A stretch of DNA of 64,000 nucleotides, from contig CAMELV010000010.1 of the NCBI GenBank assembly GCA_945925985.1, positions 1 to 64,000 of the forward strand, read 5' to 3'. Position 1 is the first letter of the stretch. Each line of letters begins with the position of its first letter. The notes beneath the pieces are model-generated. The model did not search any database, had not been told where the DNA came from, and was given only the letters and a program-made list of their open reading frames with translations. This DNA comes from Comamonas sp. lk. GTDB taxonomy: Bacteria > Pseudomonadota > Gammaproteobacteria > Burkholderiales > Burkholderiaceae_C. A program made the position numbers and the translations under genes. Shown piece after piece: positions 1 through 64,000 of this stretch.

Positions 1-129
1 CCAGCATTTCCATGGTGATCACCTTTGTTTGCTCCTGCCCAAAAAACGGGCAGAGCCAGTAAAACACCTGGGTCAATTTTGGGTCGGCATAACCTCTATA
101 AGTGGGTCAGTTTTCGGTCGGCGTCAACA
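1..129 (-). mobile_element. Terminus of an IS21-family insertion sequence (5' end with start of istA), truncated by window edge
   Basis: Two 20-nt direct repeats, TGGGTCAATTTTGGGTCGGC (69-88) and TGGGTCAGTTTTCGGTCGGC (103-122), 18/20 identical, typical of multiple IS21 terminal repeats; outer end TGTTGACG... (minus strand, ends ~129). On the minus strand AGGAGC-aaacaaag-GTGATCACCATGGAAATGCTG looks like RBS plus the IstA N-terminus (M-I-T-M-E-M-L). Confidence 0.7.
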
Positions 130-209
130 GTGCATTAGAGCTAAAACACTCAGCAACTCCACGCTCGCCTCGTCGATTTCAATGTTTTAACCTGACCTAT
201 TGCCCACGC

Positions 210-2381
210 TTATCGAAGCGTTGTGACCAACTGGTTGGAGCGCGCAAGCGACTCTGACACCTTGCGTATAACCATGTGCTCAAAGCGTGTGACAAGCTCG
301 GGAAGCTCGGCACGCATACGCGCCAGTGCCAGTTTGCTCAAAATGTAGGCGGATGACGAAACGGTAGCCTGTATCGAGGCGCTCCGCGCCTTGCCCGTGT
401 AAAGCGCCATCTCACCCACCATGGCGCCGACGCTGATTTTTGCCAACCGGCGACCTGGCTTGCTGTCCAAGGGTTTGATCACATCAAAGGTGCCGCTGTT
501 CACAAAATAGATTGCGTCCGACAACTCACCCTCATGGCACAGCATGTCGCCACTCTCAAACTGCCTGAAGTCGCAGTAGCGGCGGAATACCTCTCGGTCA
601 CCCATATCGTCTAGAAAATCAAAGCAGCTGGGCTCATAGCCCACCACCCTATTCCTGCTCAGGATGCGGTCCTCTGCCGCCTCAAGCGCATGGTCCAGCA
701 CTTGGAAAAAGCTCAGTTGGTGGTGCAGTGTGTCATCCTCCAGCAGCGACAGTTGCAAATCTCGGTTAGCCACCGGGAGAACGAAATAAAAGTGCAGTGG
801 CAAGTCCGCGTAACGCCTCAAAATGCGCTGAAAAGCCGATATCGCCGACCGGTCAATGCCATTGACCAGGGTGAAATCCATGACGATCGCTTCCAATGTC
901 GCCATGTCCATGGTCTGAAAAACGGCATCGATCTTTTTGGCTGAGCCGAAGAACATATAGCCCTCAAACCGATAGATCACTGTCTTGCTTGCACGCATTG
1001 ACAGCGTCTCCACGTCTTGCCGAGAGCGGACAACCGAACTCGGCAGCGCTGACAGGTCGGTCGTCAGGTTCGCTAAAGGGATGTGGCTGTAGGCCACGGC
1101 GAACACGATGCAAGAGATGACGGTCCCAGCGGCAAAACCGACCAAGTAGCCAAAGTTGGCGACCAGCACGATGATCAAGACAATTTGCGCCAATTCGTGC
1201 AAATTGACCGCAGTGATTTGGTCCCACAGCCAATTCTTGAGCATATTCAGGCCCAAGAACATGATCAGCGCACCTAACACGGCTTTTGGCACATAAGCAA
1301 TCAGCCCGCTTGCGCCCACAAGCATGGCTAAGCAGATGGCCGACCCGATCACGCCGGACAACGCCCCGCCACCCACAGCCCGGTTCAAAGAGGTCCGCCC
1401 GATCGAGACAATGCTCACGAATCCACCCAAAAACGCTGAAACGCCGGTCGAAGCCGCATGGGCTTTAAGCAGACGGTCCAGATCGAATTCTTTTTTGAAA
1501 TCACGCTCCAGACTCGCCAATGAGACCAATATCGCTAAGGTGCCCACAAAACTGATGACCAGCATCGCTGGCAGCTCAGAAACGAGCGTTCGCCAGTCAA
1601 GCCACTCCAGAGACAGGTCCCATGGTGGTCGCCATGCCAGGTCATCAAGCCCGTGGAACATCCAGTTGTCGCGGCTACACGCCGTGGCGGGGCAAATGCC
1701 GTATGCCAGCGCCACATTCACTAGGAGTGACGCTGACAACATCACCAGTGGTATCAGGAGCGCGGCAGAAACTCGACTTGCCAAACCGTAAAGGGCCAAC
1801 AAAACGGCCATTGCCAGGACCAGCTCGGGCCGGTACGGCTGGTCAAGTAGCGCTGTCAGGCCGCTACGACTCAGCGGCGTACCTGAAATGATGTCGAGCC
1901 CGCTGCTGCAGATCAGCCAACCATTAGAAGCCAAGAAACCTGCCGTGACCGAAAACGGCATAAAGCGAACCAGCCCAGCCAATTTAAATCGACCCAGCGC
2001 GTAGAACGCCACTGCGCAGACAACCGACGTCAGGAACAAGGTGGCCAATGCCAAGTTGACGGTGCGAAGCTCGGCAAACTCCAAGGCACTGAGGGTAGCG
2101 AGCAGCCCCGCCAGCACAGAAGTGGTACTGGAGTCTGGACCACTGATGAATCTGCGCTCTTCGGACAGCAGGCCGAACAGTGCGCCGATCACCGCCGTCA
2201 CAATGGCCGCAGCAATCCCGATCCCAACGTAGGGCGCGAGCGGTCCTGAAAACAGCATGGCGCCATAAGAGATGGCGTAAATGACCGCACTCAAGCCGAC
2301 GGTGATGCCGGCCGCAGACTGACGTACTACCCTCGCCAGCCTAGGCGCATTGACGCCCGACACACCAATTACTTTGCTCAT
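210..2381 (-). CDS. SulP family anion transporter with C-terminal STAS and cyclic-nucleotide-binding (CAP_ED) domains
   Basis: 723-aa ORF; multi-TM SulP core, STAS-like segment (VIMDFTLVNGIDRSAISAFQRI), C-terminal cNMP-binding-like segment (GDMLCHEGELSDAIYFVNSGTFDVI...VGEMALYTGKARSASIQA). Confidence 0.85.
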   Translation of the reverse strand: MSKVIGVSGVNAPRLARVVRQSAAGITVGLSAVIYAISYGAMLFSGPLAPYVGIGIAAAIVTAVIGALFGLLSEERRFISGPDSSTTSVLAGLLATLSALEFAELRTVNLALATLFLTSVVCAVAFYALGRFKLAGLVRFMPFSVTAGFLASNGWLICSSGLDIISGTPLSRSGLTALLDQPYRPELVLAMAVLLALYGLASRVSAALLIPLVMLSASLLVNVALAYGICPATACSRDNWMFHGLDDLAWRPPWDLSLEWLDWRTLVSELPAMLVISFVGTLAILVSLASLERDFKKEFDLDRLLKAHAASTGVSAFLGGFVSIVSIGRTSLNRAVGGGALSGVIGSAICLAMLVGASGLIAYVPKAVLGALIMFLGLNMLKNWLWDQITAVNLHELAQIVLIIVLVANFGYLVGFAAGTVISCIVFAVAYSHIPLANLTTDLSALPSSVVRSRQDVETLSMRASKTVIYRFEGYMFFGSAKKIDAVFQTMDMATLEAIVMDFTLVNGIDRSAISAFQRILRRYADLPLHFYFVLPVANRDLQLSLLEDDTLHHQLSFFQVLDHALEAAEDRILSRNRVVGYEPSCFDFLDDMGDREVFRRYCDFRQFESGDMLCHEGELSDAIYFVNSGTFDVIKPLDSKPGRRLAKISVGAMVGEMALYTGKARSASIQATVSSSAYILSKLALARMRAELPELVTRFEHMVIRKVSESLARSNQLVTTLR

Positions 2382-2403
2382 GGAAGTCGATTTTCTTGCA
2401 AAT

Positions 2404-4476
2404 CTATGACACTGTTGTTACCTCGACCAGGCAGTCGTAAAACGTGGGCGCCCGGCCCAGATCGGTCAGATGCTGGCTGGTGAGCTGGTTCACATTAGTG
2501 CCGTCCAGCCCGAACTTGCGCCACCAAACGCCCAGGCCGTGCACCACGCCCGGCCGGGCACGGTGTGACACAACAAGCCTGCAGTGGTGCTGGCCTCGCT
2601 GGTTAAAGACCCGCACCGTGGCGCCATCGTTCAGGCCCCGTGCCTTAGCGTCTTGGGCGTGCATCTCCAGCAGCGGCTCGCCCTCGATGTCGCGCAGGCT
2701 CTGCACATTGACAAAGCTCGAATTCAGAAAATTTCGCGCCGGAGGCGAGATCATTGCCAAGGGGTAATGGGCAGAAGACCCCGGCGCCTCATGGTTGGGC
2801 AGGTAGTCGGGCAGGCCGTCCAGCCCCTGCGCCGCCAGCCGGGCGCTGAAGAACTCGCACTTGCCAGAGGGCGTGGGAAACTGACCCTGCGCAAACGGCG
2901 CCCGCACCTGCGTCACCGGCGCAAAGCCCTTTGCCAGCAGAGCCTCAAAGTCCACCGCATCGCCGTAGGCCAGTCCGCACAGCGTCTGGTCGTCCTCGGT
3001 AAATTCGGGTTCGGTGAAGCCCATGTGCAGCGCTAACTCCCGAAAAATTTGGGTGTTGGTTCTGGCCTGGCCCAGTGGCGCAATGGCGGGCCGGTTGAGC
3101 AGCGCGTCCGTGTGGCCGTAGCCGGCGTGCACGTCCCAGTGCTCCAGCTGGGTGGTGGCGGGCAGCAGGTAGTCGGCGTAGTCGGCGGTATCGGTCTGAA
3201 AATGCTCTAGCACCACGGTGAACAGGTCTTCGCGGGCAAAGCCCTGCACCACCCGGCCAGAGTCGGGCGCCACCGCCACCGGGTTGCTGTTGTACACCAC
3301 CAAGGCCTCAATGGCCGGGCCAAACTCAGCGCTGGCCGGGCGCAGCAAGTCGTCGCCGATGGTGCTCATGTTGATGGTTCGCGGCCGCCGACCAGCCAGC
3401 AGGTCGGGCCGCTGCAGGGCGGCCCGGTTCACAGGAAAACTGCCTGAGCTGGACAGCAGCATGCCGCCGGCCCGGTGGCGCCAGGCGCCAATCAGCGCAG
3501 GCAGCGTGGCAATCAGCCGCACGGCATTGCCGCCCCCGCGCACCCGCTGCATGCCGTAGTTCAGCCGTATCGCTGCCGGCCCGGCCTCGCCGCGGCAGGC
3601 GCCGTAGGCCTGCGCCAGCGCCCTGATTTGTTCTGGCGTGATGCCGCATACGGCGGCAGCCCGTTCGGGCGGCCACTGCAGCGCCCGTGCTCGCATCAGC
3701 TCCCAGCCCAGGGTGTGCTGTGCCAGGTAATCGTGGTCCAGCCAGTCGCGGTGGATCAGCTCGTGCATCAGCGCCAGCGCCAGCGCGGCGTCGGTGCCCG
3801 GCAGCAGGGCGATGTGCTCATGGCACTTTTCGGCCGTCTCGCTGCGGCGCGGGTCGATGCAAATCAGCCGCGCGCCGCGCCGCTTGGCCTCTTGCGCATG
3901 CCGCCAAAAGTGCAGGTTGCTGGCAATCGGGTTGCTGCCCCAAATCAAAATCAGCTTGGATTCAGCGAAAAACTCGATCCGCATGCCCAGCTTGCCGCCC
4001 AGCGTCTGCGTCAGGGCTTCGGCCCCGGCTGATGCGCAAATGGTGCGGTCCAATAAAGAGGCGCCCAGCCGGTGGAAAAACCGGGCCGACATGCTGTCGC
4101 CCTGCACCAGCCCCATGGTGCCGGCGTAGCTGTAGGGCAGAATTGCCTGCGCTGAGTCCGGGCCGCGAGCCGCAATGGCGTGCAGCCGGTTGGCAATGTC
4201 GCTCAGCGCAACTCCCCAACTGACCGGCTCAAACTGCCCACTGCCTTTGGCCCCCACCCGCTTCATGGGCTGCTGCAGCCGGTCTGGGTGGTAGGTACGC
4301 TCGGTGTAGCGAGACACCTTGGTGCACAGTGTGCCGGCTGTGGCCGGGTGCGCCGGGTTGCCCTGAACTTTAATGGCCACCCCGCCAGACACCGTGGTCA
4401 GCAGCGAACAGGTGTCCGGGCAGTCGTGCGGACAGGCGCCGCGGACTTGGTGAGTCGCTGTGTCGGGGTGGGTCAT
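2404..4476 (-). CDS. Molybdopterin-dependent oxidoreductase family protein
   Basis: 690 aa; N-terminal CPHDCPDTCSL Fe-S motif, GSNPIASNLHFWRH, C-terminal molydopterin-dinucleotide-binding domain. Confidence 0.88.
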   Translation of the reverse strand: MTHPDTATHQVRGACPHDCPDTCSLLTTVSGGVAIKVQGNPAHPATAGTLCTKVSRYTERTYHPDRLQQPMKRVGAKGSGQFEPVSWGVALSDIANRLHAIAARGPDSAQAILPYSYAGTMGLVQGDSMSARFFHRLGASLLDRTICASAGAEALTQTLGGKLGMRIEFFAESKLILIWGSNPIASNLHFWRHAQEAKRRGARLICIDPRRSETAEKCHEHIALLPGTDAALALALMHELIHRDWLDHDYLAQHTLGWELMRARALQWPPERAAAVCGITPEQIRALAQAYGACRGEAGPAAIRLNYGMQRVRGGGNAVRLIATLPALIGAWRHRAGGMLLSSSGSFPVNRAALQRPDLLAGRRPRTINMSTIGDDLLRPASAEFGPAIEALVVYNSNPVAVAPDSGRVVQGFAREDLFTVVLEHFQTDTADYADYLLPATTQLEHWDVHAGYGHTDALLNRPAIAPLGQARTNTQIFRELALHMGFTEPEFTEDDQTLCGLAYGDAVDFEALLAKGFAPVTQVRAPFAQGQFPTPSGKCEFFSARLAAQGLDGLPDYLPNHEAPGSSAHYPLAMISPPARNFLNSSFVNVQSLRDIEGEPLLEMHAQDAKARGLNDGATVRVFNQRGQHHCRLVVSHRARPGVVHGLGVWWRKFGLDGTNVNQLTSQHLTDLGRAPTFYDCLVEVTTVS

Positions 4477-4545
4477 GCTGGGGTAAGGGTTAGGTCGGAT
4501 GGCAGGGGTCGCCGGTTGGCGCTAGACTGAGGTCAAGGAGAACTT

Positions 4546-5736
4546 ATGAAAATCATTGATTCCATTGTGACCCAGGCCGCGTCGATGGCAACTGTCCGAC
4601 GCGACATTCATGCCCACCCCGAGCTGCGCTTTGAAGAAGTGCGCACTGCCGACCTGGTGGCCGCCAAGCTGACCGAGTGGGGTATCCCTATCCACCGCGG
4701 TATGGGCACGACCGGCGTGGTCGGCATTGTCAAAAGCGGCACCTCGGCCCGCGCCATCGGCCTGCGCGCCGACATGGACGCCCTGCCCATGCAAGAGTTC
4801 AACACCTTCAGCCATGCCAGCCAGCACGCCGGCAAAATGCACGCTTGCGGCCACGACGGCCACACCGCCATGCTGCTGGCGGCGGCCCAGCACTTTGCCA
4901 AACACTGCAATTTTGATGGCACTGTGTACCTGATCTTCCAACCCGCAGAAGAAGGCGGTGGCGGCGCCCGCGAGATGATCAAAGACGGCCTGTTTGAGCA
5001 ATTCCCTATGGACGCTGTGTTTGGCCTGCATAACTGGCCCGGCTATGCCGTGGGCAAGTTTGCCGTGAGCCCGGGCCCGGTCATGGCCTCCAGCAACGAG
5101 TTCAGGGTGGTCATCCGTGGCAAAGGCGGCCATGCTGCACTGCCGCACAACGGGCTAGACCCGGTGCCTGTGGCCTGCCAGCTGGTGCAGGGCTTTCAGA
5201 CCATCATCACCCGCAACAAGAAGCCGATTGACGCTGGTGTCATCTCGGTCACCATGATCCACGCCGGCGAGGCCACCAACGTCATCCCCGACAGCTGCGA
5301 ACTGCAGGGCACGGTGCGCACCTTCAGCCTGGAGGTGCTCGACATGATTGAGCGGCGCATGAAGCAAATCACCGAGCACACCTGCGCCGCTTTTGACATG
5401 AGTTGCGAGTTCACCTTCTCACGCAACTACCCGCCCACCATCAATAGCGCCAAAGAAGCCGAGTTTGCCCGCCGTGTCATGACCGACATCGTGGGCGAGG
5501 ACAACGTGGTGGCGCAAGAGCCCACCATGGGCGCCGAAGACTTCTCGTTCATGCTGCTCGCCAAGCCAGGTTGCTACAGCTTCATTGCCAATGGCGACGG
5601 CGCCCACCGCGAAATGGGCCACGGCGGCGGCCCCTGCATGCTGCACAACCCCAGTTACGACTTCAACGACGACCTCATTCCGCTGGGCGCCACCTACTGG
5701 GTGCGCCTGGCCGAAGAATGGTTCAAGACCGCCTGA
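4546..5736 (+). CDS. M20 family amidohydrolase / hippurate hydrolase-like peptidase
   Basis: 396 aa; RRDIHAHPELRFEE, GLRADMDALPM, MHACGHDGHTAMLL, FQPAEEGGGGAREM; SD AAGGAG upstream. Confidence 0.93.
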   Translation: MKIIDSIVTQAASMATVRRDIHAHPELRFEEVRTADLVAAKLTEWGIPIHRGMGTTGVVGIVKSGTSARAIGLRADMDALPMQEFNTFSHASQHAGKMHACGHDGHTAMLLAAAQHFAKHCNFDGTVYLIFQPAEEGGGGAREMIKDGLFEQFPMDAVFGLHNWPGYAVGKFAVSPGPVMASSNEFRVVIRGKGGHAALPHNGLDPVPVACQLVQGFQTIITRNKKPIDAGVISVTMIHAGEATNVIPDSCELQGTVRTFSLEVLDMIERRMKQITEHTCAAFDMSCEFTFSRNYPPTINSAKEAEFARRVMTDIVGEDNVVAQEPTMGAEDFSFMLLAKPGCYSFIANGDGAHREMGHGGGPCMLHNPSYDFNDDLIPLGATYWVRLAEEWFKTA

Positions 5737-5746
5737 GCGCACAACC

Positions 5747-6841
5747 ATGACCCAGCCCGACGCATTTTCTGACAGCTATGACCAGGCCCGAACCAAGTTT
5801 CTGGCGGCAGCCGCCAGTGCCGGGCTGGCGGTGCAAGCCTACCCGCACCCCATGCCTGGCCGCGACGGCGAGGCACTGGCCACCGACGTGGTGCTGGACG
5901 GCCCAGCCAACGCCGAGCGTCTGCTGATCGTCAGCAGCGCCTGCCATGGGGTGGAGGGCTTTTGCGGCAGCGGTGTGCAAGTCGACGCACTGGGCAACGC
6001 CGCCTGGCGGGCGCAGGCCCATGCCCAAGGCGTGGCCGTGTTGTATGTGCACGCCCTCAACCCGCATGGTTTTTCTTACCAGCGCCGCGTCACGCATGAG
6101 AACGTTGACCTTAACCGCAACTTTCATGTTTTTGCCAAGCCGCTGCCAGTGAACGAGGCCTACCGCGCCCTGCACGCCCTGTTGCTGCCCGAGCACTGGC
6201 CGCCCGACGCCGCCAACCGGGCCGCTGTGGCCGACTACATCAGCCAGCACGGTATCAACGCCTTTCAGGGCGCCATTACCCGCGGCCAGCACGAGTTTGC
6301 CGACGGGCTGTTTTACGGCGGTACGGCACCCACCTGGAGCAACCAGAACATCCGGCAAATCCTGCGCGAGCATGCTCAGGCGGCCCGCCGTCTGGCCTGG
6401 GTCGATTTGCACACCGGCTTGGGGCCCAGCGGGCTGGGTGAACGTATTTTTGCTTGCCGGGACGACGCCACCGCCCTGGCCCGGGCCCGCAATTGGTGGG
6501 GCGGCAACGGCGCCACGCCCGTCACCTCGATTTATGACGGTTCGTCGAGTTCGGCCTTTCTGACGGGCTTGATGTGGATGGCCGCCTATCAGGAGTGCCC
6601 GCAGGCCGAGTACACCGGCCTGGCGCTTGAGTACGGCACCCTGCCCATTGCCGACATGCTTCAGGCGCTGCGCGCCGACCACTGGCTGCACCAGCACCCC
6701 CAAGCGCCAGCGGCTCTGGCGGCGCAAATCCACCAGCAGGTCAAAGACGCCTTTTTTACCGACACTCCGGTCTGGAAAGACCAAATTTTGAGCCAGGCGC
6801 GCCAGGTGCTGGCGCAGGCGTCGGCTGGGCTGGTTACTTAA
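5747..6841 (+). CDS. M14-like / DUF2817 family metallopeptidase
   Basis: ORF track extends to 5585 but ATG at 5747 (MTQPDAFSDSYDQ) avoids overlap with the upstream CDS; motifs VSSACHGVEGFCGSGVQ, NPHGFSYQRRVTHENVDLNRNF, WVDLHTGLGPSGLGE. Confidence 0.85.
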   Translation: MTQPDAFSDSYDQARTKFLAAAASAGLAVQAYPHPMPGRDGEALATDVVLDGPANAERLLIVSSACHGVEGFCGSGVQVDALGNAAWRAQAHAQGVAVLYVHALNPHGFSYQRRVTHENVDLNRNFHVFAKPLPVNEAYRALHALLLPEHWPPDAANRAAVADYISQHGINAFQGAITRGQHEFADGLFYGGTAPTWSNQNIRQILREHAQAARRLAWVDLHTGLGPSGLGERIFACRDDATALARARNWWGGNGATPVTSIYDGSSSSAFLTGLMWMAAYQECPQAEYTGLALEYGTLPIADMLQALRADHWLHQHPQAPAALAAQIHQQVKDAFFTDTPVWKDQILSQARQVLAQASAGLVT

Positions 6842-6905
6842 TAAAAACAAGCCCCAGCCCTTACCCATCCTCAATAGTTTGCTACTTAATAGATAGCAAA
6901 CTACC
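6842..6905. repeat. Copy of dispersed Comamonadaceae-type repeat with 10-bp inverted repeat, in convergent intergenic space
   Basis: TAGTTTGCTA (6875-6884) / TAGCAAACTA (6894-6903) perfect inverted repeat preceded by GCCCCAGCCCTTACCCAT, resembling sequences at ~20057-20117, ~55631-55682 and ~13461-13512. Confidence 0.6.
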
Positions 6906-6927
6906 TTTGCTGGCTTTGGTGCAGGCG

Positions 6928-7695
6928 TCAAACGCCCAAGCGGCGCCCAGCCATTTCAAGCAGGCCATCAAAGATCAGGTTGTCGACCAATTCCAATGGC
7001 AGGTTCATGCTGGGGGCCATTTTCCAGCCTGCGCCGCCTGTCATTAGGCAGTGCGGTTGGCTCCCGCAATGCTTGCGTAAATGTTCTGTCATGCGCGCCA
7101 CCGCGCCGGCAATGGCGTAGGTGCCGCCACTGGTCAGTGCGTCGCTGGTGTTGGTGGGAAAGGGTCGAACCTCGCCGGTCGGGACGTGCAAGCCGGCAGT
7201 GCCTGACTCCAGGGCACGCAGCATGATGCCGTGGCCAGGGAGGATCAGTCCGCCGAGGAACTTGCCGCCCGAGTCAATGGCGTCCACGGTCACGGCGGTG
7301 CCGACCATCACCACCACCAGCGGTCGAGCCGAGCCGAGGGCCAGCATGCGGTGCCAGGCACCAATCATGGCGACCCAGCGGTCAGCGCCCAGTCGGGCAG
7401 GGTGGTCGTAGCCATTGACGAGACCGGCCTCAGCCGCGCTGGCCACCACCCATTGTGGTGCCACGTCCCAGATCTCCATCTGTTCTTCGACCCGGCGCTT
7501 GACCGCATCGCCGGCCACGATGCAGCCCAGCATATGCTGGGGCGGTGGCAGACTGGCCCAGGCGCCTTCGGCCAGCTTGTCAATATGCTCGAGAAATTCG
7601 GCGCCCTGCGCCAACAAACGACTTTTGGGGTGAGCTTGTTGGTAGAGCGCCCACTTAAGGCGTGTGTTGCCAACGTCTATCGCCAGGAAGGTCAT
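6928..7695 (-). CDS. coaX: Type III pantothenate kinase
   Basis: [19 protein letters not shown]; ..[29 protein letters not shown]; start moved from 7872 to ATG at 7695 by family N-terminus. Confidence 0.9.
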
Positions 7696-7714
7696 ACCAT
7701 GATTATCATCAAAC

Positions 7715-8839
7715 TCAGTTCTGCCGCCAGGGCAGGCCGCGATGCCGCCAGCCGCCTTGTTGGCCTCGGTGGGCGTGATCATCTGGGTCGCCCTCAAACC
7801 CCTCCAGGATGTTGTAGGCCACCAGGCCCAGTTCGGTGGCGCGTTTGGCGGCGGCGATGGAGCGTACCCCACTGCGGCACAGCAACAGCACTTTCATGGC
7901 TTTGGGTTCTGCGAGCTGAACTGCGGCTTGCAACGCAGTATCAAACGTCGGGTTCATGGCCATGCCAGGCCACTGCTTCCAGGCCACCGGCACGGCGCCT
8001 GGCACAAAGCCGACCCATTCGCGCTCGGCGTCGGTGCGTACGTCCACCAACACGGCCTCTCCTGAGGTCCACCAGCGGTACGCCAGCTCGGGAGAAACGT
8101 CGCCGGCGTACCCGGCGGCCGGGCGAGGGTGCGTCAACTCTGCGCCACCGGCGTCATGCCTTAGACCTGAGTGGAGGTTGGCGGGCACCGCCTCGTCGAT
8201 ACGTTTGGGCCGCGGCAGATTCAGCCCGTCCATGATGGCCCTGAACTCAGCCAGCGATTTACCCGCGATGCGCGGGTTACTGAGCTTTTCGGCACCAATG
8301 GTTGAGCGTGTACGTCCTTGGTAGTCATGCCCTGGCCACACGGTGGTGGCGTTGGGCAATCCGAACAGCACCTGGGTCAGGCTGTCATAAAGGGCCTCTG
8401 GGCTGCCCGACTGAAAATCGGTGCGACCGCAGCCATTAATGAGCAGGGTGTCGCCAGTAAAGACATGATCGCGCCAGAGAAAGCTCATACTGCCAGCGGT
8501 GTGGCCGGGCGTGTGCAGGGCAGTGACCTGCTCCTGGCCAAAGCGCAGGATGTCACCCTGCTTGAGCTGCATGGCGGCGGTGTGGATGCCGCATCCACTG
8601 GGCGCGGCAGTGCGGGCGCCGACCAATTCTGCCAGCTGACCGGCGCTGGTGATGTGGTCGGCATGGGCATGGGTCTCCAAGGTCCAGAGCAGTTTTAGCC
8701 CTTGCTCGCGCAGTATGGCCAGATCGCGCTCGATCTGCTGGTCCACCGGGTCGATGATGAGCGCCTCCCGCGTGACCTCGTCAAACAGCAGGTACGTGTA
8801 GGTGCTGGAGGCGGGATCGAACAGTTGCAAGGGGGTCAT
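7715..8839 (-). CDS. ETHE1-like persulfide dioxygenase (MBL fold) fused to C-terminal rhodanese domain
   Basis: MBL motif [38 protein letters not shown]; rhodanese motif [10 protein letters not shown]. Confidence 0.87.
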
Positions 8840-8986
8840 CGGACTTTCCTGGTCTGGCTAATCATTGAAATTAATTATGCTCCGGATTGAAAAAATGACC
8901 GGCCGTCTCGTGGTTTCTACTAAGTGGCGTTCTCTGCTGCACCGCCATAATCTCAGTCCCTTGTGCCATAACTCTTGGAGAATCTC

Positions 8987-10135
8987 TTGACTGATAGCAA
9001 AACACCCCGTCGTCGTAGTCTGCTCAAAGGCGTTGCGGTTGCCGCTGGCGCCATGTCCGCCCCCATGATCGCCAAGGCGCAGGCCGGCCCGATCTCCATG
9101 CGCTGGCAGAGCACTTGGCCGGCCAAAGACATCTTTCACGAGTATGCATTGGATTACGCCAAGAAGGTGAACGACATGACCGGCGGTGACCTCAAGATCG
9201 AAGTCCTGCCAGCGGGCGCCGTGGTACCAGCCTTTGGTTTGCTAGAGGCCGTGTCCAAGGGCACGCTCGATGGCGGGCACGGTGTGTTGGGTTACCACTA
9301 CGGCAAGCAGAATGCCTTGGCGCTCTGGAACTCTGGCCCGGCCTTCGGCATGGACGCCAATATGGTCCTGGCTTGGCACAAGTACGGCGGCGGCGAGCAG
9401 TTGCTGGCCAAGCTGTATGCCTCGATTGGCGGCAATGTGCAGTCTTTCCTGTACGGCCCCATGGCGACTCAGCCGCTGGGTTGGTTCAAAAAGCCGATCA
9501 CCAAGGCAGAAGACTTCAAGGGTCTGAAATTCCGCACCAACGGCCTGGCCATTGACCTGTTCACGGCCATGGGTGCAGCGGTGAATGCCCTGCCCGGCGG
9601 CGAGATCGTACCGGCTATGGACCGCGGTCTGCTCGACGGTGCAGAGTTCAACAATGCCTCATCGGATCGCTTACTCGGTTTCCCTGATGTGTCCAAGGTT
9701 TGCATGCTGCAAAGCTACCACCAGAGTGCGGAAACCTTCGAGATCATGTTCAACAAGACCAAGTACGATGCGCTGCCGCCCAAAATGAAGGCCATCATTG
9801 CCGGCGCCACCGAGGCCGCTTCGGCCGAGATGTCCTGGAAAGCCATTGACCGTTACTCCAAGGACTACATCGAGTTGCAGACCAAAGACAAGGTCAAGTT
9901 CTACAAGACGCCCGACTCCATTTTGCAAGCCCAGCTCAAGCTGTGGGATGCCATCCTTGAGAAGAAATCGGCTGAAAATCCACTCTTCAAGGAAGTTGTA
10001 GAGTCGCAGAAGGCGTTTGCCGAGCGCGCCGTCAAATGGGACCAAGACACTTATGTGAGCCGCCGTATGGCAGTAAGCCATTTCTTCAGTGCCAAGAAGG
10101 CGGCGCCTACCAAAGCGGCGCCTAAAAAGGCCTGA
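8987..10135 (+). CDS. TRAP transporter substrate-binding protein (DctP family), probable Tat signal
   Basis: TPRRRSLLKGVAVAAGAM twin-Arg signal; DctP-family body. TTG start at 8987 with GGAG 6 nt upstream preferred over TTG 8975. Confidence 0.88.
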   Translation: MTDSKTPRRRSLLKGVAVAAGAMSAPMIAKAQAGPISMRWQSTWPAKDIFHEYALDYAKKVNDMTGGDLKIEVLPAGAVVPAFGLLEAVSKGTLDGGHGVLGYHYGKQNALALWNSGPAFGMDANMVLAWHKYGGGEQLLAKLYASIGGNVQSFLYGPMATQPLGWFKKPITKAEDFKGLKFRTNGLAIDLFTAMGAAVNALPGGEIVPAMDRGLLDGAEFNNASSDRLLGFPDVSKVCMLQSYHQSAETFEIMFNKTKYDALPPKMKAIIAGATEAASAEMSWKAIDRYSKDYIELQTKDKVKFYKTPDSILQAQLKLWDAILEKKSAENPLFKEVVESQKAFAERAVKWDQDTYVSRRMAVSHFFSAKKAAPTKAAPKKA

Positions 10136-10156
10136 TTTTCCTCGCGGGTCGAATCA

Positions 10157-10194
10157 TCAGCCATCCGAACCTGATTCGGATGGCTGAGTTTTTT
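10157..10194 (+). terminator. Strong intrinsic terminator between dctP-like and dctQ-like genes
   Basis: TCAGCCATCCGAA (10157-10169) - CCTGA - TTCGGATGGCTGA (10175-10187): 13-bp perfect stem, then G and T6. Confidence 0.85.
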
Positions 10195-10208
10195 AGTGAG
10201 AGCGCTTC

Positions 10209-10835
10209 ATGCAAAAATTATTACTGGCTGTTGATAAGCTCAGTACGGTGATCGGGCAAGCCTTTTCATGGCTGATCGTCGTACTGACGCTGCTCATCAC
10301 CTGGGAAGTGTTCTCACGCTACGCGCTGGACAACCCGCACCCCTGGGCCTTTGACGTGATGAGCATGCTGTACGGCTCGGTGTTCATGATGGCGGGTGCT
10401 TACACGTTGTCCAAAAATGGGCATGTCCGGGGCGATGTGCTGTACGGGTTTTTTCCGCCGCGACTGCAAGCCGGTCTGGACTTGGCCTTGTACATCCTGT
10501 TCTTTATTCCGGGGGTTGTGGCGATGGCTTGGGCCGGTTATAACTTTGCCGCTGAGTCCTGGGCCATCAATGAGCACTCCAATATCACGGCTAACGGCCC
10601 GCCGGTCTACCCTTTTAAAACCATCATCCCGATTGCCGGCACCATTTTGTTGGCACAGGGCCTGGTGGAGATCGTGCGCTGCATTGTTTGCCTGCAGCAG
10701 GGTGCCTGGCCGTCTCGGGGGCAGGACGTCGAGGAAGTCGACGTTGAGAAGCTGAAAGAAATGGTGCACGTCAAAGACGAAGATATTGCCCAACTGGGTG
10801 CGCTACAGCCAGCCTCTTCGGGGAATCGAAAATGA
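10209..10835 (+). CDS. TRAP transporter small permease (DctQ family)
   Basis: 208 aa with ~4 TM; adjacent to DctP and DctM. Confidence 0.88.
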   Translation: MQKLLLAVDKLSTVIGQAFSWLIVVLTLLITWEVFSRYALDNPHPWAFDVMSMLYGSVFMMAGAYTLSKNGHVRGDVLYGFFPPRLQAGLDLALYILFFIPGVVAMAWAGYNFAAESWAINEHSNITANGPPVYPFKTIIPIAGTILLAQGLVEIVRCIVCLQQGAWPSRGQDVEEVDVEKLKEMVHVKDEDIAQLGALQPASSGNRK

Positions 10836-12808
10836 GAAAAGAAGTCTGGTTTGGCCTTTCCATCATGGCCGCCGTGGTTCTGGCCGCCTTTGTGCTGCTG
10901 CCGGCACCTTCTCAAATGACCAACGGCCACCTTGGCCTTTTGATGCTGGCGCTGGTGGTGGTGGCCATCATGCTTGGTTTCCCCACTGCCTTCACTTTGA
11001 TGGGCATGGGCATGGTCTTCGCCTGGATTGCCTACCGCAGTCAAAACCCGGGTTTGGCGGTGCAGCAAACCCTGGACTTGATGGTGCAGCGCACTTATTC
11101 GGTGATGTCCAACGATGTCCTGATCTCGATCCCCCTGTTCGTCTTCATGGGCTATCTGATCGAGCGTGCCAACCTGATTGAGAAGCTGTTCAAGAGCATG
11201 CACCTCGCCACGGCTCGCGTGCCGGGTTCGCTGGCGGTGGCCACCATCATCACCTGCGCCATTTTTGCCACGGCCACCGGTATCGTGGGCGCGGTGGTGA
11301 CGCTGATGGGCTTGCTGGCTCTGCCGGCCATGCTGCGGGCGGGCTACAGCGTGCAGCTGTCGGCGGGCGCCATCACGGCGGGTGGTTGTCTGGGCATCCT
11401 GATTCCGCCGTCGGTGATGTTGATCGTGTATGGCGCCACCGCTGGCGTGTCGGTGGTCAAGCTTTACGCCGGGGCGTTTTTCCCAGGCATCATGCTGGCT
11501 TCCCTGTACGTGGTGTATGTGGTGGTGGTCGCCAAGCTCAAACCCCATCTGGCGCCGCCGATGTCGGCTGAAGACCGTCGCGTGCCACTGCCCGAATTTG
11601 CCCAGATCGTGTCAAGCAGTGTGAGCGAAAGGGTGCTCCCGGGCCTGATTGGCGCCATCAAAGGCAAACGCAACAGCGCGGTACCGCTGCGCAGCCTGCT
11701 CAGTCACCTGGGCATTGCGGTGTTGCCGGCGCTGGCGGTGGCCCTGATCATGGGCACCGTCTATTTCAAGGTGACTGCGCCTTTGGTGGAAGAAGCCTCT
11801 GAAGGTGTGGTGGCGATGGGTGCTGCTGCTACCGGCGTGCCCGAGGAGGAGGAAAAAAGTGTTAGCGGACTGGCAGAGCCTGAGGAAGATGGAGGCCTGA
11901 AGCCGCCCCCCGGCGCTGCCGACACGAAGGCCGAGGCGGCCTCTGAGCCGGTCGCTGCGACCAACCCGGCAACGCCAGCTGAACCTCCCAAGGCAGCGGT
12001 AGCCGAGCCTGCATCCAAGGCGGTTGCCGAGCCCTCAGCCGTGCCGCAGCGACTGCCTCCGCCGGTGAGTTTCTGGGTCGCTTTGGCCAGTTGCGCCGTG
12101 GCACTCGCCATTTTTTATGCCTACTTCAGCTTCGCACGGCTTGAGATATTCAAGATGCTGCTCGGCTCGTTCTTCCCGCTGGCAGTGATGATTCTGGCGG
12201 TGTTGGGCACCATCGTATTCGGTCTTGCGACGCCCACTGAAGCAGCGGCCATGGGCTCCATGGGCGGCTTGCTGCTGGCAGCGGCCTACCGGCGGCTCAA
12301 TATGACGGTGATGAGGGAGTCGGTCTACCTGACCGCCAAGACCAGCGCCATGGTGTGCTGGCTGTTTGTGGGCTCCAGCATTTTCTCTGCCGCGTTTGCG
12401 CTGCTGGGCGGTCAGGAGCTGATCAACCAGTGGGTGCTGTCGCTCAACATGACGCCAGTGCAGTTCATGATTTTGGCCCAGGTGGTGATTTTCTTATTGG
12501 GCTGGCCACTGGAGTGGACCGAGATCATCGTGATCTTCATGCCCATCTTCATCCCCCTGCTGCCGCACTTTGGCATTGATCCGCTGTTTTTTGGGTTGCT
12601 GGTGGCACTGAACCTGCAAACTGCGTTCTTGAGCCCGCCGGTGGCGATGGCAGCCTTCTACTTGAAGGGGGTGAGTCCGCCGCACGTGACCCTGAACCAG
12701 ATCTTTGCCGGTATGTTGCCCTTCATGGCTATTCAGGTCCTGGCCATTTTTCTGTTGTACCAGTTCCCGGCCATTGGCCTGTGGTTGCCGCAAATGCTCT
12801 ACAAATGA
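10832..12808 (+). CDS. TRAP transporter large permease (DctM family) with long Pro/Ala/Glu-rich insertion
   Basis: ATGA overlap with dctQ; GILIPPSVMLIVYG, FGLATPTEAAAMGSMGGLL; 658 aa versus ~430 aa for a canonical DctM. Confidence 0.88.
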   Translation: MRKEVWFGLSIMAAVVLAAFVLLPAPSQMTNGHLGLLMLALVVVAIMLGFPTAFTLMGMGMVFAWIAYRSQNPGLAVQQTLDLMVQRTYSVMSNDVLISIPLFVFMGYLIERANLIEKLFKSMHLATARVPGSLAVATIITCAIFATATGIVGAVVTLMGLLALPAMLRAGYSVQLSAGAITAGGCLGILIPPSVMLIVYGATAGVSVVKLYAGAFFPGIMLASLYVVYVVVVAKLKPHLAPPMSAEDRRVPLPEFAQIVSSSVSERVLPGLIGAIKGKRNSAVPLRSLLSHLGIAVLPALAVALIMGTVYFKVTAPLVEEASEGVVAMGAAATGVPEEEEKSVSGLAEPEEDGGLKPPPGAADTKAEAASEPVAATNPATPAEPPKAAVAEPASKAVAEPSAVPQRLPPPVSFWVALASCAVALAIFYAYFSFARLEIFKMLLGSFFPLAVMILAVLGTIVFGLATPTEAAAMGSMGGLLLAAAYRRLNMTVMRESVYLTAKTSAMVCWLFVGSSIFSAAFALLGGQELINQWVLSLNMTPVQFMILAQVVIFLLGWPLEWTEIIVIFMPIFIPLLPHFGIDPLFFGLLVALNLQTAFLSPPVAMAAFYLKGVSPPHVTLNQIFAGMLPFMAIQVLAIFLLYQFPAIGLWLPQMLYK

Positions 12809-12825
12809 GGCGGAAAAGGCGATAC

Positions 12826-12851
12826 CATTGACGTTTACGTCAACGTCAATG
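12826..12851. promoter_or_regulatory. 26-bp near-perfect palindrome, probable operator upstream of icmF
   Basis: CATTGACGTTTACGTCAACGTCAATG; self-complementary at 24 of 26 positions; lies 47 nt upstream of the icmF ATG. Resembles LiuR (MerR family)-type TTKACGTNNACGTMAA sites. Confidence 0.65.
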
Positions 12852-12897
12852 TGTGCCGCTGCGATATCGCTGAGCAGCGGCCCGATGGAGCCCTGCC

Positions 12898-15800
12898 ATG
12901 ACCGACCTGTCTGCCGAATATAAAGCCCTGGCCAATTACCGGCCCACGCACAAAGTGCGCTTCGTGACCGCTGCCAGCCTGTTCGACGGCCATGACGCGG
13001 CCATCAATATCATGCGCCGCATCCTGCAGGGCATGGGCGCCGAGGTGATCCACTTGGGACACAACCGCAGTGTGGACGAGGTGGTGACAGCCGCACTGCA
13101 AGAGGACGCACAGGGCATCGCCATCAGCTCTTACCAGGGCGGCCACGTGGAGTACTTCAAGTACATGGTGGACCTGCTGCGGGCGCGCGGTGGCGCCCAT
13201 ATTCAGGTGTTTGGTGGCGGTGGCGGGGTGATTGTGCCGCCGGAGATTCGCGAGTTGCAAGCCTACGGCGTGGCCCGCATTTTCAGCCCGGAAGACGGTC
13301 AGCGCATGGGCCTGGCCGGCATGATTGGCGAGATGGTGATGCGCTGCGACCAAGACCTGACGCCGCACGCCCCCACTGAATTGACGGCGCTTCAAGGCCA
13401 CGGCGAGATGGCCTGGCGGTCACTGGCGCAGTGGATTACTGCTGTCGAAAATGAGCAGGCAAATCCGGCTCTAGCCTCGGAGATACGGGCCTTGGCTGCT
13501 ACAAAAAAGATACCTGTGGTGGGCATCACCGGTACCGGTGGCGCTGGCAAGTCCAGCCTGACCGATGAGCTGATTCGTCGGCTGCGCCTGGACCAGGATG
13601 ACCGTTTGCGTGTGGCGGTGATCAGCATTGACCCCAGCCGCCGCAAAAGCGGTGGCGCCCTGCTGGGCGACCGTATTCGCATGAACGCAATGGCGCCGTG
13701 GGCCGGCGGCCCACGCGTGTTTATGCGCAGCCTGGCCACGCGTGACTTTGGCTCCGAGATCAGCGCAGCGCTGCCCGACGTGATTGCGGCTTGCAAGGTG
13801 GCCGGTTTTGATCTGGTGGTGGTGGAGACGTCTGGCATTGGCCAGGGCGACGCGGCGATCGTGCCCCATGTGGATGTGCCGCTGTATGTGATGACGCCCG
13901 AGTTTGGCGCGGCCAGCCAGCTGGAAAAGATTGACATGCTCGACTTTGCAGAATTTGTGGCCATCAACAAGTTTGACCGCAAAGGCTCGCTTGATGCCCT
14001 GCGCGATGTGGCCAAGCAGGTGCAGCGCAACAAAGAGGCCTGGACCACACCCTTGACCGACATGCCGGTGTTTGGCACCATGGCGGCCCGCTTCAATGAT
14101 GACGGCGTGACCGCGCTGTACCAGGCGCTGCTGCAACGTCTGGCTGCGCTGGGCCTGCCGGTGCAGCCCTCGCGCTTGCCGCAGGTGGCGGTGCGCCACA
14201 GCACCAACCAGACGCCGGTGGTGCCCGCAGCGCGCACCCGCTACCTGGCCGAGATCAGCGACACCGTGCGTGGCTACAAGGTCCGTGGGCGCAGCCAGGC
14301 CCGGCTGGCGCGTGAAATCCAGCAGTTGCGCGAATCAGCCCGCATGCTCAGGGAAGCGGATGCCACCAAGACCCGCGCCGCGGAGGCCGTGCTGGACCTG
14401 GCCAGCCAACGTGACGCGCACCTGGGTGCCGCTGAGCGCAAGCTGCTGGCACAGTGGCCGGCGATGCAGGCCGCCTATGCCGGCGACGAGTTCGTGGTGA
14501 CAATCCGCGATAAGGAAATCCGCACCGCGCTCACCACCAAGTCGCTCAGCGGTACCACCATCCGCAAGGTGGCGCTGCCGCAGTACGAGGACCACGGTGA
14601 AATTCTGAAGTGGCTGATGCTGGACAACGTGCCCGGCAGCTACCCCTACACCGCCGGCACCTTTGCCTTCAAGCGTGAGGGCGAGGACCCGACCCGTATG
14701 TTTGCCGGAGAGGGCGACGCCTTTCGCACCAACACCCGCTTCAAGCTGCTGAGCGCAGGCATGGCGGCCAAGCGCCTGTCCACCGCGTTTGACTCGGTCA
14801 CGCTGTATGGCAACGACCCCGACCCGCGGCCAGACATTTACGGCAAGGTGGGTAACTCGGGCGTATCCATCGCCACGCTGGACGACATGAAGGTGCTGTA
14901 CAGCGGGTTCGATCTGTGCAGCCCCTCCACCAGCGTCAGCATGACCATCAACGGCCCGGCGCCCAGCATTTTGGCAATGTTCATGAACACGGCGATTGAC
15001 CAGAACATTGACAAGTTCAGGGCTGACAATGGCCGCGAGCCGACCGAGACTGAGCTGGCCAACATCCGCGAATGGGTGCAAGAAAACGTGCGTGGCACGG
15101 TGCAGGCCGACATTCTTAAAGAAGACCAGGGCCAGAACACCTGCATTTTCAGCACCGAGTTCAGCCTGAAGGTGATGGGCGACATTGCCCAGTACTTTGT
15201 GCACAACCGGGTGCGCAACTTTTACTCGGTGTCGATCAGCGGATACCACATTGCCGAGGCCGGTGCCAACCCGATCAGCCAGCTGGCCTTCACCCTCAGC
15301 AATGGCTTTACCTTTGTCGAGGCCTATCTGGCGCGCGGCATGCACATTGATGACTTCGCACCCAATTTGAGCTTTTTCTTCAGCAACGGCATGGACCCCG
15401 AGTACACCGTGATGGGCCGGGTGGCCCGGCGCATCTGGGCGGTTGCCATGAAAGAAAAATACGGCGCCAACGAGCGCAGCCAGAAGCTCAAGTACCACAT
15501 CCAGACCAGCGGCCGCAGCCTGCATGCGCAGGAGATCCAGTTCAATGACATCCGCACCACGCTGCAGGCGCTGATCGCCATCTACGACAACTGCAACAGC
15601 CTGCACACCAATGCCTTTGACGAGGCCATCACGACGCCTACCGAAGACTCGGTGCGCCGGGCGATGGCGATCCAGCTCATCATCAACCGCGAATGGGGCT
15701 TGGCCAAGAACGAGAACCCGTCGCAGGGTGCCTTCATCATCGAAGAGCTGACTGAGCTGCTTGAAGAGGCGGTCTTGACCGAGTTTGAACGCATCGCCGA

Positions 15801-16191
15801 GCGTGGCGGCGTGCTGGGCGCCATGGAAACTGGCTATCAGCGGGGCAGGATTCAGGACGAGTCCATGCACTACGAGATGCTCAAACACACCGGCGAGCTG
15901 CCCATCATTGGCGTCAACACCTTCCGCAACCCGCACGGTGACGCCGTGCTGGACAAGCTTGAACTCGCCCGCTCGACTGACGAAGAAAAGCAGAACCAGC
16001 TCACGCGCCTGGCCGACTTTCATGCCCTGCACGCCAGTGAGGCGCCGGCTATGCTGCATCGCCTGCAGCAGGCGGTGATCGAGAACCAAAATGTGTTTGA
16101 AGTGCTGATGGACGCGGTGCGAGTCTGCTCGCTGGGGCAGATCACCAATGCCTTGTTTGAGGTGGGCGGGCAATACCGACGTAACATGTAA
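12898..16191 (+). CDS. icmF: Fused isobutyryl-CoA mutase (B12-binding + MeaI-like GTPase + mutase)
   Basis: 1097 aa; [24 protein letters not shown]12 domain, [18 protein letters not shown]-loop, mutase domain, C-terminal [12 protein letters not shown]. Confidence 0.95.
13461..13512 (+). repeat. Repeat-like segment inside icmF linker (in frame)
   Basis: AAATCCGGCTCTAGCCTCGGAGATACGGGCCTTGGCTGCTACAAAAAAGATA resembles the reverse complement of the 20057-20117 copy (AAAATCGGGCTCCAGCCCTTATG...) and of the 55631-55682 copy. Confidence 0.4.
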
Positions 16192-16220
16192 AGTCTGCAA
16201 CCCCGCGAATCTGGGCCCGT

Positions 16221-17057
16221 TTGGACACCATTTACATCATTGCTGCCTTGTGCAGCGCACTGCTCCACGCCACATGGAACGCAGGCGTCAAGTCCACCGG
16301 GCAGCATGCGGCGGTGATGACCGGTCAAATGCAGGTGGCGGCCTTGGTCGGCCTGCCGGTGCTGTTTTTTGTTGGCATGCCCAATTTGGCGTCACTGGGC
16401 TGGATCGCCGCCTCGGCCCTGTTTAACGTGCTGGGCCTGAGGGCCATCTTGCGTGCCTACGACCATGGTGAGTTCGGGCTGGTTTACCCCATGTCGCGTG
16501 CCATCATGATCATGCTGGTAGTGCCACTGTCTACCCTGCTGGCGCAGGAGCAGCTTCCTATGGGCGTCATGCTGGGCATCGGGCTCATCGTCACAGCGCT
16601 GACCATGCTGGCCCTGGGCGCGCGGCACGGCAACGATTTCTCCCGCCACGTCTTGATTTGGACCGGCGTGGGCGGGGTCTTGAGTGCCTGTACCGTGCTG
16701 ATTGACGCCCATGGCATTCGGCAGTCCGGCTCGCCGTTTGCCTACGGCTGCATCGTCGCGATTGTCAACGCAGCCAACATGACATGGCAGCAGCGTCGGG
16801 TGCCTAGCCTGTTTGCCACGATCCGTCAGCACGCTGGCGTCACCCTGTGGTCGGGGGCGCTGTCGATGGCGTCATACCTGCTCATTGTCTGGGTGTTCAG
16901 CAAGGCGCCGATTGCGGGTGCAGCGGCCTTGCGCGATACCAGCTCGGTGTTTGCGGTGCTGATCGCCATGGTCTTCATGAAAGAGGCGATTAACCGGGCT
17001 AAGCTGTTGGCGGTGGCCCTCGCCATCGCCGCCATTCCCTTGATGCGCCTGACCTGA
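16221..17057 (+). CDS. EamA/DMT family transporter
   Basis: 278 aa, ~10 hydrophobic helices, two EamA-like halves. Confidence 0.85.
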   Translation: MDTIYIIAALCSALLHATWNAGVKSTGQHAAVMTGQMQVAALVGLPVLFFVGMPNLASLGWIAASALFNVLGLRAILRAYDHGEFGLVYPMSRAIMIMLVVPLSTLLAQEQLPMGVMLGIGLIVTALTMLALGARHGNDFSRHVLIWTGVGGVLSACTVLIDAHGIRQSGSPFAYGCIVAIVNAANMTWQQRRVPSLFATIRQHAGVTLWSGALSMASYLLIVWVFSKAPIAGAAALRDTSSVFAVLIAMVFMKEAINRAKLLAVALAIAAIPLMRLT

Positions 17058-17086
17058 CGGGCTGCGCCACCAGCTCGGGCGGAGCT

Positions 17087-17254
17087 TTAGCCGCCCTGGT
17101 GCGGACGCTTGCCGGGGTTCTTTTTGTTGTTGGTGGCGGTGCCACGCTCTAGGCTGCGCTTTTGGCCGCGCGGTGCGGTGAAGCACACGCCCTTGGGTGG
17201 CACAGGCCGGGGGGTGGCCAGGCGGTCGGCTTCAGTACGGAATTCTTTGGGCAT
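17087..17254 (-). CDS. Small basic hypothetical protein (55 aa)
   Basis: ATG at 17254 preceded by CTGGAGTGAGCGTC (SD); MPKEFRTEADRLATPRPVPPKGVCFTAPRGQKRSLERGTATNNKKNPGKRPHQGG. Confidence 0.5.
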   Translation of the reverse strand: MPKEFRTEADRLATPRPVPPKGVCFTAPRGQKRSLERGTATNNKKNPGKRPHQGG

Positions 17255-17389
17255 GACGCTCACTCCAGATATTTGTGGCAAAAACCGGATTATCCCTGCT
17301 TCCGACGCCTGATCGGCAGCTGCCGCCCAGGTGACTGTCAACTCGGTGTCTCGTCGCTTAAGCTGATGTTTCAACAAGGGGCTTTTTTC

Positions 17390-18154
17390 ATGAACAATTT
17401 GTTTTCATTGCAGGGCCGCACCGCCCTGATCACCGGCGGCTCGCGGGGTATCGGCCGAATGATTGCCGCTGGTTTTCTGGCCCAGGGCGCACGGGTCTAC
17501 ATCTCGGCGCGCAAGGCTTCCGTCTGCGACCAGACCGCCGCAGAGCTGGGTGAGTTGGGCCACTGTGTCTCGCTGCCTGCCGATGTCTCCAGCGTCGCCG
17601 GCGCAAAAGCACTGGCCGTGGCCTATGCAGCCCATGAGCCGCTACTCGACATCCTGGTCAATAACGCCGGCGCGGCCTGGGGCGCGCCGTTTGACGACTT
17701 TCCTGAAAGTGGCTGGGATAAGGTGGTGGACCTGAACCTGAAGGCGCCGTTTTTTCTGACGCAGGCGCTGGCGGGCCATTTGCGCCTGGCTGGCCAACAG
17801 CGGGTGGCCAAGGTCATCAATATCGCCTCCATCGATGGCCTGTCGGTCAACCCGCAGGAAACCTATTCTTATGCAGGCAGCAAGGCGGGCCTGGTGCACC
17901 TGACGCGCCGCATGGCCTTGCGCCTGATTCAAGACAATATCGCTGTGACCGCGATTGCCCCGGGGGCCTTTGCCTCCGAGATGAACCGCGACGCGCGTGA
18001 CCGGGCTGACGAGGTGTCGGCCCACATTCCGGCGGGCCGCATCGGGGTGGACGAGGATATGGCCGGCGCGGCGATTTACTTGGCTTCGCGCGCCGGCGAC
18101 TACGTGGTGGGCGAAACCCTGGTGGTCGACGGCGGCGTCACACTCAAGCGCTGA
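17390..18154 (+). CDS. SDR family oxidoreductase
   Basis: MNNLFSLQGRTALITGGSRGIGRMIA; NNAGAAWG; YSYAGSKAGLVHL; ORF-track start 17162 is an upstream extension. Confidence 0.9.
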   Translation: MNNLFSLQGRTALITGGSRGIGRMIAAGFLAQGARVYISARKASVCDQTAAELGELGHCVSLPADVSSVAGAKALAVAYAAHEPLLDILVNNAGAAWGAPFDDFPESGWDKVVDLNLKAPFFLTQALAGHLRLAGQQRVAKVINIASIDGLSVNPQETYSYAGSKAGLVHLTRRMALRLIQDNIAVTAIAPGAFASEMNRDARDRADEVSAHIPAGRIGVDEDMAGAAIYLASRAGDYVVGETLVVDGGVTLKR

Positions 18155-18168
18155 TTGCGGGCCCCGCC

Positions 18169-18188
18169 GGGCGCCATAGATGGCGCCC
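18169..18188. terminator. Possible bidirectional hairpin between convergent genes (no T-tract)
   Basis: GGGCGCCAT AG ATGGCGCCC perfect inverted repeat between convergent CDS ends at 18154 and 18198. Confidence 0.45.
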
Positions 18189-18197
18189 GAAATAGAC

Positions 18198-18431
18198 TTA
18201 GTTCAACAGTTCGCTGCCCAGAGCGTCAAACTCTTCGGCGTCGATGGCGGCGTCATAGGCCGCACGGCTGTCAATGGCCTGTTGGGTATAGGGGATCAGT
18301 GGTTTGTCCAGTGGGCGCAGCTTGTGGCGACGCAGGCGGCGCAGTTGTTCTGAACGCTCCATGGTTTGCAGGACCAATTCCGGCTCCATCATCAGGCTGA
18401 ACGGGTTCAAGGCAATCTCGGTGGTTTTCAT
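18198..18431 (-). CDS. Conserved-looking small hypothetical protein (77 aa)
   Basis: ATG with upstream AGGAG-like context; MKTTEIALNPFSLMMEPELVLQTMERSEQLRRLRRHKLRPLDKP... Confidence 0.65.
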   Translation of the reverse strand: MKTTEIALNPFSLMMEPELVLQTMERSEQLRRLRRHKLRPLDKPLIPYTQQAIDSRAAYDAAIDAEEFDALGSELLN

Positions 18432-18583
18432 CAGGCTTCTCCGGTAAGTTCAAGGCGCTTTTGCGCTTGGGTGAACTTTAGCCCCGGAGTTCGCCAACTG
18501 AAGTCAGCAGTTGGCTGTATCGGTTGTCAGAATTTCCCTTACAACCGAGGTGACGACGCGGCGCCAACAACGACGCGAACCCA

Positions 18584-20026
<1,443 letters not shown>

Positions 20027-20056
20027 GGCAGTAGGTCGGTCCCGATCTGACTCGGG

Positions 20057-20117
20057 AAATGCTATAAATTATATAGCTTAAACCCTATATTACATAAGGG
20101 CTGGAGCCCGATTTTGC
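20057..20117. repeat. Copy of dispersed Comamonadaceae-type repeat, between gshA and dbpA
   Basis: GCTATA-AATTA-TATAGC (20061-20077) followed by ACATAAGGGCTGGAGCCCGATTTTG; see the other copies. Confidence 0.6.
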
Positions 20118-20149
20118 TTAAAATTAGGGTGGGTGTCGGTTACCGATTG

Positions 20150-21712
20150 TCAGGCGTAATACTGCGCCACAAAGCCCTCAAAACTACCCTCTTCGTGGGC
20201 TTCTAATTGTGATTGCCTGGCCATTGACTCTTGCACACTGGCGTCGAACTGGGCCTGCGTGTCGCTGTCAAGCCGCATAGCCAGCAATTGCGCCTGGTGC
20301 TGGCGCGCCAAAGCCATGCTGTAGCTGGTAAAACCACCGGCCTGGCGTACGCCATAGAGCACCTGGGCCGAGGGGGTGAGCTCGGGGTGGTCGATGCGCT
20401 CGCGCAGCAGGCGCAGCGTCTCAGCGTACTGCGTGCCGCCGTAAGCGCTGTCCAGCATCTCGGCAAACGGCAGCATGTCGTCAAACAGGCTGTGTGCCAG
20501 TGGTCGCATGGCTTGCTCACGGTTGTGGGCCAGCAAATGCAAGTCCGGGGCGCGGCCGTGGTTCACGACGCGTCGTTTGTTCTCGTCGTTCTCAGCCTGT
20601 TCCCGGCTGCTGATCGGCGGGCTGTCGCGAAACAGGCACATGAGCAAGAACATATCGGCAAAGCTGCCTTGCTCCGGCGCAATGCCGATGTCGATGGTCG
20701 GGTTGAGGTCAAACAGGCGCACCTCGACGTATTCCACGCCATAGCGCTGCAGGGCCTTGGCCGGGCGTTCGCCGTGTGGCGCCACCCGCTTGGGCCGGAT
20801 GCCGGCATAAAACTCGTTTTCAATCTGCAGCAGGTTGGCATTGAGCTGCTTCCAGCGCCCACCCTCGCGCACGCCAATGGCTTCATAGAAGGGGTCGGGC
20901 GTACGAATGGCCGACTCCAGGGCCTGGGTGTATTCGGCCAGTGAGTTGAAGCTGACCTGCAAATTGGCCTGGGCTCGGTTCTGGTAGCCGAGGTCGCTCA
21001 TGCGCAGGCTGGTGGCGTCTGGGCCGTAGAGCGTGCCGGGCACCAAGGTCAGCAGCTCGGACTTGCGGCCTTGCAGAAACGACTCGCACAGCGCCGGCGA
21101 GGCACCAAACAGGTAGGGGACCAGCCAGCTGTAGCGCAGAAAATTGCGAATCAGGCCAAAGTAGCGCTCACTGACAAAGTCCAGCTCGGGCCGCGTGGGT
21201 GGACACAGGTCTTTCAGGATGGCCCAGAATGCCTCGGGCAGTGACCAGTTGTAGTGGGCGCCAGCAATCGTCTGCATGTGGCGGCCGTAACGCAAGCCCA
21301 ATCCTTCCCGGTAGACCGACTTGAACCGGGCGGTATGCGAGTGGCCGTAATCGGCAATGGGGATATCGGCCTCAGCGCCGAGCCGACAGGGCATGGAGCT
21401 GGCCCACATCAGCTCGTTGCCGAGCTGATGTGCACTGAATTGGTGCAGCTGGCGCAAAAACGCGAGCGGAAAAGCGCTGTCCTGCGAGGGTGGTGTGATG
21501 AACTCCAGCAGCGCTTCGGAATAGTCGGTGGTAATCCAAGGGTGGGTCAGCTTGGCGCCAAGCGCCAAAGGGTGGGGTGTGGTGGCCAGCTGGCCAGTGG
21601 CGTCCACGCGCAGACATTCACGCTCGTAACCACGCGTGATGCCGCGCAGGACTTGGGCCTGTCCGCTACCGGCAAACTGGCGCGCCGCGTCGCAGCAGGT
21701 GAATGTCAACAT
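20150..21712 (-). CDS. gshA: Glutamate-cysteine ligase
   Basis: ITRGYERECLRVDATGQLATTPHP...TTDYSEALLEFITPP; class I GshA features. Confidence 0.92.
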   Translation of the reverse strand: MLTFTCCDAARQFAGSGQAQVLRGITRGYERECLRVDATGQLATTPHPLALGAKLTHPWITTDYSEALLEFITPPSQDSAFPLAFLRQLHQFSAHQLGNELMWASSMPCRLGAEADIPIADYGHSHTARFKSVYREGLGLRYGRHMQTIAGAHYNWSLPEAFWAILKDLCPPTRPELDFVSERYFGLIRNFLRYSWLVPYLFGASPALCESFLQGRKSELLTLVPGTLYGPDATSLRMSDLGYQNRAQANLQVSFNSLAEYTQALESAIRTPDPFYEAIGVREGGRWKQLNANLLQIENEFYAGIRPKRVAPHGERPAKALQRYGVEYVEVRLFDLNPTIDIGIAPEQGSFADMFLLMCLFRDSPPISSREQAENDENKRRVVNHGRAPDLHLLAHNREQAMRPLAHSLFDDMLPFAEMLDSAYGGTQYAETLRLLRERIDHPELTPSAQVLYGVRQAGGFTSYSMALARQHQAQLLAMRLDSDTQAQFDASVQESMARQSQLEAHEEGSFEGFVAQYYA

Positions 21713-21799
21713 GGATTCGCACTTCCTCTAGAAACGGCGCGAGTATGGCAGTTTTAGCCAAGGTCTGCCCGTCGTAGATCAATCCTGTGGCTCAATAAC

Positions 21800-23323
21800 G
21801 TGGGTCAGCAGACCATGGACAATAGCACCATGTCCTACCTGCCCGACTTCATTGCCCCCGCCCGTTTCAGCGATCCGGCTGCCGTGCTGGCCAAGGCGCG
21901 CGAGATTTACGACGGCAGCCTGGCCCACCTGCGAAGTGCCATGCGGCGTTTTGTCGCAGGTGAGACCTTGCCAGGGCATGTGCGCGCCTGCTACCCCTTT
22001 GTTCGGGTGCAGACCGACACCGTGTCGCGCACGGGCCTGCTGAAAAATGCGGGTCTGAGTTACGGTTTTGTTGCCGGCCCTGGCCGTTTTGAGACCACGC
22101 TGACGCGCCCCGACCTGTATGCGGACTACTACCTAGAGCAATTCACGCTGCTGATTCAAAACCACCGGGTTGAGCTGGAGGTGGGTACCAGCTCGCAGCC
22201 TATCCCGGTGCATTTTTCTTTCGCCGAGCAGGACCATGTGGAAGGCAGCCTGAGCCCCGAGCGTCGCCAGCTGATGCGCGATGTGTTTGATTTGCCCGAT
22301 CTGGCCGCTATGGACGATGGTATTGCCAATGGCACCTACGCGCCGCGCCCGGGTGAGCCACAGCCGCTGGCCCTGTTCACCGCGCCGCGGGTGGACTATT
22401 CCTTGCAGCGCTTGCGGCATTACACCGGCACAGCAGCCCAATACTTCCAAAATTTTTTGCTCTTCACCAACTACCAGTTCTACATTGACGAGTTTGTCCG
22501 GCTCGGTCATGAAGCCATGGCAGACCCTGGCAGCGAGTACATCGCGTTCGTTGAGCCGGGCAATGTGGTGACCCGGCGCGTCGGCAGCGACGTCATGCCG
22601 GCCGACGCGTTGGGAAAATTGCCAGCGCGGCTGCCGCAAATGCCGGCCTATCACCTGATGCGTGCAGACCGCAGCGGCATCACCATGGTCAACATCGGCG
22701 TCGGACCCGCCAACGCCAAGACCATCACCGACCACATTGCGGTGCTGCGACCGCACGCCTGGATCATGCTGGGGCACTGCGCTGGCTTGCGCAATTCTCA
22801 GCAGCTTGGCGACTATGTGCTGGCTCATGGCTATGTGCGCGAGGACCACGTGCTGGATGAGGAACTGCCGCTGTGGGTGCCGATACCGGCCCTGGCCGAG
22901 ATTCAGGTGGCTCTGGAGGCGGCGGTGTCGCAGGTCACGCAACTGCAGGGCGCCGAGCTCAAGCGGGTGATGCGTACCGGCACCGTGGCAAGCACCGACA
23001 ACCGCAACTGGGAGTTGCTGCCCGACAACGGGCCGCAACGCCGCTTTAGCCAGAGCCGGGCGGTGGCGCTGGACATGGAGAGCGCCACCATTGCCGCCAA
23101 CGGCTTTCGGTTTCGGGTGCCCTATGGCACGCTGCTGTGCGTCAGCGACAAGCCATTGCATGGCGAGATCAAGTTGCCAGGCATGGCCGACCATTTTTAC
23201 CGGGAGCGGGTGGACCAGCATTTGCGCGTGGGTATCCGGGCGCTGGAGTTGTTGCGCAACCAGGGGGTGGACCAGTTGCACAGCCGGAAACTGCGTAGTT
23301 TTGCCGAAGTGGCCTTTCAATAA
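21800..23323 (+). CDS. amn: AMP nucleosidase
   Basis: 507 aa; AGPGRFETTLTRPDLYADYYLEQF..., VNIGVGPANAKTITDHIAVLRPHAWIMLGHCAGLR. ATG at 21815 or 21830 is also possible. Confidence 0.92.
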   Translation: MGQQTMDNSTMSYLPDFIAPARFSDPAAVLAKAREIYDGSLAHLRSAMRRFVAGETLPGHVRACYPFVRVQTDTVSRTGLLKNAGLSYGFVAGPGRFETTLTRPDLYADYYLEQFTLLIQNHRVELEVGTSSQPIPVHFSFAEQDHVEGSLSPERRQLMRDVFDLPDLAAMDDGIANGTYAPRPGEPQPLALFTAPRVDYSLQRLRHYTGTAAQYFQNFLLFTNYQFYIDEFVRLGHEAMADPGSEYIAFVEPGNVVTRRVGSDVMPADALGKLPARLPQMPAYHLMRADRSGITMVNIGVGPANAKTITDHIAVLRPHAWIMLGHCAGLRNSQQLGDYVLAHGYVREDHVLDEELPLWVPIPALAEIQVALEAAVSQVTQLQGAELKRVMRTGTVASTDNRNWELLPDNGPQRRFSQSRAVALDMESATIAANGFRFRVPYGTLLCVSDKPLHGEIKLPGMADHFYRERVDQHLRVGIRALELLRNQGVDQLHSRKLRSFAEVAFQ

Positions 23324-23338
23324 TCGAAGCGAAAAGTC

Positions 23339-24262
23339 ATGGTGACACCTCTTTTTTCAGCCCGACATTTGTCCAAGCGCTATGGCGACACCACCGTGGT
23401 GGATGACCTGTCGTTTGACATTGCCCCTGGCGAATGCCTGGGCGTGATCGGCCCCAATGGCGCGGGCAAGACCACCACCATTCGCATGTGTCTGGGGCTG
23501 TCAGTGCCTGATGGCGGCACGATCGAGGCCTTGGGAGGCCAAATGCCGCGCGATGCACTGGCGATCAAGGCGCAGCTGGGCGTGGTCAGCCAGATGGACA
23601 CGCTGGACCCGGATTTCAACTGCGCCGAAAACCTGCTGGTTTATGGCCGCTACTTTGGCATGAAAGACGCTGAGATCCAGGCGCGCATTCCGACCTTGCT
23701 GGAGTTTGCCTCGCTCACCCACAAGGCCAAGGCCAAGCCGGGGGAGTTGTCGGGCGGCATGAAACGCCGGCTCAGCCTGGCGCGTGCGCTGGTCAATGAC
23801 CCACGCTTGCTGCTGCTGGATGAACCCACCACCGGCCTCGATCCCCAGGCCCGGCACCTGATGTGGGAGCGACTGCAGTTGCTGCTGCAGCAGGGGAAAT
23901 CTATCTTGCTGACCACCCATTTCATGGACGAAGCCGAGCGGCTGTGTTCCCGGTTGCTGGTGCTGGACCACGGCCGAAAAATTGCCGAAGGGGAGCCACG
24001 GGCCCTGATTGCGCAGCACTTGGAGCCCGACGTGGTCGAGGTTTTTGGCGCCGGTGCTGCAGAGCTTCTGACGTCTCCCCTGCGGGCCATGGCGGGCAGG
24101 GTTGAGCAAAGCGGTGAAACCGTGTTTTTCTACACGCAAGACGCCAAGCCGCTGCTGCAAGCCTTGTCGGTGTACCCGCAATTGCGCACCTTGCATCGGC
24201 CGGCCAATCTGGAGGATTTATTCCTCAAGCTGACCGGGCGTCAGATTCGGGAGGAGGGTTGA
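23339..24262 (+). CDS. ABC-2 type exporter ATP-binding protein (NodI-like)
   Basis: GPNGAGKTTTIRM, LSGGMKRRLSLARALVNDPRLLLLDEPTTGLDP. Confidence 0.9.
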   Translation: MVTPLFSARHLSKRYGDTTVVDDLSFDIAPGECLGVIGPNGAGKTTTIRMCLGLSVPDGGTIEALGGQMPRDALAIKAQLGVVSQMDTLDPDFNCAENLLVYGRYFGMKDAEIQARIPTLLEFASLTHKAKAKPGELSGGMKRRLSLARALVNDPRLLLLDEPTTGLDPQARHLMWERLQLLLQQGKSILLTTHFMDEAERLCSRLLVLDHGRKIAEGEPRALIAQHLEPDVVEVFGAGAAELLTSPLRAMAGRVEQSGETVFFYTQDAKPLLQALSVYPQLRTLHRPANLEDLFLKLTGRQIREEG

Positions 24263-24263
24263 C

Positions 24264-25103
24264 ATGAGCACGACCAATATCACGCCAAGCACGCCCAGTA
24301 TCTGGCGCGCACCGCAGCTGTCGCTGCGCTTTTGGCCGGTGTTTTTGCGTAACCTGCTGGTCTGGCGCAAGCTGGCGATCCCGAGCCTGGTCGGCAATAT
24401 CGCCGAGCCGCTGATGTGGCTGGTGGCGTTTGGCTACGGCATGGGCGCCCTGGTGGGTCAGATCAGCGTGGCTGGCGCTGATGGCGGCGAGGCGGTGAAG
24501 GTGCCCTACATTTTGTTTCTGGCCAGTGGATCGATCTGCATGAGCGCCATGAACGCGGCGAGCTTTGAGGCCTTGTACTCGGCGTTTTCACGCATGCATG
24601 TGCAAAAAACCTGGGACGGCATCATGAATGCCCCGGTCAGCCTGGACGACGTGGTGCTGGCCGAGATGCTCTGGGCGGCCTTCAAGTCGCTGTTCACGGT
24701 GAGCGCCATTCTGCTGGTGATGCTGGCCCTGGGCATCAGCGCCAGCCCCAAGCTGCTGCTGGCCTGGCCGATCCTGCTCGGTGTGGGTATGACCTTCAGT
24801 TGCATTGCACTGGTTTTTAATGCCCTGGCCAAAGGCTACGACTTTTTCACCTACTACTTCACCTTGTGCCTGACTCCCATGATGTTCCTGAGCGGCATCT
24901 TTTTCCCGCTGGAGCAACTGCCCCCGGTCGTGCGGCTGGTGTCGGATTGGCTGCCGCTGACCAATGCCGTGGCGCTGGTGCGGCCCCTCTTCATGGACCA
25001 ATGGCCGCCCCAAGCCCTGCAGCATGGCTTGGTCTTGGTGGCCTATGCGGTGGCCGGCTTCTGGCTGGCACTGGCGCTGACGCGCCGGCGCTTTCGCGGC
25101 TAA
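24264..25103 (+). CDS. ABC-2 type exporter permease (NodJ-like)
   Basis: 279 aa membrane protein adjacent to the ATPase; ABC-2 permease pattern. Confidence 0.88.
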   Translation: MSTTNITPSTPSIWRAPQLSLRFWPVFLRNLLVWRKLAIPSLVGNIAEPLMWLVAFGYGMGALVGQISVAGADGGEAVKVPYILFLASGSICMSAMNAASFEALYSAFSRMHVQKTWDGIMNAPVSLDDVVLAEMLWAAFKSLFTVSAILLVMLALGISASPKLLLAWPILLGVGMTFSCIALVFNALAKGYDFFTYYFTLCLTPMMFLSGIFFPLEQLPPVVRLVSDWLPLTNAVALVRPLFMDQWPPQALQHGLVLVAYAVAGFWLALALTRRRFRG

Positions 25104-25109
25104 CCCGGC

Positions 25110-26846
25110 TCAGTGGTTGTCGCGCGGAACAAAAGAGCCGCGCCGGCCCACCAGGAAATCGAGGTCGACGCCTTCGTCGGCCTGCAGCACATGGTCGACG
25201 TACAGCTTCCAGTAGCCGCTGTCCAGCGGTGGCGGTGGCGCCCTCCACTCAGACAGGCGCTGACTCAGCTCTTCGTCGCTGATCTTCAGCTCTAGCCGGC
25301 GGTTGGGAACATCGAGTTCGATCATGTCGCCATTGCGCACTACGGCCAGAGGTCCGCCAGCAGCGGCCTCGGGGGCGGTGTGCAGGATCACGGTGCCGTA
25401 GGCGGTGCCGCTCATGCGGGCGTCGCTCAGGCGAACCATGTCGGTGATGCCCTTGCGCAAGACCTTGGGCGGCAGCGGCATATTGCCCACTTCGGCCATA
25501 CCCGGATAGCCTTTGGGGCCACAGTTCTTCAAAACTAGCACGCAGGTCTCATCGACGTCCAGCGATTCGTCGTCGATCAGGCGGTGAAACTCTTCAATGT
25601 TCTCGAACACCACGGCACGCCCGGTGTGGACCATCAGCGCTGGGGTGGCGGCGCTGGGTTTGATCACCGCCCCGCGAGGTGACAGGTTGCCGCGCAGCAC
25701 GGCGATACCGGCTTTTTCCATGAAAGGCGCATTCAGCGGCTTGATCACGTCCTGGTTGAAGTTTTCGGCCCCGGCGATGTTCTCACCCATGGTTTTACCG
25801 TTGGCGGTGATGGCGTCCAAGTGCAGGTCTGCGGCGATTTCTTTCATGACCGCAGGCAGGCCACCGGCGTAGCAGAAGTCTTCCATCAGGTATTTGCCTG
25901 AGGGCTGCAGATTGACCAGGCAGGGCATTTCGCTGCCCAGACGGTCGAAGTCTTCCACGGTCAGCTTCAGGCCGATACGCCCAGCCATGGCAATCAGGTG
26001 GATCACCGCATTGGTCGAGCCCCCGATGGCGGCCAGGGTCTTGATGGCGTTTTCGAAGGCCTGCCGGGTGAGGATGCGCGACAGAATCAAGTCTTCGTGC
26101 ACCATGTCCACAATGCGCCGGCCGGCCGAGCGCGCCAGCACATTGCGCCGCCCGTCGACCGCCGGGTAGGCGGCGTTGCCGGGCAGGCCCACGCCCAACG
26201 CTTCAATCATGCTGGCCATGGTGCTGGCGGTGCCCATGGTCATGCAGTGGCCGTGGCTGCGGTGCATGCAACTCTCGGCTTCCAAAAACTCTTGCAGTTT
26301 CAGGGTGCCGGCACGCACCTGCTCGCTCATGCTCCAGACCCCGGTGCCGGAGCCCAGCTCTTGGCCGCGCCATTTGCCATTGAGCATGGGGCCACCGCTG
26401 ACCCCAATGGTGGGCAGGTCGACGCTGGCGGCGCCCATCATCAGCGAGGGGGTGGTCTTGTCGCAGCCCATCAATAGCACGACGCCGTCGATCGGGTTGC
26501 CACGGATGCTTTCTTCCACGTCCATGCTGGCCAGGTTGCGGTACAACATGGCGGTGGGGCGCAACAGCACTTCACCCAAGGACATCACCGGGAACTCGAG
26601 CGGAAAGCCGCCAGCCTCATAGACGCCGATTTTTACCTGCTCGGCGATGGTGCGGAAGTGGGAGTTGCAGGGGGTGAGTTCGCTGAAGGTGTTACAGATG
26701 CCGATGACCGGCCGCCCTTCAAACTGGTCTTGCGGGATGCCCTTACCCTTGAGCCAGCTGCGGTAGGCAAAGCCGTCGCGGTCTTGGCGGCCGAACCATT
26801 GCTGGCTGCGAAGGTCTTCGGGCTTCTTCTTAGGTTTGGTGTTCAT
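25110..26846 (-). CDS. IlvD/Edd family dehydratase (aldonate/L-arabinonate dehydratase-like)
   Basis: 578 aa; GICNTFSELTPCNSHFR, LLMGCDKTTPS, GHCMTMGTASTMASMIEALG, AAIGGSTNAVIHL. Confidence 0.88.
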   Translation of the reverse strand: MNTKPKKKPEDLRSQQWFGRQDRDGFAYRSWLKGKGIPQDQFEGRPVIGICNTFSELTPCNSHFRTIAEQVKIGVYEAGGFPLEFPVMSLGEVLLRPTAMLYRNLASMDVEESIRGNPIDGVVLLMGCDKTTPSLMMGAASVDLPTIGVSGGPMLNGKWRGQELGSGTGVWSMSEQVRAGTLKLQEFLEAESCMHRSHGHCMTMGTASTMASMIEALGVGLPGNAAYPAVDGRRNVLARSAGRRIVDMVHEDLILSRILTRQAFENAIKTLAAIGGSTNAVIHLIAMAGRIGLKLTVEDFDRLGSEMPCLVNLQPSGKYLMEDFCYAGGLPAVMKEIAADLHLDAITANGKTMGENIAGAENFNQDVIKPLNAPFMEKAGIAVLRGNLSPRGAVIKPSAATPALMVHTGRAVVFENIEEFHRLIDDESLDVDETCVLVLKNCGPKGYPGMAEVGNMPLPPKVLRKGITDMVRLSDARMSGTAYGTVILHTAPEAAAGGPLAVVRNGDMIELDVPNRRLELKISDEELSQRLSEWRAPPPPLDSGYWKLYVDHVLQADEGVDLDFLVGRRGSFVPRDNH

Positions 26847-26912
26847 GATTGAATTTGTCTCCTTTATTGGGGGTCAAACAGGGTTTACCCGAAAGCCCGG
26901 CGGTTCGCATTA

Positions 26913-26922
26913 ATCATATGAT
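26913..26922. promoter_or_regulatory. 10-bp perfect palindrome, candidate GntR/FCD-type operator in divergent promoter region
   Basis: ATCATATGAT within AT-rich ATTAATCATATGATATTTGACC between divergent dehydratase and TRAP operon. Confidence 0.4.
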
Positions 26923-27004
26923 ATTTGACCTCGCCTGAGTAAATTAAGCTGACGCGGCCGCGGCGCCACCTGACGTCGCCATGCCTCGAACCAGAGAATT
27001 TTGA

Positions 27005-27550
27005 ATGCAAATCGTGCCACGCTATTTTTTCAAGTTGCTGGAATTCCTGGTTGTGATCCTGATGGTTGCCATGGTGGTGATGGTGTTTGGTAATGTATTT
27101 TTGCGGTACGCCTTCAACTCGGGCATCACCATCTCGGACGAGATGTCCCGATATTGCTTTATCTGGCTCACCTATATTGGCGCCATGGTGGCCATGCGGG
27201 AAGGGGGTCATCTGGGGGTTGACACCCTGGTCAAGCACCTGTCCCGGGGCGGAAAAAAAGCCTGCCTTTTCCTCAGTGAGAGCCTGATGCTGTTTTGCAA
27301 CGGCCTGTTTCTGCTGGGCACCTGGAAGATGCACGATTTGCAGGTGACCAATGTGTCTCCGGTGGCCGGTTTGTCGATGATCTGGGTCTTCGGCATCGGC
27401 TATGTGGTCAGCCTGGTGATGGGCATGATGAACATCCGCGTGTTGTACCGCTTGCTGAGCGGGCGCATCACCGAGGCTGAACTGATCCAAGTGGTGGAAG
27501 CCGAAGGGCTGGCCGACGTCGAGAAGACTTTGCAAACCGCCAAGGCCTGA
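27005..27550 (+). CDS. TRAP transporter small permease (DctQ family)
   Basis: 181 aa; SDEMSRYCFIWLTYIGAMVAMREGGHLGVD. Confidence 0.9.
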   Translation: MQIVPRYFFKLLEFLVVILMVAMVVMVFGNVFLRYAFNSGITISDEMSRYCFIWLTYIGAMVAMREGGHLGVDTLVKHLSRGGKKACLFLSESLMLFCNGLFLLGTWKMHDLQVTNVSPVAGLSMIWVFGIGYVVSLVMGMMNIRVLYRLLSGRITEAELIQVVEAEGLADVEKTLQTAKA

Positions 27551-27560
27551 GCCGAGAGTC

Positions 27561-28859
27561 ATGACCGTCTCTGTCTTCATCCTGAGCTTGCTGGCCGCCA
27601 TGGCCATAGGCATGCCTATCGCTTACGCGCTGTTGGTGTGCGGCGTCACGCTCATGGCTTTTTTGGCGGCCACCAGCGGGCTGGTCATTTTTGACAGCCA
27701 GATCCTGGCGCAGCGTTTTGTCGAGGGCGCCGACAACTTTCCATTGCTGGCCGTACCCTTCTTTCTGCTGGCTGGCGAGTTCATGAACGCGGGCGGCTTG
27801 AGCCGGCGCATTGTCAACCTGGCCATGGCGTGGGTGGGGCACTTTCGGGGTGGTCTGGGCTATGTGACCGTGATTGCCGCCGTCATCATGGCCTCGCTGT
27901 CGGGCTCAGCGGTGGCAGATACCGCCGCGCTGGCGGCCCTGCTCATTCCGATGATGCGGGCCGCCGGCTACGACGTGGGCCGTGCCTCCGGTCTGATCGC
28001 CTCGGGCGGCATCATCGCCCCGGTGATCCCGCCCTCCATCGGCATGATCATCTTTGGCGTGGCGGGCAATGTCTCCATCACCAAGTTGTTTCTGGCCGGC
28101 ATCGTGCCCGGCCTGTTGATGGGCCTGGCCATCGGCCTGACCTGGTGGTGGTTGGCCAAGAGGGAGAACGTACGGCCCGGCCGCAAGGTACCCATGCCGG
28201 AGCGTCTTCGCATCACGGCGCAGGGTGGCTTTGCCGTGGCGCTGCCTGTGGTGATCATTGGCGGCATGAAGTTTGGCGTGTTCACCCCCACCGAGGCGGC
28301 GGTGGTGGCTGCGGTCTACAGCTTTGTGGTGGGCAAGTTCATCTATGGCGAACTGAAGTGGTCGGCGCTCTATGGCCTGCTGTTGGCTGCAGGGAAAACC
28401 ACCGCTGTGGTGATGTTCCTGGTGGCTGCGGCCATGGTCAGCGCCTGGCTGATCACAGTGGCCAATATTCCGACCGAGGTGGCCGGCATGCTGGCGCCCT
28501 TCATGGGCAACAAGATGCTTCTGATGTTCATCATGATGGCGCTGATCATCGTGGTGGGTACCGCGCTTGACTTCACCCCGACCGTGCTGATTCTCACGCC
28601 GGTGCTGATGCCCGTGGTGCTCAAGGCTGGCATTGACCCGGTGTACTTTGGCGTGCTGTTCATCATGAATAATGCCATCGGCCTGATTACCCCGCCGGTG
28701 GGCACTGTGCTGAATGTGGTCTGCGGCGTGGCGCGCATCAGCATGGACGACGCCTTCAAGGGGGTACTGCCGTTTTTGTGCGCACAGCTCGTCGTGCTGT
28801 TCTTGCTGGTGCTGTTCCCTGACATTGTGCTGGTGCCCTTGCACTGGCTGATGCGATGA
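27561..28859 (+). CDS. TRAP transporter large permease (DctM family)
   Basis: 432 aa; GGIIAPVIPPSIGMIIFG, FTPTEAAVVAAVYSF. Confidence 0.92.
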   Translation: MTVSVFILSLLAAMAIGMPIAYALLVCGVTLMAFLAATSGLVIFDSQILAQRFVEGADNFPLLAVPFFLLAGEFMNAGGLSRRIVNLAMAWVGHFRGGLGYVTVIAAVIMASLSGSAVADTAALAALLIPMMRAAGYDVGRASGLIASGGIIAPVIPPSIGMIIFGVAGNVSITKLFLAGIVPGLLMGLAIGLTWWWLAKRENVRPGRKVPMPERLRITAQGGFAVALPVVIIGGMKFGVFTPTEAAVVAAVYSFVVGKFIYGELKWSALYGLLLAAGKTTAVVMFLVAAAMVSAWLITVANIPTEVAGMLAPFMGNKMLLMFIMMALIIVVGTALDFTPTVLILTPVLMPVVLKAGIDPVYFGVLFIMNNAIGLITPPVGTVLNVVCGVARISMDDAFKGVLPFLCAQLVVLFLLVLFPDIVLVPLHWLMR

Positions 28860-28906
28860 TTGACGATGATTTTTCAACCCTGTGTCATACCCTGAAGGAG
28901 ACAAAC

Positions 28907-29917
28907 ATGTTCAAACGCAGAACCCTCACCTCGGCCCTGATGGCCGCCACCCTGCTGGTCGCTACCTCGGCTTTCGCCCAATTTGCGGAGCGCACCATCA
29001 AGTTCACCAACGGCGTCAACGAAGACCACCCCGTGGGCTTGGGTGTCAAGCGCATGCAAGAGGTGCTCAACGCCAAGACGGGTGGCAAGATCAAGATTAA
29101 CGCCTTCTGGGGCGGCTCGGCCGGCGGTGACCTGCCGGCCACTCAGGCATTGCGCGCCGGTACCCAAGAGATGGTGTGCACCTCCAGTTCGCCGCTGGTC
29201 GGCATTGTGAAAGAGCTGGGCGCCTTTGACCTGCCCTTCCTGTTCGCCAACGAAAAAGAAGCCGATGCCGTGCTGGATGGCCCGGCTGGCGCCTACTTCA
29301 ACAAGAAGCTCGAAGACGCCGGTGTGGTGAACCTGGCCTATTGGGAAAACGGCTTCCGTAACCTGACCAACAGCAAGCGGCCTGTATCCAAGGCCGAAGA
29401 CTTTGACGGCGTCAAGGTGCGGGTGATGCAGAACAACATCTTCCTGGACACCTTCAAGACCCTGGGATCCAACGCTGTGCCCATGGCCTTTGGCGAAGTG
29501 TTCACCGCACTGGAAACCAAAACCATTGACGGTCAGGAGAACCCCTTCGTCACGATTGAGACTTCCAAACTTAACGAGGTGCAGAAGTACCTGAGCGTGA
29601 CCCGCCACGCTTACACCCCGTTCCTGGTGCTGTACAGCAAAAAGCTTTGGGACCAGCTCAACGCCCAAGAGCAGGCCGTGCTGCGTGAAGCGGCCATTGA
29701 AGGCCAGAAAGTGCAGCGCGCGGCCAACCGCAGCCTCAACGAAAAATCGCTGAGTTCACTCAAGACCAAGGGTATGGTGGTGAATGAGGTCACGCCGGCT
29801 GAGCAGCTGCGTATGTTCCAGAAGGTCAAACCGGTTTATGACCGCAATATCCCGACGATCGGTGGCGAAGCGGTCAACATGGTGCTGGATGGCCTTAAAA
29901 AGGCGCGTGGCGGCTGA
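28907..29917 (+). CDS. TRAP transporter substrate-binding protein (DctP family)
   Basis: Start at ATG 28907 with GAAGGAG SD and signal peptide MFKRRTLTSALMAATLLVATSAFAQ; KVRVMQNNIFLDTFKTLGSNAVPMAFGEVFTAL. Confidence 0.92.
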   Translation: MFKRRTLTSALMAATLLVATSAFAQFAERTIKFTNGVNEDHPVGLGVKRMQEVLNAKTGGKIKINAFWGGSAGGDLPATQALRAGTQEMVCTSSSPLVGIVKELGAFDLPFLFANEKEADAVLDGPAGAYFNKKLEDAGVVNLAYWENGFRNLTNSKRPVSKAEDFDGVKVRVMQNNIFLDTFKTLGSNAVPMAFGEVFTALETKTIDGQENPFVTIETSKLNEVQKYLSVTRHAYTPFLVLYSKKLWDQLNAQEQAVLREAAIEGQKVQRAANRSLNEKSLSSLKTKGMVVNEVTPAEQLRMFQKVKPVYDRNIPTIGGEAVNMVLDGLKKARGG

Positions 29918-29939
29918 CCCCCTGCTTCGTCAGAACCGG

Positions 29940-29969
29940 CCGCAGGTGGCAACGCCTGCGGTTTTTTTT
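29940..29969 (+). terminator. Intrinsic terminator between TRAP binding protein and MR/MLE gene
   Basis: CCGCAGG (29940-29946) - TGGCAACG - CCTGCGG (29955-29961) followed by T8 (29962-29969). Confidence 0.8.
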
Positions 29970-29979
29970 GGAGTATGAA

Positions 29980-31173
29980 TTGAAAATCACCAAAGTCGAA
30001 ACCCTGCGGCTCGACGAGTTCCCGAACATCATTTGGGTGCGCGTCTATACCGATGAGGGTCTGGTCGGTCTGGGCGAAACCTTCATGGGCGCTCAGGCGG
30101 TGGAGGCCTATATCCACGAGTGGGCCGGTCCGAAGCTGCTGGGCAAGGACCCGCTGGCGATCGAGGCGCGCAACCGGGAACTTACAGGCTACCTGGGCTG
30201 GCGTGGCTCCGGCGCCGAGACACGCGGCAACTCGGCCATCGACATCGCGTTGTGGGACATTTTTGGCAAGGCTGCCAACATGCCGCTGCACACCGCACTG
30301 GGTGGCAAAAGTCGCGACGACATCCGCATTTACAACACCTGCGCCGGCTACCGTTATGTGCGCAATACCGTTAACCAGAGCACGTCCAACTGGGGCCTGG
30401 GCCAGCATCAGGGGCCGTACGAAGACCTGGAGGGTTTTCTGCACCGCGCTGACGAGGTGGCCGAGTCCTTGCTAAGCGAGGGCATCACAGCGATGAAAAT
30501 CTGGCCGTTTGACCCTGCGGCCGAGCGCAGCGATGGCCAGTACATCAGCAACGCAGACCTCGACTTCGCACTGGAGCCGTTTCGCAAGATCCGCTCGGCC
30601 GTCGGGGAGCGCATGGATATCATGGTCGAGTTCCACAGTCTGTGGCGGCTGCCGATGGCGCAGAAAATTGCTCGGGCGCTCAAACCCTTCAACACCTTCT
30701 GGCATGAAGACGCGATCCGCATGGACAGCCTGGACCTACTCAAGCAGTACGCGCGGGACTGCGAGGCCCTGATCTGCGCCAGCGAGACGCTGAGCTACAA
30801 ATGGGCCTTCAAGGACTATCTGCAGACTGGCGTGGCCGGTGTGGTGATGCTGGATCTGAGCTGGTGCGGTGGCTTGAGCGAGGCGCGCAAAATTGCCGCC
30901 ATGGCCGATGCCTGGCAATTGCCGGTGGCCCCGCACGACTGCACCGGGCCGGTGGTCTGGACCGCCTCCAGCCACCTGTCGCTGCACGCACCCAATGCCC
31001 TGGTGCAGGAGAGTGTGCGGGCCTTTTACAGCGGCTGGTACAAGGAGCTGGTGACTGACTTGCCCGTGGTCAAGCATGGCATGCTGAGCCTGAGCGATAA
31101 ACCCGGGCTAGGCTTGGAATTGCTGCCCGATCTGCACCAGCGTGCTGACGCCACACTGCGTGTCAGCGAGTGA
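29980..31173 (+). CDS. Mandelate racemase/muconate lactonizing enzyme (enolase superfamily) protein
   Basis: KITKVETLRLDEFPNIIWVRVYTDEGLVGLGETF; SAIDIALWDIFGKAANMPLHTALGG; TTG start at 29980 with GGAG at 29970-29973. Track start 29968 lies inside the terminator T-tract. Confidence 0.88.
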   Translation: MKITKVETLRLDEFPNIIWVRVYTDEGLVGLGETFMGAQAVEAYIHEWAGPKLLGKDPLAIEARNRELTGYLGWRGSGAETRGNSAIDIALWDIFGKAANMPLHTALGGKSRDDIRIYNTCAGYRYVRNTVNQSTSNWGLGQHQGPYEDLEGFLHRADEVAESLLSEGITAMKIWPFDPAAERSDGQYISNADLDFALEPFRKIRSAVGERMDIMVEFHSLWRLPMAQKIARALKPFNTFWHEDAIRMDSLDLLKQYARDCEALICASETLSYKWAFKDYLQTGVAGVVMLDLSWCGGLSEARKIAAMADAWQLPVAPHDCTGPVVWTASSHLSLHAPNALVQESVRAFYSGWYKELVTDLPVVKHGMLSLSDKPGLGLELLPDLHQRADATLRVSE

Positions 31174-31210
31174 CGCCCGCTTCATGTCGCCGCTGGTCGC
31201 TTCGTGACGG

Positions 31211-31990
31211 CTACTGGGTGTAAACGCCGCCGTCAACAATGAGCATCTCGCCGTTGACAAAGCCGGCAGCAGGGCCAAGCAAGAACAGGATGGGCCCTGT
31301 CATGTCTTGCGGTTGCGCCATACGGTTCATCGGAACGCGCTTGCCATACTTGTCGGCATCAATGCCGTCGAAGATCTGTTCCCGACCCGTGCCGCCGGTC
31401 AGAAAGGCGGTGTTGGTCAGGCCAGGTGCAACCGCGTTAACACGGACGCGTGGCGCGTTCTCGCGGGCCAGGCCCTTGGTCAGGGCGACAACGCCAGCCT
31501 TGGCCGCTCCGTAATGGGTGTATCCCTTGACCACGTCGACTGCCATGGTCGAGGCGACGCTGACCATGGCGCCGTTTCCGGATCGGTGCAACATCGGCAA
31601 AGCTGCGCGGGCGCAAAGAAAATGGCAGCGCAGGTTGCCAGCGATGATCTCGTCAAACACGGCCACCGACAAGTTGGCAATGGGCTGCCAGCCCTTGAAG
31701 AACCCGGCCAGATTGACAAAGCCGTCCAGCGCCGGCCAGTGCTGACACAGCGTTTCAAAGGCAGCCGCCACGCTGGATTCGTCACTGCCGTCCATGGCAA
31801 TTGAGAGCACCTGCGTTGGCGGCGGGTTTTGCGCCAGCGAACTGGGCAGGTCCAGCACCGCCACTGCTACGCCGGTGTCCAACAGCGCCTGCACCAGTTG
31901 GCGGCCCATGCCGCCGCAGCCTCCGACGACGGCGACCCGCGCGCCGGGTGGCGGTCCCAGGCGCGCGGGATCAAAGGCCGGTACGGTCAC
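31211..31990 (-). CDS. SDR family oxidoreductase
   Basis: GARVAVVGGCGGMGRQLVQAL, YGAAKAGVVALTKGLARE; GTG at 31990 preferred over track start 32089, which overlaps the upstream CDS. Confidence 0.82.
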   Translation of the reverse strand: MTVPAFDPARLGPPPGARVAVVGGCGGMGRQLVQALLDTGVAVAVLDLPSSLAQNPPPTQVLSIAMDGSDESSVAAAFETLCQHWPALDGFVNLAGFFKGWQPIANLSVAVFDEIIAGNLRCHFLCARAALPMLHRSGNGAMVSVASTMAVDVVKGYTHYGAAKAGVVALTKGLARENAPRVRVNAVAPGLTNTAFLTGGTGREQIFDGIDADKYGKRVPMNRMAQPQDMTGPILFLLGPAAGFVNGEMLIVDGGVYTQ

Positions 31991-32015
31991 GTTAGCTGCA
32001 ACCCGGTGACCGTGC

Positions 32016-33179
32016 TCAAGGCAGTAGGTCGCTGACCGAGACCCAGCGGCCGCCGCTGGCCTGGTCGACACGCACCGTTTCCGGGTCAATGTGGTTGGTC
32101 TTGAAGGTCTTGGGACCGTAGAAAATCAGGCCCTTGTCGTCGTAGCCGGTGGTCTGCAACGCCTTAGCCACTTTGTCGGCAGTGATGTCACGGCCGGCAG
32201 CGGTCAGGCCCTTGATGAACCAGTCGGTGTAGACGTAGGCCAAAAGCGCATTTTCATCGGGTTCCATGTTGTTGAAGCGCTTCTTGAAGCTGTCTTTCCA
32301 GCCCTTGACTTCGGGTGCATCCGTGCCGGCTTTCCAGACGCCGACGCCATACAGGCCCTCCACGGTCTCCTTGCCCAGTTGCAGCACGATGCCGGTGCGG
32401 CCAGGGTTACCTGTCAACACCTTGACATCGGTCCAGCCCAGCTTCTTGACTTCGGACATGATGCCCACGGTTTCGCGGGTAACGGTGGCGATGACGATCA
32501 GGTCGGTGCCTGCAGCCTTCATGCGGGCCACCTGGGAGGAGAAGTCAATGTCGGCCACCTTGTAGCCAGCTTCAGCCACCAGCGTCAGGCCATTGGCCTG
32601 CACCGCTGACTTGACGCCCGTGCCCATCAGGTCACCGAGCGGACCCTCCTGGTAGATGTAGCCCACTTTTTTGGCACCGTGCTTTTTGATCATCCAGTCG
32701 ACACCTTTGTGCATGACGGTGTTGTAGTTGGGCGTGGTGGTGAACAGCAAGGGGCTTTTGCCAGAGATTTGCTGGATTACCGAGGACGCAGCCCAAGGCG
32801 AAAAATACAGCACGCCCGCATCCACCGCTTTCTTCACCGTTGCCGCGTTCGGGCCGGAGCCAAAGGGGTTGACGATCGCAAAGACATCGTCGCTGCGGAT
32901 CAGTTTGTCGACGGCACGCACCGCCAGTTGCGGTTGGCTGCCGTTGTCTTCCACCACCATGCGCAGCTTGCGGCCGTTGATGCCGCCGGCCTCATTGACC
33001 TCATCAAGGCGCATCTGCATGCCGTTGCGCAGGTGCGGCATGCCCGCAGCCACCGGGCCAGACAGGTCCATGTGGGTGCCCAGGACAATCTCTTTGTCTG
33101 AGACCCCGCCCGCGTGTGCGGTGGTCCCCAGCACAGCGGCCAGCAGGGCAGCTGGCAAAAATTTGAAATAACGCTTCAT
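32016..33179 (-). CDS. ABC transporter substrate-binding protein (branched-chain amino acid type, LivK-like)
   Basis: 387 aa with signal peptide MKRYFKFLPAALLAAVLGTTAHA; DKEIVLGTHMDLSGPVAAG. Confidence 0.92.
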   Translation of the reverse strand: MKRYFKFLPAALLAAVLGTTAHAGGVSDKEIVLGTHMDLSGPVAAGMPHLRNGMQMRLDEVNEAGGINGRKLRMVVEDNGSQPQLAVRAVDKLIRSDDVFAIVNPFGSGPNAATVKKAVDAGVLYFSPWAASSVIQQISGKSPLLFTTTPNYNTVMHKGVDWMIKKHGAKKVGYIYQEGPLGDLMGTGVKSAVQANGLTLVAEAGYKVADIDFSSQVARMKAAGTDLIVIATVTRETVGIMSEVKKLGWTDVKVLTGNPGRTGIVLQLGKETVEGLYGVGVWKAGTDAPEVKGWKDSFKKRFNNMEPDENALLAYVYTDWFIKGLTAAGRDITADKVAKALQTTGYDDKGLIFYGPKTFKTNHIDPETVRVDQASGGRWVSVSDLLP

Positions 33180-33233
33180 AACGGTCTCCTTCTCTAGTTA
33201 ATCGACAGATGAAAAATGGGGGTGCTTGCTGCC

Positions 33234-35081
33234 TCAGGGCGGGGCGTACATGCTGGCAATCACAGCCGCGTACTTGCTCGCCACCACCTTGCGCTTGAGC
33301 TTCATGGTGGGCGTGAGCTCGTCGTCCTCGGCCGTCAGCAACTGGGCAATGATGCGGAAATCCTTGATTTGCTCTGCCCGGGCCAGTCGGGTATTGACCT
33401 GCTCTAGCTCGGTCCGGATCATGGCCAGCACTTCAGGCGCACGCGTCATGCTGGCGTAGTCGGTGTAAGGCACCTGCCGGTCTTGGGCAAACTTGGCCAC
33501 GTTGTCCTGGTCCAGCATCACCAGGCAGGTCAGGTAGTGCCGGCCCTCACCGATCACCACCGCGTCCGAGATGTAGGGGCTGAACTTGAGGTGGTTCTCG
33601 ATGTTGCTGGGTGTGATGTTTTTGCCGCCAGAGGTGATGATGATGTCTTTGAGCCGGTCTTTGATGCTCAAGAAGCCCTCGGCGTCGATGGCGCCGCAGT
33701 CGCCTGTGTGCAGCCAGCCGTCAGCATCGATGGTCTCCCGGGTTTTTTCGGGCAGGTTCCAGTAGCCAGCGAAGACATTGGGACCTCGCACCAGCACCTC
33801 GTCGTCGACGCCGAGCCGAATCTCGGTGCCCTGCGCGCAGACCCCGGCAGTGCCGATCCGGATGCGGTCAGCTGGCATCGAGGTGCAGAAACCGCAGGTC
33901 TCAGTCATGCCAAAGGCCTCGAGCAGATCGATGCCCACGGCCATGTACCAGCGCAACAGGTCAGGCGGCACGGGTGCCGCGCCGGTCATCGCGGTCTTGA
34001 TGTTCTGCAAGCCCAGAAAGCTGCGTAAATTGGACAACACCAGTTTTTGCAGCAAGGCATAACGCGTGGCCCGCCAGCCGGTGATGGGGCGGCCATCAAG
34101 CCGGGCCTGTGCCATGGCTGCGCCCTCAGTCAGCACCTGCGCGTACACCTTGCGCGATACGGGCAGCGCATCCTGCATGTACAGGGTGACCTGGGAGTAC
34201 ATTTTTTCCCAGAACCGCGGTGGCCCGAAGATCACGTGGGGTGCGACCTCGCGCACATCATTGAAGACGGTGCCAGAGTTCTCGGGGAAATGGACGGTCT
34301 GACCCTGTGCCAGTGGGTTGTAGGCGGTGCTCATGCGCTCGGCGATATGGCACAGGGGTAAAAAGGACAGGGTCCGGTCCAGCGGTTGCAGGTTCAGGTA
34401 CTGTTGCACGCTGTTGATCTGGAACACCAGGTTGCGGTTGCTGATCATGGCCCCTTTGGGCGCCCCGGTGGTGCCCGAGGTGTAGACCAGAAAGGCGATG
34501 TCGTCCGGTTGGCTGGCGTCGATGGACGCGTCAAAACGTTCTCCATGGGCCGCTGCCTGGGCCTGACCCAGAGCCAGGAACTGGTCGAATGGGGTGGCCA
34601 TCGGGTCTGCCAGATCACGCATACCCCTGAGGTCAGTGATAACGATGCGCTGCAGGGCCGGACAGTGGTCGCGCACCGACAGGGCTTTGTCGTATTGCTC
34701 TTGGTTTTCAACGAACAGCACGCGCACTGCGGCGTCCTGCAGAACGTATTGCACCTGCTCGGGCGAAGAGGTTGGGTAGATGCCGGTGCTCAAAATCCCC
34801 ATGCACTGCGCGCCAAAGTCGGCGTACAGCCACTCGGGCCGGTTCTCTGACAGGATGGCAATGGCTTCGCCACGCTGCAAGCCCAGGCTGTGCAGGGCCA
34901 GCCCGACGGCGCGGGCCTGGTCAAAGTACTGCGCCCAGCTGATCGAGGCCCAGATGCCTTTCTTCTTGTGACGCAACGCAGCCAGCGATGCCCATTGTTG
35001 GCTGCGGGCACGGAACAGCTTTTGCGGCGTGTCAGAACCGAAAGCCAGAATAGGCAAGGACGAGGGCGTGGCGACAGACAT
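33234..35081 (-). CDS. Long-chain acyl-CoA synthetase-like AMP-binding protein
   Basis: 615 aa; VYTSGTTGAPKGAMISNRN, GFLSIKDRLKDIIITSGGKNITPSNIE. Confidence 0.92.
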   Translation of the reverse strand: MSVATPSSLPILAFGSDTPQKLFRARSQQWASLAALRHKKKGIWASISWAQYFDQARAVGLALHSLGLQRGEAIAILSENRPEWLYADFGAQCMGILSTGIYPTSSPEQVQYVLQDAAVRVLFVENQEQYDKALSVRDHCPALQRIVITDLRGMRDLADPMATPFDQFLALGQAQAAAHGERFDASIDASQPDDIAFLVYTSGTTGAPKGAMISNRNLVFQINSVQQYLNLQPLDRTLSFLPLCHIAERMSTAYNPLAQGQTVHFPENSGTVFNDVREVAPHVIFGPPRFWEKMYSQVTLYMQDALPVSRKVYAQVLTEGAAMAQARLDGRPITGWRATRYALLQKLVLSNLRSFLGLQNIKTAMTGAAPVPPDLLRWYMAVGIDLLEAFGMTETCGFCTSMPADRIRIGTAGVCAQGTEIRLGVDDEVLVRGPNVFAGYWNLPEKTRETIDADGWLHTGDCGAIDAEGFLSIKDRLKDIIITSGGKNITPSNIENHLKFSPYISDAVVIGEGRHYLTCLVMLDQDNVAKFAQDRQVPYTDYASMTRAPEVLAMIRTELEQVNTRLARAEQIKDFRIIAQLLTAEDDELTPTMKLKRKVVASKYAAVIASMYAPP

Positions 35082-35088
35082 GGTTCGG

Positions 35089-35877
35089 CTACCTCCAGGT
35101 CTTGCGCCGCTTCCAGCGCTGTTTTTGGCCGTCTTCGCGCGCCTGCTGATGGCCCCCGCCCAGGTAGAACTCTTTTACATCGTCCTTGGCCATGAGTTCG
35201 GCGCAGCTGCCGGCCGCCACGATCCGGCCAAGTTCCATGATGTAGCCGTCGTCGGCCGTGGCCAGGGCAATCGCGGCATTTTGCTCGACCACCAGAATGG
35301 CCGTGCCCAGCTCGGCATTGATACGTTTGATGATGACGAAAATTTCGCGGGTCAGCAGGGGCGATAGGCCGAGCGACGGCTCATCAAGCAGCAGGACCGC
35401 GGGCCTGGCCATCAGCGCCCGCCCGATCGCCAGCATCTGTTGTTCGCCGCCCGACAGCAAACCGCCATGCTGGGCTTGGCGCTCAAGCAGGCGCGGAAAC
35501 CAAGTGAAGACCCGCGCCAGGTCGGCCTCAATATGCTCACGACCGGCACGCGCGAAGGTGCCCATCATCAGGTTCTCGCGCACCGACAGAAAGGGAAAAA
35601 CTTGGCGGCCTTCGGGCACCAGCACCACACCGCTGCGCGCCACCTGGTCGGGGTCTTGTCCGTGGATGGCCTTGCCCTGGTAGTTGATGCTGCCCTTGAA
35701 GGGATCGATGACGCCGGCAATGGTATTGAGCAGCGTGGTCTTGCCGGCGCCATTGGCCCCGAGCACGGCCACGATACGGCCTGGTTGGACCTCCAGGTTG
35801 ATGCCCTTGATGGCATTGACGGGGCCGTACCACGTCTCCAGGTTCTTGATGGCGAGTACAGGTGTTGGGGTGGTCAT
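35089..35877 (-). CDS. Branched-chain-type ABC transporter ATP-binding protein (LivF-like)
   Basis: MTTPTPVLAIKNLETWYG; GANGAGKTTLLN; LSGGEQQMLAIGRALMARP. Confidence 0.92.
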   Translation of the reverse strand: MTTPTPVLAIKNLETWYGPVNAIKGINLEVQPGRIVAVLGANGAGKTTLLNTIAGVIDPFKGSINYQGKAIHGQDPDQVARSGVVLVPEGRQVFPFLSVRENLMMGTFARAGREHIEADLARVFTWFPRLLERQAQHGGLLSGGEQQMLAIGRALMARPAVLLLDEPSLGLSPLLTREIFVIIKRINAELGTAILVVEQNAAIALATADDGYIMELGRIVAAGSCAELMAKDDVKEFYLGGGHQQAREDGQKQRWKRRKTWR

Positions 35878-35881
35878 GGCG

Positions 35882-36640
35882 TCAGGCCCCCAGGTAGGCG
35901 GCAATCACTGCCGGGTCACCCTGTACCTCGGCCGGGGTACCCAGCGCCAGCACCTGCCCCATGTTCATGCACAACACGCGGTCGGCGGCCTCGGACACCA
36001 GTGACATGTCGTGTTCGACCATGATCACCGTGATGCCCAGGTCTTTCTGGATGTCGTCAATCCAGAAGGCCAGCTCACGGGTCTCTTCCGGGTTAAGGCC
36101 GGAGGCTGGTTCATCCAGCAGCAGCAGGCGGGGTTGGGTGGCCAGTGCGCGCGCCAATTCGACCACCTTGCGCACGCCATAGGGCAGGCCGGCCACCGGG
36201 CTGTTGCGGTAGGGCATCAGATCGAGCAGTTGAATCACGTCTTCGACCTGGTCCCGCGAAGCGGCCTCAGCCGCACGGACCGCCGGGGTCCAGAGCCACT
36301 GCGCTGCAAAGCTGCCGTGCGGAAAGCGGTGCCGGCCCAACAGCAGGTTGTCCAGAACGGTGCCGCCTTCAAACAGTTCGATGTTTTGGAAAGTGCGTCC
36401 GATGCCGCTGTGCACCACCTTATGGCGCGGCAGCGCCGTGATGTCCTGGCCTTCGAACAATACCCGGCCCTGGGTCGGGTCAAACACCCGGGTGATCACG
36501 TTCAGGACCGAGGTCTTGCCGGCGCCGTTGGGGCCAATGATGGCAAACACCTCACCCTGTTCGACCGAGAAACTGACATTGCCGATCGCCTGCACACCAC
36601 CAAAGCGCAGGGACAAATCAGAGACGGAAAACACGCTCAC
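35882..36640 (-). CDS. Branched-chain-type ABC transporter ATP-binding protein (LivG-like)
   Basis: GPNGAGKTSVLNVITRVFDPTQG; VELARALATQPRLLLLDEPASGLNPEE. Confidence 0.92.
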   Translation of the reverse strand: MSVFSVSDLSLRFGGVQAIGNVSFSVEQGEVFAIIGPNGAGKTSVLNVITRVFDPTQGRVLFEGQDITALPRHKVVHSGIGRTFQNIELFEGGTVLDNLLLGRHRFPHGSFAAQWLWTPAVRAAEAASRDQVEDVIQLLDLMPYRNSPVAGLPYGVRKVVELARALATQPRLLLLDEPASGLNPEETRELAFWIDDIQKDLGITVIMVEHDMSLVSEAADRVLCMNMGQVLALGTPAEVQGDPAVIAAYLGA

Positions 36641-37713
36641 TTGTAACGCTCCGACTTCATGTAGCTCTTGCCGCGTTTGAACATGTCTTGCCGGTACAGC
36701 GGAAAGGTTTCAAGAAAGGTCTTGAACTTGATCCAGCGGCCGTTGAGCCCTTTCGGCTCGAAAAGGACAAACAGCGCCAGCACCAAGCCGAAGACGAAGG
36801 TTTCCAGCCCGAACTGTTTGGCGATGTGGTCGGGCAGCAGGGGCTTGATCCGGGAGATGAAGGTCGGCAGCATGCTGATCAGGATGGCGCCCAAGATGGC
36901 ACCACGCAGCGAACCCAGGCCGCCGATGGTGACCATCAGCACCAGCTCAAGCGAGAGAATCAGGCCAAAGCCTTCTGGCGTCAGGAACCCAACATGGTGG
37001 GCCAGCAGGGCGCCACCCAGTCCGGTGACCATGGCAGAGACCACAAAAGCCAGCACCTTGTAACCCGCCACCCAGATGCCCAGGCTGTAGGCCGCAGCCT
37101 CGGAGTCGCGCACCCCCATGAAGGCTCGCCCGGTTTTGGCGCGCATCAGGTTAAGTAAACCCAGCAGCACGATCACCAGCACCACCAGACACAGGTAGTA
37201 GAAAGATTGCAGCTTGGACAAGTCCAGGCCGAACAGCACCGGGCTGTTGACAGAGATGCCGTTAAAGCCGCCAGTCACGCTCTTCCAGCGGCCAATGACA
37301 TGCTCGGTCAGTATGGCAAAGGCCAGTGTGACCATGGCGAGGTAGAGCCCGGATACCCTGATCGCCGGCAGCCCGATGACCAGGCCAATGAGGCCCGTAA
37401 AGGCAGCGGCCAGCAACATCGATGGCACCAGCGGGAACCCATGCGCGAGCAGCCAGGTGTGGGTGTAGGCGCCGATGGCGATGAACGCCGAGTGCCCCAG
37501 CGACACCTGTCCGGTGTAGCCCACCAAGACCATCAGGCCCAGGCTAACAATGCACATGATGAACACGTAACTGAGCTCGCCCACCACATACTTGGGCATC
37601 ACCCATGGGGCGATCAGCAGTGCGGCCATCAGCAAACCGTAAGCCAGCCGGCCGGGCAGGTAGCGCAGCAGGGCGTGGCCGTCGCGGTAGGTGGTGTCGT
37701 AGGCAAAGCGCAT
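36637..37713 (-). CDS. Branched-chain-type ABC transporter permease (LivM-like)
   Basis: 358 aa; GYTGQVSLGHSAFIAIGAYT; ATGA overlap with livG-like. Confidence 0.92.
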   Translation of the reverse strand: MRFAYDTTYRDGHALLRYLPGRLAYGLLMAALLIAPWVMPKYVVGELSYVFIMCIVSLGLMVLVGYTGQVSLGHSAFIAIGAYTHTWLLAHGFPLVPSMLLAAAFTGLIGLVIGLPAIRVSGLYLAMVTLAFAILTEHVIGRWKSVTGGFNGISVNSPVLFGLDLSKLQSFYYLCLVVLVIVLLGLLNLMRAKTGRAFMGVRDSEAAAYSLGIWVAGYKVLAFVVSAMVTGLGGALLAHHVGFLTPEGFGLILSLELVLMVTIGGLGSLRGAILGAILISMLPTFISRIKPLLPDHIAKQFGLETFVFGLVLALFVLFEPKGLNGRWIKFKTFLETFPLYRQDMFKRGKSYMKSERYK

Positions 37714-37726
37714 GGGAGGCAGCTTG

Positions 37727-38611
37727 TCAGACCCGACGTCCGTGGGCTTCGCCCAATAGCCCGCGCGGCCAGAGAATCAGCACGCCGATGAGCACGATGT
37801 AGGCCATGGCATCCTTGAAGCCGTCGGGCAGGTAGACCCCGGAAAACTGTTCGATCACGCCCAGCAAGAGGCCGCCCAGGATGGCTCCCGGCACACTGCC
37901 GAACCCCCCCAACACCAAGGCGGCAAGGGCTTTGAGCACCACGATCCACAGACCGATGTCAACCAGCGCAATCGGCGCCAGCAGCAGGCCGCAGACCGCA
38001 GCGATGGCACCTGAGATGGCCCAGACCATTGAGGTCACCCGTTTGACGCGAATGCCGCTCAGGTAGGCGGCAAGTTGGTTTTGCGAGGCCGCCTGGATCG
38101 AGGTGCCAAGAGCGGTTTTTTTAAGAAACCAAAACAGCACCAGCGTGATCAGCAGCGCACAGCCCACAATCGCCAGGCTAAGGTCATTGATCACCAGGGT
38201 GCCTAGCTGTGTTTTCTGGCCGGTCCAGGGGGTGGGGTAGGTGCGTGAGTCGGGCCCGAAAAACATACTGACCAGACCACGCAGCATGAAGGCGATGGCA
38301 ATGGTCAGCATAACCCCCGCAAATTGGGGTTGCCCGACGATCATGCGCATGATGCGGGCGTCGATCAGCCAGCTCAGGGCTGCGGCCAGCAGCACGGTGG
38401 CCAGGGTCGCCAGCCAGAACGGCCAGCCCAGTCCGACGATCAGACCCCAGCCCACAAAGGAGGACGCCATCAGCACGTCACCGTGTGCGAAATTGAGGAC
38501 CTCAGTCGCCTTGTAAGTCAGGACCAGTCCCAACGCCACCAGCGCATAAATGGCGCCGATGGCGACCCCGTTGAGGGTCAGCTGAATCAATTGGGCAAGA
38601 TCGGAATTCAA
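37727..38611 (-). CDS. Branched-chain-type ABC transporter permease (LivH-like)
   Basis: 294 aa; NGVAIGAIYALVALGLVLTYKATEVLNFAHGDVLM; TTG start. Confidence 0.9.
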   Translation of the reverse strand: MNSDLAQLIQLTLNGVAIGAIYALVALGLVLTYKATEVLNFAHGDVLMASSFVGWGLIVGLGWPFWLATLATVLLAAALSWLIDARIMRMIVGQPQFAGVMLTIAIAFMLRGLVSMFFGPDSRTYPTPWTGQKTQLGTLVINDLSLAIVGCALLITLVLFWFLKKTALGTSIQAASQNQLAAYLSGIRVKRVTSMVWAISGAIAAVCGLLLAPIALVDIGLWIVVLKALAALVLGGFGSVPGAILGGLLLGVIEQFSGVYLPDGFKDAMAYIVLIGVLILWPRGLLGEAHGRRV

Positions 38612-38623
38612 GGTTTAAATCTG

Positions 38624-38636
38624 GACTAACTTAGTC
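38624..38636. promoter_or_regulatory. Perfect 6-1-6 palindrome immediately upstream of the livH-type operon
   Basis: GACTAA-C-TTAGTC, 13 nt upstream of the TTG start, in the only sizeable gap (96 bp) between the two large minus-strand operons. Confidence 0.5.
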
Positions 38637-38707
38637 TGGTTTACGAAGTAATATTTTTTCACATCCACTTTGCTTCGTCTACCTGTCACGGGCCCTGTTG
38701 TACCCAC

Positions 38708-39937
38708 TCAAGGGTAAACACCGACGCTGCTTAGCCGCTCTACCACCAGCGCGCTGGCGACCCCTGCCGCACCGCAAATGGCAATGCAACCGTAGCGCAG
38801 TTCCCGCCGGTCCAATTCGTCCAGCAGCACACTCACCAGCGCAGCGCCGGTGCAGCCCATGGCATGACCGATGGCGATGGCGCCGCCATTGACATTCACC
38901 CGCTCGTGATCGACGTTCATCTCTTCCATGAAGTGCAGGGCCATGGCGGCAAAGCCTTCATTGATTTCAAACAGGTCGATGTCCGCAGCTTGCAACTGGG
39001 CCCTTGAGATTGCCAACTGGGCTGCCCGCACTGTGCCAGTCAGTGCCAGAGTGCGGTCCGAGCCGGTGTCTGCCATGCCAAGGATGCGGGCCCGTGCGGG
39101 CAAGCCGGCGCGTGCCAGTGCGGCGGCCGATCCCAATAGCACGGCCGCGGCGCCATCCGCCATGGCGGGTGAGTTGCCGGCGTGGTGGCTGTGCACCACG
39201 CCGGCCAGTCCGTAGCGTTGGCACAGCTGTGCATCCCAACCGGCATCACCCCCCTTTGCGCCCCACGCAGCAAAAGACGGCGCCAAGGTGGCGAGTGAGG
39301 CGTGTGTGGTGCTGGCCCGGATGTTTTCGTCGCGGTCTAGCAGCAGTTGGCCATCGTCATCACTCACCGGAACCATGGAGGGCGGCAAGCCGCGAGCAGC
39401 GGCAGCGGCGGCCCGTTGCTGTGAGCTGACCGCGTAGTCGTCGAGTTGCTCCCGGGTGTAGCCGCGTTGGGTGGCGATGGCGTCTGCGGCAATGCCGATG
39501 GGCACCAGGTGCGCCAGGGTCTGGAGTGCCAGGTCATGCGTTAACGCGCCCTGGTCGCTGCCCATGGGCACGCGTGACATCATCTCGACACCGCCGCCCA
39601 AGGCCAGCGTGTCGCCGTAACTGGCTTGCAGCGCAGCGAAATTCACCGCTGACAAACCGGAGGCGCAGTAGCGGTTGATGGTGACAGCGCCCACCGCGTC
39701 ATCCCAGCCGGCCAGCGGCAGTGCCAAGGTGCCTACGCTGGCCCCCTGATCACCGGTTTGGGCTACACAGCCGAAGACGGCGTCGCTCACCTGGCGGGTG
39801 TCCAGCGCAGTGCGGGAACTCAGGGCCGACAGGGCCCGGGCCAGCAGCAGCGCTGGTTTGATGCCGCGCAGGCTGCCTTTGTCATTGCCTTTGCCGCGCG
39901 GCGTGCGCACAGCCTGTGCGATGTAAACGGGGTTCAT
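38708..39937 (-). CDS. Acetyl-CoA acetyltransferase / thiolase
   Basis: AVRTPRGKGNDKGSL; INRYCASGLSAVNFAAL; VNVNGGAIAIGHAMGCTGA; CIAICGAAGVASALVVER. Confidence 0.9.
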   Translation of the reverse strand: MNPVYIAQAVRTPRGKGNDKGSLRGIKPALLLARALSALSSRTALDTRQVSDAVFGCVAQTGDQGASVGTLALPLAGWDDAVGAVTINRYCASGLSAVNFAALQASYGDTLALGGGVEMMSRVPMGSDQGALTHDLALQTLAHLVPIGIAADAIATQRGYTREQLDDYAVSSQQRAAAAAARGLPPSMVPVSDDDGQLLLDRDENIRASTTHASLATLAPSFAAWGAKGGDAGWDAQLCQRYGLAGVVHSHHAGNSPAMADGAAAVLLGSAAALARAGLPARARILGMADTGSDRTLALTGTVRAAQLAISRAQLQAADIDLFEINEGFAAMALHFMEEMNVDHERVNVNGGAIAIGHAMGCTGAALVSVLLDELDRRELRYGCIAICGAAGVASALVVERLSSVGVYP

Positions 39938-39950
39938 GGTGTGGTCCAGC

Positions 39951-40832
39951 TCAATGGGTCGGAGTTTGCATCAGGGTGGTGAAGGCATCGTTGGCGCAGT
40001 TGTAGCCACGCAGGGGCAGGGCACTCAGGTCTGTCAGCTGCGATGCCAACTGCCCGGCTTGCATGCGCAGTGCGTCGGTCTCGCCCACGCCGGCGCGGCG
40101 GATCAGGCCGGCGCCGGCCACCAACACCTCGCCCGACACGTCGCAGGCCGGGCTGGCCAGCCACGCCACCAGGGGCGCGACCAGACCAGGGTCCAGTGCG
40201 CCGGCCATGCTGGCATCCAGGTGAGGTGCGGTCATCTGCGACAAGCCATAGGGGGCAATGGCATTGACCAGCACCCCGTGTCGCTGGCCCTCCAAGGCCA
40301 GCGCGCGCATCAGGCCGATCACCGCCGCCTTAGCGGCCGAGTAGGCTGCCTGACCGATGTTGCCATAGAGGCCTGCACTAGACGTGGTGAGGATCAGCCG
40401 GCCATAGCCTTGCCCAAGCAGCTGCGGCCAAGCGGCATGCGCCAGGTGCAAACTGCCGAAAAAGCTGGTGTCAAAGATGTGGCGGAACTCATCCATGCTT
40501 TGTTTGACAAAGGTGCGCCCGTGGTCGATACCCGCATTGGCCACCACGATGTCCACGCCGCCAAAATGCCGCTTGGCTTCGTCCATCATCTGCAAGCCGC
40601 TGACAGGCTCTGCCACATCACACCAGCTGGCCTGCGCGGTGCCACCCGCCGCGCGAATAGCCTCAACCGTCAGGCTGGCTGAAGTGGCTGCATCTGCCTC
40701 GCCCGCATGGCGCCGGTTGTTGACCAGCACTCGGGCGCCACGGCTGGCCAGATGCAAGGCATAGGCGCGGCCCAGGCCCTTGCCGGCGCCGGTGACGATG
40801 GCGCGTTGGCCTTGAAGGTCCAGCGTGCTCAC
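39951..40832 (-). CDS. SDR family NAD(P)-dependent oxidoreductase
   Basis: LDLQGQRAIVTGAGKGLGRAYALHLASRGARVLVNN; YSAAKAAVIGLMRALALEG; GTG start at 40832 in a GTGA overlap with the upstream gene stop. Confidence 0.87.
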   Translation of the reverse strand: MSTLDLQGQRAIVTGAGKGLGRAYALHLASRGARVLVNNRRHAGEADAATSASLTVEAIRAAGGTAQASWCDVAEPVSGLQMMDEAKRHFGGVDIVVANAGIDHGRTFVKQSMDEFRHIFDTSFFGSLHLAHAAWPQLLGQGYGRLILTTSSAGLYGNIGQAAYSAAKAAVIGLMRALALEGQRHGVLVNAIAPYGLSQMTAPHLDASMAGALDPGLVAPLVAWLASPACDVSGEVLVAGAGLIRRAGVGETDALRMQAGQLASQLTDLSALPLRGYNCANDAFTTLMQTPTH

Positions 40833-41785
40833 CCCGGTTTGCCCCATGGGAAGAAGGCCGGTACCCGTGCCATGTAGGCTGCATAGGTGGGCTTGGTGCG
40901 TGCCAGGTAGCGCTCCTGCATGGGCGTGGCTGAGCCAGCGCTCATGAACCAGGTCACATACAGCGGGCAGGCCAGGGCCAGCCAACCCCAGGGGTGCATC
41001 AACCCCAGCGCACCGAAGCTCCACCAAACCACGGCCTCGCCGAAATAGTTGGGGTGACGCGACAAACGCCACAAGCCGGTGTCCAGCACCATAAGACGGT
41101 CAGTCCGATGGGCCTTGAAGCGCTCCAGTTGGAGGTCGCCCATCACCTGAAAGTAAAAACCCAGGCCAAACGTTGCCAGGGCAATGGCATGCTGCCAGCC
41201 CAGCGCCTGCGGACCCGACGCGACGGCAAGGACCAGGCCCAGGGACCAGAGCCATACGGTCACGCCCTGCATGATGAAAACCTGGAAGTAGCTCCACCAC
41301 CACCAGGCGCCGCCAAAGCGCCTGCGCCAGGCTGCATAACGGCCGTCCTCACCGTGCCCCCGGTTGCGCAGGCCGATATGTAAGGACATGCGCAGGCTCC
41401 ACAGCGCGACCAAAACGACGATCATGATCTCATGGGGAGACCATTGGCCGCGCCATACCACCAGGCTGGTAACCGGTATCGCCACCGCCAGCGGGTAGGC
41501 CACGTCCATGATGCCGCAGTCACGCCGGGCCAGGCTAAGCAGCCAGACCGCGGTCAGGAAAACCGCTGTGATCAAGCCCGAATGCAGGTAGAGTGTGAGA
41601 AAGGCCGAAGCCGGCGAACTGGCGGGCAGCAGCAGCCAAGCCAAGGTGATCACCATCGCCGCGATGGGGTAGACAAACTCGCGGGCGGTGCCCACTCGCA
41701 GTTCCGGCCTGCGCCGAAAAACCAGCAGGCCAGCCATCCAGACCAACCAAAGGCCAGCGGCAAAAAAGAGCAGAGTTGCTGTCAT
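40829..41785 (-). CDS. DUF1295 / steroid 5-alpha-reductase-like membrane protein
   Basis: MTATLLFFAAGLWLVWMAG; C-terminal RLSRHPNYFGEAVVWWSFG motif; ~8 TM. Confidence 0.82.
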   Translation of the reverse strand: MTATLLFFAAGLWLVWMAGLLVFRRRPELRVGTAREFVYPIAAMVITLAWLLLPASSPASAFLTLYLHSGLITAVFLTAVWLLSLARRDCGIMDVAYPLAVAIPVTSLVVWRGQWSPHEIMIVVLVALWSLRMSLHIGLRNRGHGEDGRYAAWRRRFGGAWWWWSYFQVFIMQGVTVWLWSLGLVLAVASGPQALGWQHAIALATFGLGFYFQVMGDLQLERFKAHRTDRLMVLDTGLWRLSRHPNYFGEAVVWWSFGALGLMHPWGWLALACPLYVTWFMSAGSATPMQERYLARTKPTYAAYMARVPAFFPWGKPG

Positions 41786-43263
41786 GGCAGGCTCAGCAAA
41801 CCGTCGCGCACATCGGCGCCATTGGCCCAGCAGGAGTGGGTGCCGCTGCACAGTTTGTGGGGTAGCTCAATGCGACATACCGGCCCTTCGGCAAAGCGCT
41901 TGCAGTCGATCAGCAGCGCTTCGGAGCGCTGGGTGTTCTCGTTGGTGACAAAGGTCACCAGGTAGCCATCGTCTTCATCTGTGGCGTTGATGCGTGGTGC
42001 GAACGGCGCTTCGCTGGCGTACTGTCCCTCAGGCAACGCGATTTGCCACGACGCCCCGGTCAGCAGGTCATGCTTGACGTAGCCGTTGAACAAAAACCAG
42101 CCTGGCACCTGCACGGCACTGTAGATGTAGCGGTAGTGGCGCCCGGCGTAGCGCTGGTTGATCATGCCGAACTCCAGCGTGCGATCGTCCAGGCGCTGCT
42201 CGCTGGTTTGCCCGGTGGCCAGGTTGAAGCGCCAGCGGTGCAAGCGGGTCTTCATTTTGTACTGGTCCAAGTAGGACATCATGCGCTCGTAGCCTTTGGG
42301 TGCCCCGTCAAAGTTCTTGGGCTCAGGCTCCTCTTCGAAATACCCATCGAGCACGATCTCGTCACCTTCTTCATAAGCATTGAGCCAATGCAGCACAAAG
42401 GTCGGCGCCGCCTCAAACCAGCGGATGTCCTGCGGCTGTCCCCGCCGGGGAATGATGGCAAAACGCGAAGGCTGGTCAGCATGAAACTTGACCACATGCT
42501 TGCCCTGCTTGAGCAGCTCCGGGTCCCAGTAGAGGGGAAAGTCATTGAGGATGGCGTAATGCTCGGTAAAGCACATGTCGTGCGGCAGCCGTGGCCCCGG
42601 CAGCGGTATTGGCACGTAGTGCACCAGTTGGTCGTGCCGGTCCACCACGCCGTAGTGCATGTAGGGGGCATGCTTAGAGTAATTGAAGAACAGCATCTCG
42701 CCCGTGGCTTCGTCGACCTTCATGTGCGCCGAAATGCCATCCAGCGGCGACCAGGCCGGGATGCCCTGTTGCGCTAGTGTGAACGGGTCTAGCCGGTAGC
42801 CCTCGCCGCATTGGTAGTAGGACGTGAATGCGCGTCCGGCGTGCACCACCACATCGGTGCTCGACGCATCCTTGATCGAGCCATGCGCCCCCCAGCCAGG
42901 CCGGGCTGACAGTGCCGGGTTTTCCATCAGGCCAGCCCAGAGCCGTTTGCCGGCCTCCTGTTCGGCGCTGAGGCCTTTGGTTTGTACAAAGCGGTTGCGG
43001 TAACTGGCTTTGCCGTCTTGGAAGCTGATCATGTGAACCATGCCGTCACCGTCAAACGGGTGGTAACGGCCGATCGACCGGTAGACCGGGTTCTGGGTGT
43101 TGCGCAGGTAAATACCGTCAATGTCATCGGGAATTTTGCCCGAGAGTACCGGCATGTCGGTCGCGTTAACCTCTTCGAGCAGCGGTGTCCAGGCCCCTTG
43201 CAGGTAGGGGTGGTCACCTGGCTCAATGTCAGATTCAAGACGGCGGATCAGCTCGGTAGTCAT
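41782..43263 (-). CDS. Carotenoid oxygenase (CCO) family protein, copy 1
   Basis: 493 aa; four putative Fe(II) His contexts DGISAHMKV, GPRLPHDMCF, FVLHWLNAYEEGD, GTHSCWA; FDGDGMVHMISF. Confidence 0.9.
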   Translation of the reverse strand: MTTELIRRLESDIEPGDHPYLQGAWTPLLEEVNATDMPVLSGKIPDDIDGIYLRNTQNPVYRSIGRYHPFDGDGMVHMISFQDGKASYRNRFVQTKGLSAEQEAGKRLWAGLMENPALSARPGWGAHGSIKDASSTDVVVHAGRAFTSYYQCGEGYRLDPFTLAQQGIPAWSPLDGISAHMKVDEATGEMLFFNYSKHAPYMHYGVVDRHDQLVHYVPIPLPGPRLPHDMCFTEHYAILNDFPLYWDPELLKQGKHVVKFHADQPSRFAIIPRRGQPQDIRWFEAAPTFVLHWLNAYEEGDEIVLDGYFEEEPEPKNFDGAPKGYERMMSYLDQYKMKTRLHRWRFNLATGQTSEQRLDDRTLEFGMINQRYAGRHYRYIYSAVQVPGWFLFNGYVKHDLLTGASWQIALPEGQYASEAPFAPRINATDEDDGYLVTFVTNENTQRSEALLIDCKRFAEGPVCRIELPHKLCSGTHSCWANGADVRDGLLSLP

Positions 43264-43280
43264 AAGAACTCCTTGGTGGG

Positions 43281-44198
43281 TCAGTCGGGCTTATCAGAAA
43301 ACGAAACCTCCCATGGCAAGACCGGCGCACGGCAGGCGCTGCACAGGACCTTGGGCACGAAGCGGTGACCACAGGCTTTGTGGACGGGTCGGATAGCACT
43401 GGGTTGTTGCAGGTAGTCGCGGCTGGCCCAAGTGGAAAAGCAGACGAGGTAGCCAAACAGGTCTCGGCTCGCCGGTGTCAGACGGTAGCGCATGCGTCGT
43501 GCGTCGGCGACATCGGGCTGCGCCAGCAACAGGCCAGTCTCAACCATGCCACTGAGACGTCGGGCCAGCACGCTGCTGACAATTCCCAGCACCCGACCCA
43601 GTTCGTCAAAGTAGTGACAGCCCAGCACCACCGCTGTCACGATCAACAGTGACCAGCGGTCCACTCGCAGGCCCTGGCCCATACTCTGCGTGCTGGCGCT
43701 GGTGACCCTGGCATTGCGGCTCAGGTTTTCGGCCAGCAGCAATTCCGGCACGGGTTGCAGGCTGAAGGTCAGGTCATTCATGCCGGTTTTCTCGCTGCAG
43801 GCGGTGCAGGCCAGCACGGGCAGGAATGGGTGGCCGCAGCTTTTGTGGCGCAAGTAGCCCGGCAAGCTGCGGGCGCGCTGGCCCCAGCGTCGCTCCCACA
43901 TCCAGATCATCAGCACCTGGTCATAGAGTTTGAGCCCGGCCTGTGTAAGGTGGTAGGCCTGGCGTCGCGGGCGTTCCTGGTAAGGTCGCTGGCGCAGCAG
44001 TCCCAGCTTGACCAGTTTCCCGAGCCGGTCGGTCAGGGTGGAGCGTGGGATGGTCAGTTGCACCTGCCAATCCTCAAACCGCTTCACGCCGGTGAAAGCG
44101 CCCAGCAGCACGGCCGCCGTCCATCGGTCGCCCATGACCTTGAGGCCGTGGTTGAGCGTGCTGCTCAACAGGGCGTCGTGGGTGAGTTGCAGGTCCAC
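43281..44198 (-). CDS. Tandem HxlR-type winged-helix transcriptional regulator with two CGH-x(8)-CxxC motifs
   Basis: First HTH VMGDRWTAAVLLGAFTGVKRFEDWQ...IPRSTLTDRLGKL; second VDRWSLLIVTAVVLGCHYFDELGRVLGIVSSVLARRLSGM; CGHPFLPVLACTAC and CGHRFVPKVLCSAC. GTG start at 44198 (track 44267). Confidence 0.85.
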   Translation of the reverse strand: MDLQLTHDALLSSTLNHGLKVMGDRWTAAVLLGAFTGVKRFEDWQVQLTIPRSTLTDRLGKLVKLGLLRQRPYQERPRRQAYHLTQAGLKLYDQVLMIWMWERRWGQRARSLPGYLRHKSCGHPFLPVLACTACSEKTGMNDLTFSLQPVPELLLAENLSRNARVTSASTQSMGQGLRVDRWSLLIVTAVVLGCHYFDELGRVLGIVSSVLARRLSGMVETGLLLAQPDVADARRMRYRLTPASRDLFGYLVCFSTWASRDYLQQPSAIRPVHKACGHRFVPKVLCSACRAPVLPWEVSFSDKPD

Positions 44199-44224
44199 TA
44201 TGGGCGGCAGCGGCAGCGGCAGGG

Positions 44225-45460
44225 TCAGGCCGGGCAGGCCACCACAAAGCTCACCACGGTGGCGCATGAGCCGCCAATGTTGAGCGTCTGAATGCGCTGC
44301 GCCCCTTCAATTTGACAATCACCGGCGGTGCCGGTGGCCTGTCTCGCCGCGTCAAACAGCATGCGCGTGCCGGTGGCGCCCACCGGGTGGCCGCATCCGA
44401 TCAGACCGCCACTCATGTTGACCGGGCAGCGGCCGCCGGGCTCGATGCTGCCATCCTCCACCGCCTGCCAGCTTTGGCCTGGCGCGGTCAGCCCCAAGTG
44501 GTCGATCGCCATGTATTCGGTGGTGGTGAAGCAATCGTGGGTTTCGACGCCCTGCATGGCATCGATCCCGCCCACGCCGGCGCGTCGCCAGGCGTCCTCG
44601 ATGGTCTGGCGGACATGGGGAAACACATAGGGCTCTGACGCGCTGCGGACCAGCTTGTCCTTGAGGCGCAGGCCGGCATTGCGGTGGCCCCAGCCGGCGA
44701 TGTGCGGCAACTTGGCCACGCTGCTGCCGCGGCGCTGGGCGTAGGCCCGGGCGAAGCTGGCCGAGGCCAGCACCACGGCGCAGGCGCCATCGGTGATCTG
44801 GCCGCAGTCCTGGCGTCGGGTGCCGGGCTCGATCACCGGGTTGGCCTCGTCGTCATCGGTAAAACTCAGGGCGTCAAAGGCCCACTTGCGGGTTTGGGCC
44901 AGCGGGTTGCGCCGGGCGTGGCTGTAGTTGAGCTCGGCGATCCGGTTCAGGTGTTTGCGGTCCAGCCCGTAGCGCCGCTCGTACTCCTGCGCCAACAGGC
45001 CAAAGGCCGCCGGCCACATGAAGGTGCAATCAATGTCCTCATGGCCTTGCCAGGCGGCAGCGTTCTGGTTTTGGGACGCCACATTGCCCGGCAGGTTCTT
45101 GAACTCCTCCACCCCGAGCACCAGCACGCAGTCGTAGCGGCCGGCTTCGATTTCGGCCATCGCGCTCAGGACGCCCAGCGACGAAGAGGCACAGGCCCCT
45201 TCGTGCCGCATGGCGGGCACGCCCCACAGCTCGGGCACCACCTGTGCCACCATCGCGCCCAGATGGGCCTGCTGGCGCTGCAATTCACCAAAGGCGTTGC
45301 CGACATGGATGCTGGCGATGGACGCGGCATCCAGCTCGCAGGCCGCCAGGGCGCCCAGCGTGGCCTCGCGCGTGATGTCCGAAATATCCTGGCCCTGGCG
45401 GGACCAGACCTTGGCGAAATCGGTCTGGTAACCACCCAGCACATAGACGGGTTCATGCAT
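44225..45460 (-). CDS. Thiolase family protein / acetyl-CoA acetyltransferase (SCP-x-like)
   Basis: 411 aa; MRHEGACASSSLGVLSAMAEI; GVETHDCFTTTEY; MSGGLIGCGHPVGATGTRMLFDAA. Confidence 0.88.
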   Translation of the reverse strand: MHEPVYVLGGYQTDFAKVWSRQGQDISDITREATLGALAACELDAASIASIHVGNAFGELQRQQAHLGAMVAQVVPELWGVPAMRHEGACASSSLGVLSAMAEIEAGRYDCVLVLGVEEFKNLPGNVASQNQNAAAWQGHEDIDCTFMWPAAFGLLAQEYERRYGLDRKHLNRIAELNYSHARRNPLAQTRKWAFDALSFTDDDEANPVIEPGTRRQDCGQITDGACAVVLASASFARAYAQRRGSSVAKLPHIAGWGHRNAGLRLKDKLVRSASEPYVFPHVRQTIEDAWRRAGVGGIDAMQGVETHDCFTTTEYMAIDHLGLTAPGQSWQAVEDGSIEPGGRCPVNMSGGLIGCGHPVGATGTRMLFDAARQATGTAGDCQIEGAQRIQTLNIGGSCATVVSFVVACPA

Positions 45461-46445
45461 GTTGGTCTCCTGCTGCCAGCCAGGGCAGTTGTTTGAATCG
45501 ATTCATGGCTTGCTGGTAATCGCGCGCCAGTTCATCCACCACGGTGGCGACGCTGGCCACCGCCTTGATCGGGCCCAGGCCCTGCCCGGCGGCCCAGACC
45601 TCGGTCCATTTCTTGCCGGCAAAGGACTGGTTGCTGTCGTATTGGCGCCCTGGTGCGTCGGGCATGTTGTCGGGGTCCAGACCTTGGGCGCGCAGTGAGG
45701 GCTTGAGCCAGCTGGCGGCGGTGCCGGTCACGCCGGCACTCACCACCAGGTCGTCGATGCTGCTGTCCACCACCATTTGCTTGTACTCGGGCGGCGCCAG
45801 GCTCTCGGCGGTGGGGATGAAGCGGGTGCCCATGTAGACCAGGTCGGCCCCACTGGCCACCGCGCCGGCCACGCCCCAGCCATCGCCAATGCCGCCGCCC
45901 GTGATGACATAGCCGTCAAAAAACTCTCGCACCGCGCTGACAAAGGCAAACGGCGACAGGAAGCCGGTGTGGCCGCCCGCGCCCGCGCACACGCAGGCCA
46001 GCCCATCGGCGCCGGCGGCCACCGCTTTTTTGGCCAACCCGACCGAGATGACGTCGGCGATCACCAGGCCGCCGTAGGCGTGCACTACCTCAATCGCTGG
46101 CTTCGGGCTGCCCAGCGCCGTCACCACCACCGGTGGCTTGAAGCGGGCCACCAGGGCCAGGTCTTCCGCCAGCCGGGTGTTGGACGAGTGCGTCACCAGG
46201 TTGGCGCACCAGGGGCCAAGGGTGGCGGCAGGTTGCGCATCGCGCGCCTGGGCCAGCCCTTCGGTGATCTGGTGCATCCAGTCGGCCAGCACCGACACCG
46301 GTCGCGCATTGGGTGTTGGAAAGGCGCCGATGATGCCGGCCTTGCAGGCCGCCAGGACCAGTTCGGGCCCGGAGATCAAAAACATTGGCGCTGCCACCAC
46401 AGGCAGACGCAGGACAAATGGCAAGGGACGGTTCGCCAAAGTCAT
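45453..46445 (-). CDS. NAD(P)H-dependent flavin oxidoreductase / nitronate monooxygenase family
   Basis: 330 aa; APMFLISGPELVLAACKAGIIGAFPTPNAR; GADGLACVCAGAGGHTGFLS; ITGGGIGDGWGVAGAVASGADLVYMGTRFI. Confidence 0.9.
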   Translation of the reverse strand: MTLANRPLPFVLRLPVVAAPMFLISGPELVLAACKAGIIGAFPTPNARPVSVLADWMHQITEGLAQARDAQPAATLGPWCANLVTHSSNTRLAEDLALVARFKPPVVVTALGSPKPAIEVVHAYGGLVIADVISVGLAKKAVAAGADGLACVCAGAGGHTGFLSPFAFVSAVREFFDGYVITGGGIGDGWGVAGAVASGADLVYMGTRFIPTAESLAPPEYKQMVVDSSIDDLVVSAGVTGTAASWLKPSLRAQGLDPDNMPDAPGRQYDSNQSFAGKKWTEVWAAGQGLGPIKAVASVATVVDELARDYQQAMNRFKQLPWLAAGDQHA

Positions 46446-47173
46446 GGCTTCTCCTGGTGGGATTGGGTGGACAGGGCCAGTTGCAGTAGCAGCCGCGCGA
46501 GGGCTGGCGCCTGCTCGATGGGGGTTTGATGGCCGGCCTCGTCCAGCCAGACCAGCTGGGCTGCCGGGATCAGGTCAGCGAGTTCCTGGGACAGGGGCGG
46601 TGGTGTGACCTTGTCCTCGCGCCCGCACACCACCAGCACCGGCTTCGCGAGGGTGGCCAGCATAGGCCGGTGATCGGACCGAGTCATGACGGCGCGGGTC
46701 TGCCGAATGGCGGTGGCGGCACCGACCTCATGCAGCATGCGGCGCATGCCGTCAACCCAGCCCGTGTTGGCCAGGCTGTTGGGGTGCAGGCTGAACGGAA
46801 TGATGCCATCCACTGTGCGGGCAAAGTTACGCTCGAATGCGCCAATGGTTTTTTCGCGCACCGCCAGGGTGTCAGCGGTTTCGATGGCGGCAGACGAGTC
46901 GACCAGCGCCAAGGCCTGAACTCGCTGGCCGTGCCGAGCCAGCAGCTCGACGGCCACATAGCCACCCATGGAAAAGCCGCAGACGGTCAGGCTGGCTTCA
47001 GTCGGCAAATCTGCCACCAGAGCCCAGGCATCGGCGGCCATGGCCGGGATCGAGTCTTGTGTCAGTACATCGGCCACACGCACATCCAGGGTCGGCTCCA
47101 GGTCGGCCCGCACGGCATCCCAGATCGCTCTGGTGTTGAGCATGCCGGGAATCAGCAGCAGCACGGGCTTCAT
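46442..47173 (-). CDS. Alpha/beta hydrolase
   Basis: VCGFSMGGYVAVELLA nucleophile elbow; WLDEAGHQTPIEQ. Confidence 0.88.
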   Translation of the reverse strand: MKPVLLLIPGMLNTRAIWDAVRADLEPTLDVRVADVLTQDSIPAMAADAWALVADLPTEASLTVCGFSMGGYVAVELLARHGQRVQALALVDSSAAIETADTLAVREKTIGAFERNFARTVDGIIPFSLHPNSLANTGWVDGMRRMLHEVGAATAIRQTRAVMTRSDHRPMLATLAKPVLVVCGREDKVTPPPLSQELADLIPAAQLVWLDEAGHQTPIEQAPALARLLLQLALSTQSHQEKP

Positions 47174-48909
47174 ACAGCCTCCGGGGCCAGCGCGCGGGCT
47201 TGTTCCCGCAGCTCGCGCTTGAGAATTTTGCCCACCGGATTGCGCGGCAGCGCATCAATCTGGAGCACATATTCGGGCAACTTATAAGCGGCTACGCGCT
47301 TTTGGTCGCGCAAGAACTGCACCAGATCACCCAGGGACACAGTCTGCCCTGGTGCGTTGACCACGCAGGCGCACAGCTTCTCGCCCAGTATCTGGTCGGG
47401 CACGCCCACCACCGCCACCTCCTGCACGCCGGGGCACGCCGCCAGCAGGCTTTCAATCTCTTCGCTGGAGATGTTCATACCGCCACGAATCACCAGGTCC
47501 TTCGACCTTCCCACATAGCGGTAGTACTGCAATTGGTCGCCGGCAATCTCGAACAGGTCACCGGTTCGGTAGAAGCCCTGTTCGTCGAAGGCGCGAGCCG
47601 TCAAGTCGGGGGCCTTGAAGTAGCCACTGAAGACTGTGGGCCCCTGAAAGCGCAATTCGCCGGGTTGACCGGCTTCAGTAATGTCGGCGCCACTGAGCAG
47701 GTCAACCAGTCTGGTTTTGATTTTTCGGGTGGTGGAGACGCTCCACTCGAGGCCTGGCACACCGACGCGAGGAAAGTACTGCGCGCGCATGGCTGGGTCA
47801 GGAATGTCAATGTCGCCGCCGGACAGTGCGGCGCCTTCATTGGAGCCAAAGTAGTTGACGATCTGCACCCCGTGCCGCTCGGCAAAACCACTCACCATCC
47901 ATTCTGAAAGTGGCGCCGAGCCTGAACCAATGCGTTTAAGGCGCTGAAAATCAATGCCGGCCAGCAGCCGGTTGTCTTGCAGCAGCATGTTCAGGATGGC
48001 AGGTGCTGCCACCGTGTAGTCGATGCGCTCTTCGCGCAATTGCTGCAGGAAGACGGACAAGCTGAAGGGTTGGTGTTGCACCACCGTGCCGCCCAGCACC
48101 AGCCAGGTGGCCAGAGCGCTCGAGAGGCCAGACATGTTGACCAACGGAAATGGGTTCAGCAGGCGCGCGCCAGGTTCAAGTTGGCCTGCCTCGATGATGC
48201 TGGGCGGCACAATCAGCCACTCATTGTGGCTGCGAGGTACCCCCTTGGGTGCTGCTTCTGTGCCCGAGGTCCAGCAGATGCTGAACACATCGTTGGCGGT
48301 GACGGCGGCGTCCCGTTCGGCCTGCGCCAGCTGTGCCTGGTGATCGGGGGTGAGTGCGTCGGGCCAGGCCGCTTCGATGCTGACCACGCCTGCCGGCGCA
48401 TCGGGGCCCCAGGCCAGCACCTTGGTCAGGCTGGCGTGTGCAGCGCCGAGTGCGCAGTACATGGCGGCGGCTTGATGGCTGTGGCCCATGCGGCCGATGT
48501 GGGTGAAGGTGATCGCGGCCGTGGCTGCAGTGATCGTCAGAATATGCGCCAGCTCATGTTCGCGGTACTGGGCTGGAACCGGTGTCACGATCAAACCCAG
48601 CCTGGCGCAGGCCAGGTAGACCACATACTGCTCCACGCCGTTGGGCAGATGAACCACCACGATGTCATCGCGACGCAGGCCCTGTTGCAACAACACCAGG
48701 CTGAATTTGTCGATGTCCTCAGCCAGTTGGTGCCAGCTCAGGCGCCGCTGCACACTATGGGCGAAATCACTGCGGTTGCAGGCGTCGACCACGGCCTCCG
48801 CATCGCCGCGCGCGCTGACCTGCTGCACAAACAGATCCCATAGCGTTTGCTGGCCCCACCATCCTTTTGCGGTGTAAGCGGCGATAGTTTCCGGCTGGAC
48901 CAGCAGCAT
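47170..48909 (-). CDS. Class I adenylate-forming (AMP-binding) acyl-CoA ligase
   Basis: ICWTSGTEAAPKGVPRSHNEW; GDLFEIAGDQLQYYRYVGRSKDLVIRGGMNISSEEIESLL; start set at ATG 48909. Confidence 0.9.
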   Translation of the reverse strand: MLLVQPETIAAYTAKGWWGQQTLWDLFVQQVSARGDAEAVVDACNRSDFAHSVQRRLSWHQLAEDIDKFSLVLLQQGLRRDDIVVVHLPNGVEQYVVYLACARLGLIVTPVPAQYREHELAHILTITAATAAITFTHIGRMGHSHQAAAMYCALGAAHASLTKVLAWGPDAPAGVVSIEAAWPDALTPDHQAQLAQAERDAAVTANDVFSICWTSGTEAAPKGVPRSHNEWLIVPPSIIEAGQLEPGARLLNPFPLVNMSGLSSALATWLVLGGTVVQHQPFSLSVFLQQLREERIDYTVAAPAILNMLLQDNRLLAGIDFQRLKRIGSGSAPLSEWMVSGFAERHGVQIVNYFGSNEGAALSGGDIDIPDPAMRAQYFPRVGVPGLEWSVSTTRKIKTRLVDLLSGADITEAGQPGELRFQGPTVFSGYFKAPDLTARAFDEQGFYRTGDLFEIAGDQLQYYRYVGRSKDLVIRGGMNISSEEIESLLAACPGVQEVAVVGVPDQILGEKLCACVVNAPGQTVSLGDLVQFLRDQKRVAAYKLPEYVLQIDALPRNPVGKILKRELREQARALAPEAV

Positions 48910-48910
48910 C

Positions 48911-50356
48911 TCAGTAGCCGCGTGCCAGGCGTTCGCCGCTGACCCAGGTGGCGTGAAAGCCGTTGGGCACGCGTTGCGGCAGGCGGATACGGCAGACCGG
49001 GCCCTGGGCCACGTCATGCGCGTCAAAGATGGTGACCCACGAGCTTTTGCTTAGGTCGTCCCACATGAAACCGACCAGGTAACCATCGTCTTCGGCCTGC
49101 CAGTTGTCCTTGGGGGCGAAGGGGGCCTCACTGAACCACTTGTGCACGCCGGCGTGGTAGGTCGTGCAGCTGTCTTTTTCAAGGTCATAGCGGGCGAAGC
49201 CACAGAAGCGGGGGTCTTCGGCGCGGTTGCTGCGGCCCATCAGCACGTTCCAGGAGTAGCGGGTCTTGTGGCCCTGCATCCAGGAGTTGATCACCGGGAA
49301 CTCCTGGTTGATGATGTCGTCAATGACCCGCTCCTTGGTCTGCCCAGTGCGCAGATTGAAGCGCCACTCGTAGAACATGAAGTCATGCTCCAGGTTGGCC
49401 AGCATCTTGGGGAAGCGCTCCACGTCGACCTTGCCGCGCATGTCGGTCGGCAGCCTAAATGGGGTACCGGTCATCACAATCTCGGTGCCGCCCTGGCCGT
49501 CGTCTTCTTCCCAGGCGTTGGACACGTGGTACATGTAGGTCGGGTTGGCCTCGAACCAGCGGATTTGATCCGGCGTGCCATGGCGCGGTACCACGCCAAA
49601 GCGCGAGGGCAGCGTGTGGTGAAACTTGAGCTTGTGCCGGCCGGCGGCAAACGCGTCCATGTCATAGAACAGCGGCAGGTCGTGCAGGATGGTGTAGTTG
49701 GGCGTGATCGCCATGTCGTGCGGCAGGCGCGGCCCGGGCAACTGCACCGGCATGAAGGTCTTGAGCTGGCCCAGACGGTCCATCACGCCATAGTGCATGT
49801 AGGGCGCCTCCTTGCCATAGGCAAAAAACAGGAACTCGCCGGTACGTTCATCGACCCGCGAATGGGCCGAAATCGGCAGGCCCACCAGCCGCGGGTCGAC
49901 CGGCAGCCGACCGACGGTGGACAGGTCGCCCGGTCGGCACTGGTAGACCGAGCCGCCCAAGTACCACATCGACACCAGGTGCCCGGCGTAGTACTTGACA
50001 TCGGTGTTGGAGGTGTTCTTGATCGGCATGTCAGGCCGGTCTTTGCGCGGCGGGTCCTTGATGCCCTGCCACAGCGCCGTGCCTGCGCTGAGTTCTTCTT
50101 GTAGGCTGTCGGTCATGACCCAGCGGTTTTGGTACTGTGCTTTGCCATTGGCGAAGCGCACGGCGTGCAGCATGCCGTCGCCGTCAAACCAGTGGTAGCG
50201 GCCGGGCGCCTCGAAACGGCGGTTAGGGCCGTTTCGCACGTACATGCCGGTCAGGTCCTTCGGGATTTCGCCCTCGATATCGGTCAGGTCGAGCGTTAGC
50301 TCTTGGTCGATCGGCGCAAAGCCGCCATTCAGGACCGGGATTTCGTTGTAGCCCAT
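48911..50356 (-). CDS. Carotenoid oxygenase (CCO) family protein, copy 2
   Basis: 481 aa; LPISAHSRVDE, GPRLPHDMAITPN, YMYHVSNAWEEDD, GFHATWVSGE; YHWFDGDGMLHAVRF. Confidence 0.9.
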   Translation of the reverse strand: MGYNEIPVLNGGFAPIDQELTLDLTDIEGEIPKDLTGMYVRNGPNRRFEAPGRYHWFDGDGMLHAVRFANGKAQYQNRWVMTDSLQEELSAGTALWQGIKDPPRKDRPDMPIKNTSNTDVKYYAGHLVSMWYLGGSVYQCRPGDLSTVGRLPVDPRLVGLPISAHSRVDERTGEFLFFAYGKEAPYMHYGVMDRLGQLKTFMPVQLPGPRLPHDMAITPNYTILHDLPLFYDMDAFAAGRHKLKFHHTLPSRFGVVPRHGTPDQIRWFEANPTYMYHVSNAWEEDDGQGGTEIVMTGTPFRLPTDMRGKVDVERFPKMLANLEHDFMFYEWRFNLRTGQTKERVIDDIINQEFPVINSWMQGHKTRYSWNVLMGRSNRAEDPRFCGFARYDLEKDSCTTYHAGVHKWFSEAPFAPKDNWQAEDDGYLVGFMWDDLSKSSWVTIFDAHDVAQGPVCRIRLPQRVPNGFHATWVSGERLARGY

Positions 50357-50367
50357 GGTTGATTCCT

Positions 50368-52086
50368 CTACTTGGAGTTAATTGCGGCATCAGCCCGGGC
50401 GGGCCGACGCGATTGGGTGACACAGAAGCGGTTGGCCACAAAGGCCAGGTGCGTCAGGGCGGCGTTACCGGCGGGGTTCAGCCCGGTGACGTGGTAATCA
50501 CTGTAGGCGGCGGCAAAATTGAGCGGCATGGCGCCGGTCAGGTTGATCGTGAGTTGGGCGCCGGCGCGGGCGTAGGCGTCCTGCGCCTGGGTGATGTAGG
50601 CCTCGTCGGTGGCATACACAAAAGCTGTGAGCCCGCCGAATTCACGCACATCGCGTGTGGCCTGGGCCAGCGCATCATCGGCGTCGTCGCAGGCGATCAC
50701 AAAGCTGACCGGGCCAAAGCGTTCTTCGCCGTACAGGTCGCGCTCGGCCTTGCTGACCTTGAGCATCAGTGGTGTGCTGGTGCGGGCATCTGGCCATTCC
50801 GGGTGCGGGTAGGCTTGCGGCGCCAACAAGACCTGGCCGCGCTGCGCGCCTTGGCCATGCAACTGCGCCAGCAACGCCAAAGTCTGCTGTGACTGGACAG
50901 TGGCCAATATCATCGCGGCTTTTTTCGGGTCTCGCGTCAAGGCGGCTACCGCCTCCGCCAGTCGCCGCGCCACCTCATCCAGGCTGACCAGGCCCTGTGG
51001 TGTTTGCACCCCGGCAGCCGGCACATAGATGTTTTGCGGGCTGGTGCACATTTGGGCACTGAACAGGCACAGTGTGGTGGCCAGACTGCGCACCACTGCG
51101 TCCAGATCGGTGACCGATGCCAGCACCACCGTGTTGCAGCCGGCGGTCTCGGTAAAGCTCAGCGCCGGGTGGGCGTTTTGCTCTACCCACTGGCCAAAGC
51201 GCACGCTGCCGGTGAAGTCGACCATCGCCGTGGCCGGGTGCTTGACCAATTGCTTGCCAATCGGCGCGGCCTGGCTGTCCAGGGCCAGAGTGACCAGGTT
51301 CGGGTCAAAACCCGCTGCCTGCAACACTTGCCGGAACACGCGCACCGTCAGTGCCATGGGCAACACGGTGGCCGGGTGCGGCTTGACGATGACGGCGTTG
51401 CCGGTGGCCAGGCTGGCCATCATCGACGGCCAGGCGTTCCAGGTCGGGAAGCTGGCACAAGAAAAACAGACTGCGACGCCGCGCGGCACCAGCCGGTAGG
51501 TCTTGTCGAGCACGATGGTCGAGGGGCCAAACTGCCGCTCCCAGCGGGCTTGCGGCGCAACAGCATGCTGCGCTTGGTGGGCATAGACCAGGGCCTCAAT
51601 GGCCCGGTCGAGCGCATTCACGCCGGAGCCGGCATAGGCCATGTTGAAGCTTTGGCCAGCGGTGTGCATCACGGCGTTCACGATGTCAAACAGGTGCTCG
51701 CGGTAGATCGTTTCCACCACCTCCAGCAACAGGCCGATGCGCTCGTCGATCGGTGCCCGGGCCCAGTCGGTTATGGCCTTGCTTGCCGCTTTGAATAGCT
51801 GGTCTGGATCGGCCTGCGGGTAGAGGATGCCCAGCGGGCGCTGCGTGTAGGGGGAAATTTCTTCGCCCAGGGTGCCAACGGTGCCAGGTTGGGCAAGGTC
51901 AAAGTGGTGGGGCTGGTCCTGACCGAGACGGGCGCTGAAGGTCGCCAGACCTTTGGCTTGAGCGGTTTCGGCGTCCGGGTATTTGCCAGGCAGTTCTGGG
52001 AAGGGGCTCCAGCAGTCTCGCTGGGCGCAGGCCAACTGCGCCCGCTTGAACCGCGCCTGGTGGGTTTTGAAGTAGCTGTTTGTCAT
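50368..52086 (-). CDS. paaN: PaaN-type phenylacetic-acid-degradation aldehyde dehydrogenase
   Basis: Aldehyde-dehydrogenase fold with PaaN-like N-terminus (FPELPGKYPDAETAQAKG); SCASFPTWNAWPSMMASLATGNAVIVKPHP; SAQMCTSPQNIYVP. Confidence 0.82.
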   Translation of the reverse strand: MTNSYFKTHQARFKRAQLACAQRDCWSPFPELPGKYPDAETAQAKGLATFSARLGQDQPHHFDLAQPGTVGTLGEEISPYTQRPLGILYPQADPDQLFKAASKAITDWARAPIDERIGLLLEVVETIYREHLFDIVNAVMHTAGQSFNMAYAGSGVNALDRAIEALVYAHQAQHAVAPQARWERQFGPSTIVLDKTYRLVPRGVAVCFSCASFPTWNAWPSMMASLATGNAVIVKPHPATVLPMALTVRVFRQVLQAAGFDPNLVTLALDSQAAPIGKQLVKHPATAMVDFTGSVRFGQWVEQNAHPALSFTETAGCNTVVLASVTDLDAVVRSLATTLCLFSAQMCTSPQNIYVPAAGVQTPQGLVSLDEVARRLAEAVAALTRDPKKAAMILATVQSQQTLALLAQLHGQGAQRGQVLLAPQAYPHPEWPDARTSTPLMLKVSKAERDLYGEERFGPVSFVIACDDADDALAQATRDVREFGGLTAFVYATDEAYITQAQDAYARAGAQLTINLTGAMPLNFAAAYSDYHVTGLNPAGNAALTHLAFVANRFCVTQSRRPARADAAINSK

Positions 52087-52088
52087 GT

Positions 52089-52547
52089 TCAGGGGCTGCG
52101 CTGCCACAGCAGTCGGTGATGGCGGGCTACTGCCGAGCCGGGCATGGTGTCAGAGGCCGACAGGGCCAACTGGCCGGGCGCTGGCCAGTCGATCCAGCGG
52201 ACTTGTTCGGTGCCGACAAAATTGGGGTTCAGCGAATGGGTGACGCTGTGCACCACCTGCAGCCGGCCGTCCTGACTTTGGACACGGTAGCGACCGGCGT
52301 ATTGGAAAAAACTCTCAAAAGCGGCCAGCCGCTCCGCCACCGGGGCACTGCGCACGCTCTCGGACGATAATTTGGCCCGATTGGCCTGGGCAATGCAGGC
52401 GCTCATGCTGCCGTCGTGGGTGTAGAGGATCATGCCGGTGGCTGCGGCGCCAAAGGGCAGCGTCGGTGCGCGGCCATCCCCGTAACTGATGTCCCAACGC
52501 ACCAAATGCCATGTGCCGACCAAGGGATTACCCGAATCACCCAACAC
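52089..52547 (-). CDS. Lipocalin-like domain protein
   Basis: NPLVGTWHLVRWDISYGDGRAPTLPFGAAATGMILYTHDGSMSACI; GTG start at 52547 preceded by AAGGA. Confidence 0.75.
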   Translation of the reverse strand: MLGDSGNPLVGTWHLVRWDISYGDGRAPTLPFGAAATGMILYTHDGSMSACIAQANRAKLSSESVRSAPVAERLAAFESFFQYAGRYRVQSQDGRLQVVHSVTHSLNPNFVGTEQVRWIDWPAPGQLALSASDTMPGSAVARHHRLLWQRSP

Positions 52548-52802
52548 TGTTCCTATCCTTACTTTCTTAGTTGGACTGATGTTAAGCGGTTTTTGTGGGC
52601 TTTGACAAGCATCTGGGCCAGTCTTGGCGGTCACCTTGGCGTCAATCGGGTAGCCTGACGTACCCGCTCGGCGCCTATCCGGCCCCACCGCTTTTCAGCG
52701 GAGTACAGTCAGCCTGGGCGCACCAAGCGGCGGCGGCAATACAAGCAAGGCTCGTACCTGCAGGGGTGTCACCGCTACTGCGCCAACCCAAGGAAGAAAC
52801 CC

Positions 52803-53555
52803 ATGAAACTGGCCATGATGTCTGATATTCACGCCAACATCCAGGCGCTGGACGCCTGCCTGGCCCATGCCCAGAACCAGGGGGCCACCCACTATGCTTT
52901 TCTGGGCGACCTGGTCGGTTATGGTGCCGACCCGGCGGCCGTGGTGCAGCGGGTGCAGACCCTGGCCGCAGCCGGCGCCTGGGTGCTTAAGGGCAACCAC
53001 GATGCATTGGCGGTCAGCCCGCCGGTCGACGCCAAGTCTATGGGCGACAGTACGGCAGACTGGACGCACCGGCAACTGGACCCCGGGCAGCGGCAGTTTC
53101 TGCATCAGCTGCCACTCAGCCGCCAGGAGGGGGCTCTGCTATTGGTGCACGCCACTGCAGACCAGCCAGAGCTTTGGCGCTATGTCTACGACGCACGTGC
53201 TGCTGGTGCCAGCCTGGATGCGGCGGCCCGCCTGCCTGCCGTGCGTTATGTGTTTGGCGGTCATGTGCATGCCCAGACCCTGTATTACCGCGGCGGCGGA
53301 TCGGGCTTGATGAAGTTCATTCCCACACCGGGCGTGGCTGTGTCTTTGCCGGGCCATCGGCACTGGTTGGCCACCATCGGCTCAGTGGGGCAGCCCCGCG
53401 ATGGCAACCCGCTCTCCAAGTACGCCATCTTCGATACCCAGCGCTTGCAGCTGATGTTTCATCGCGTCGATTACGACCACCACGCCGCAGCGCAGGCCAT
53501 CCGCCGGGCCGAGTTGCCGGCTTTTTTTGCAGACCGTCTGGAGTCGGCGCTGTGA
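52803..53555 (+). CDS. Metallophosphoesterase (calcineurin-like)
   Basis: MKLAMMSDIHANIQALDACL; FLGDLVGYGADP; VLKGNHDALA; FGGHVHAQTLYYRG. Confidence 0.93.
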   Translation: MKLAMMSDIHANIQALDACLAHAQNQGATHYAFLGDLVGYGADPAAVVQRVQTLAAAGAWVLKGNHDALAVSPPVDAKSMGDSTADWTHRQLDPGQRQFLHQLPLSRQEGALLLVHATADQPELWRYVYDARAAGASLDAAARLPAVRYVFGGHVHAQTLYYRGGGSGLMKFIPTPGVAVSLPGHRHWLATIGSVGQPRDGNPLSKYAIFDTQRLQLMFHRVDYDHHAAAQAIRRAELPAFFADRLESAL

Positions 53556-55027
53556 AATTGCTGGAGCCGGGTGCCGAGCTGGACGGCTTCACCGTCGAGG
53601 CCTGCATTCATGCCGGCGGCATGGCGCACATTTACCGGGTGCGCTACAGCCAGGGCGAGCGGGACCCCGGCTTTGCGCTGGCGATGAAGGTCCCGCGCAT
53701 GACCGCGGGTGATGGCGCGGAAAACATTGTCAGCTTTGAGGTGGAGCACCAACTGCTGCAACTGCTGACGGGCCCCCACGTGCCGCGTTTTGTGGCGGCG
53801 GGTGACCTGGACAAGGTGCCATATCTGGTGATGGAATACCTCACCGGCCAGACCTTGGCGCATTGGAGTGAGGCCACTGAGCCGCTGGCGGTGGCCGAAC
53901 TGGCCAGCCTGGGCGCTGCCATGGCCACCGCCGCGCACAGCCTGCACCAGCAGAATGCGGTCCACCTGGATCTCAAGCCCGCCAATGTGCTGGTTCGCCC
54001 GGACGGCCAGGTGGTGTTGCTCGATTTTGGGCTGTCGTGCAGCGCCCTCTACCCGGATCTGCTGGCCGAGCAGTTGCGCAAGGCGGTTGGATCGCCCGCC
54101 TGGATGGCGCCCGAGCAGGTGGTGGGCGTGCGGGGCGACCCGCGCAGCGACATCTTTGCCATGGGGGTCATGCTGTACCAACTGGCCACCCACGCGTTGC
54201 CGTTTGGCGAGCCCCGCACCGCGGGCGGACTGCGCCAGCGGCTGTGGATGGACCCCCGGCCGCCGCGCGGCTTGCGGCCAGACTTGCCCGAGTGGTTGCA
54301 AGAGGTGATTCTGCGATGTCTGGAACCCGAGGCGGCCCGGCGTTACCCATCAGCCGCACACCTGGCCTTTGATTTGCGGCACCCGGAACAAGTCAAGGTG
54401 ACCGAGCGCGGGCGCAAGCTCAAGGGCACCGGCTTTGGCGCCCATGCCCGACGCTGGTTCAAGGCAGCCGGCATGCACTACCAGCCCAGCCCACTGCCGG
54501 CGCGGCAGGCCGAAGACGTGCCCATCGTCATGGTGGCCTTGCCGCACAAAGACGTGAGTGACGCCACGCTGTACTCCCTGCGCCAGGCGGTGGCCCGCTC
54601 CCTGGGTACCCGGCCCGGCGCGCAGTTGGCCTGCGTCACCGTGATTTCGTCCGGGCAGACCGATGCCAGCAGCGACGACACCAGCGAAACCAGCGTCCAC
54701 CGCCGCTACCTGACCACTCTGCGCCACTGGGCCGAGCCGCTGGATTTGTCAGGGCACCAGGTCTCTTACCATGTGCTCGAATCGGGCGATGTGGCGCAGG
54801 CTTTGCTGGCCTATGCCCGCGGCAACGCGGTCAGTGCCATCGTCATGGGCGCGGCTACCCATGGCCTGATGACCCAGCGGCTGCTGGCCACGGTGCCTAT
54901 CAAGGTGGCCATGGACGCCCCCTGCACGGTAATTTTGGTCAAGCAGGCCCTGCCCTTTGAGCGCCCGCAGGAGCAGGCGGCCAAGCTCAAACCCATCTGG
55001 AACCCCGACCGCGATGCACCGTTCTAG
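53552..55027 (+). CDS. Serine/threonine protein kinase with C-terminal universal stress protein (UspA) domain
   Basis: GTG start in a GTGA overlap with the phosphoesterase stop; kinase VHLDLKPANVL, LLDFGLSC, SPAWMAPEQV; C-terminal VMGAATHGLMTQRLLATVPIKVAMDAPCTVILVK. Confidence 0.9.
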   Translation: MKLLEPGAELDGFTVEACIHAGGMAHIYRVRYSQGERDPGFALAMKVPRMTAGDGAENIVSFEVEHQLLQLLTGPHVPRFVAAGDLDKVPYLVMEYLTGQTLAHWSEATEPLAVAELASLGAAMATAAHSLHQQNAVHLDLKPANVLVRPDGQVVLLDFGLSCSALYPDLLAEQLRKAVGSPAWMAPEQVVGVRGDPRSDIFAMGVMLYQLATHALPFGEPRTAGGLRQRLWMDPRPPRGLRPDLPEWLQEVILRCLEPEAARRYPSAAHLAFDLRHPEQVKVTERGRKLKGTGFGAHARRWFKAAGMHYQPSPLPARQAEDVPIVMVALPHKDVSDATLYSLRQAVARSLGTRPGAQLACVTVISSGQTDASSDDTSETSVHRRYLTTLRHWAEPLDLSGHQVSYHVLESGDVAQALLAYARGNAVSAIVMGAATHGLMTQRLLATVPIKVAMDAPCTVILVKQALPFERPQEQAAKLKPIWNPDRDAPF

Positions 55028-55069
55028 GCTGGCACCGGGCGCTGATGGCACAGGCCCGACAATGCGGCG

Positions 55070-56125
55070 ATGTCCTACACCTCGCCTCCGCCCGCCCCAC
55101 GCCACGCTTTTGAGACCCTGACGCCGGACGGCGTGATGGACGCGCTCGCCAGCGTTGGCCTGTATGGTGACGGACGTCTGCTGGCGCTGAGTTCTTATGA
55201 AAACCGGGTCTACCAGCTCCATCTTGAGGACGGGCAGGTGGTGGTGGCCAAGTTTTACCGGCCGCAGCGTTGGAGCGAGGCGCAGATCCTGGAAGAGCAC
55301 GCGTTCTCGGCTGAACTGATGGCAGCCGAAATCCCGGTGGTGGGGCCGCTGCTGCTGGAAGGCCGCACCCTGCACAACTTTGGCGACTTTGCCTTTAGTG
55401 TGAGCCCGCGCCGGGGTGGCCGCGCCCCTGAGCTGGATGACCCCGACGTGCTGGAGTGGATTGGCCGCTTTCTGGCGCGCATTCACAGTGTGGGTGCGGC
55501 CCGGCCGTTTGCCAGTCGCCCCGCGCTGGATCTGCACAGCTTTGGCACCGAGTCACGCGACTGGCTGCTGGCGCACGACAAGGTGCCGCTGGACGTGCAG
55601 TCGGCCTGGACCCGCGCCGCCCAAAACGCTCTTGATTTAATAGCTAACTATCCAGCATTGACGGGGGCTAGAGGCCAAAAAGACTCCGAAGACTCGGCGA
55701 TTCGACAGCTGCGGCTGCACGGCGACTGCCACCCCGGCAATATTTTGTGGACGCCGCTGGACGTGCCGGCTGCTGCCGGGCCGGGGCCGCACTTTGTCGA
55801 CCTGGATGACGCCCGCACCGGACCGGCGGTGCAGGACCTGTGGATGCTGCTCAGCGGCGACCGGCAGCAGCGCAGCCGCCAGTTGGGCGCGTTGGTGGAT
55901 GGCTACGAGCAGTTTCGTGACTTCGACCGGCGCGAGCTGGCCCTGATCGAGCCGCTGCGCACCCTGCGCCTGATCCATTACAGCGCCTGGCTGGCCCGGC
56001 GCTGGGACGACCCCACGTTCCCCATCAACTTTCCGTGGTTTGGATCCAGCGACTACTGGCAGGGCCAGGTGCAGATGCTGGAGGACCAGCTAGAGGCCAT
56101 GCAAGAGGCGCCGCTGGTGGTGTGA
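55070..56125 (+). CDS. srkA: Stress response Ser/Thr kinase SrkA (YihE/RdoA family)
   Basis: LYGDGRLLALSSYENRVYQLHLEDG; RLHGDCHPGNILWTPLD; FVDLDDARTGPAVQDLWMLLSGD. Confidence 0.92.
   Translation: MSYTSPPPAPRHAFETLTPDGVMDALASVGLYGDGRLLALSSYENRVYQLHLEDGQVVVAKFYRPQRWSEAQILEEHAFSAELMAAEIPVVGPLLLEGRTLHNFGDFAFSVSPRRGGRAPELDDPDVLEWIGRFLARIHSVGAARPFASRPALDLHSFGTESRDWLLAHDKVPLDVQSAWTRAAQNALDLIANYPALTGARGQKDSEDSAIRQLRLHGDCHPGNILWTPLDVPAAAGPGPHFVDLDDARTGPAVQDLWMLLSGDRQQRSRQLGALVDGYEQFRDFDRRELALIEPLRTLRLIHYSAWLARRWDDPTFPINFPWFGSSDYWQGQVQMLEDQLEAMQEAPLVV
55631..55682 (+). repeat. Copy of dispersed Comamonadaceae-type repeat, in frame inside srkA
   Basis: CTTGATTTAATAGCTAACTATCCAGCATTGACGGGGGCTAGAGGCCAAAAAGA; AT-rich relative to flanks, encodes LDLIANYPALTGARGQK. 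Confidence 0.6.
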
Positions 56126-56198
56126 GCACACTGACAGGGGGACCGGCCGCAGGGCCGACGTGCGGCGTCCAGCCGCAGCACCCAGCGCTGACGCGGGC

Positions 56199-56648
56199 CT
56201 ATTTGCCGTTGATGGCCAGCAACTCCACCTCAAAGAGCAGGGTGGCATTGGGCGGAATCACGCCGCCTGCGCCGCGTTCGCCGTAGGCGATGGCCGGTGG
56301 GCAAGTCAGTTTGGCCTTGCCACCGACCTTCATACGCTGCACGCCCTCGGTCCAGCACTTGATTACGCCGCTTAAGGGGAATTCAATCGCCTCATTGCGT
56401 TTGTAGGAGCTGTCGAATTCTTTGCCATCCGGAAAGGTGCCGCGGTAATGCACCTTGACCTTGTCACTGGCGCCTGGGCTGGCGCCGGCGCCATCTTTAA
56501 GCGATAGAAAGACCAGACCCGAGGGTGTGACCACGGCACCGGCCTCTTTGGCGGCTGCAGCGGTGACGGCGTTTTGCGCCCAGGTGGCGGACAGGCTGGC
56601 CAGGGTCAGTCCAAGGACGACTGCGGCACGTTGCAAGGGATGGCTCAT
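56199..56648 (-). CDS. FKBP-type peptidyl-prolyl cis-trans isomerase, exported
   Basis: Signal peptide; VKVHYRGTFPDGKEFDSSYKRNEAIEFPLSGVIKCWTEGVQRMKVGGKAKLTCPPAIAYGERG. Confidence 0.93.
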   Translation of the reverse strand: MSHPLQRAAVVLGLTLASLSATWAQNAVTAAAAKEAGAVVTPSGLVFLSLKDGAGASPGASDKVKVHYRGTFPDGKEFDSSYKRNEAIEFPLSGVIKCWTEGVQRMKVGGKAKLTCPPAIAYGERGAGGVIPPNATLLFEVELLAINGK

Positions 56649-56766
56649 GGTGAGGTTTCCGGAAGTTGGTGGGCGGCTGCAATTGTCGCAGGCAATGCGC
56701 GCATTGAAGGCCCGCTAGTGTCCGAGTCCGATTAACATGGATGCCTAACTATTCAGGAGAACAGAG

Positions 56767-57750
56767 ATGCCAAATCGAACCCTAAGCCTTGTTCAGTCTG
56801 CGTTTATTGCTCTATTTATGATGGCGAACAGTGGATTGGCCTGGGCTCAGTCGGATTACCCCAGTAAGCCGGTCAAAGTGATCGTGGCCTTTCCGCCCGG
56901 CGGGACCAGTGATGTGATGGCCAGAATGCTGGCCGACGAACTCAGCAAGAGCCTCAAGCAGCCCTTTGTGGTTGAGAACATTGGTGGCGCTGGTGGCACC
57001 ATTGGCGTTGAGCGGGCCCTGAAATTGCCGGCTGACGGCTACACCCTGATTCAGACTGGCGTCGGCCAAAGTGCCGTGGCCCACGGGCTCGACCCTAATT
57101 TGCGCTACAACTCCATGAGCGACTTCATCCACCTGTCACAAGTACATTCGGGCCCCAATGTGCTGGTGGTGCACCCCGCCACACCGTACAAGACAGTCGC
57201 CGACGTGGTCGACTTCGCCAAGAAGAACCCCGGCAAGCTGGACTACGGCTTTACCCATGCGGCCTCTGGCCACATGGCCATGGAGCTGTTCAAGCAAACC
57301 GCCGGCGTTGAGCTCACTGGCATTCCCTACAAGGGCGGCGGCCCCATGCTGATCGACCTGCTGGCCGGTGTGATTCCCACCATGTTCATCAACCAGGATG
57401 CGGCGCTGGCCCACGTGCGCTCTGGCAAGATGCGGGCCATTGCGGTGAGCAGTGTGGCGCGCAACCCGCTCTACCCTGATGTGCCAACCATCGCTGAATC
57501 TGGCTACAAAGGTTTTGAGGCGCTGTCCTGGTCGGGCATGTCGGTGGCCAAGGGCACGCCGCAGGCGGTGGTGGACAAGCTCGAAGCGGCTATTACCCAG
57601 GCCATGCAGTCCGACACGATCCGCCAACGCATGAACTCGGTTGGTTTTGTCGTGCCGCCGCAGGGCAGCAAGTCCTACACCGCCTTCGTCAAGTCCGAAC
57701 TCGATACCTGGGTGCGGGTGATCAAGACCGCCGGCATCAAGCCGGAGTAG
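56767..57750 (+). CDS. Tripartite tricarboxylate transporter (Bug family) substrate-binding protein
   Basis: YPSKPVKVIVAFPPGGTSDVMARMLADELSKSL; VENIGGAGGTIGVERAL; SAEXGY-type GTPQAVVDKLEAAI. Confidence 0.93.
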   Translation: MPNRTLSLVQSAFIALFMMANSGLAWAQSDYPSKPVKVIVAFPPGGTSDVMARMLADELSKSLKQPFVVENIGGAGGTIGVERALKLPADGYTLIQTGVGQSAVAHGLDPNLRYNSMSDFIHLSQVHSGPNVLVVHPATPYKTVADVVDFAKKNPGKLDYGFTHAASGHMAMELFKQTAGVELTGIPYKGGGPMLIDLLAGVIPTMFINQDAALAHVRSGKMRAIAVSSVARNPLYPDVPTIAESGYKGFEALSWSGMSVAKGTPQAVVDKLEAAITQAMQSDTIRQRMNSVGFVVPPQGSKSYTAFVKSELDTWVRVIKTAGIKPE

Positions 57751-57928
57751 TCCGGATCGACTTCGACTCAGGCGGGGTATGCCAGCTAGTCAGACCTCGC
57801 CATGGCTTAACAATGGCCATGCCAAGGTGCCTTAGGCCAAAAGAAACTGGGACACAATCGAGCCCACTCGCCTCGCCGGATGGATGTCGGATGGGCGTTA
57901 TTCAAACTCCAGCACGAAAGATGGCCCA

Positions 57929-58786
57929 ATGGATTCCGCCACGGCACCCCTAATCACCCGCCTCGGTGGTACGACGGCAACCTTTGGCAGGCGCTTGCCT
58001 GAAAAACTCCAAGCGATGAAACAGGCTGGGTTTGTGGCTACCGAGTTCTTTCCCCGCGACCTGTTTGAAGATCCTCGTGGCCCCGACTACTGCGTTGACA
58101 TGGTCAGGGACAGTGGGCTTGCAATTTCTGCTTATCAGGCCTTGCGGGACTATGAGGGTATGCCGGTCAAACAGCGTGACCATGTGTTGGGCATCGCTGA
58201 ACAGATGATGGATCAGATGGCTTGGCTGGGCGCAGAATTACTGGTGCTGTGTGCCAACATCCACCCTGAAGCCAGTCCCGATCGGGCGCGTTGTGTGGCT
58301 GACTTGCTGCGTTTAGCCCAGCTGGCGCAGTCGCGCGGCATGCGCATTGCCTACGAGCCGATTGGCTGGGCTCGTTGGTTCTCTGACTACCGGGAGGCCT
58401 GGCGCCTGGTGCAGGAGGTTAACCATCCCTGCATGGGCTTGGCCTTGGACAGCTTGCATGTGGCCGCACACGGCCTGCCGCTCGATGGCCTTGACGCCAT
58501 CGACCCGGACAAAGTCTTTCTGGTGCAGCTCTGCGATTGGCCGCAGACCCGCTTGCCGCCGTTCGAAATTGCTCGCCATTACCGGCTATTTCCGGGCGAG
58601 GGTGTGGGACCCATCAAAGCCTTTTTTGACTACTTCCAGCGGATGGGCTACCGCGGTGTGTATTCGGTGGAGATCATGAATGACCACTACCAGCAAGATG
58701 ACCCACTGGCAGTAGCTCGCCGTGCAGTCAGTGCCACACTGGGTCTGACCGCAACTGAGTCGTCACTTACCGAGCGAGCGAATTGA
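57929..58786 (+). CDS. Sugar phosphate isomerase/epimerase (TIM-barrel, xylose isomerase-like)
   Basis: MDSATAPLITRLGGTTATFGRRLPEKLQAMKQAGFVATEFF; GYRGVYSVEIMNDHY; track start 57884 also possible. Confidence 0.87.
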   Translation: MDSATAPLITRLGGTTATFGRRLPEKLQAMKQAGFVATEFFPRDLFEDPRGPDYCVDMVRDSGLAISAYQALRDYEGMPVKQRDHVLGIAEQMMDQMAWLGAELLVLCANIHPEASPDRARCVADLLRLAQLAQSRGMRIAYEPIGWARWFSDYREAWRLVQEVNHPCMGLALDSLHVAAHGLPLDGLDAIDPDKVFLVQLCDWPQTRLPPFEIARHYRLFPGEGVGPIKAFFDYFQRMGYRGVYSVEIMNDHYQQDDPLAVARRAVSATLGLTATESSLTERAN

Positions 58787-59525
58787 ACAGCTCCGGGTCG
58801 CTGGCCCGAAGTCGGCGGTAGTTGGCCAGCCACATCTGCTCCCGGAATCCATATTTGTAGTAGGCGTCTCGGTAGGCCAGGGCGGTGCTGGCCGCCATGG
58901 GCTGACCCCCTGACCCCAAGGCCGCCAGTTGGTACTCGCAGGCCAGGTTGAACACCATGGTTTCGACCGTGGTGTGTTCCAGGTTCGCACCCACGTGCAC
59001 CGAGCCATGGTGTGGCATCAGGGCCACCTTGTTCATGCCTAAGGCGGACGCGATGGCTGCCCCTTCCTGATCGGGCGTCAAACTTGGATCGTCGACAAAC
59101 TCTGTCACCAAGTCTGCAAACATGGCGCCGTAAACATAGAAAACACCGAATTTTTGGCGCGTCGTTGCGAAGGTGGCGATGGTCTTTGCGTGGGTGTGGA
59201 TCACGCAATTCACGTCCGGCCTGGCCATCATCACTGACGCATGGAAGTTGATTCCGGGTGAGGCCGGCAAGCTACCAGGCTCCAGAACGGTCAAGTCGAA
59301 ACCGACTTTGGACACATGCTCGGGCAGGGTTTCGTCAAAGTACTGAAATGGCGTGACCCAAAACGCCTCCTCCCCAGGAACCCGCAGACTCACGTGCCCA
59401 CCAACCTGGCTGTCAAGCCCTGCCCGGTACAGCATCCTTCGCGCCGCCGCAATCTGAAAGTGTGGCGAGCCCTCATCATGGCCGTTGGATTGGTCCGTGC
59501 AGAGGGGCTTTTTTTGCAGGGTCAT
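58767..59525 (-). CDS. Class II aldolase/adducin family protein
   Basis: 252 aa; GGHVSLRVPGEEAFWVTPF; CVIHTHAKTIATFA; HHGSVHVGANLEHTTVETMVFNLA. Confidence 0.9.
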   Translation of the reverse strand: MTLQKKPLCTDQSNGHDEGSPHFQIAAARRMLYRAGLDSQVGGHVSLRVPGEEAFWVTPFQYFDETLPEHVSKVGFDLTVLEPGSLPASPGINFHASVMMARPDVNCVIHTHAKTIATFATTRQKFGVFYVYGAMFADLVTEFVDDPSLTPDQEGAAIASALGMNKVALMPHHGSVHVGANLEHTTVETMVFNLACEYQLAALGSGGQPMAASTALAYRDAYYKYGFREQMWLANYRRLRASDPELFNSLAR

Positions 59526-60778
59526 GCCAACTCTTCAGGGTGCAATATCACAGGGAGTCTGGGTGGGGAGTGAAAAATGAAACCCTCGCCTACCGGCAAA
59601 TTGCCCACGGGCTCGATACGCGCCACCCGATCAAGAAACTCGGTCAGGGCGTGGGCCATCTCCACTTTGGCCAGGCGTGAGCCGACGCAATGGTGCGTGC
59701 CGTCGCCAAAGCTGAGGATGTCGCCACCCGCAGTGAACTGGCGTTCGCTGGACCCCATGAAGCGGTTGTGGTCAAAATGCGTCGGATTAGCGAAGTGGTT
59801 TTCATCATGGTTGCCCGACACACTCAATGCCACTGCTTTTTCGCCGGCCTTGATCTTGACTCCGGCAATTTCAAGGTCTTGCAATGCGGTGCGTACATTG
59901 GCACTGACCGGCGGAAAGACTCTGAGTGCCTCGGCACAAAACGCTGACAGCGCCTCAGGGTCGGTGTAATTGGCTTTTAGCCACGCCCACTCTTCGGCAT
60001 CGAGTGCGACGTGCCGCAAGACACTGGTCAGCACACGCTCGGTGGTTTCTACCCCGGCGGCCAGCAAAAAAATGATGTTGGAGACGATTTCTTCGTGCGG
60101 TATCGGCTCGCCATCGTAGTCGGCCATGACCAGATCGGACAACAGGTCATTGCCAGGCTTGAGGCGTCGCGCCTCGATGATCGGCTCCAGAAACGCGCGC
60201 ACCTCTTCCCGCGCCCGGAACGCAGCATCGCGTGCGCCAGGGTTGGTGATGCTGGAAGACCCACCGGCCACGATGGTGCGGTACCAGTCGCGAAAGCGTG
60301 CTGCATCTGGCAAATCGGTCAGTGCTGTGATGGCCAGGAGCGGTACCCAGGTCGCATAGCGTTCACGCAGGTCCATAGGTTCGCCCATCACCAGGCTGGT
60401 TGCCTGGCTCTTCGCAATCTGCAGCACCACCTCGCTGAGCCTTTCGCGCATGGCGCGCTGGGTCCTCATCTCACGGGCGACGATGCCCACCTTCTTGCTG
60501 TGTTCACGGCCGCTCATCTGCATGAAGGAGCGACCAAAAGGTGATGCACCGGCGCCCTGTTGTGGCGGCTGAAACAGACTGTCGTTGGACAGCACCGTCT
60601 TGACGTCCTCATAACGCGTCATCACCCAGGCGTCGAGTCGACTACTGTGGAAAATCGGCACGTGGCGTCGCAAGCGCGCAAACAGATCGTGGCGATCCAC
60701 CTCTGGGCTGCCTTCCACCATTGCGGTGAATTCGGCGATCAAAGACTCTCTCGTTGCTTGCGGTGTGCTCATGGACAA
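59522..60778 (-). CDS. Cytochrome P450
   Basis: 418 aa; I-helix LLAAGVETTERVL, ExxR EALRVFPP, heme motif FGDGTHHCVGSRLAK. Confidence 0.93.
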   Translation of the reverse strand: MSMSTPQATRESLIAEFTAMVEGSPEVDRHDLFARLRRHVPIFHSSRLDAWVMTRYEDVKTVLSNDSLFQPPQQGAGASPFGRSFMQMSGREHSKKVGIVAREMRTQRAMRERLSEVVLQIAKSQATSLVMGEPMDLRERYATWVPLLAITALTDLPDAARFRDWYRTIVAGGSSSITNPGARDAAFRAREEVRAFLEPIIEARRLKPGNDLLSDLVMADYDGEPIPHEEIVSNIIFLLAAGVETTERVLTSVLRHVALDAEEWAWLKANYTDPEALSAFCAEALRVFPPVSANVRTALQDLEIAGVKIKAGEKAVALSVSGNHDENHFANPTHFDHNRFMGSSERQFTAGGDILSFGDGTHHCVGSRLAKVEMAHALTEFLDRVARIEPVGNLPVGEGFIFHSPPRLPVILHPEELA

Positions 60779-60805
60779 ATCCTGATGGTTAAAAAGTAGC
60801 CCTGC

Positions 60806-61522
60806 TCAGGCCGTTGTCATGTGGCCGAGGTAGTGCGCGATGACCTTTTCATCGTTGATCAAGTCCGCACTGTTGCCCTGAAACGCCAGCTCGCCATGTT
60901 CTAGGAGGTAAGCGCGTTGGGTCGCCTGCAGCGCTCGGTGCGCGTTCTGTTCTACCAGCAGGATGGTCAGGCCAGAGCCATTCAGCCTGCGCAAGGCCTC
61001 AAACACCTGGTCGGTGATGATTGGTGACAGTCCAAGGCTGGGCTCGTCGAGCAACAACAGGCGCGGGCCACCCATCAAGGCGCGGCCAATCGCCAGCATT
61101 TGCTGCTGTCCGCCGGATAGCGTGCCACCCTTCTGAGTGCGGCGATCTTCAAGAATGGGGAACAGCTGATAGACGTCCTTCAAGCCATAGTCCGAAGTCC
61201 TTGAGCCTCGCGCCAGTTCTCCCAGCAGCAGGTTTTCTTCGACTGTCAGCTCCACCAGAATCTGCCGCCCTTCGGGCACCTGTAGCAAGCCTTCGCGCGC
61301 CACGCGATGGGGTTTCATCCCGGTGATATTGTGGCCCTCAAAATGAACCGTCCCGCGTCGGGCGCGAACGGTTCCCGACAGGCAATTGAGCAAGGTCGAC
61401 TTGCCGGCGCCGTTGGCACCAATCAACGCCACCATCTCCCCGGCTTCAATATGCAGACTGACGCCACGCAGCGCCTCGATGCCGGAATATGCGGCCGCCA
61501 GGTCCTTGACTTCAAGCATCAT
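60806..61522 (-). CDS. Branched-chain-type ABC transporter ATP-binding protein (LivF-like)
   Basis: MMLEVKDLAAAYSGIEALRGVSL; GANGAGKSTLLNCLSG; LSGGQQQMLAIGRALMGGP. Confidence 0.92.
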   Translation of the reverse strand: MMLEVKDLAAAYSGIEALRGVSLHIEAGEMVALIGANGAGKSTLLNCLSGTVRARRGTVHFEGHNITGMKPHRVAREGLLQVPEGRQILVELTVEENLLLGELARGSRTSDYGLKDVYQLFPILEDRRTQKGGTLSGGQQQMLAIGRALMGGPRLLLLDEPSLGLSPIITDQVFEALRRLNGSGLTILLVEQNAHRALQATQRAYLLEHGELAFQGNSADLINDEKVIAHYLGHMTTA

Positions 61523-62280
61523 TTTTTTCCACCCAGATAAGCTGCAATCACCGCCGGGTCGTGCATGACTTCCTGCGGAGTCCCCTGTGCGATCATGGCC
61601 CCTGAATCCAGCACGTAGACCTTTTGGCACAATTGGTTAACGAAACGGATGTTGTGTTCGATCAACAGCAGGCCAATGCCGCTGGCCGCTAATTCATTGA
61701 AGACTGTGCCAAGCTCGGCCGCCTCGACGTCATTCATGCCTGCGACCGGCTCATCCAGCAACAGGATTTGGGGGTCCGTCGCCACCGCACGCATCATCTC
61801 GACCCGGCGCTGGTGCCCATAGGCCAGACCCCCGGCTGGATGATCGGCAAAACGCGTCATGCCAAAGCGCTCCAGCAATTGCCAGCCGCGCTCAAACAAC
61901 TTCGGCGACTCACGCAAGGATGACGGTAACCCGAGCAGTTGGGCAAATAGCGATGACTTGACGTGCACGTGAAAGCCAATCACCACATTCTCAAGCACCG
62001 TCGCCTCGGGCAATAAGCGAATGTTCTGGAAGGTGCGCGACACGCCGGCAAAGGCGACCTCATGGGCTTCGGCCGTGGTGATATCGCGGTCACCCAGCCG
62101 GATGTTGCCGGTTGTCAACTTCAGCAACCCGGTGATCATGTTGACCACTGTCGTCTTGCCAGCGCCATTTGGCCCGATTAGACCGGTGATCCGGCCTGAA
62201 GGCACTTCAAGGTTGACGTCTGAAACCGCCAATAGGCCGCCGAAGCGTTTGGACACATTGTTAAGAACCAGTGCTGCCAT
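61519..62280 (-). CDS. Branched-chain-type ABC transporter ATP-binding protein (LivG-like)
   Basis: MAALVLNNVSKRFGGLLAVSDVNLEV; GPNGAGKTTVVNMITG; start reset from 62361. Confidence 0.92.
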   Translation of the reverse strand: MAALVLNNVSKRFGGLLAVSDVNLEVPSGRITGLIGPNGAGKTTVVNMITGLLKLTTGNIRLGDRDITTAEAHEVAFAGVSRTFQNIRLLPEATVLENVVIGFHVHVKSSLFAQLLGLPSSLRESPKLFERGWQLLERFGMTRFADHPAGGLAYGHQRRVEMMRAVATDPQILLLDEPVAGMNDVEAAELGTVFNELAASGIGLLLIEHNIRFVNQLCQKVYVLDSGAMIAQGTPQEVMHDPAVIAAYLGGKK

Positions 62281-63154
62281 GGCCGCCCTCCTTGAAAGTC
62301 TTGTCGCGGGCTGCGGCACGCCGTTTACGAAGATAAAGCACGAGCCCGTCAAACACACCATGGGGCATGAAGGCGACCATCACCATCATCAACGCACCCT
62401 GAAAAAACTGACGGTTGTCGGCCAGTGGGCGCGCCAGCTCAGGCAGCACCGACATGATGGCAGCGCCTATGATCGGCCCGGTCACAGTACCCCGGCCCCC
62501 GAGAATGATGTAGGTCAGAGCCGCCACCAGAAAGGCAAAGCCAAACATTTCCGGCTCGATGCTGTAGGTGTAAAGGCTTTGCATGCCGCCAAAAAATCCG
62601 GCCAGCGCCCCGCTTAGCACAAAGGCGATCATGTGGTACTTCCGGATAGAAATGCCGAGTGTTGCCCCTACCGTCTCGTCTTGTCGCAAGGCATCGAATG
62701 CACGCCCGATGGACGAGCGGCTGATCACGTACATGAAATAGATGGTCACAGCCACTGCCAGCAGCAGGTGCCAGGTTTGCACCAGTTTAGGGATGTTGTT
62801 GAACCCCTGTGGGCCGCCAGTCAAGTCATCAAAATACAAGCACAAGGAGACTACGATTTGAACGAACGCCAGCGTCGCGATGGCTTGAAAGACACCGCGT
62901 AGGCGCGCCAGCGGAATCGACAGCAGAAAACCGCCGACGCAGCCGATGACTACCGCGAGCAACAGTGCTAAAAGCGGATGAACCCCCTGGTTTTTGACCA
63001 AAATCCCAACCGCATACGCCCCGATACAAGCAAACCCTGCCGAGCCGATGGAGAAAACTCCGGCACGCAACACCATTTGTTGGCTGTAGGCAAACCCGAC
63101 TGCCAACAGAAAATAGTCGAACAGGGGCTGATAGGTATAAATTAAATTCATCAT
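62261..63154 (-). CDS. Branched-chain-type ABC transporter permease (LivM-like)
   Basis: 297 aa; FSIGSAGFACIGAYAVGILV; adjacent to LivG/LivH. Confidence 0.9.
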   Translation of the reverse strand: MMNLIYTYQPLFDYFLLAVGFAYSQQMVLRAGVFSIGSAGFACIGAYAVGILVKNQGVHPLLALLLAVVIGCVGGFLLSIPLARLRGVFQAIATLAFVQIVVSLCLYFDDLTGGPQGFNNIPKLVQTWHLLLAVAVTIYFMYVISRSSIGRAFDALRQDETVGATLGISIRKYHMIAFVLSGALAGFFGGMQSLYTYSIEPEMFGFAFLVAALTYIILGGRGTVTGPIIGAAIMSVLPELARPLADNRQFFQGALMMVMVAFMPHGVFDGLVLYLRKRRAAARDKTFKEGGHGSTGS

Positions 63155-64000
63155 CGCCGCGCTACTCCCACTTGCACACCCTCACTACCGAACAGCCCAC
63201 TCGGCTTCACCAATAGCACCACGAACAACAAGCCGTAGATGATCGTGTCGGTCAGGGCACTGGGCAGGTAGGCCACTGCCAGGTTCTGGAAAATACCCAA
63301 GAGCATGCCTGCAACAACAGCGCCATGCACACTGCCAAGTCCGCCAAGCACGACCACAACGAAGGCCTTCAGCAAGTAAGGCTCGCCCATGTAGAAATGA
63401 ATTGAGTTGAAGGACAGCCCGATCAGGATGCCCGCCACACCGGCCAGCGCACCGGAGATAAAAAAGGTCTGAAAGTACACCAGCGCCGGGTTAACCCCGA
63501 GCAGCGATGCGACCCGCTCATTGCCGCTGACAGCGCGAATCTGTCGACCAAACGTGGTCTTGTAGAGATACAGCATCATCAAGGCCAGGAGCACCACCAC
63601 CACCAGCAGGATGATGATCTGCAAGAAAGAAAACCGCACTGGCCCCAGCTCGTAGAAAGCCACCGGGAAGGTCTCAAACGGGAACCGCAGTACTTTGGTA
63701 TTGGACAGGCGCTGCGCGACACTCATCAGGCAGAGGTTGGCCCCAATCGATGAAATCAGGGCAGTAAATTCGATTTGTCCACTGCCACGGATGGTGGCAA
63801 AGGCCGTCAACTCCACAATGTAGGACACCAATCCCGCCCCAATCATGGCCAGCACTAAGGCCAGCCACAGCGGCAATCCGTTCAACACCGCAAAGTAGCC
63901 GATGAAGGCCCCGGACATGAAGACGCCGGCATGCGCAAGATTGAGAATCTTGAAGGTGCCGAATATCAAGGTAAATCCGAGTGCAAACAGCGAGTACACC
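63151..64000 (-). CDS. Branched-chain-type ABC transporter permease (LivH-like), 5' end truncated by window edge
   Basis: MYSLFALGFTLIFGTFKILNLAHAGVFMSGAF matches the LivH core; residues usually preceding this motif lie outside the window. Confidence 0.88.
   Translation of the reverse strand, partial: VYSLFALGFTLIFGTFKILNLAHAGVFMSGAFIGYFAVLNGLPLWLALVLAMIGAGLVSYIVELTAFATIRGSGQIEFTALISSIGANLCLMSVAQRLSNTKVLRFPFETFPVAFYELGPVRFSFLQIIILLVVVVLLALMMLYLYKTTFGRQIRAVSGNERVASLLGVNPALVYFQTFFISGALAGVAGILIGLSFNSIHFYMGEPYLLKAFVVVVLGGLGSVHGAVVAGMLLGIFQNLAVAYLPSALTDTIIYGLLFVVLLVKPSGLFGSEGVQVGVARR

Follow-up and report, generated by a model that had tools for sequence, protein, structure and literature searches.

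A putative alkene-cleavage and CoA catabolic operon with two carotenoid-oxygenase genes in Comamonas sp. lk

Introduction

What is the function of a tight run of twelve genes in Comamonas sp. lk that includes two members of the carotenoid-oxygenase (CCO) family? In bacterial genomes, CCO genes usually bear the names of carotenoid or lignostilbene enzymes. The run lies at 38708-52547 of the window, the whole 64,000-nucleotide stretch of contig CAMELV010000010.1 that was analysed. An earlier note, made from the sequence alone, described these genes as a putative catabolic operon. We conclude that the run is very probably a dedicated alkene-cleavage/CoA catabolic operon. A more specific reading, to which we assign a probability of about 0.5, is that the operon serves the O2- and CoA-dependent catabolism of a dissolved conjugated alkene, presumably an apocarotenoid/terpenoid-type acid.

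Extent and content of the operon

The twelve genes all lie on the minus strand, with the order and coordinates that the earlier note gave, and the junctions between them range from -43 to +17 bp, in keeping with its description of tiny gaps and overlaps. The unit is larger than that note proposed: the same-strand run extends past the twelve genes, across a 96 bp gap between THL1 and LivH, down to 32016. The added stretch encodes LivHMGF, a further acyl-CoA ligase and LivK and is a probable continuation of the twelve genes, so that we are probably dealing with a catabolic operon that brings its own importer. The features are as follows.

52579..52608, minus strand: candidate sigma-70-like promoter upstream of LIPOC (weak, 9/12)
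52089..52547, minus strand: LIPOC, Lipocalin_5 protein, operon gene 1, GTG start (PF13924, 101 bits)
50368..52086, minus strand: PaaN-type aldehyde dehydrogenase, ALDH (TIGR02288, 593.0 bits against a cut-off of 578.75)
48911..50356, minus strand: CCO2, predicted non-haem iron alkene-cleaving dioxygenase (PF03055, 393 bits, cut-off 27)
47170..48909, minus strand: LIG, AMP-forming acyl-CoA ligase (PF00501 and PF13193); 48909 is the most likely start
46442..47173, minus strand: ABH, alpha/beta hydrolase (PF00561)
45453..46445, minus strand: NMO, FMN TIM-barrel protein of NMO/FabK type (PF03060)
44225..45460, minus strand: THL2 (thiolase 2), SCP2-type thiolase (PF22691, PRK06289)
43281..44267, minus strand: tandem HxlR regulator (PF01638, two matched stretches, 90.6 bits); start uncertain, 44198 possible
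41782..43263, minus strand: CCO1, second predicted non-haem iron alkene-cleaving dioxygenase (PF03055, 416 bits, cut-off 27)
40829..41785, minus strand: DUF1295 membrane protein, Steroid_dh-related (PF06966, 173 bits; Steroid_dh, 28 bits)
39951..40847, minus strand: SDR, dehydrogenase, predicted 3-hydroxyacyl type (PF00106)
38708..39937, minus strand: THL1 (thiolase 1), classical thiolase (PF00108/PF02803; TIGR01930, 309 bits, above cut-off)
37727..38611, minus strand: LivH-type permease; LivH is also next in the operons of genome G083 (85%) and Pararhodobacter
36637..37713, minus strand: LivM-type permease (84% identity to the G083 operon; UrtC/LivM models, below cut-off)
35882..36640, minus strand: LivG-type ATPase (88% identity to the G083 operon)
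35089..35877, minus strand: LivF-type ATPase (PRK11614 LivF, 228 bits, below cut-off; conserved)
33234..35081, minus strand: second AMP-forming acyl-CoA ligase, FadD11-like (PF00501; NF038343, 436 bits, below cut-off; conserved place)
32016..33179, minus strand: LivK-type periplasmic solute-binding protein (PF13458; conserved place)

Position is the one thing that speaks for the promoter candidate, because shuffled sequence holds as many such sites; promoter and terminator scans of the region were uninformative. Profile searches place the twelve genes, in order, in the families Lipocalin_5, Aldedh, RPE65/CCO, AMP-binding, alpha/beta hydrolase, NMO/FabK-like, thiolase (Thiolase_C_1 type), HxlR, RPE65/CCO, DUF1295, SDR and thiolase. 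A motif check found the catalytic motifs in the ALDH, THL2, SDR and ligase of the window.

Conservation across genomes

Conservation of the neighbourhood had been named in advance as a check on the operon proposal, and the neighbourhood recurs in many genera. Full versions of the operon, with up to four CCO genes each, are found in several Comamonadaceae and in Pararhodobacter; the two CCO genes that the earlier note reported are present in the window, but two is not the rule in all relatives. A core of CCO, ligase, NMO and thiolase genes is present in Cupriavidus, Sphingopyxis, Anaerolineae, Bacillaceae and actinomycetes as well. The co-directional order is kept across genera and phyla, and the CCOs are the constant element. 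Of 301 family genomes, 16 have an orthologue of the NMO-like protein; the same 16, and no others, have one of thiolase 2, and every one of them carries these CCOs (P ~1e-22, uncorrected for relatedness). Recurrence in many genera together with this perfect co-occurrence indicates more than a chance arrangement. This CCO clade and its putative pathway occur in bacteria of lakes, ponds, soil and bioreactors, with some copies on plasmids.

Other members are less constant. LIPOC is kept in 33 of the 89 CCO loci of at least 9 kb. Several observations count against the main reading: the DUF1295 and SDR genes are missing from some versions, a CCO2 homologue (70-72%) occurs without the other operon genes in ~15 freshwater loci, and the operon in the window has neither an enoyl-CoA hydratase nor an acyl-CoA dehydrogenase gene. 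Some versions do include an enoyl-CoA hydratase gene, which fits the need of beta-oxidation. Also in favour of the main reading, transporters with solute-binding proteins (LivK, TctC, TRAP-like), with TctC nearest to a terephthalate-binding protein, lie within or beside the clusters. For example, a recurrent extra gene between the hydrolase and NMO genes, considered as a possible enzyme, proved to encode a TctC receptor.

An APH gene is conserved beside CCO2 in 22 loci. It was rejected as a pathway kinase: in the window, its product scores as a member of PRK11768, an SrkA-type stress kinase, so the proximity of APH to CCO2 marks a shared chromosomal site.

The carotenoid-oxygenase proteins

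The four iron-binding histidines of CCO2 (H165, H213, H277 and H468) are invariant across 26 aligned CCOs. Plant CCD1 is the best sequence match and, in the case of CCO2, also the best fold match of the predicted structure (pLDDT 87.8). CCO1 orthologues at 79-88% sit in operons of other genera, and a third CCO gene (C32) lies elsewhere in the same genome. In a tree, the cluster CCOs form one clade (support 100/99) that is sister to, and not nested inside, a group of CCD1/VP14 and a Nostoc protein, and that falls outside the clade of lignostilbene dioxygenases (LSDs; support 100/100).

Can the cluster CCOs be assigned to either of the usual classes? In LSDs, Tyr101 and Lys134 hold the 4-hydroxyl of the substrate (PMC8191317). 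In our alignment four LSD references and a Novosphingobium homologue (L144) have this pair, which is missing from every cluster CCO; the corresponding columns hold Ile/Leu and Tyr in CCO2/CCO1. The window CCOs score 224 and 212 bits against the NCBIfam LSD equivalog, whose cut-off is 800. The window CCOs thus fail as classical lignostilbene dioxygenases by residue pair and clade placement. On the carotenoid side, the loop after the first helix, which is membrane-contacting in its long CCD1/VP14 form, has 15-23 residues in the cluster CCOs and 34-35 in CCD1/VP14. By these tests the clade seems to be of neither the carotenoid nor the lignostilbene type, and it comes with a putative pathway, an importer and a regulator.

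A proposed catabolic route

The operon is coherent in its gene content, which fits the order of steps that had been proposed from the sequence: an alkene would be cleaved oxidatively, the aldehydes oxidised, the products activated with CoA and the chain shortened by thiolysis. Every reaction that follows is one that we infer. LivKHMGF would import the acid, with TctC or TRAP receptors also serving in relatives; the imported substrate is probably an alkene that bears a carboxylate or can acquire one. LivK matches in the PDB point to no particular ligand. The CCOs would then cut C=C bonds with O2 to give aldehydes, and the paralogues may serve different bonds or regio-isomers. The PaaN-type ALDH would turn aldehyde into acid; it keeps its catalytic Glu and Cys (ETAG and QMC motifs), so an acid product is expected, and it is the sole copy in the genome.

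CoA esters would be made by LIG, which carries TSGTEAAPKG and GKILK motifs, and by the FadD-like ligase. The similarity of LIG to aryl-acid ligases is no less than that to fatty ones, which counts against the main reading. Enoyl or enone double bonds would be reduced by NMO and the DUF1295 protein. NMO matches FabK-type structures best, has a GAGGHTG-type motif in 55 of 55 sequences and is a possible enoyl or enone reductase; the DUF1295 protein is a possible enone reductase. ABH is weakly PcaD-like (PcaDC, 106 bits, below cut-off) and could be a thioesterase or lactonase. The SDR (TGAGKGLG and YSAAK motifs), thiolase 2 and thiolase 1 would shorten the chain. THL2 contains GACASS, with the nucleophilic Cys, as well as HDCF and GHPVGATG; the HDCF and GHPxGATG motifs are present in 45 of 45 sequences. 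SCP2-type thiolase structures are among its matches, with HDCF aligned, and it would be suited to branched 3-oxoacyl-CoAs. The tandem HxlR protein, with two CGHxFx..CxxC motifs, would act as the regulator.

Which substrate, and is it one pathway?

The alternative that deserves most attention, possible if rather doubtful, is an operon for an aromatic alkene, such as a non-classical stilbene, a diarylbutadiene or a phenylpropenoid acid, derived from lignin or plant phenolics. In that case the CCOs would give aryl aldehydes, PaaN would give aryl acids, LIG would form aroyl- or arylpropenoyl-CoA, and the SDR and thiolases would carry out beta-oxidative deacetylation toward benzoyl-CoA and the box pathway. 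LIG lies near aryl-acid adenylating enzymes, the nearest match of the TctC receptor is a terephthalate-binding protein, and the Sphingopyxis version adjoins a gene for an aromatic-ring-hydroxylating oxygenase alpha subunit. Operon carriers have BoxB somewhat more often than other genomes do (13 of 16, versus 148 of 285; P=0.019, uncorrected), a mild enrichment that would fit an aromatic product. CCO-family enzymes also cleave stilbenes and a diarylbutadiene in lignin-dimer pathways (PMC12997858); in a text search, however, that review nowhere mentions a thiolase. The lack of Tyr101/Lys134 and the separate clade weaken phenolic stilbenes, which the earlier note had listed among its candidates. 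Its apocarotenoid/terpenoid option, as an acid, is the one that we prefer; we infer that such an acid is more likely than an aromatic one.

Intact membrane carotenoids are weakened as substrates as well, by the short loop and the solute-binding-protein transporters. It is accordingly improbable that the operon serves to turn over or tailor carotenoids or retinoids made by the cell itself (membrane pigments), as ACO or CCD1 would. CCD1/VP14 are the nearest characterised relatives, and a third SQS_PSY copy in this genome may be a phytoene-synthase-like gene, but that copy (a possible crtB) is found in only 5 of the 16 operon carriers, and the importers and CoA ligases suggest a soluble acid taken up from outside the cell. 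It is very improbable that the locus is a phenylacetate-type aromatic degradation cluster with CCO genes as passengers. The earlier note's PaaN assignment of the ALDH stands as far as the TIGR02288 cut-off goes, but PaaA/PaaC are absent from the genome (94.8% complete), the only match being one of 27.9 bits at the BoxB locus; the ALDH is therefore not a phenylacetate enzyme here, the phenylacetate pathway is rejected, and passenger status sits badly with CCOs that are the constant element of the neighbourhood. Equally hard to credit is a set of generic fatty-acid-type genes brought together by chance or shared regulation, with no single pathway. Thiolases, SDRs, ligases and Liv transporters are common families, but the co-occurrence is at the level of orthologues and the gene order is conserved.

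What are the implications of the preferred reading, an operon for a dissolved apocarotenoid/terpenoid-type acid? A broader proposal is plausible, although we lean slightly against it: a pan-bacterial CCO clade, apart from LSDs and CCD1/NCED, would define an O2- and CoA-dependent pathway that mineralises such acids in fresh waters, soils and sediments, with operon CCO paralogues cutting successive double bonds and the SCP2-type thiolase taking branched fragments. If confirmed, the pathway would add a route for the breakdown of dissolved unsaturated plant and algal compounds, and would provide new alkene-cleaving enzymes that are soluble, as many as four from one operon. Cultured hosts (Polaromonas, Variovorax, Curvibacter and Cupriavidus) exist for a substrate search by induction.

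Comparison with known systems

The earlier note did not recognise the gene set as a named pathway, and we likewise found no description of this gene cluster in the literature that we searched. A Mycobacterium genomic-island paper does mention a carotenoid oxygenase, but places it outside the island. The LSDs (LsdA, NOV1, LSD4 and PbLSD) and the lignin-dimer pathways have in common with the operon that, in bacterial catabolism, CCO-family iron dioxygenases act ahead of aldehyde dehydrogenases, and LSDs also have a short loop at the compared site. The cluster CCOs differ from them in clade and residue pair, and the module here comprises a CoA ligase, an SCP2-type thiolase, NMO, Lipocalin_5 and tandem HxlR. 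Plant CCD1 and NCED/VP14, the carotenoid 9,10- and 9-cis-epoxycarotenoid dioxygenases, are the nearest characterised clade by sequence, by tree and, for CCO2, by fold; in contrast to them, the cluster CCOs have a loop at least 11 residues shorter, and their genes belong to catabolic operons that include importers. Synechocystis ACO and the mycobacterial 8'-apo-carotenoid 13,14-cleaving dioxygenase (NF052295) belong to the same family, but NF052295, although the best NCBIfam match of CCO2, gives 247 bits, far under its cut-off of 675, and these enzymes have no known link to this type of operon. The ALDH resembles PaaN_2 (TIGR02288) in score, but is coupled to CCOs in a genome that lacks PaaA/PaaC. 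Finally, THL2 resembles SCP2-type thiolases in its structure matches and in the HDCF motif, but is bacterial and lies within a putative alkene-cleavage operon.

Layout and borders of the probable operon

The 12 genes that the earlier note had placed in one run are all present on the minus strand, in the order it gave, and the junctions between them measure −43 to +17 bp. The next gene upstream, beyond the lipocalin gene, points the opposite way, so the run has a single natural start.

52547 to 38708, minus strand: predicted operon; in transcription order, Lipocalin_5 protein, PaaN-type ALDH, CCO2, AMP ligase (LIG), alpha/beta hydrolase, NMO/FabK-like protein (NMO), thiolase 2, tandem HxlR (43281-44267), CCO1, DUF1295 protein, SDR, thiolase 1
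From 96 bp past thiolase 1 to 32016, minus strand: LivH, LivM, LivG, LivF, FadD11-like ligase, LivK
52803-56125, gene at 52803 divergent: phosphoesterase, kinase and PRK11768-type kinase genes
58767-63999, minus strand: separate group with class II aldolase, cytochrome P450 and LivFGMH-type transporter genes
27005-31909: TRAP transporter genes (DctQ, DctM, DctP), enolase-superfamily enzyme (MR_MLE), SDR
25110-26846: IlvD/EDD dehydratase, adjoining the TRAP/MR_MLE/SDR genes

The group at 58767-63999 looks like another catabolic cluster, and the genes at 25110-31909 look like a set for sugar-acid use. In many freshwater Comamonadaceae, CCO2 has homologues of the genes at 52803-56125 nearby, which indicates that the operon occupies a conserved chromosomal site.

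Conservation and co-occurrence

Close orthologues of NMO (≥68% identity) and thiolase 2 (≥75% identity) have identical distributions: of 301 family genomes, 16 contain both and none contains just one of the two. All 16 carry cluster-type CCOs. One carrier, G206, is fragmentary; its CCO2 fragment (86%) adjoins LIG. Under random placement of the 21 CCO-clade genomes, the chance of this overlap is ~1e-22, a figure that ignores relatedness. CCO1 homologues are found in 79 of the 301 genomes, the majority distant. The gene set is absent from three further genomes in the window's genus, so the operon is an accessory trait.

The earlier note had called for a neighborhood search with the CCOs, and the retrieved neighborhoods show that the gene set recurs in many genera. 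The whole arrangement is kept in G083 and G187, which share the same four different CCO genes, in G083 within one operon (L036:5932-18569). In G083 the CCO genes are followed by DUF1295, SDR, thiolase 1, LivHMGF, ligase, and LivK (61–88% identity); the G187 contig (L038) stops within thiolase 1. Among named genomes, the set occurs in Rhodoferax, Limnohabitans, Polaromonas, Curvibacter, Variovorax, Xylophilus, Ramlibacter, and Pararhodobacter. A smaller core, in which CCO is joined by LIG, NMO, and/or thiolases, is found in Bacillus, Neobacillus, Brevibacillus, Amycolatopsis, Nonomuraea, and Chloroflexota. An Anaerolineae contig (L125) has the single run NMO-CCO-LIG-Lipocalin_5-thiolase 2-thiolase 1; a Herbidospora locus has CCO, LIG, and HxlR. 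Further versions lie on Cupriavidus plasmids and on Sphingopyxis granuli plasmid pRW412b (L136). The latter version includes a TonB receptor and a ring-hydroxylating oxygenase, and is probably mobile because insertion sequences flank it on each side.

In about 15 freshwater loci a CCO2 homologue (70–72%) stands without the rest of the operon; those at L080-L095, L024, and L088 lack its ligase, NMO, and thiolases. At L094 the homologue's neighbors are kinase-USP and phosphoesterase genes, as they are for the window operon; at many other loci it lies near a PRK11768-type kinase gene. These shared flanks indicate a common chromosomal site, and the lone-CCO2 loci may be eroded or ancestral forms. 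G296 and G004 (L139, L140) have a thiolase-2 relative (57–60%) with another ligase and SDR genes, without a CCO. Such clusters look like a sister pathway, one that could point to the chemistry they share.

Properties of the CCOs

CCO1 and CCO2 are full-length, and four His are invariant across 26 aligned CCO sequences. The best PDB match of both is plant CCD1 (~240 bits, vs about 162–165 for LsdA). The CCO2 model (pLDDT 87.8, pTM 0.89) matches the folds of CCD1 and VP14 first, then LsdA, with small margins. A tree was built with LsdA, NOV1, LSD4, PbLSD, CCD1, and VP14 as references (ACO and mammalian enzymes left out), each represented by the part aligned in the sequence matches. In it all 28 cluster CCOs, drawn from four phyla, group together in a single clade (100/99) that stands next to CCD1/VP14/Nostoc and separate from the lignostilbene dioxygenases (LSDs; 100/100).

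In LSDs, Tyr101 and Lys134 hold the stilbene 4-hydroxyl (PMC8191317). The four LSD references retain both residues, as does a Novosphingobium homologue, and neither occurs in any cluster CCO in the alignment. A second site also differs: the loop spans 34–35 residues in CCD1/VP14, 15–23 in cluster CCOs, and 18–19 in LSDs. The CCD1 loop has a hydrophobic sequence ([20 protein letters not shown]) and is presumably part of the membrane-contacting region. Given the missing residues and the short loop, the sequences of the cluster CCOs suggest soluble enzymes whose substrate is likewise soluble and is not a 4-hydroxystilbene.

Three other Burkholderiaceae CCOs were recovered (L033, L034, L035). By PDB score, L034 resembles the LSDs (331 bits to PbLSD). 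It clusters with them in the tree, as does L035, although both carry Phe/Glu at the positions of Tyr101/Lys134. The window genome's third CCO (L049:7216-14046) belongs to a set of HxlR, thiolase, CCO, alpha/beta hydrolase, TctC, and CaiB-type CoA transferase, with related sets in Cupriavidus plasmids.

Substrate class

What is the likely substrate? The ALDH scores above the PaaN_2 cut-off and retains its catalytic Glu and Cys, from which an acid product is predicted. It is the only PaaN in the window genome, where PaaA/PaaC were not found (the sole weak match is the BoxB gene); the phenylacetate pathway is thus excluded, within the limits of a genome that is 94.8% complete. LIG carries the ligase motifs, and the structures nearest to it are those of aryl-acid and fatty-acid ligases. 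An enoyl-CoA hydratase gene lies beside four operon versions, and none is in the window version. Receptors in or beside the clusters (LivK, TctC, a probable TRAP) are of types that serve amino acids and carboxylates, and for the TctC protein the nearest match is a terephthalate-binding protein. The window HxlR has two CGHxFx..CxxC motifs, which could bind metal; one or two are present in most of its close orthologues.

We lean toward a terpenoid or apocarotenoid acid, at a probability of roughly 0.5. The CCO affinity to CCD1/NCED, the failed LSD residue test, the SCP2-type thiolase, and DUF1295 support this reading. Thiolase 2, which contains the HDCF motif, matches thiolases of the SCP2 type; these take bulky and branched 3-oxoacyl-CoAs, which hints at isoprenoid skeletons. 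Endogenous carotenoids are disfavored as the substrate: a third SQS_PSY copy, possibly crtB, is present in only 5 of the 16 carriers.

An aromatic substrate is the less probable choice, though one to be taken seriously. It fits the ligase type of LIG, the ring-hydroxylating oxygenase that adjoins the Sphingopyxis version, and the frequency of BoxB (13/16 carriers vs 148/285 others; P = 0.019, uncorrected). Moreover, in lignin-dimer pathways LSD-family enzymes act on stilbenes and diguaiacylbutadiene (PMC12997858). The LSD residue test argues against its 4-hydroxystilbene form. Of the substrates listed in the earlier note, the apocarotenoid/terpenoid class is the one favored, and phenolic stilbenes become less likely.

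Relation to known systems

Alkene-cleaving CCOs are already known in bacterial catabolism, from lignostilbene. No description of this CCO clade, its CoA-dependent gene set, or the breadth of that set was found in the open-access literature searched, with few subscription journals covered. The cluster CCOs fall in a different clade from the LSDs, and plant CCD1/VP14 are their neighbors in the tree. Their loop is shorter than that of CCD1/VP14, and LSDs likewise have a short one.
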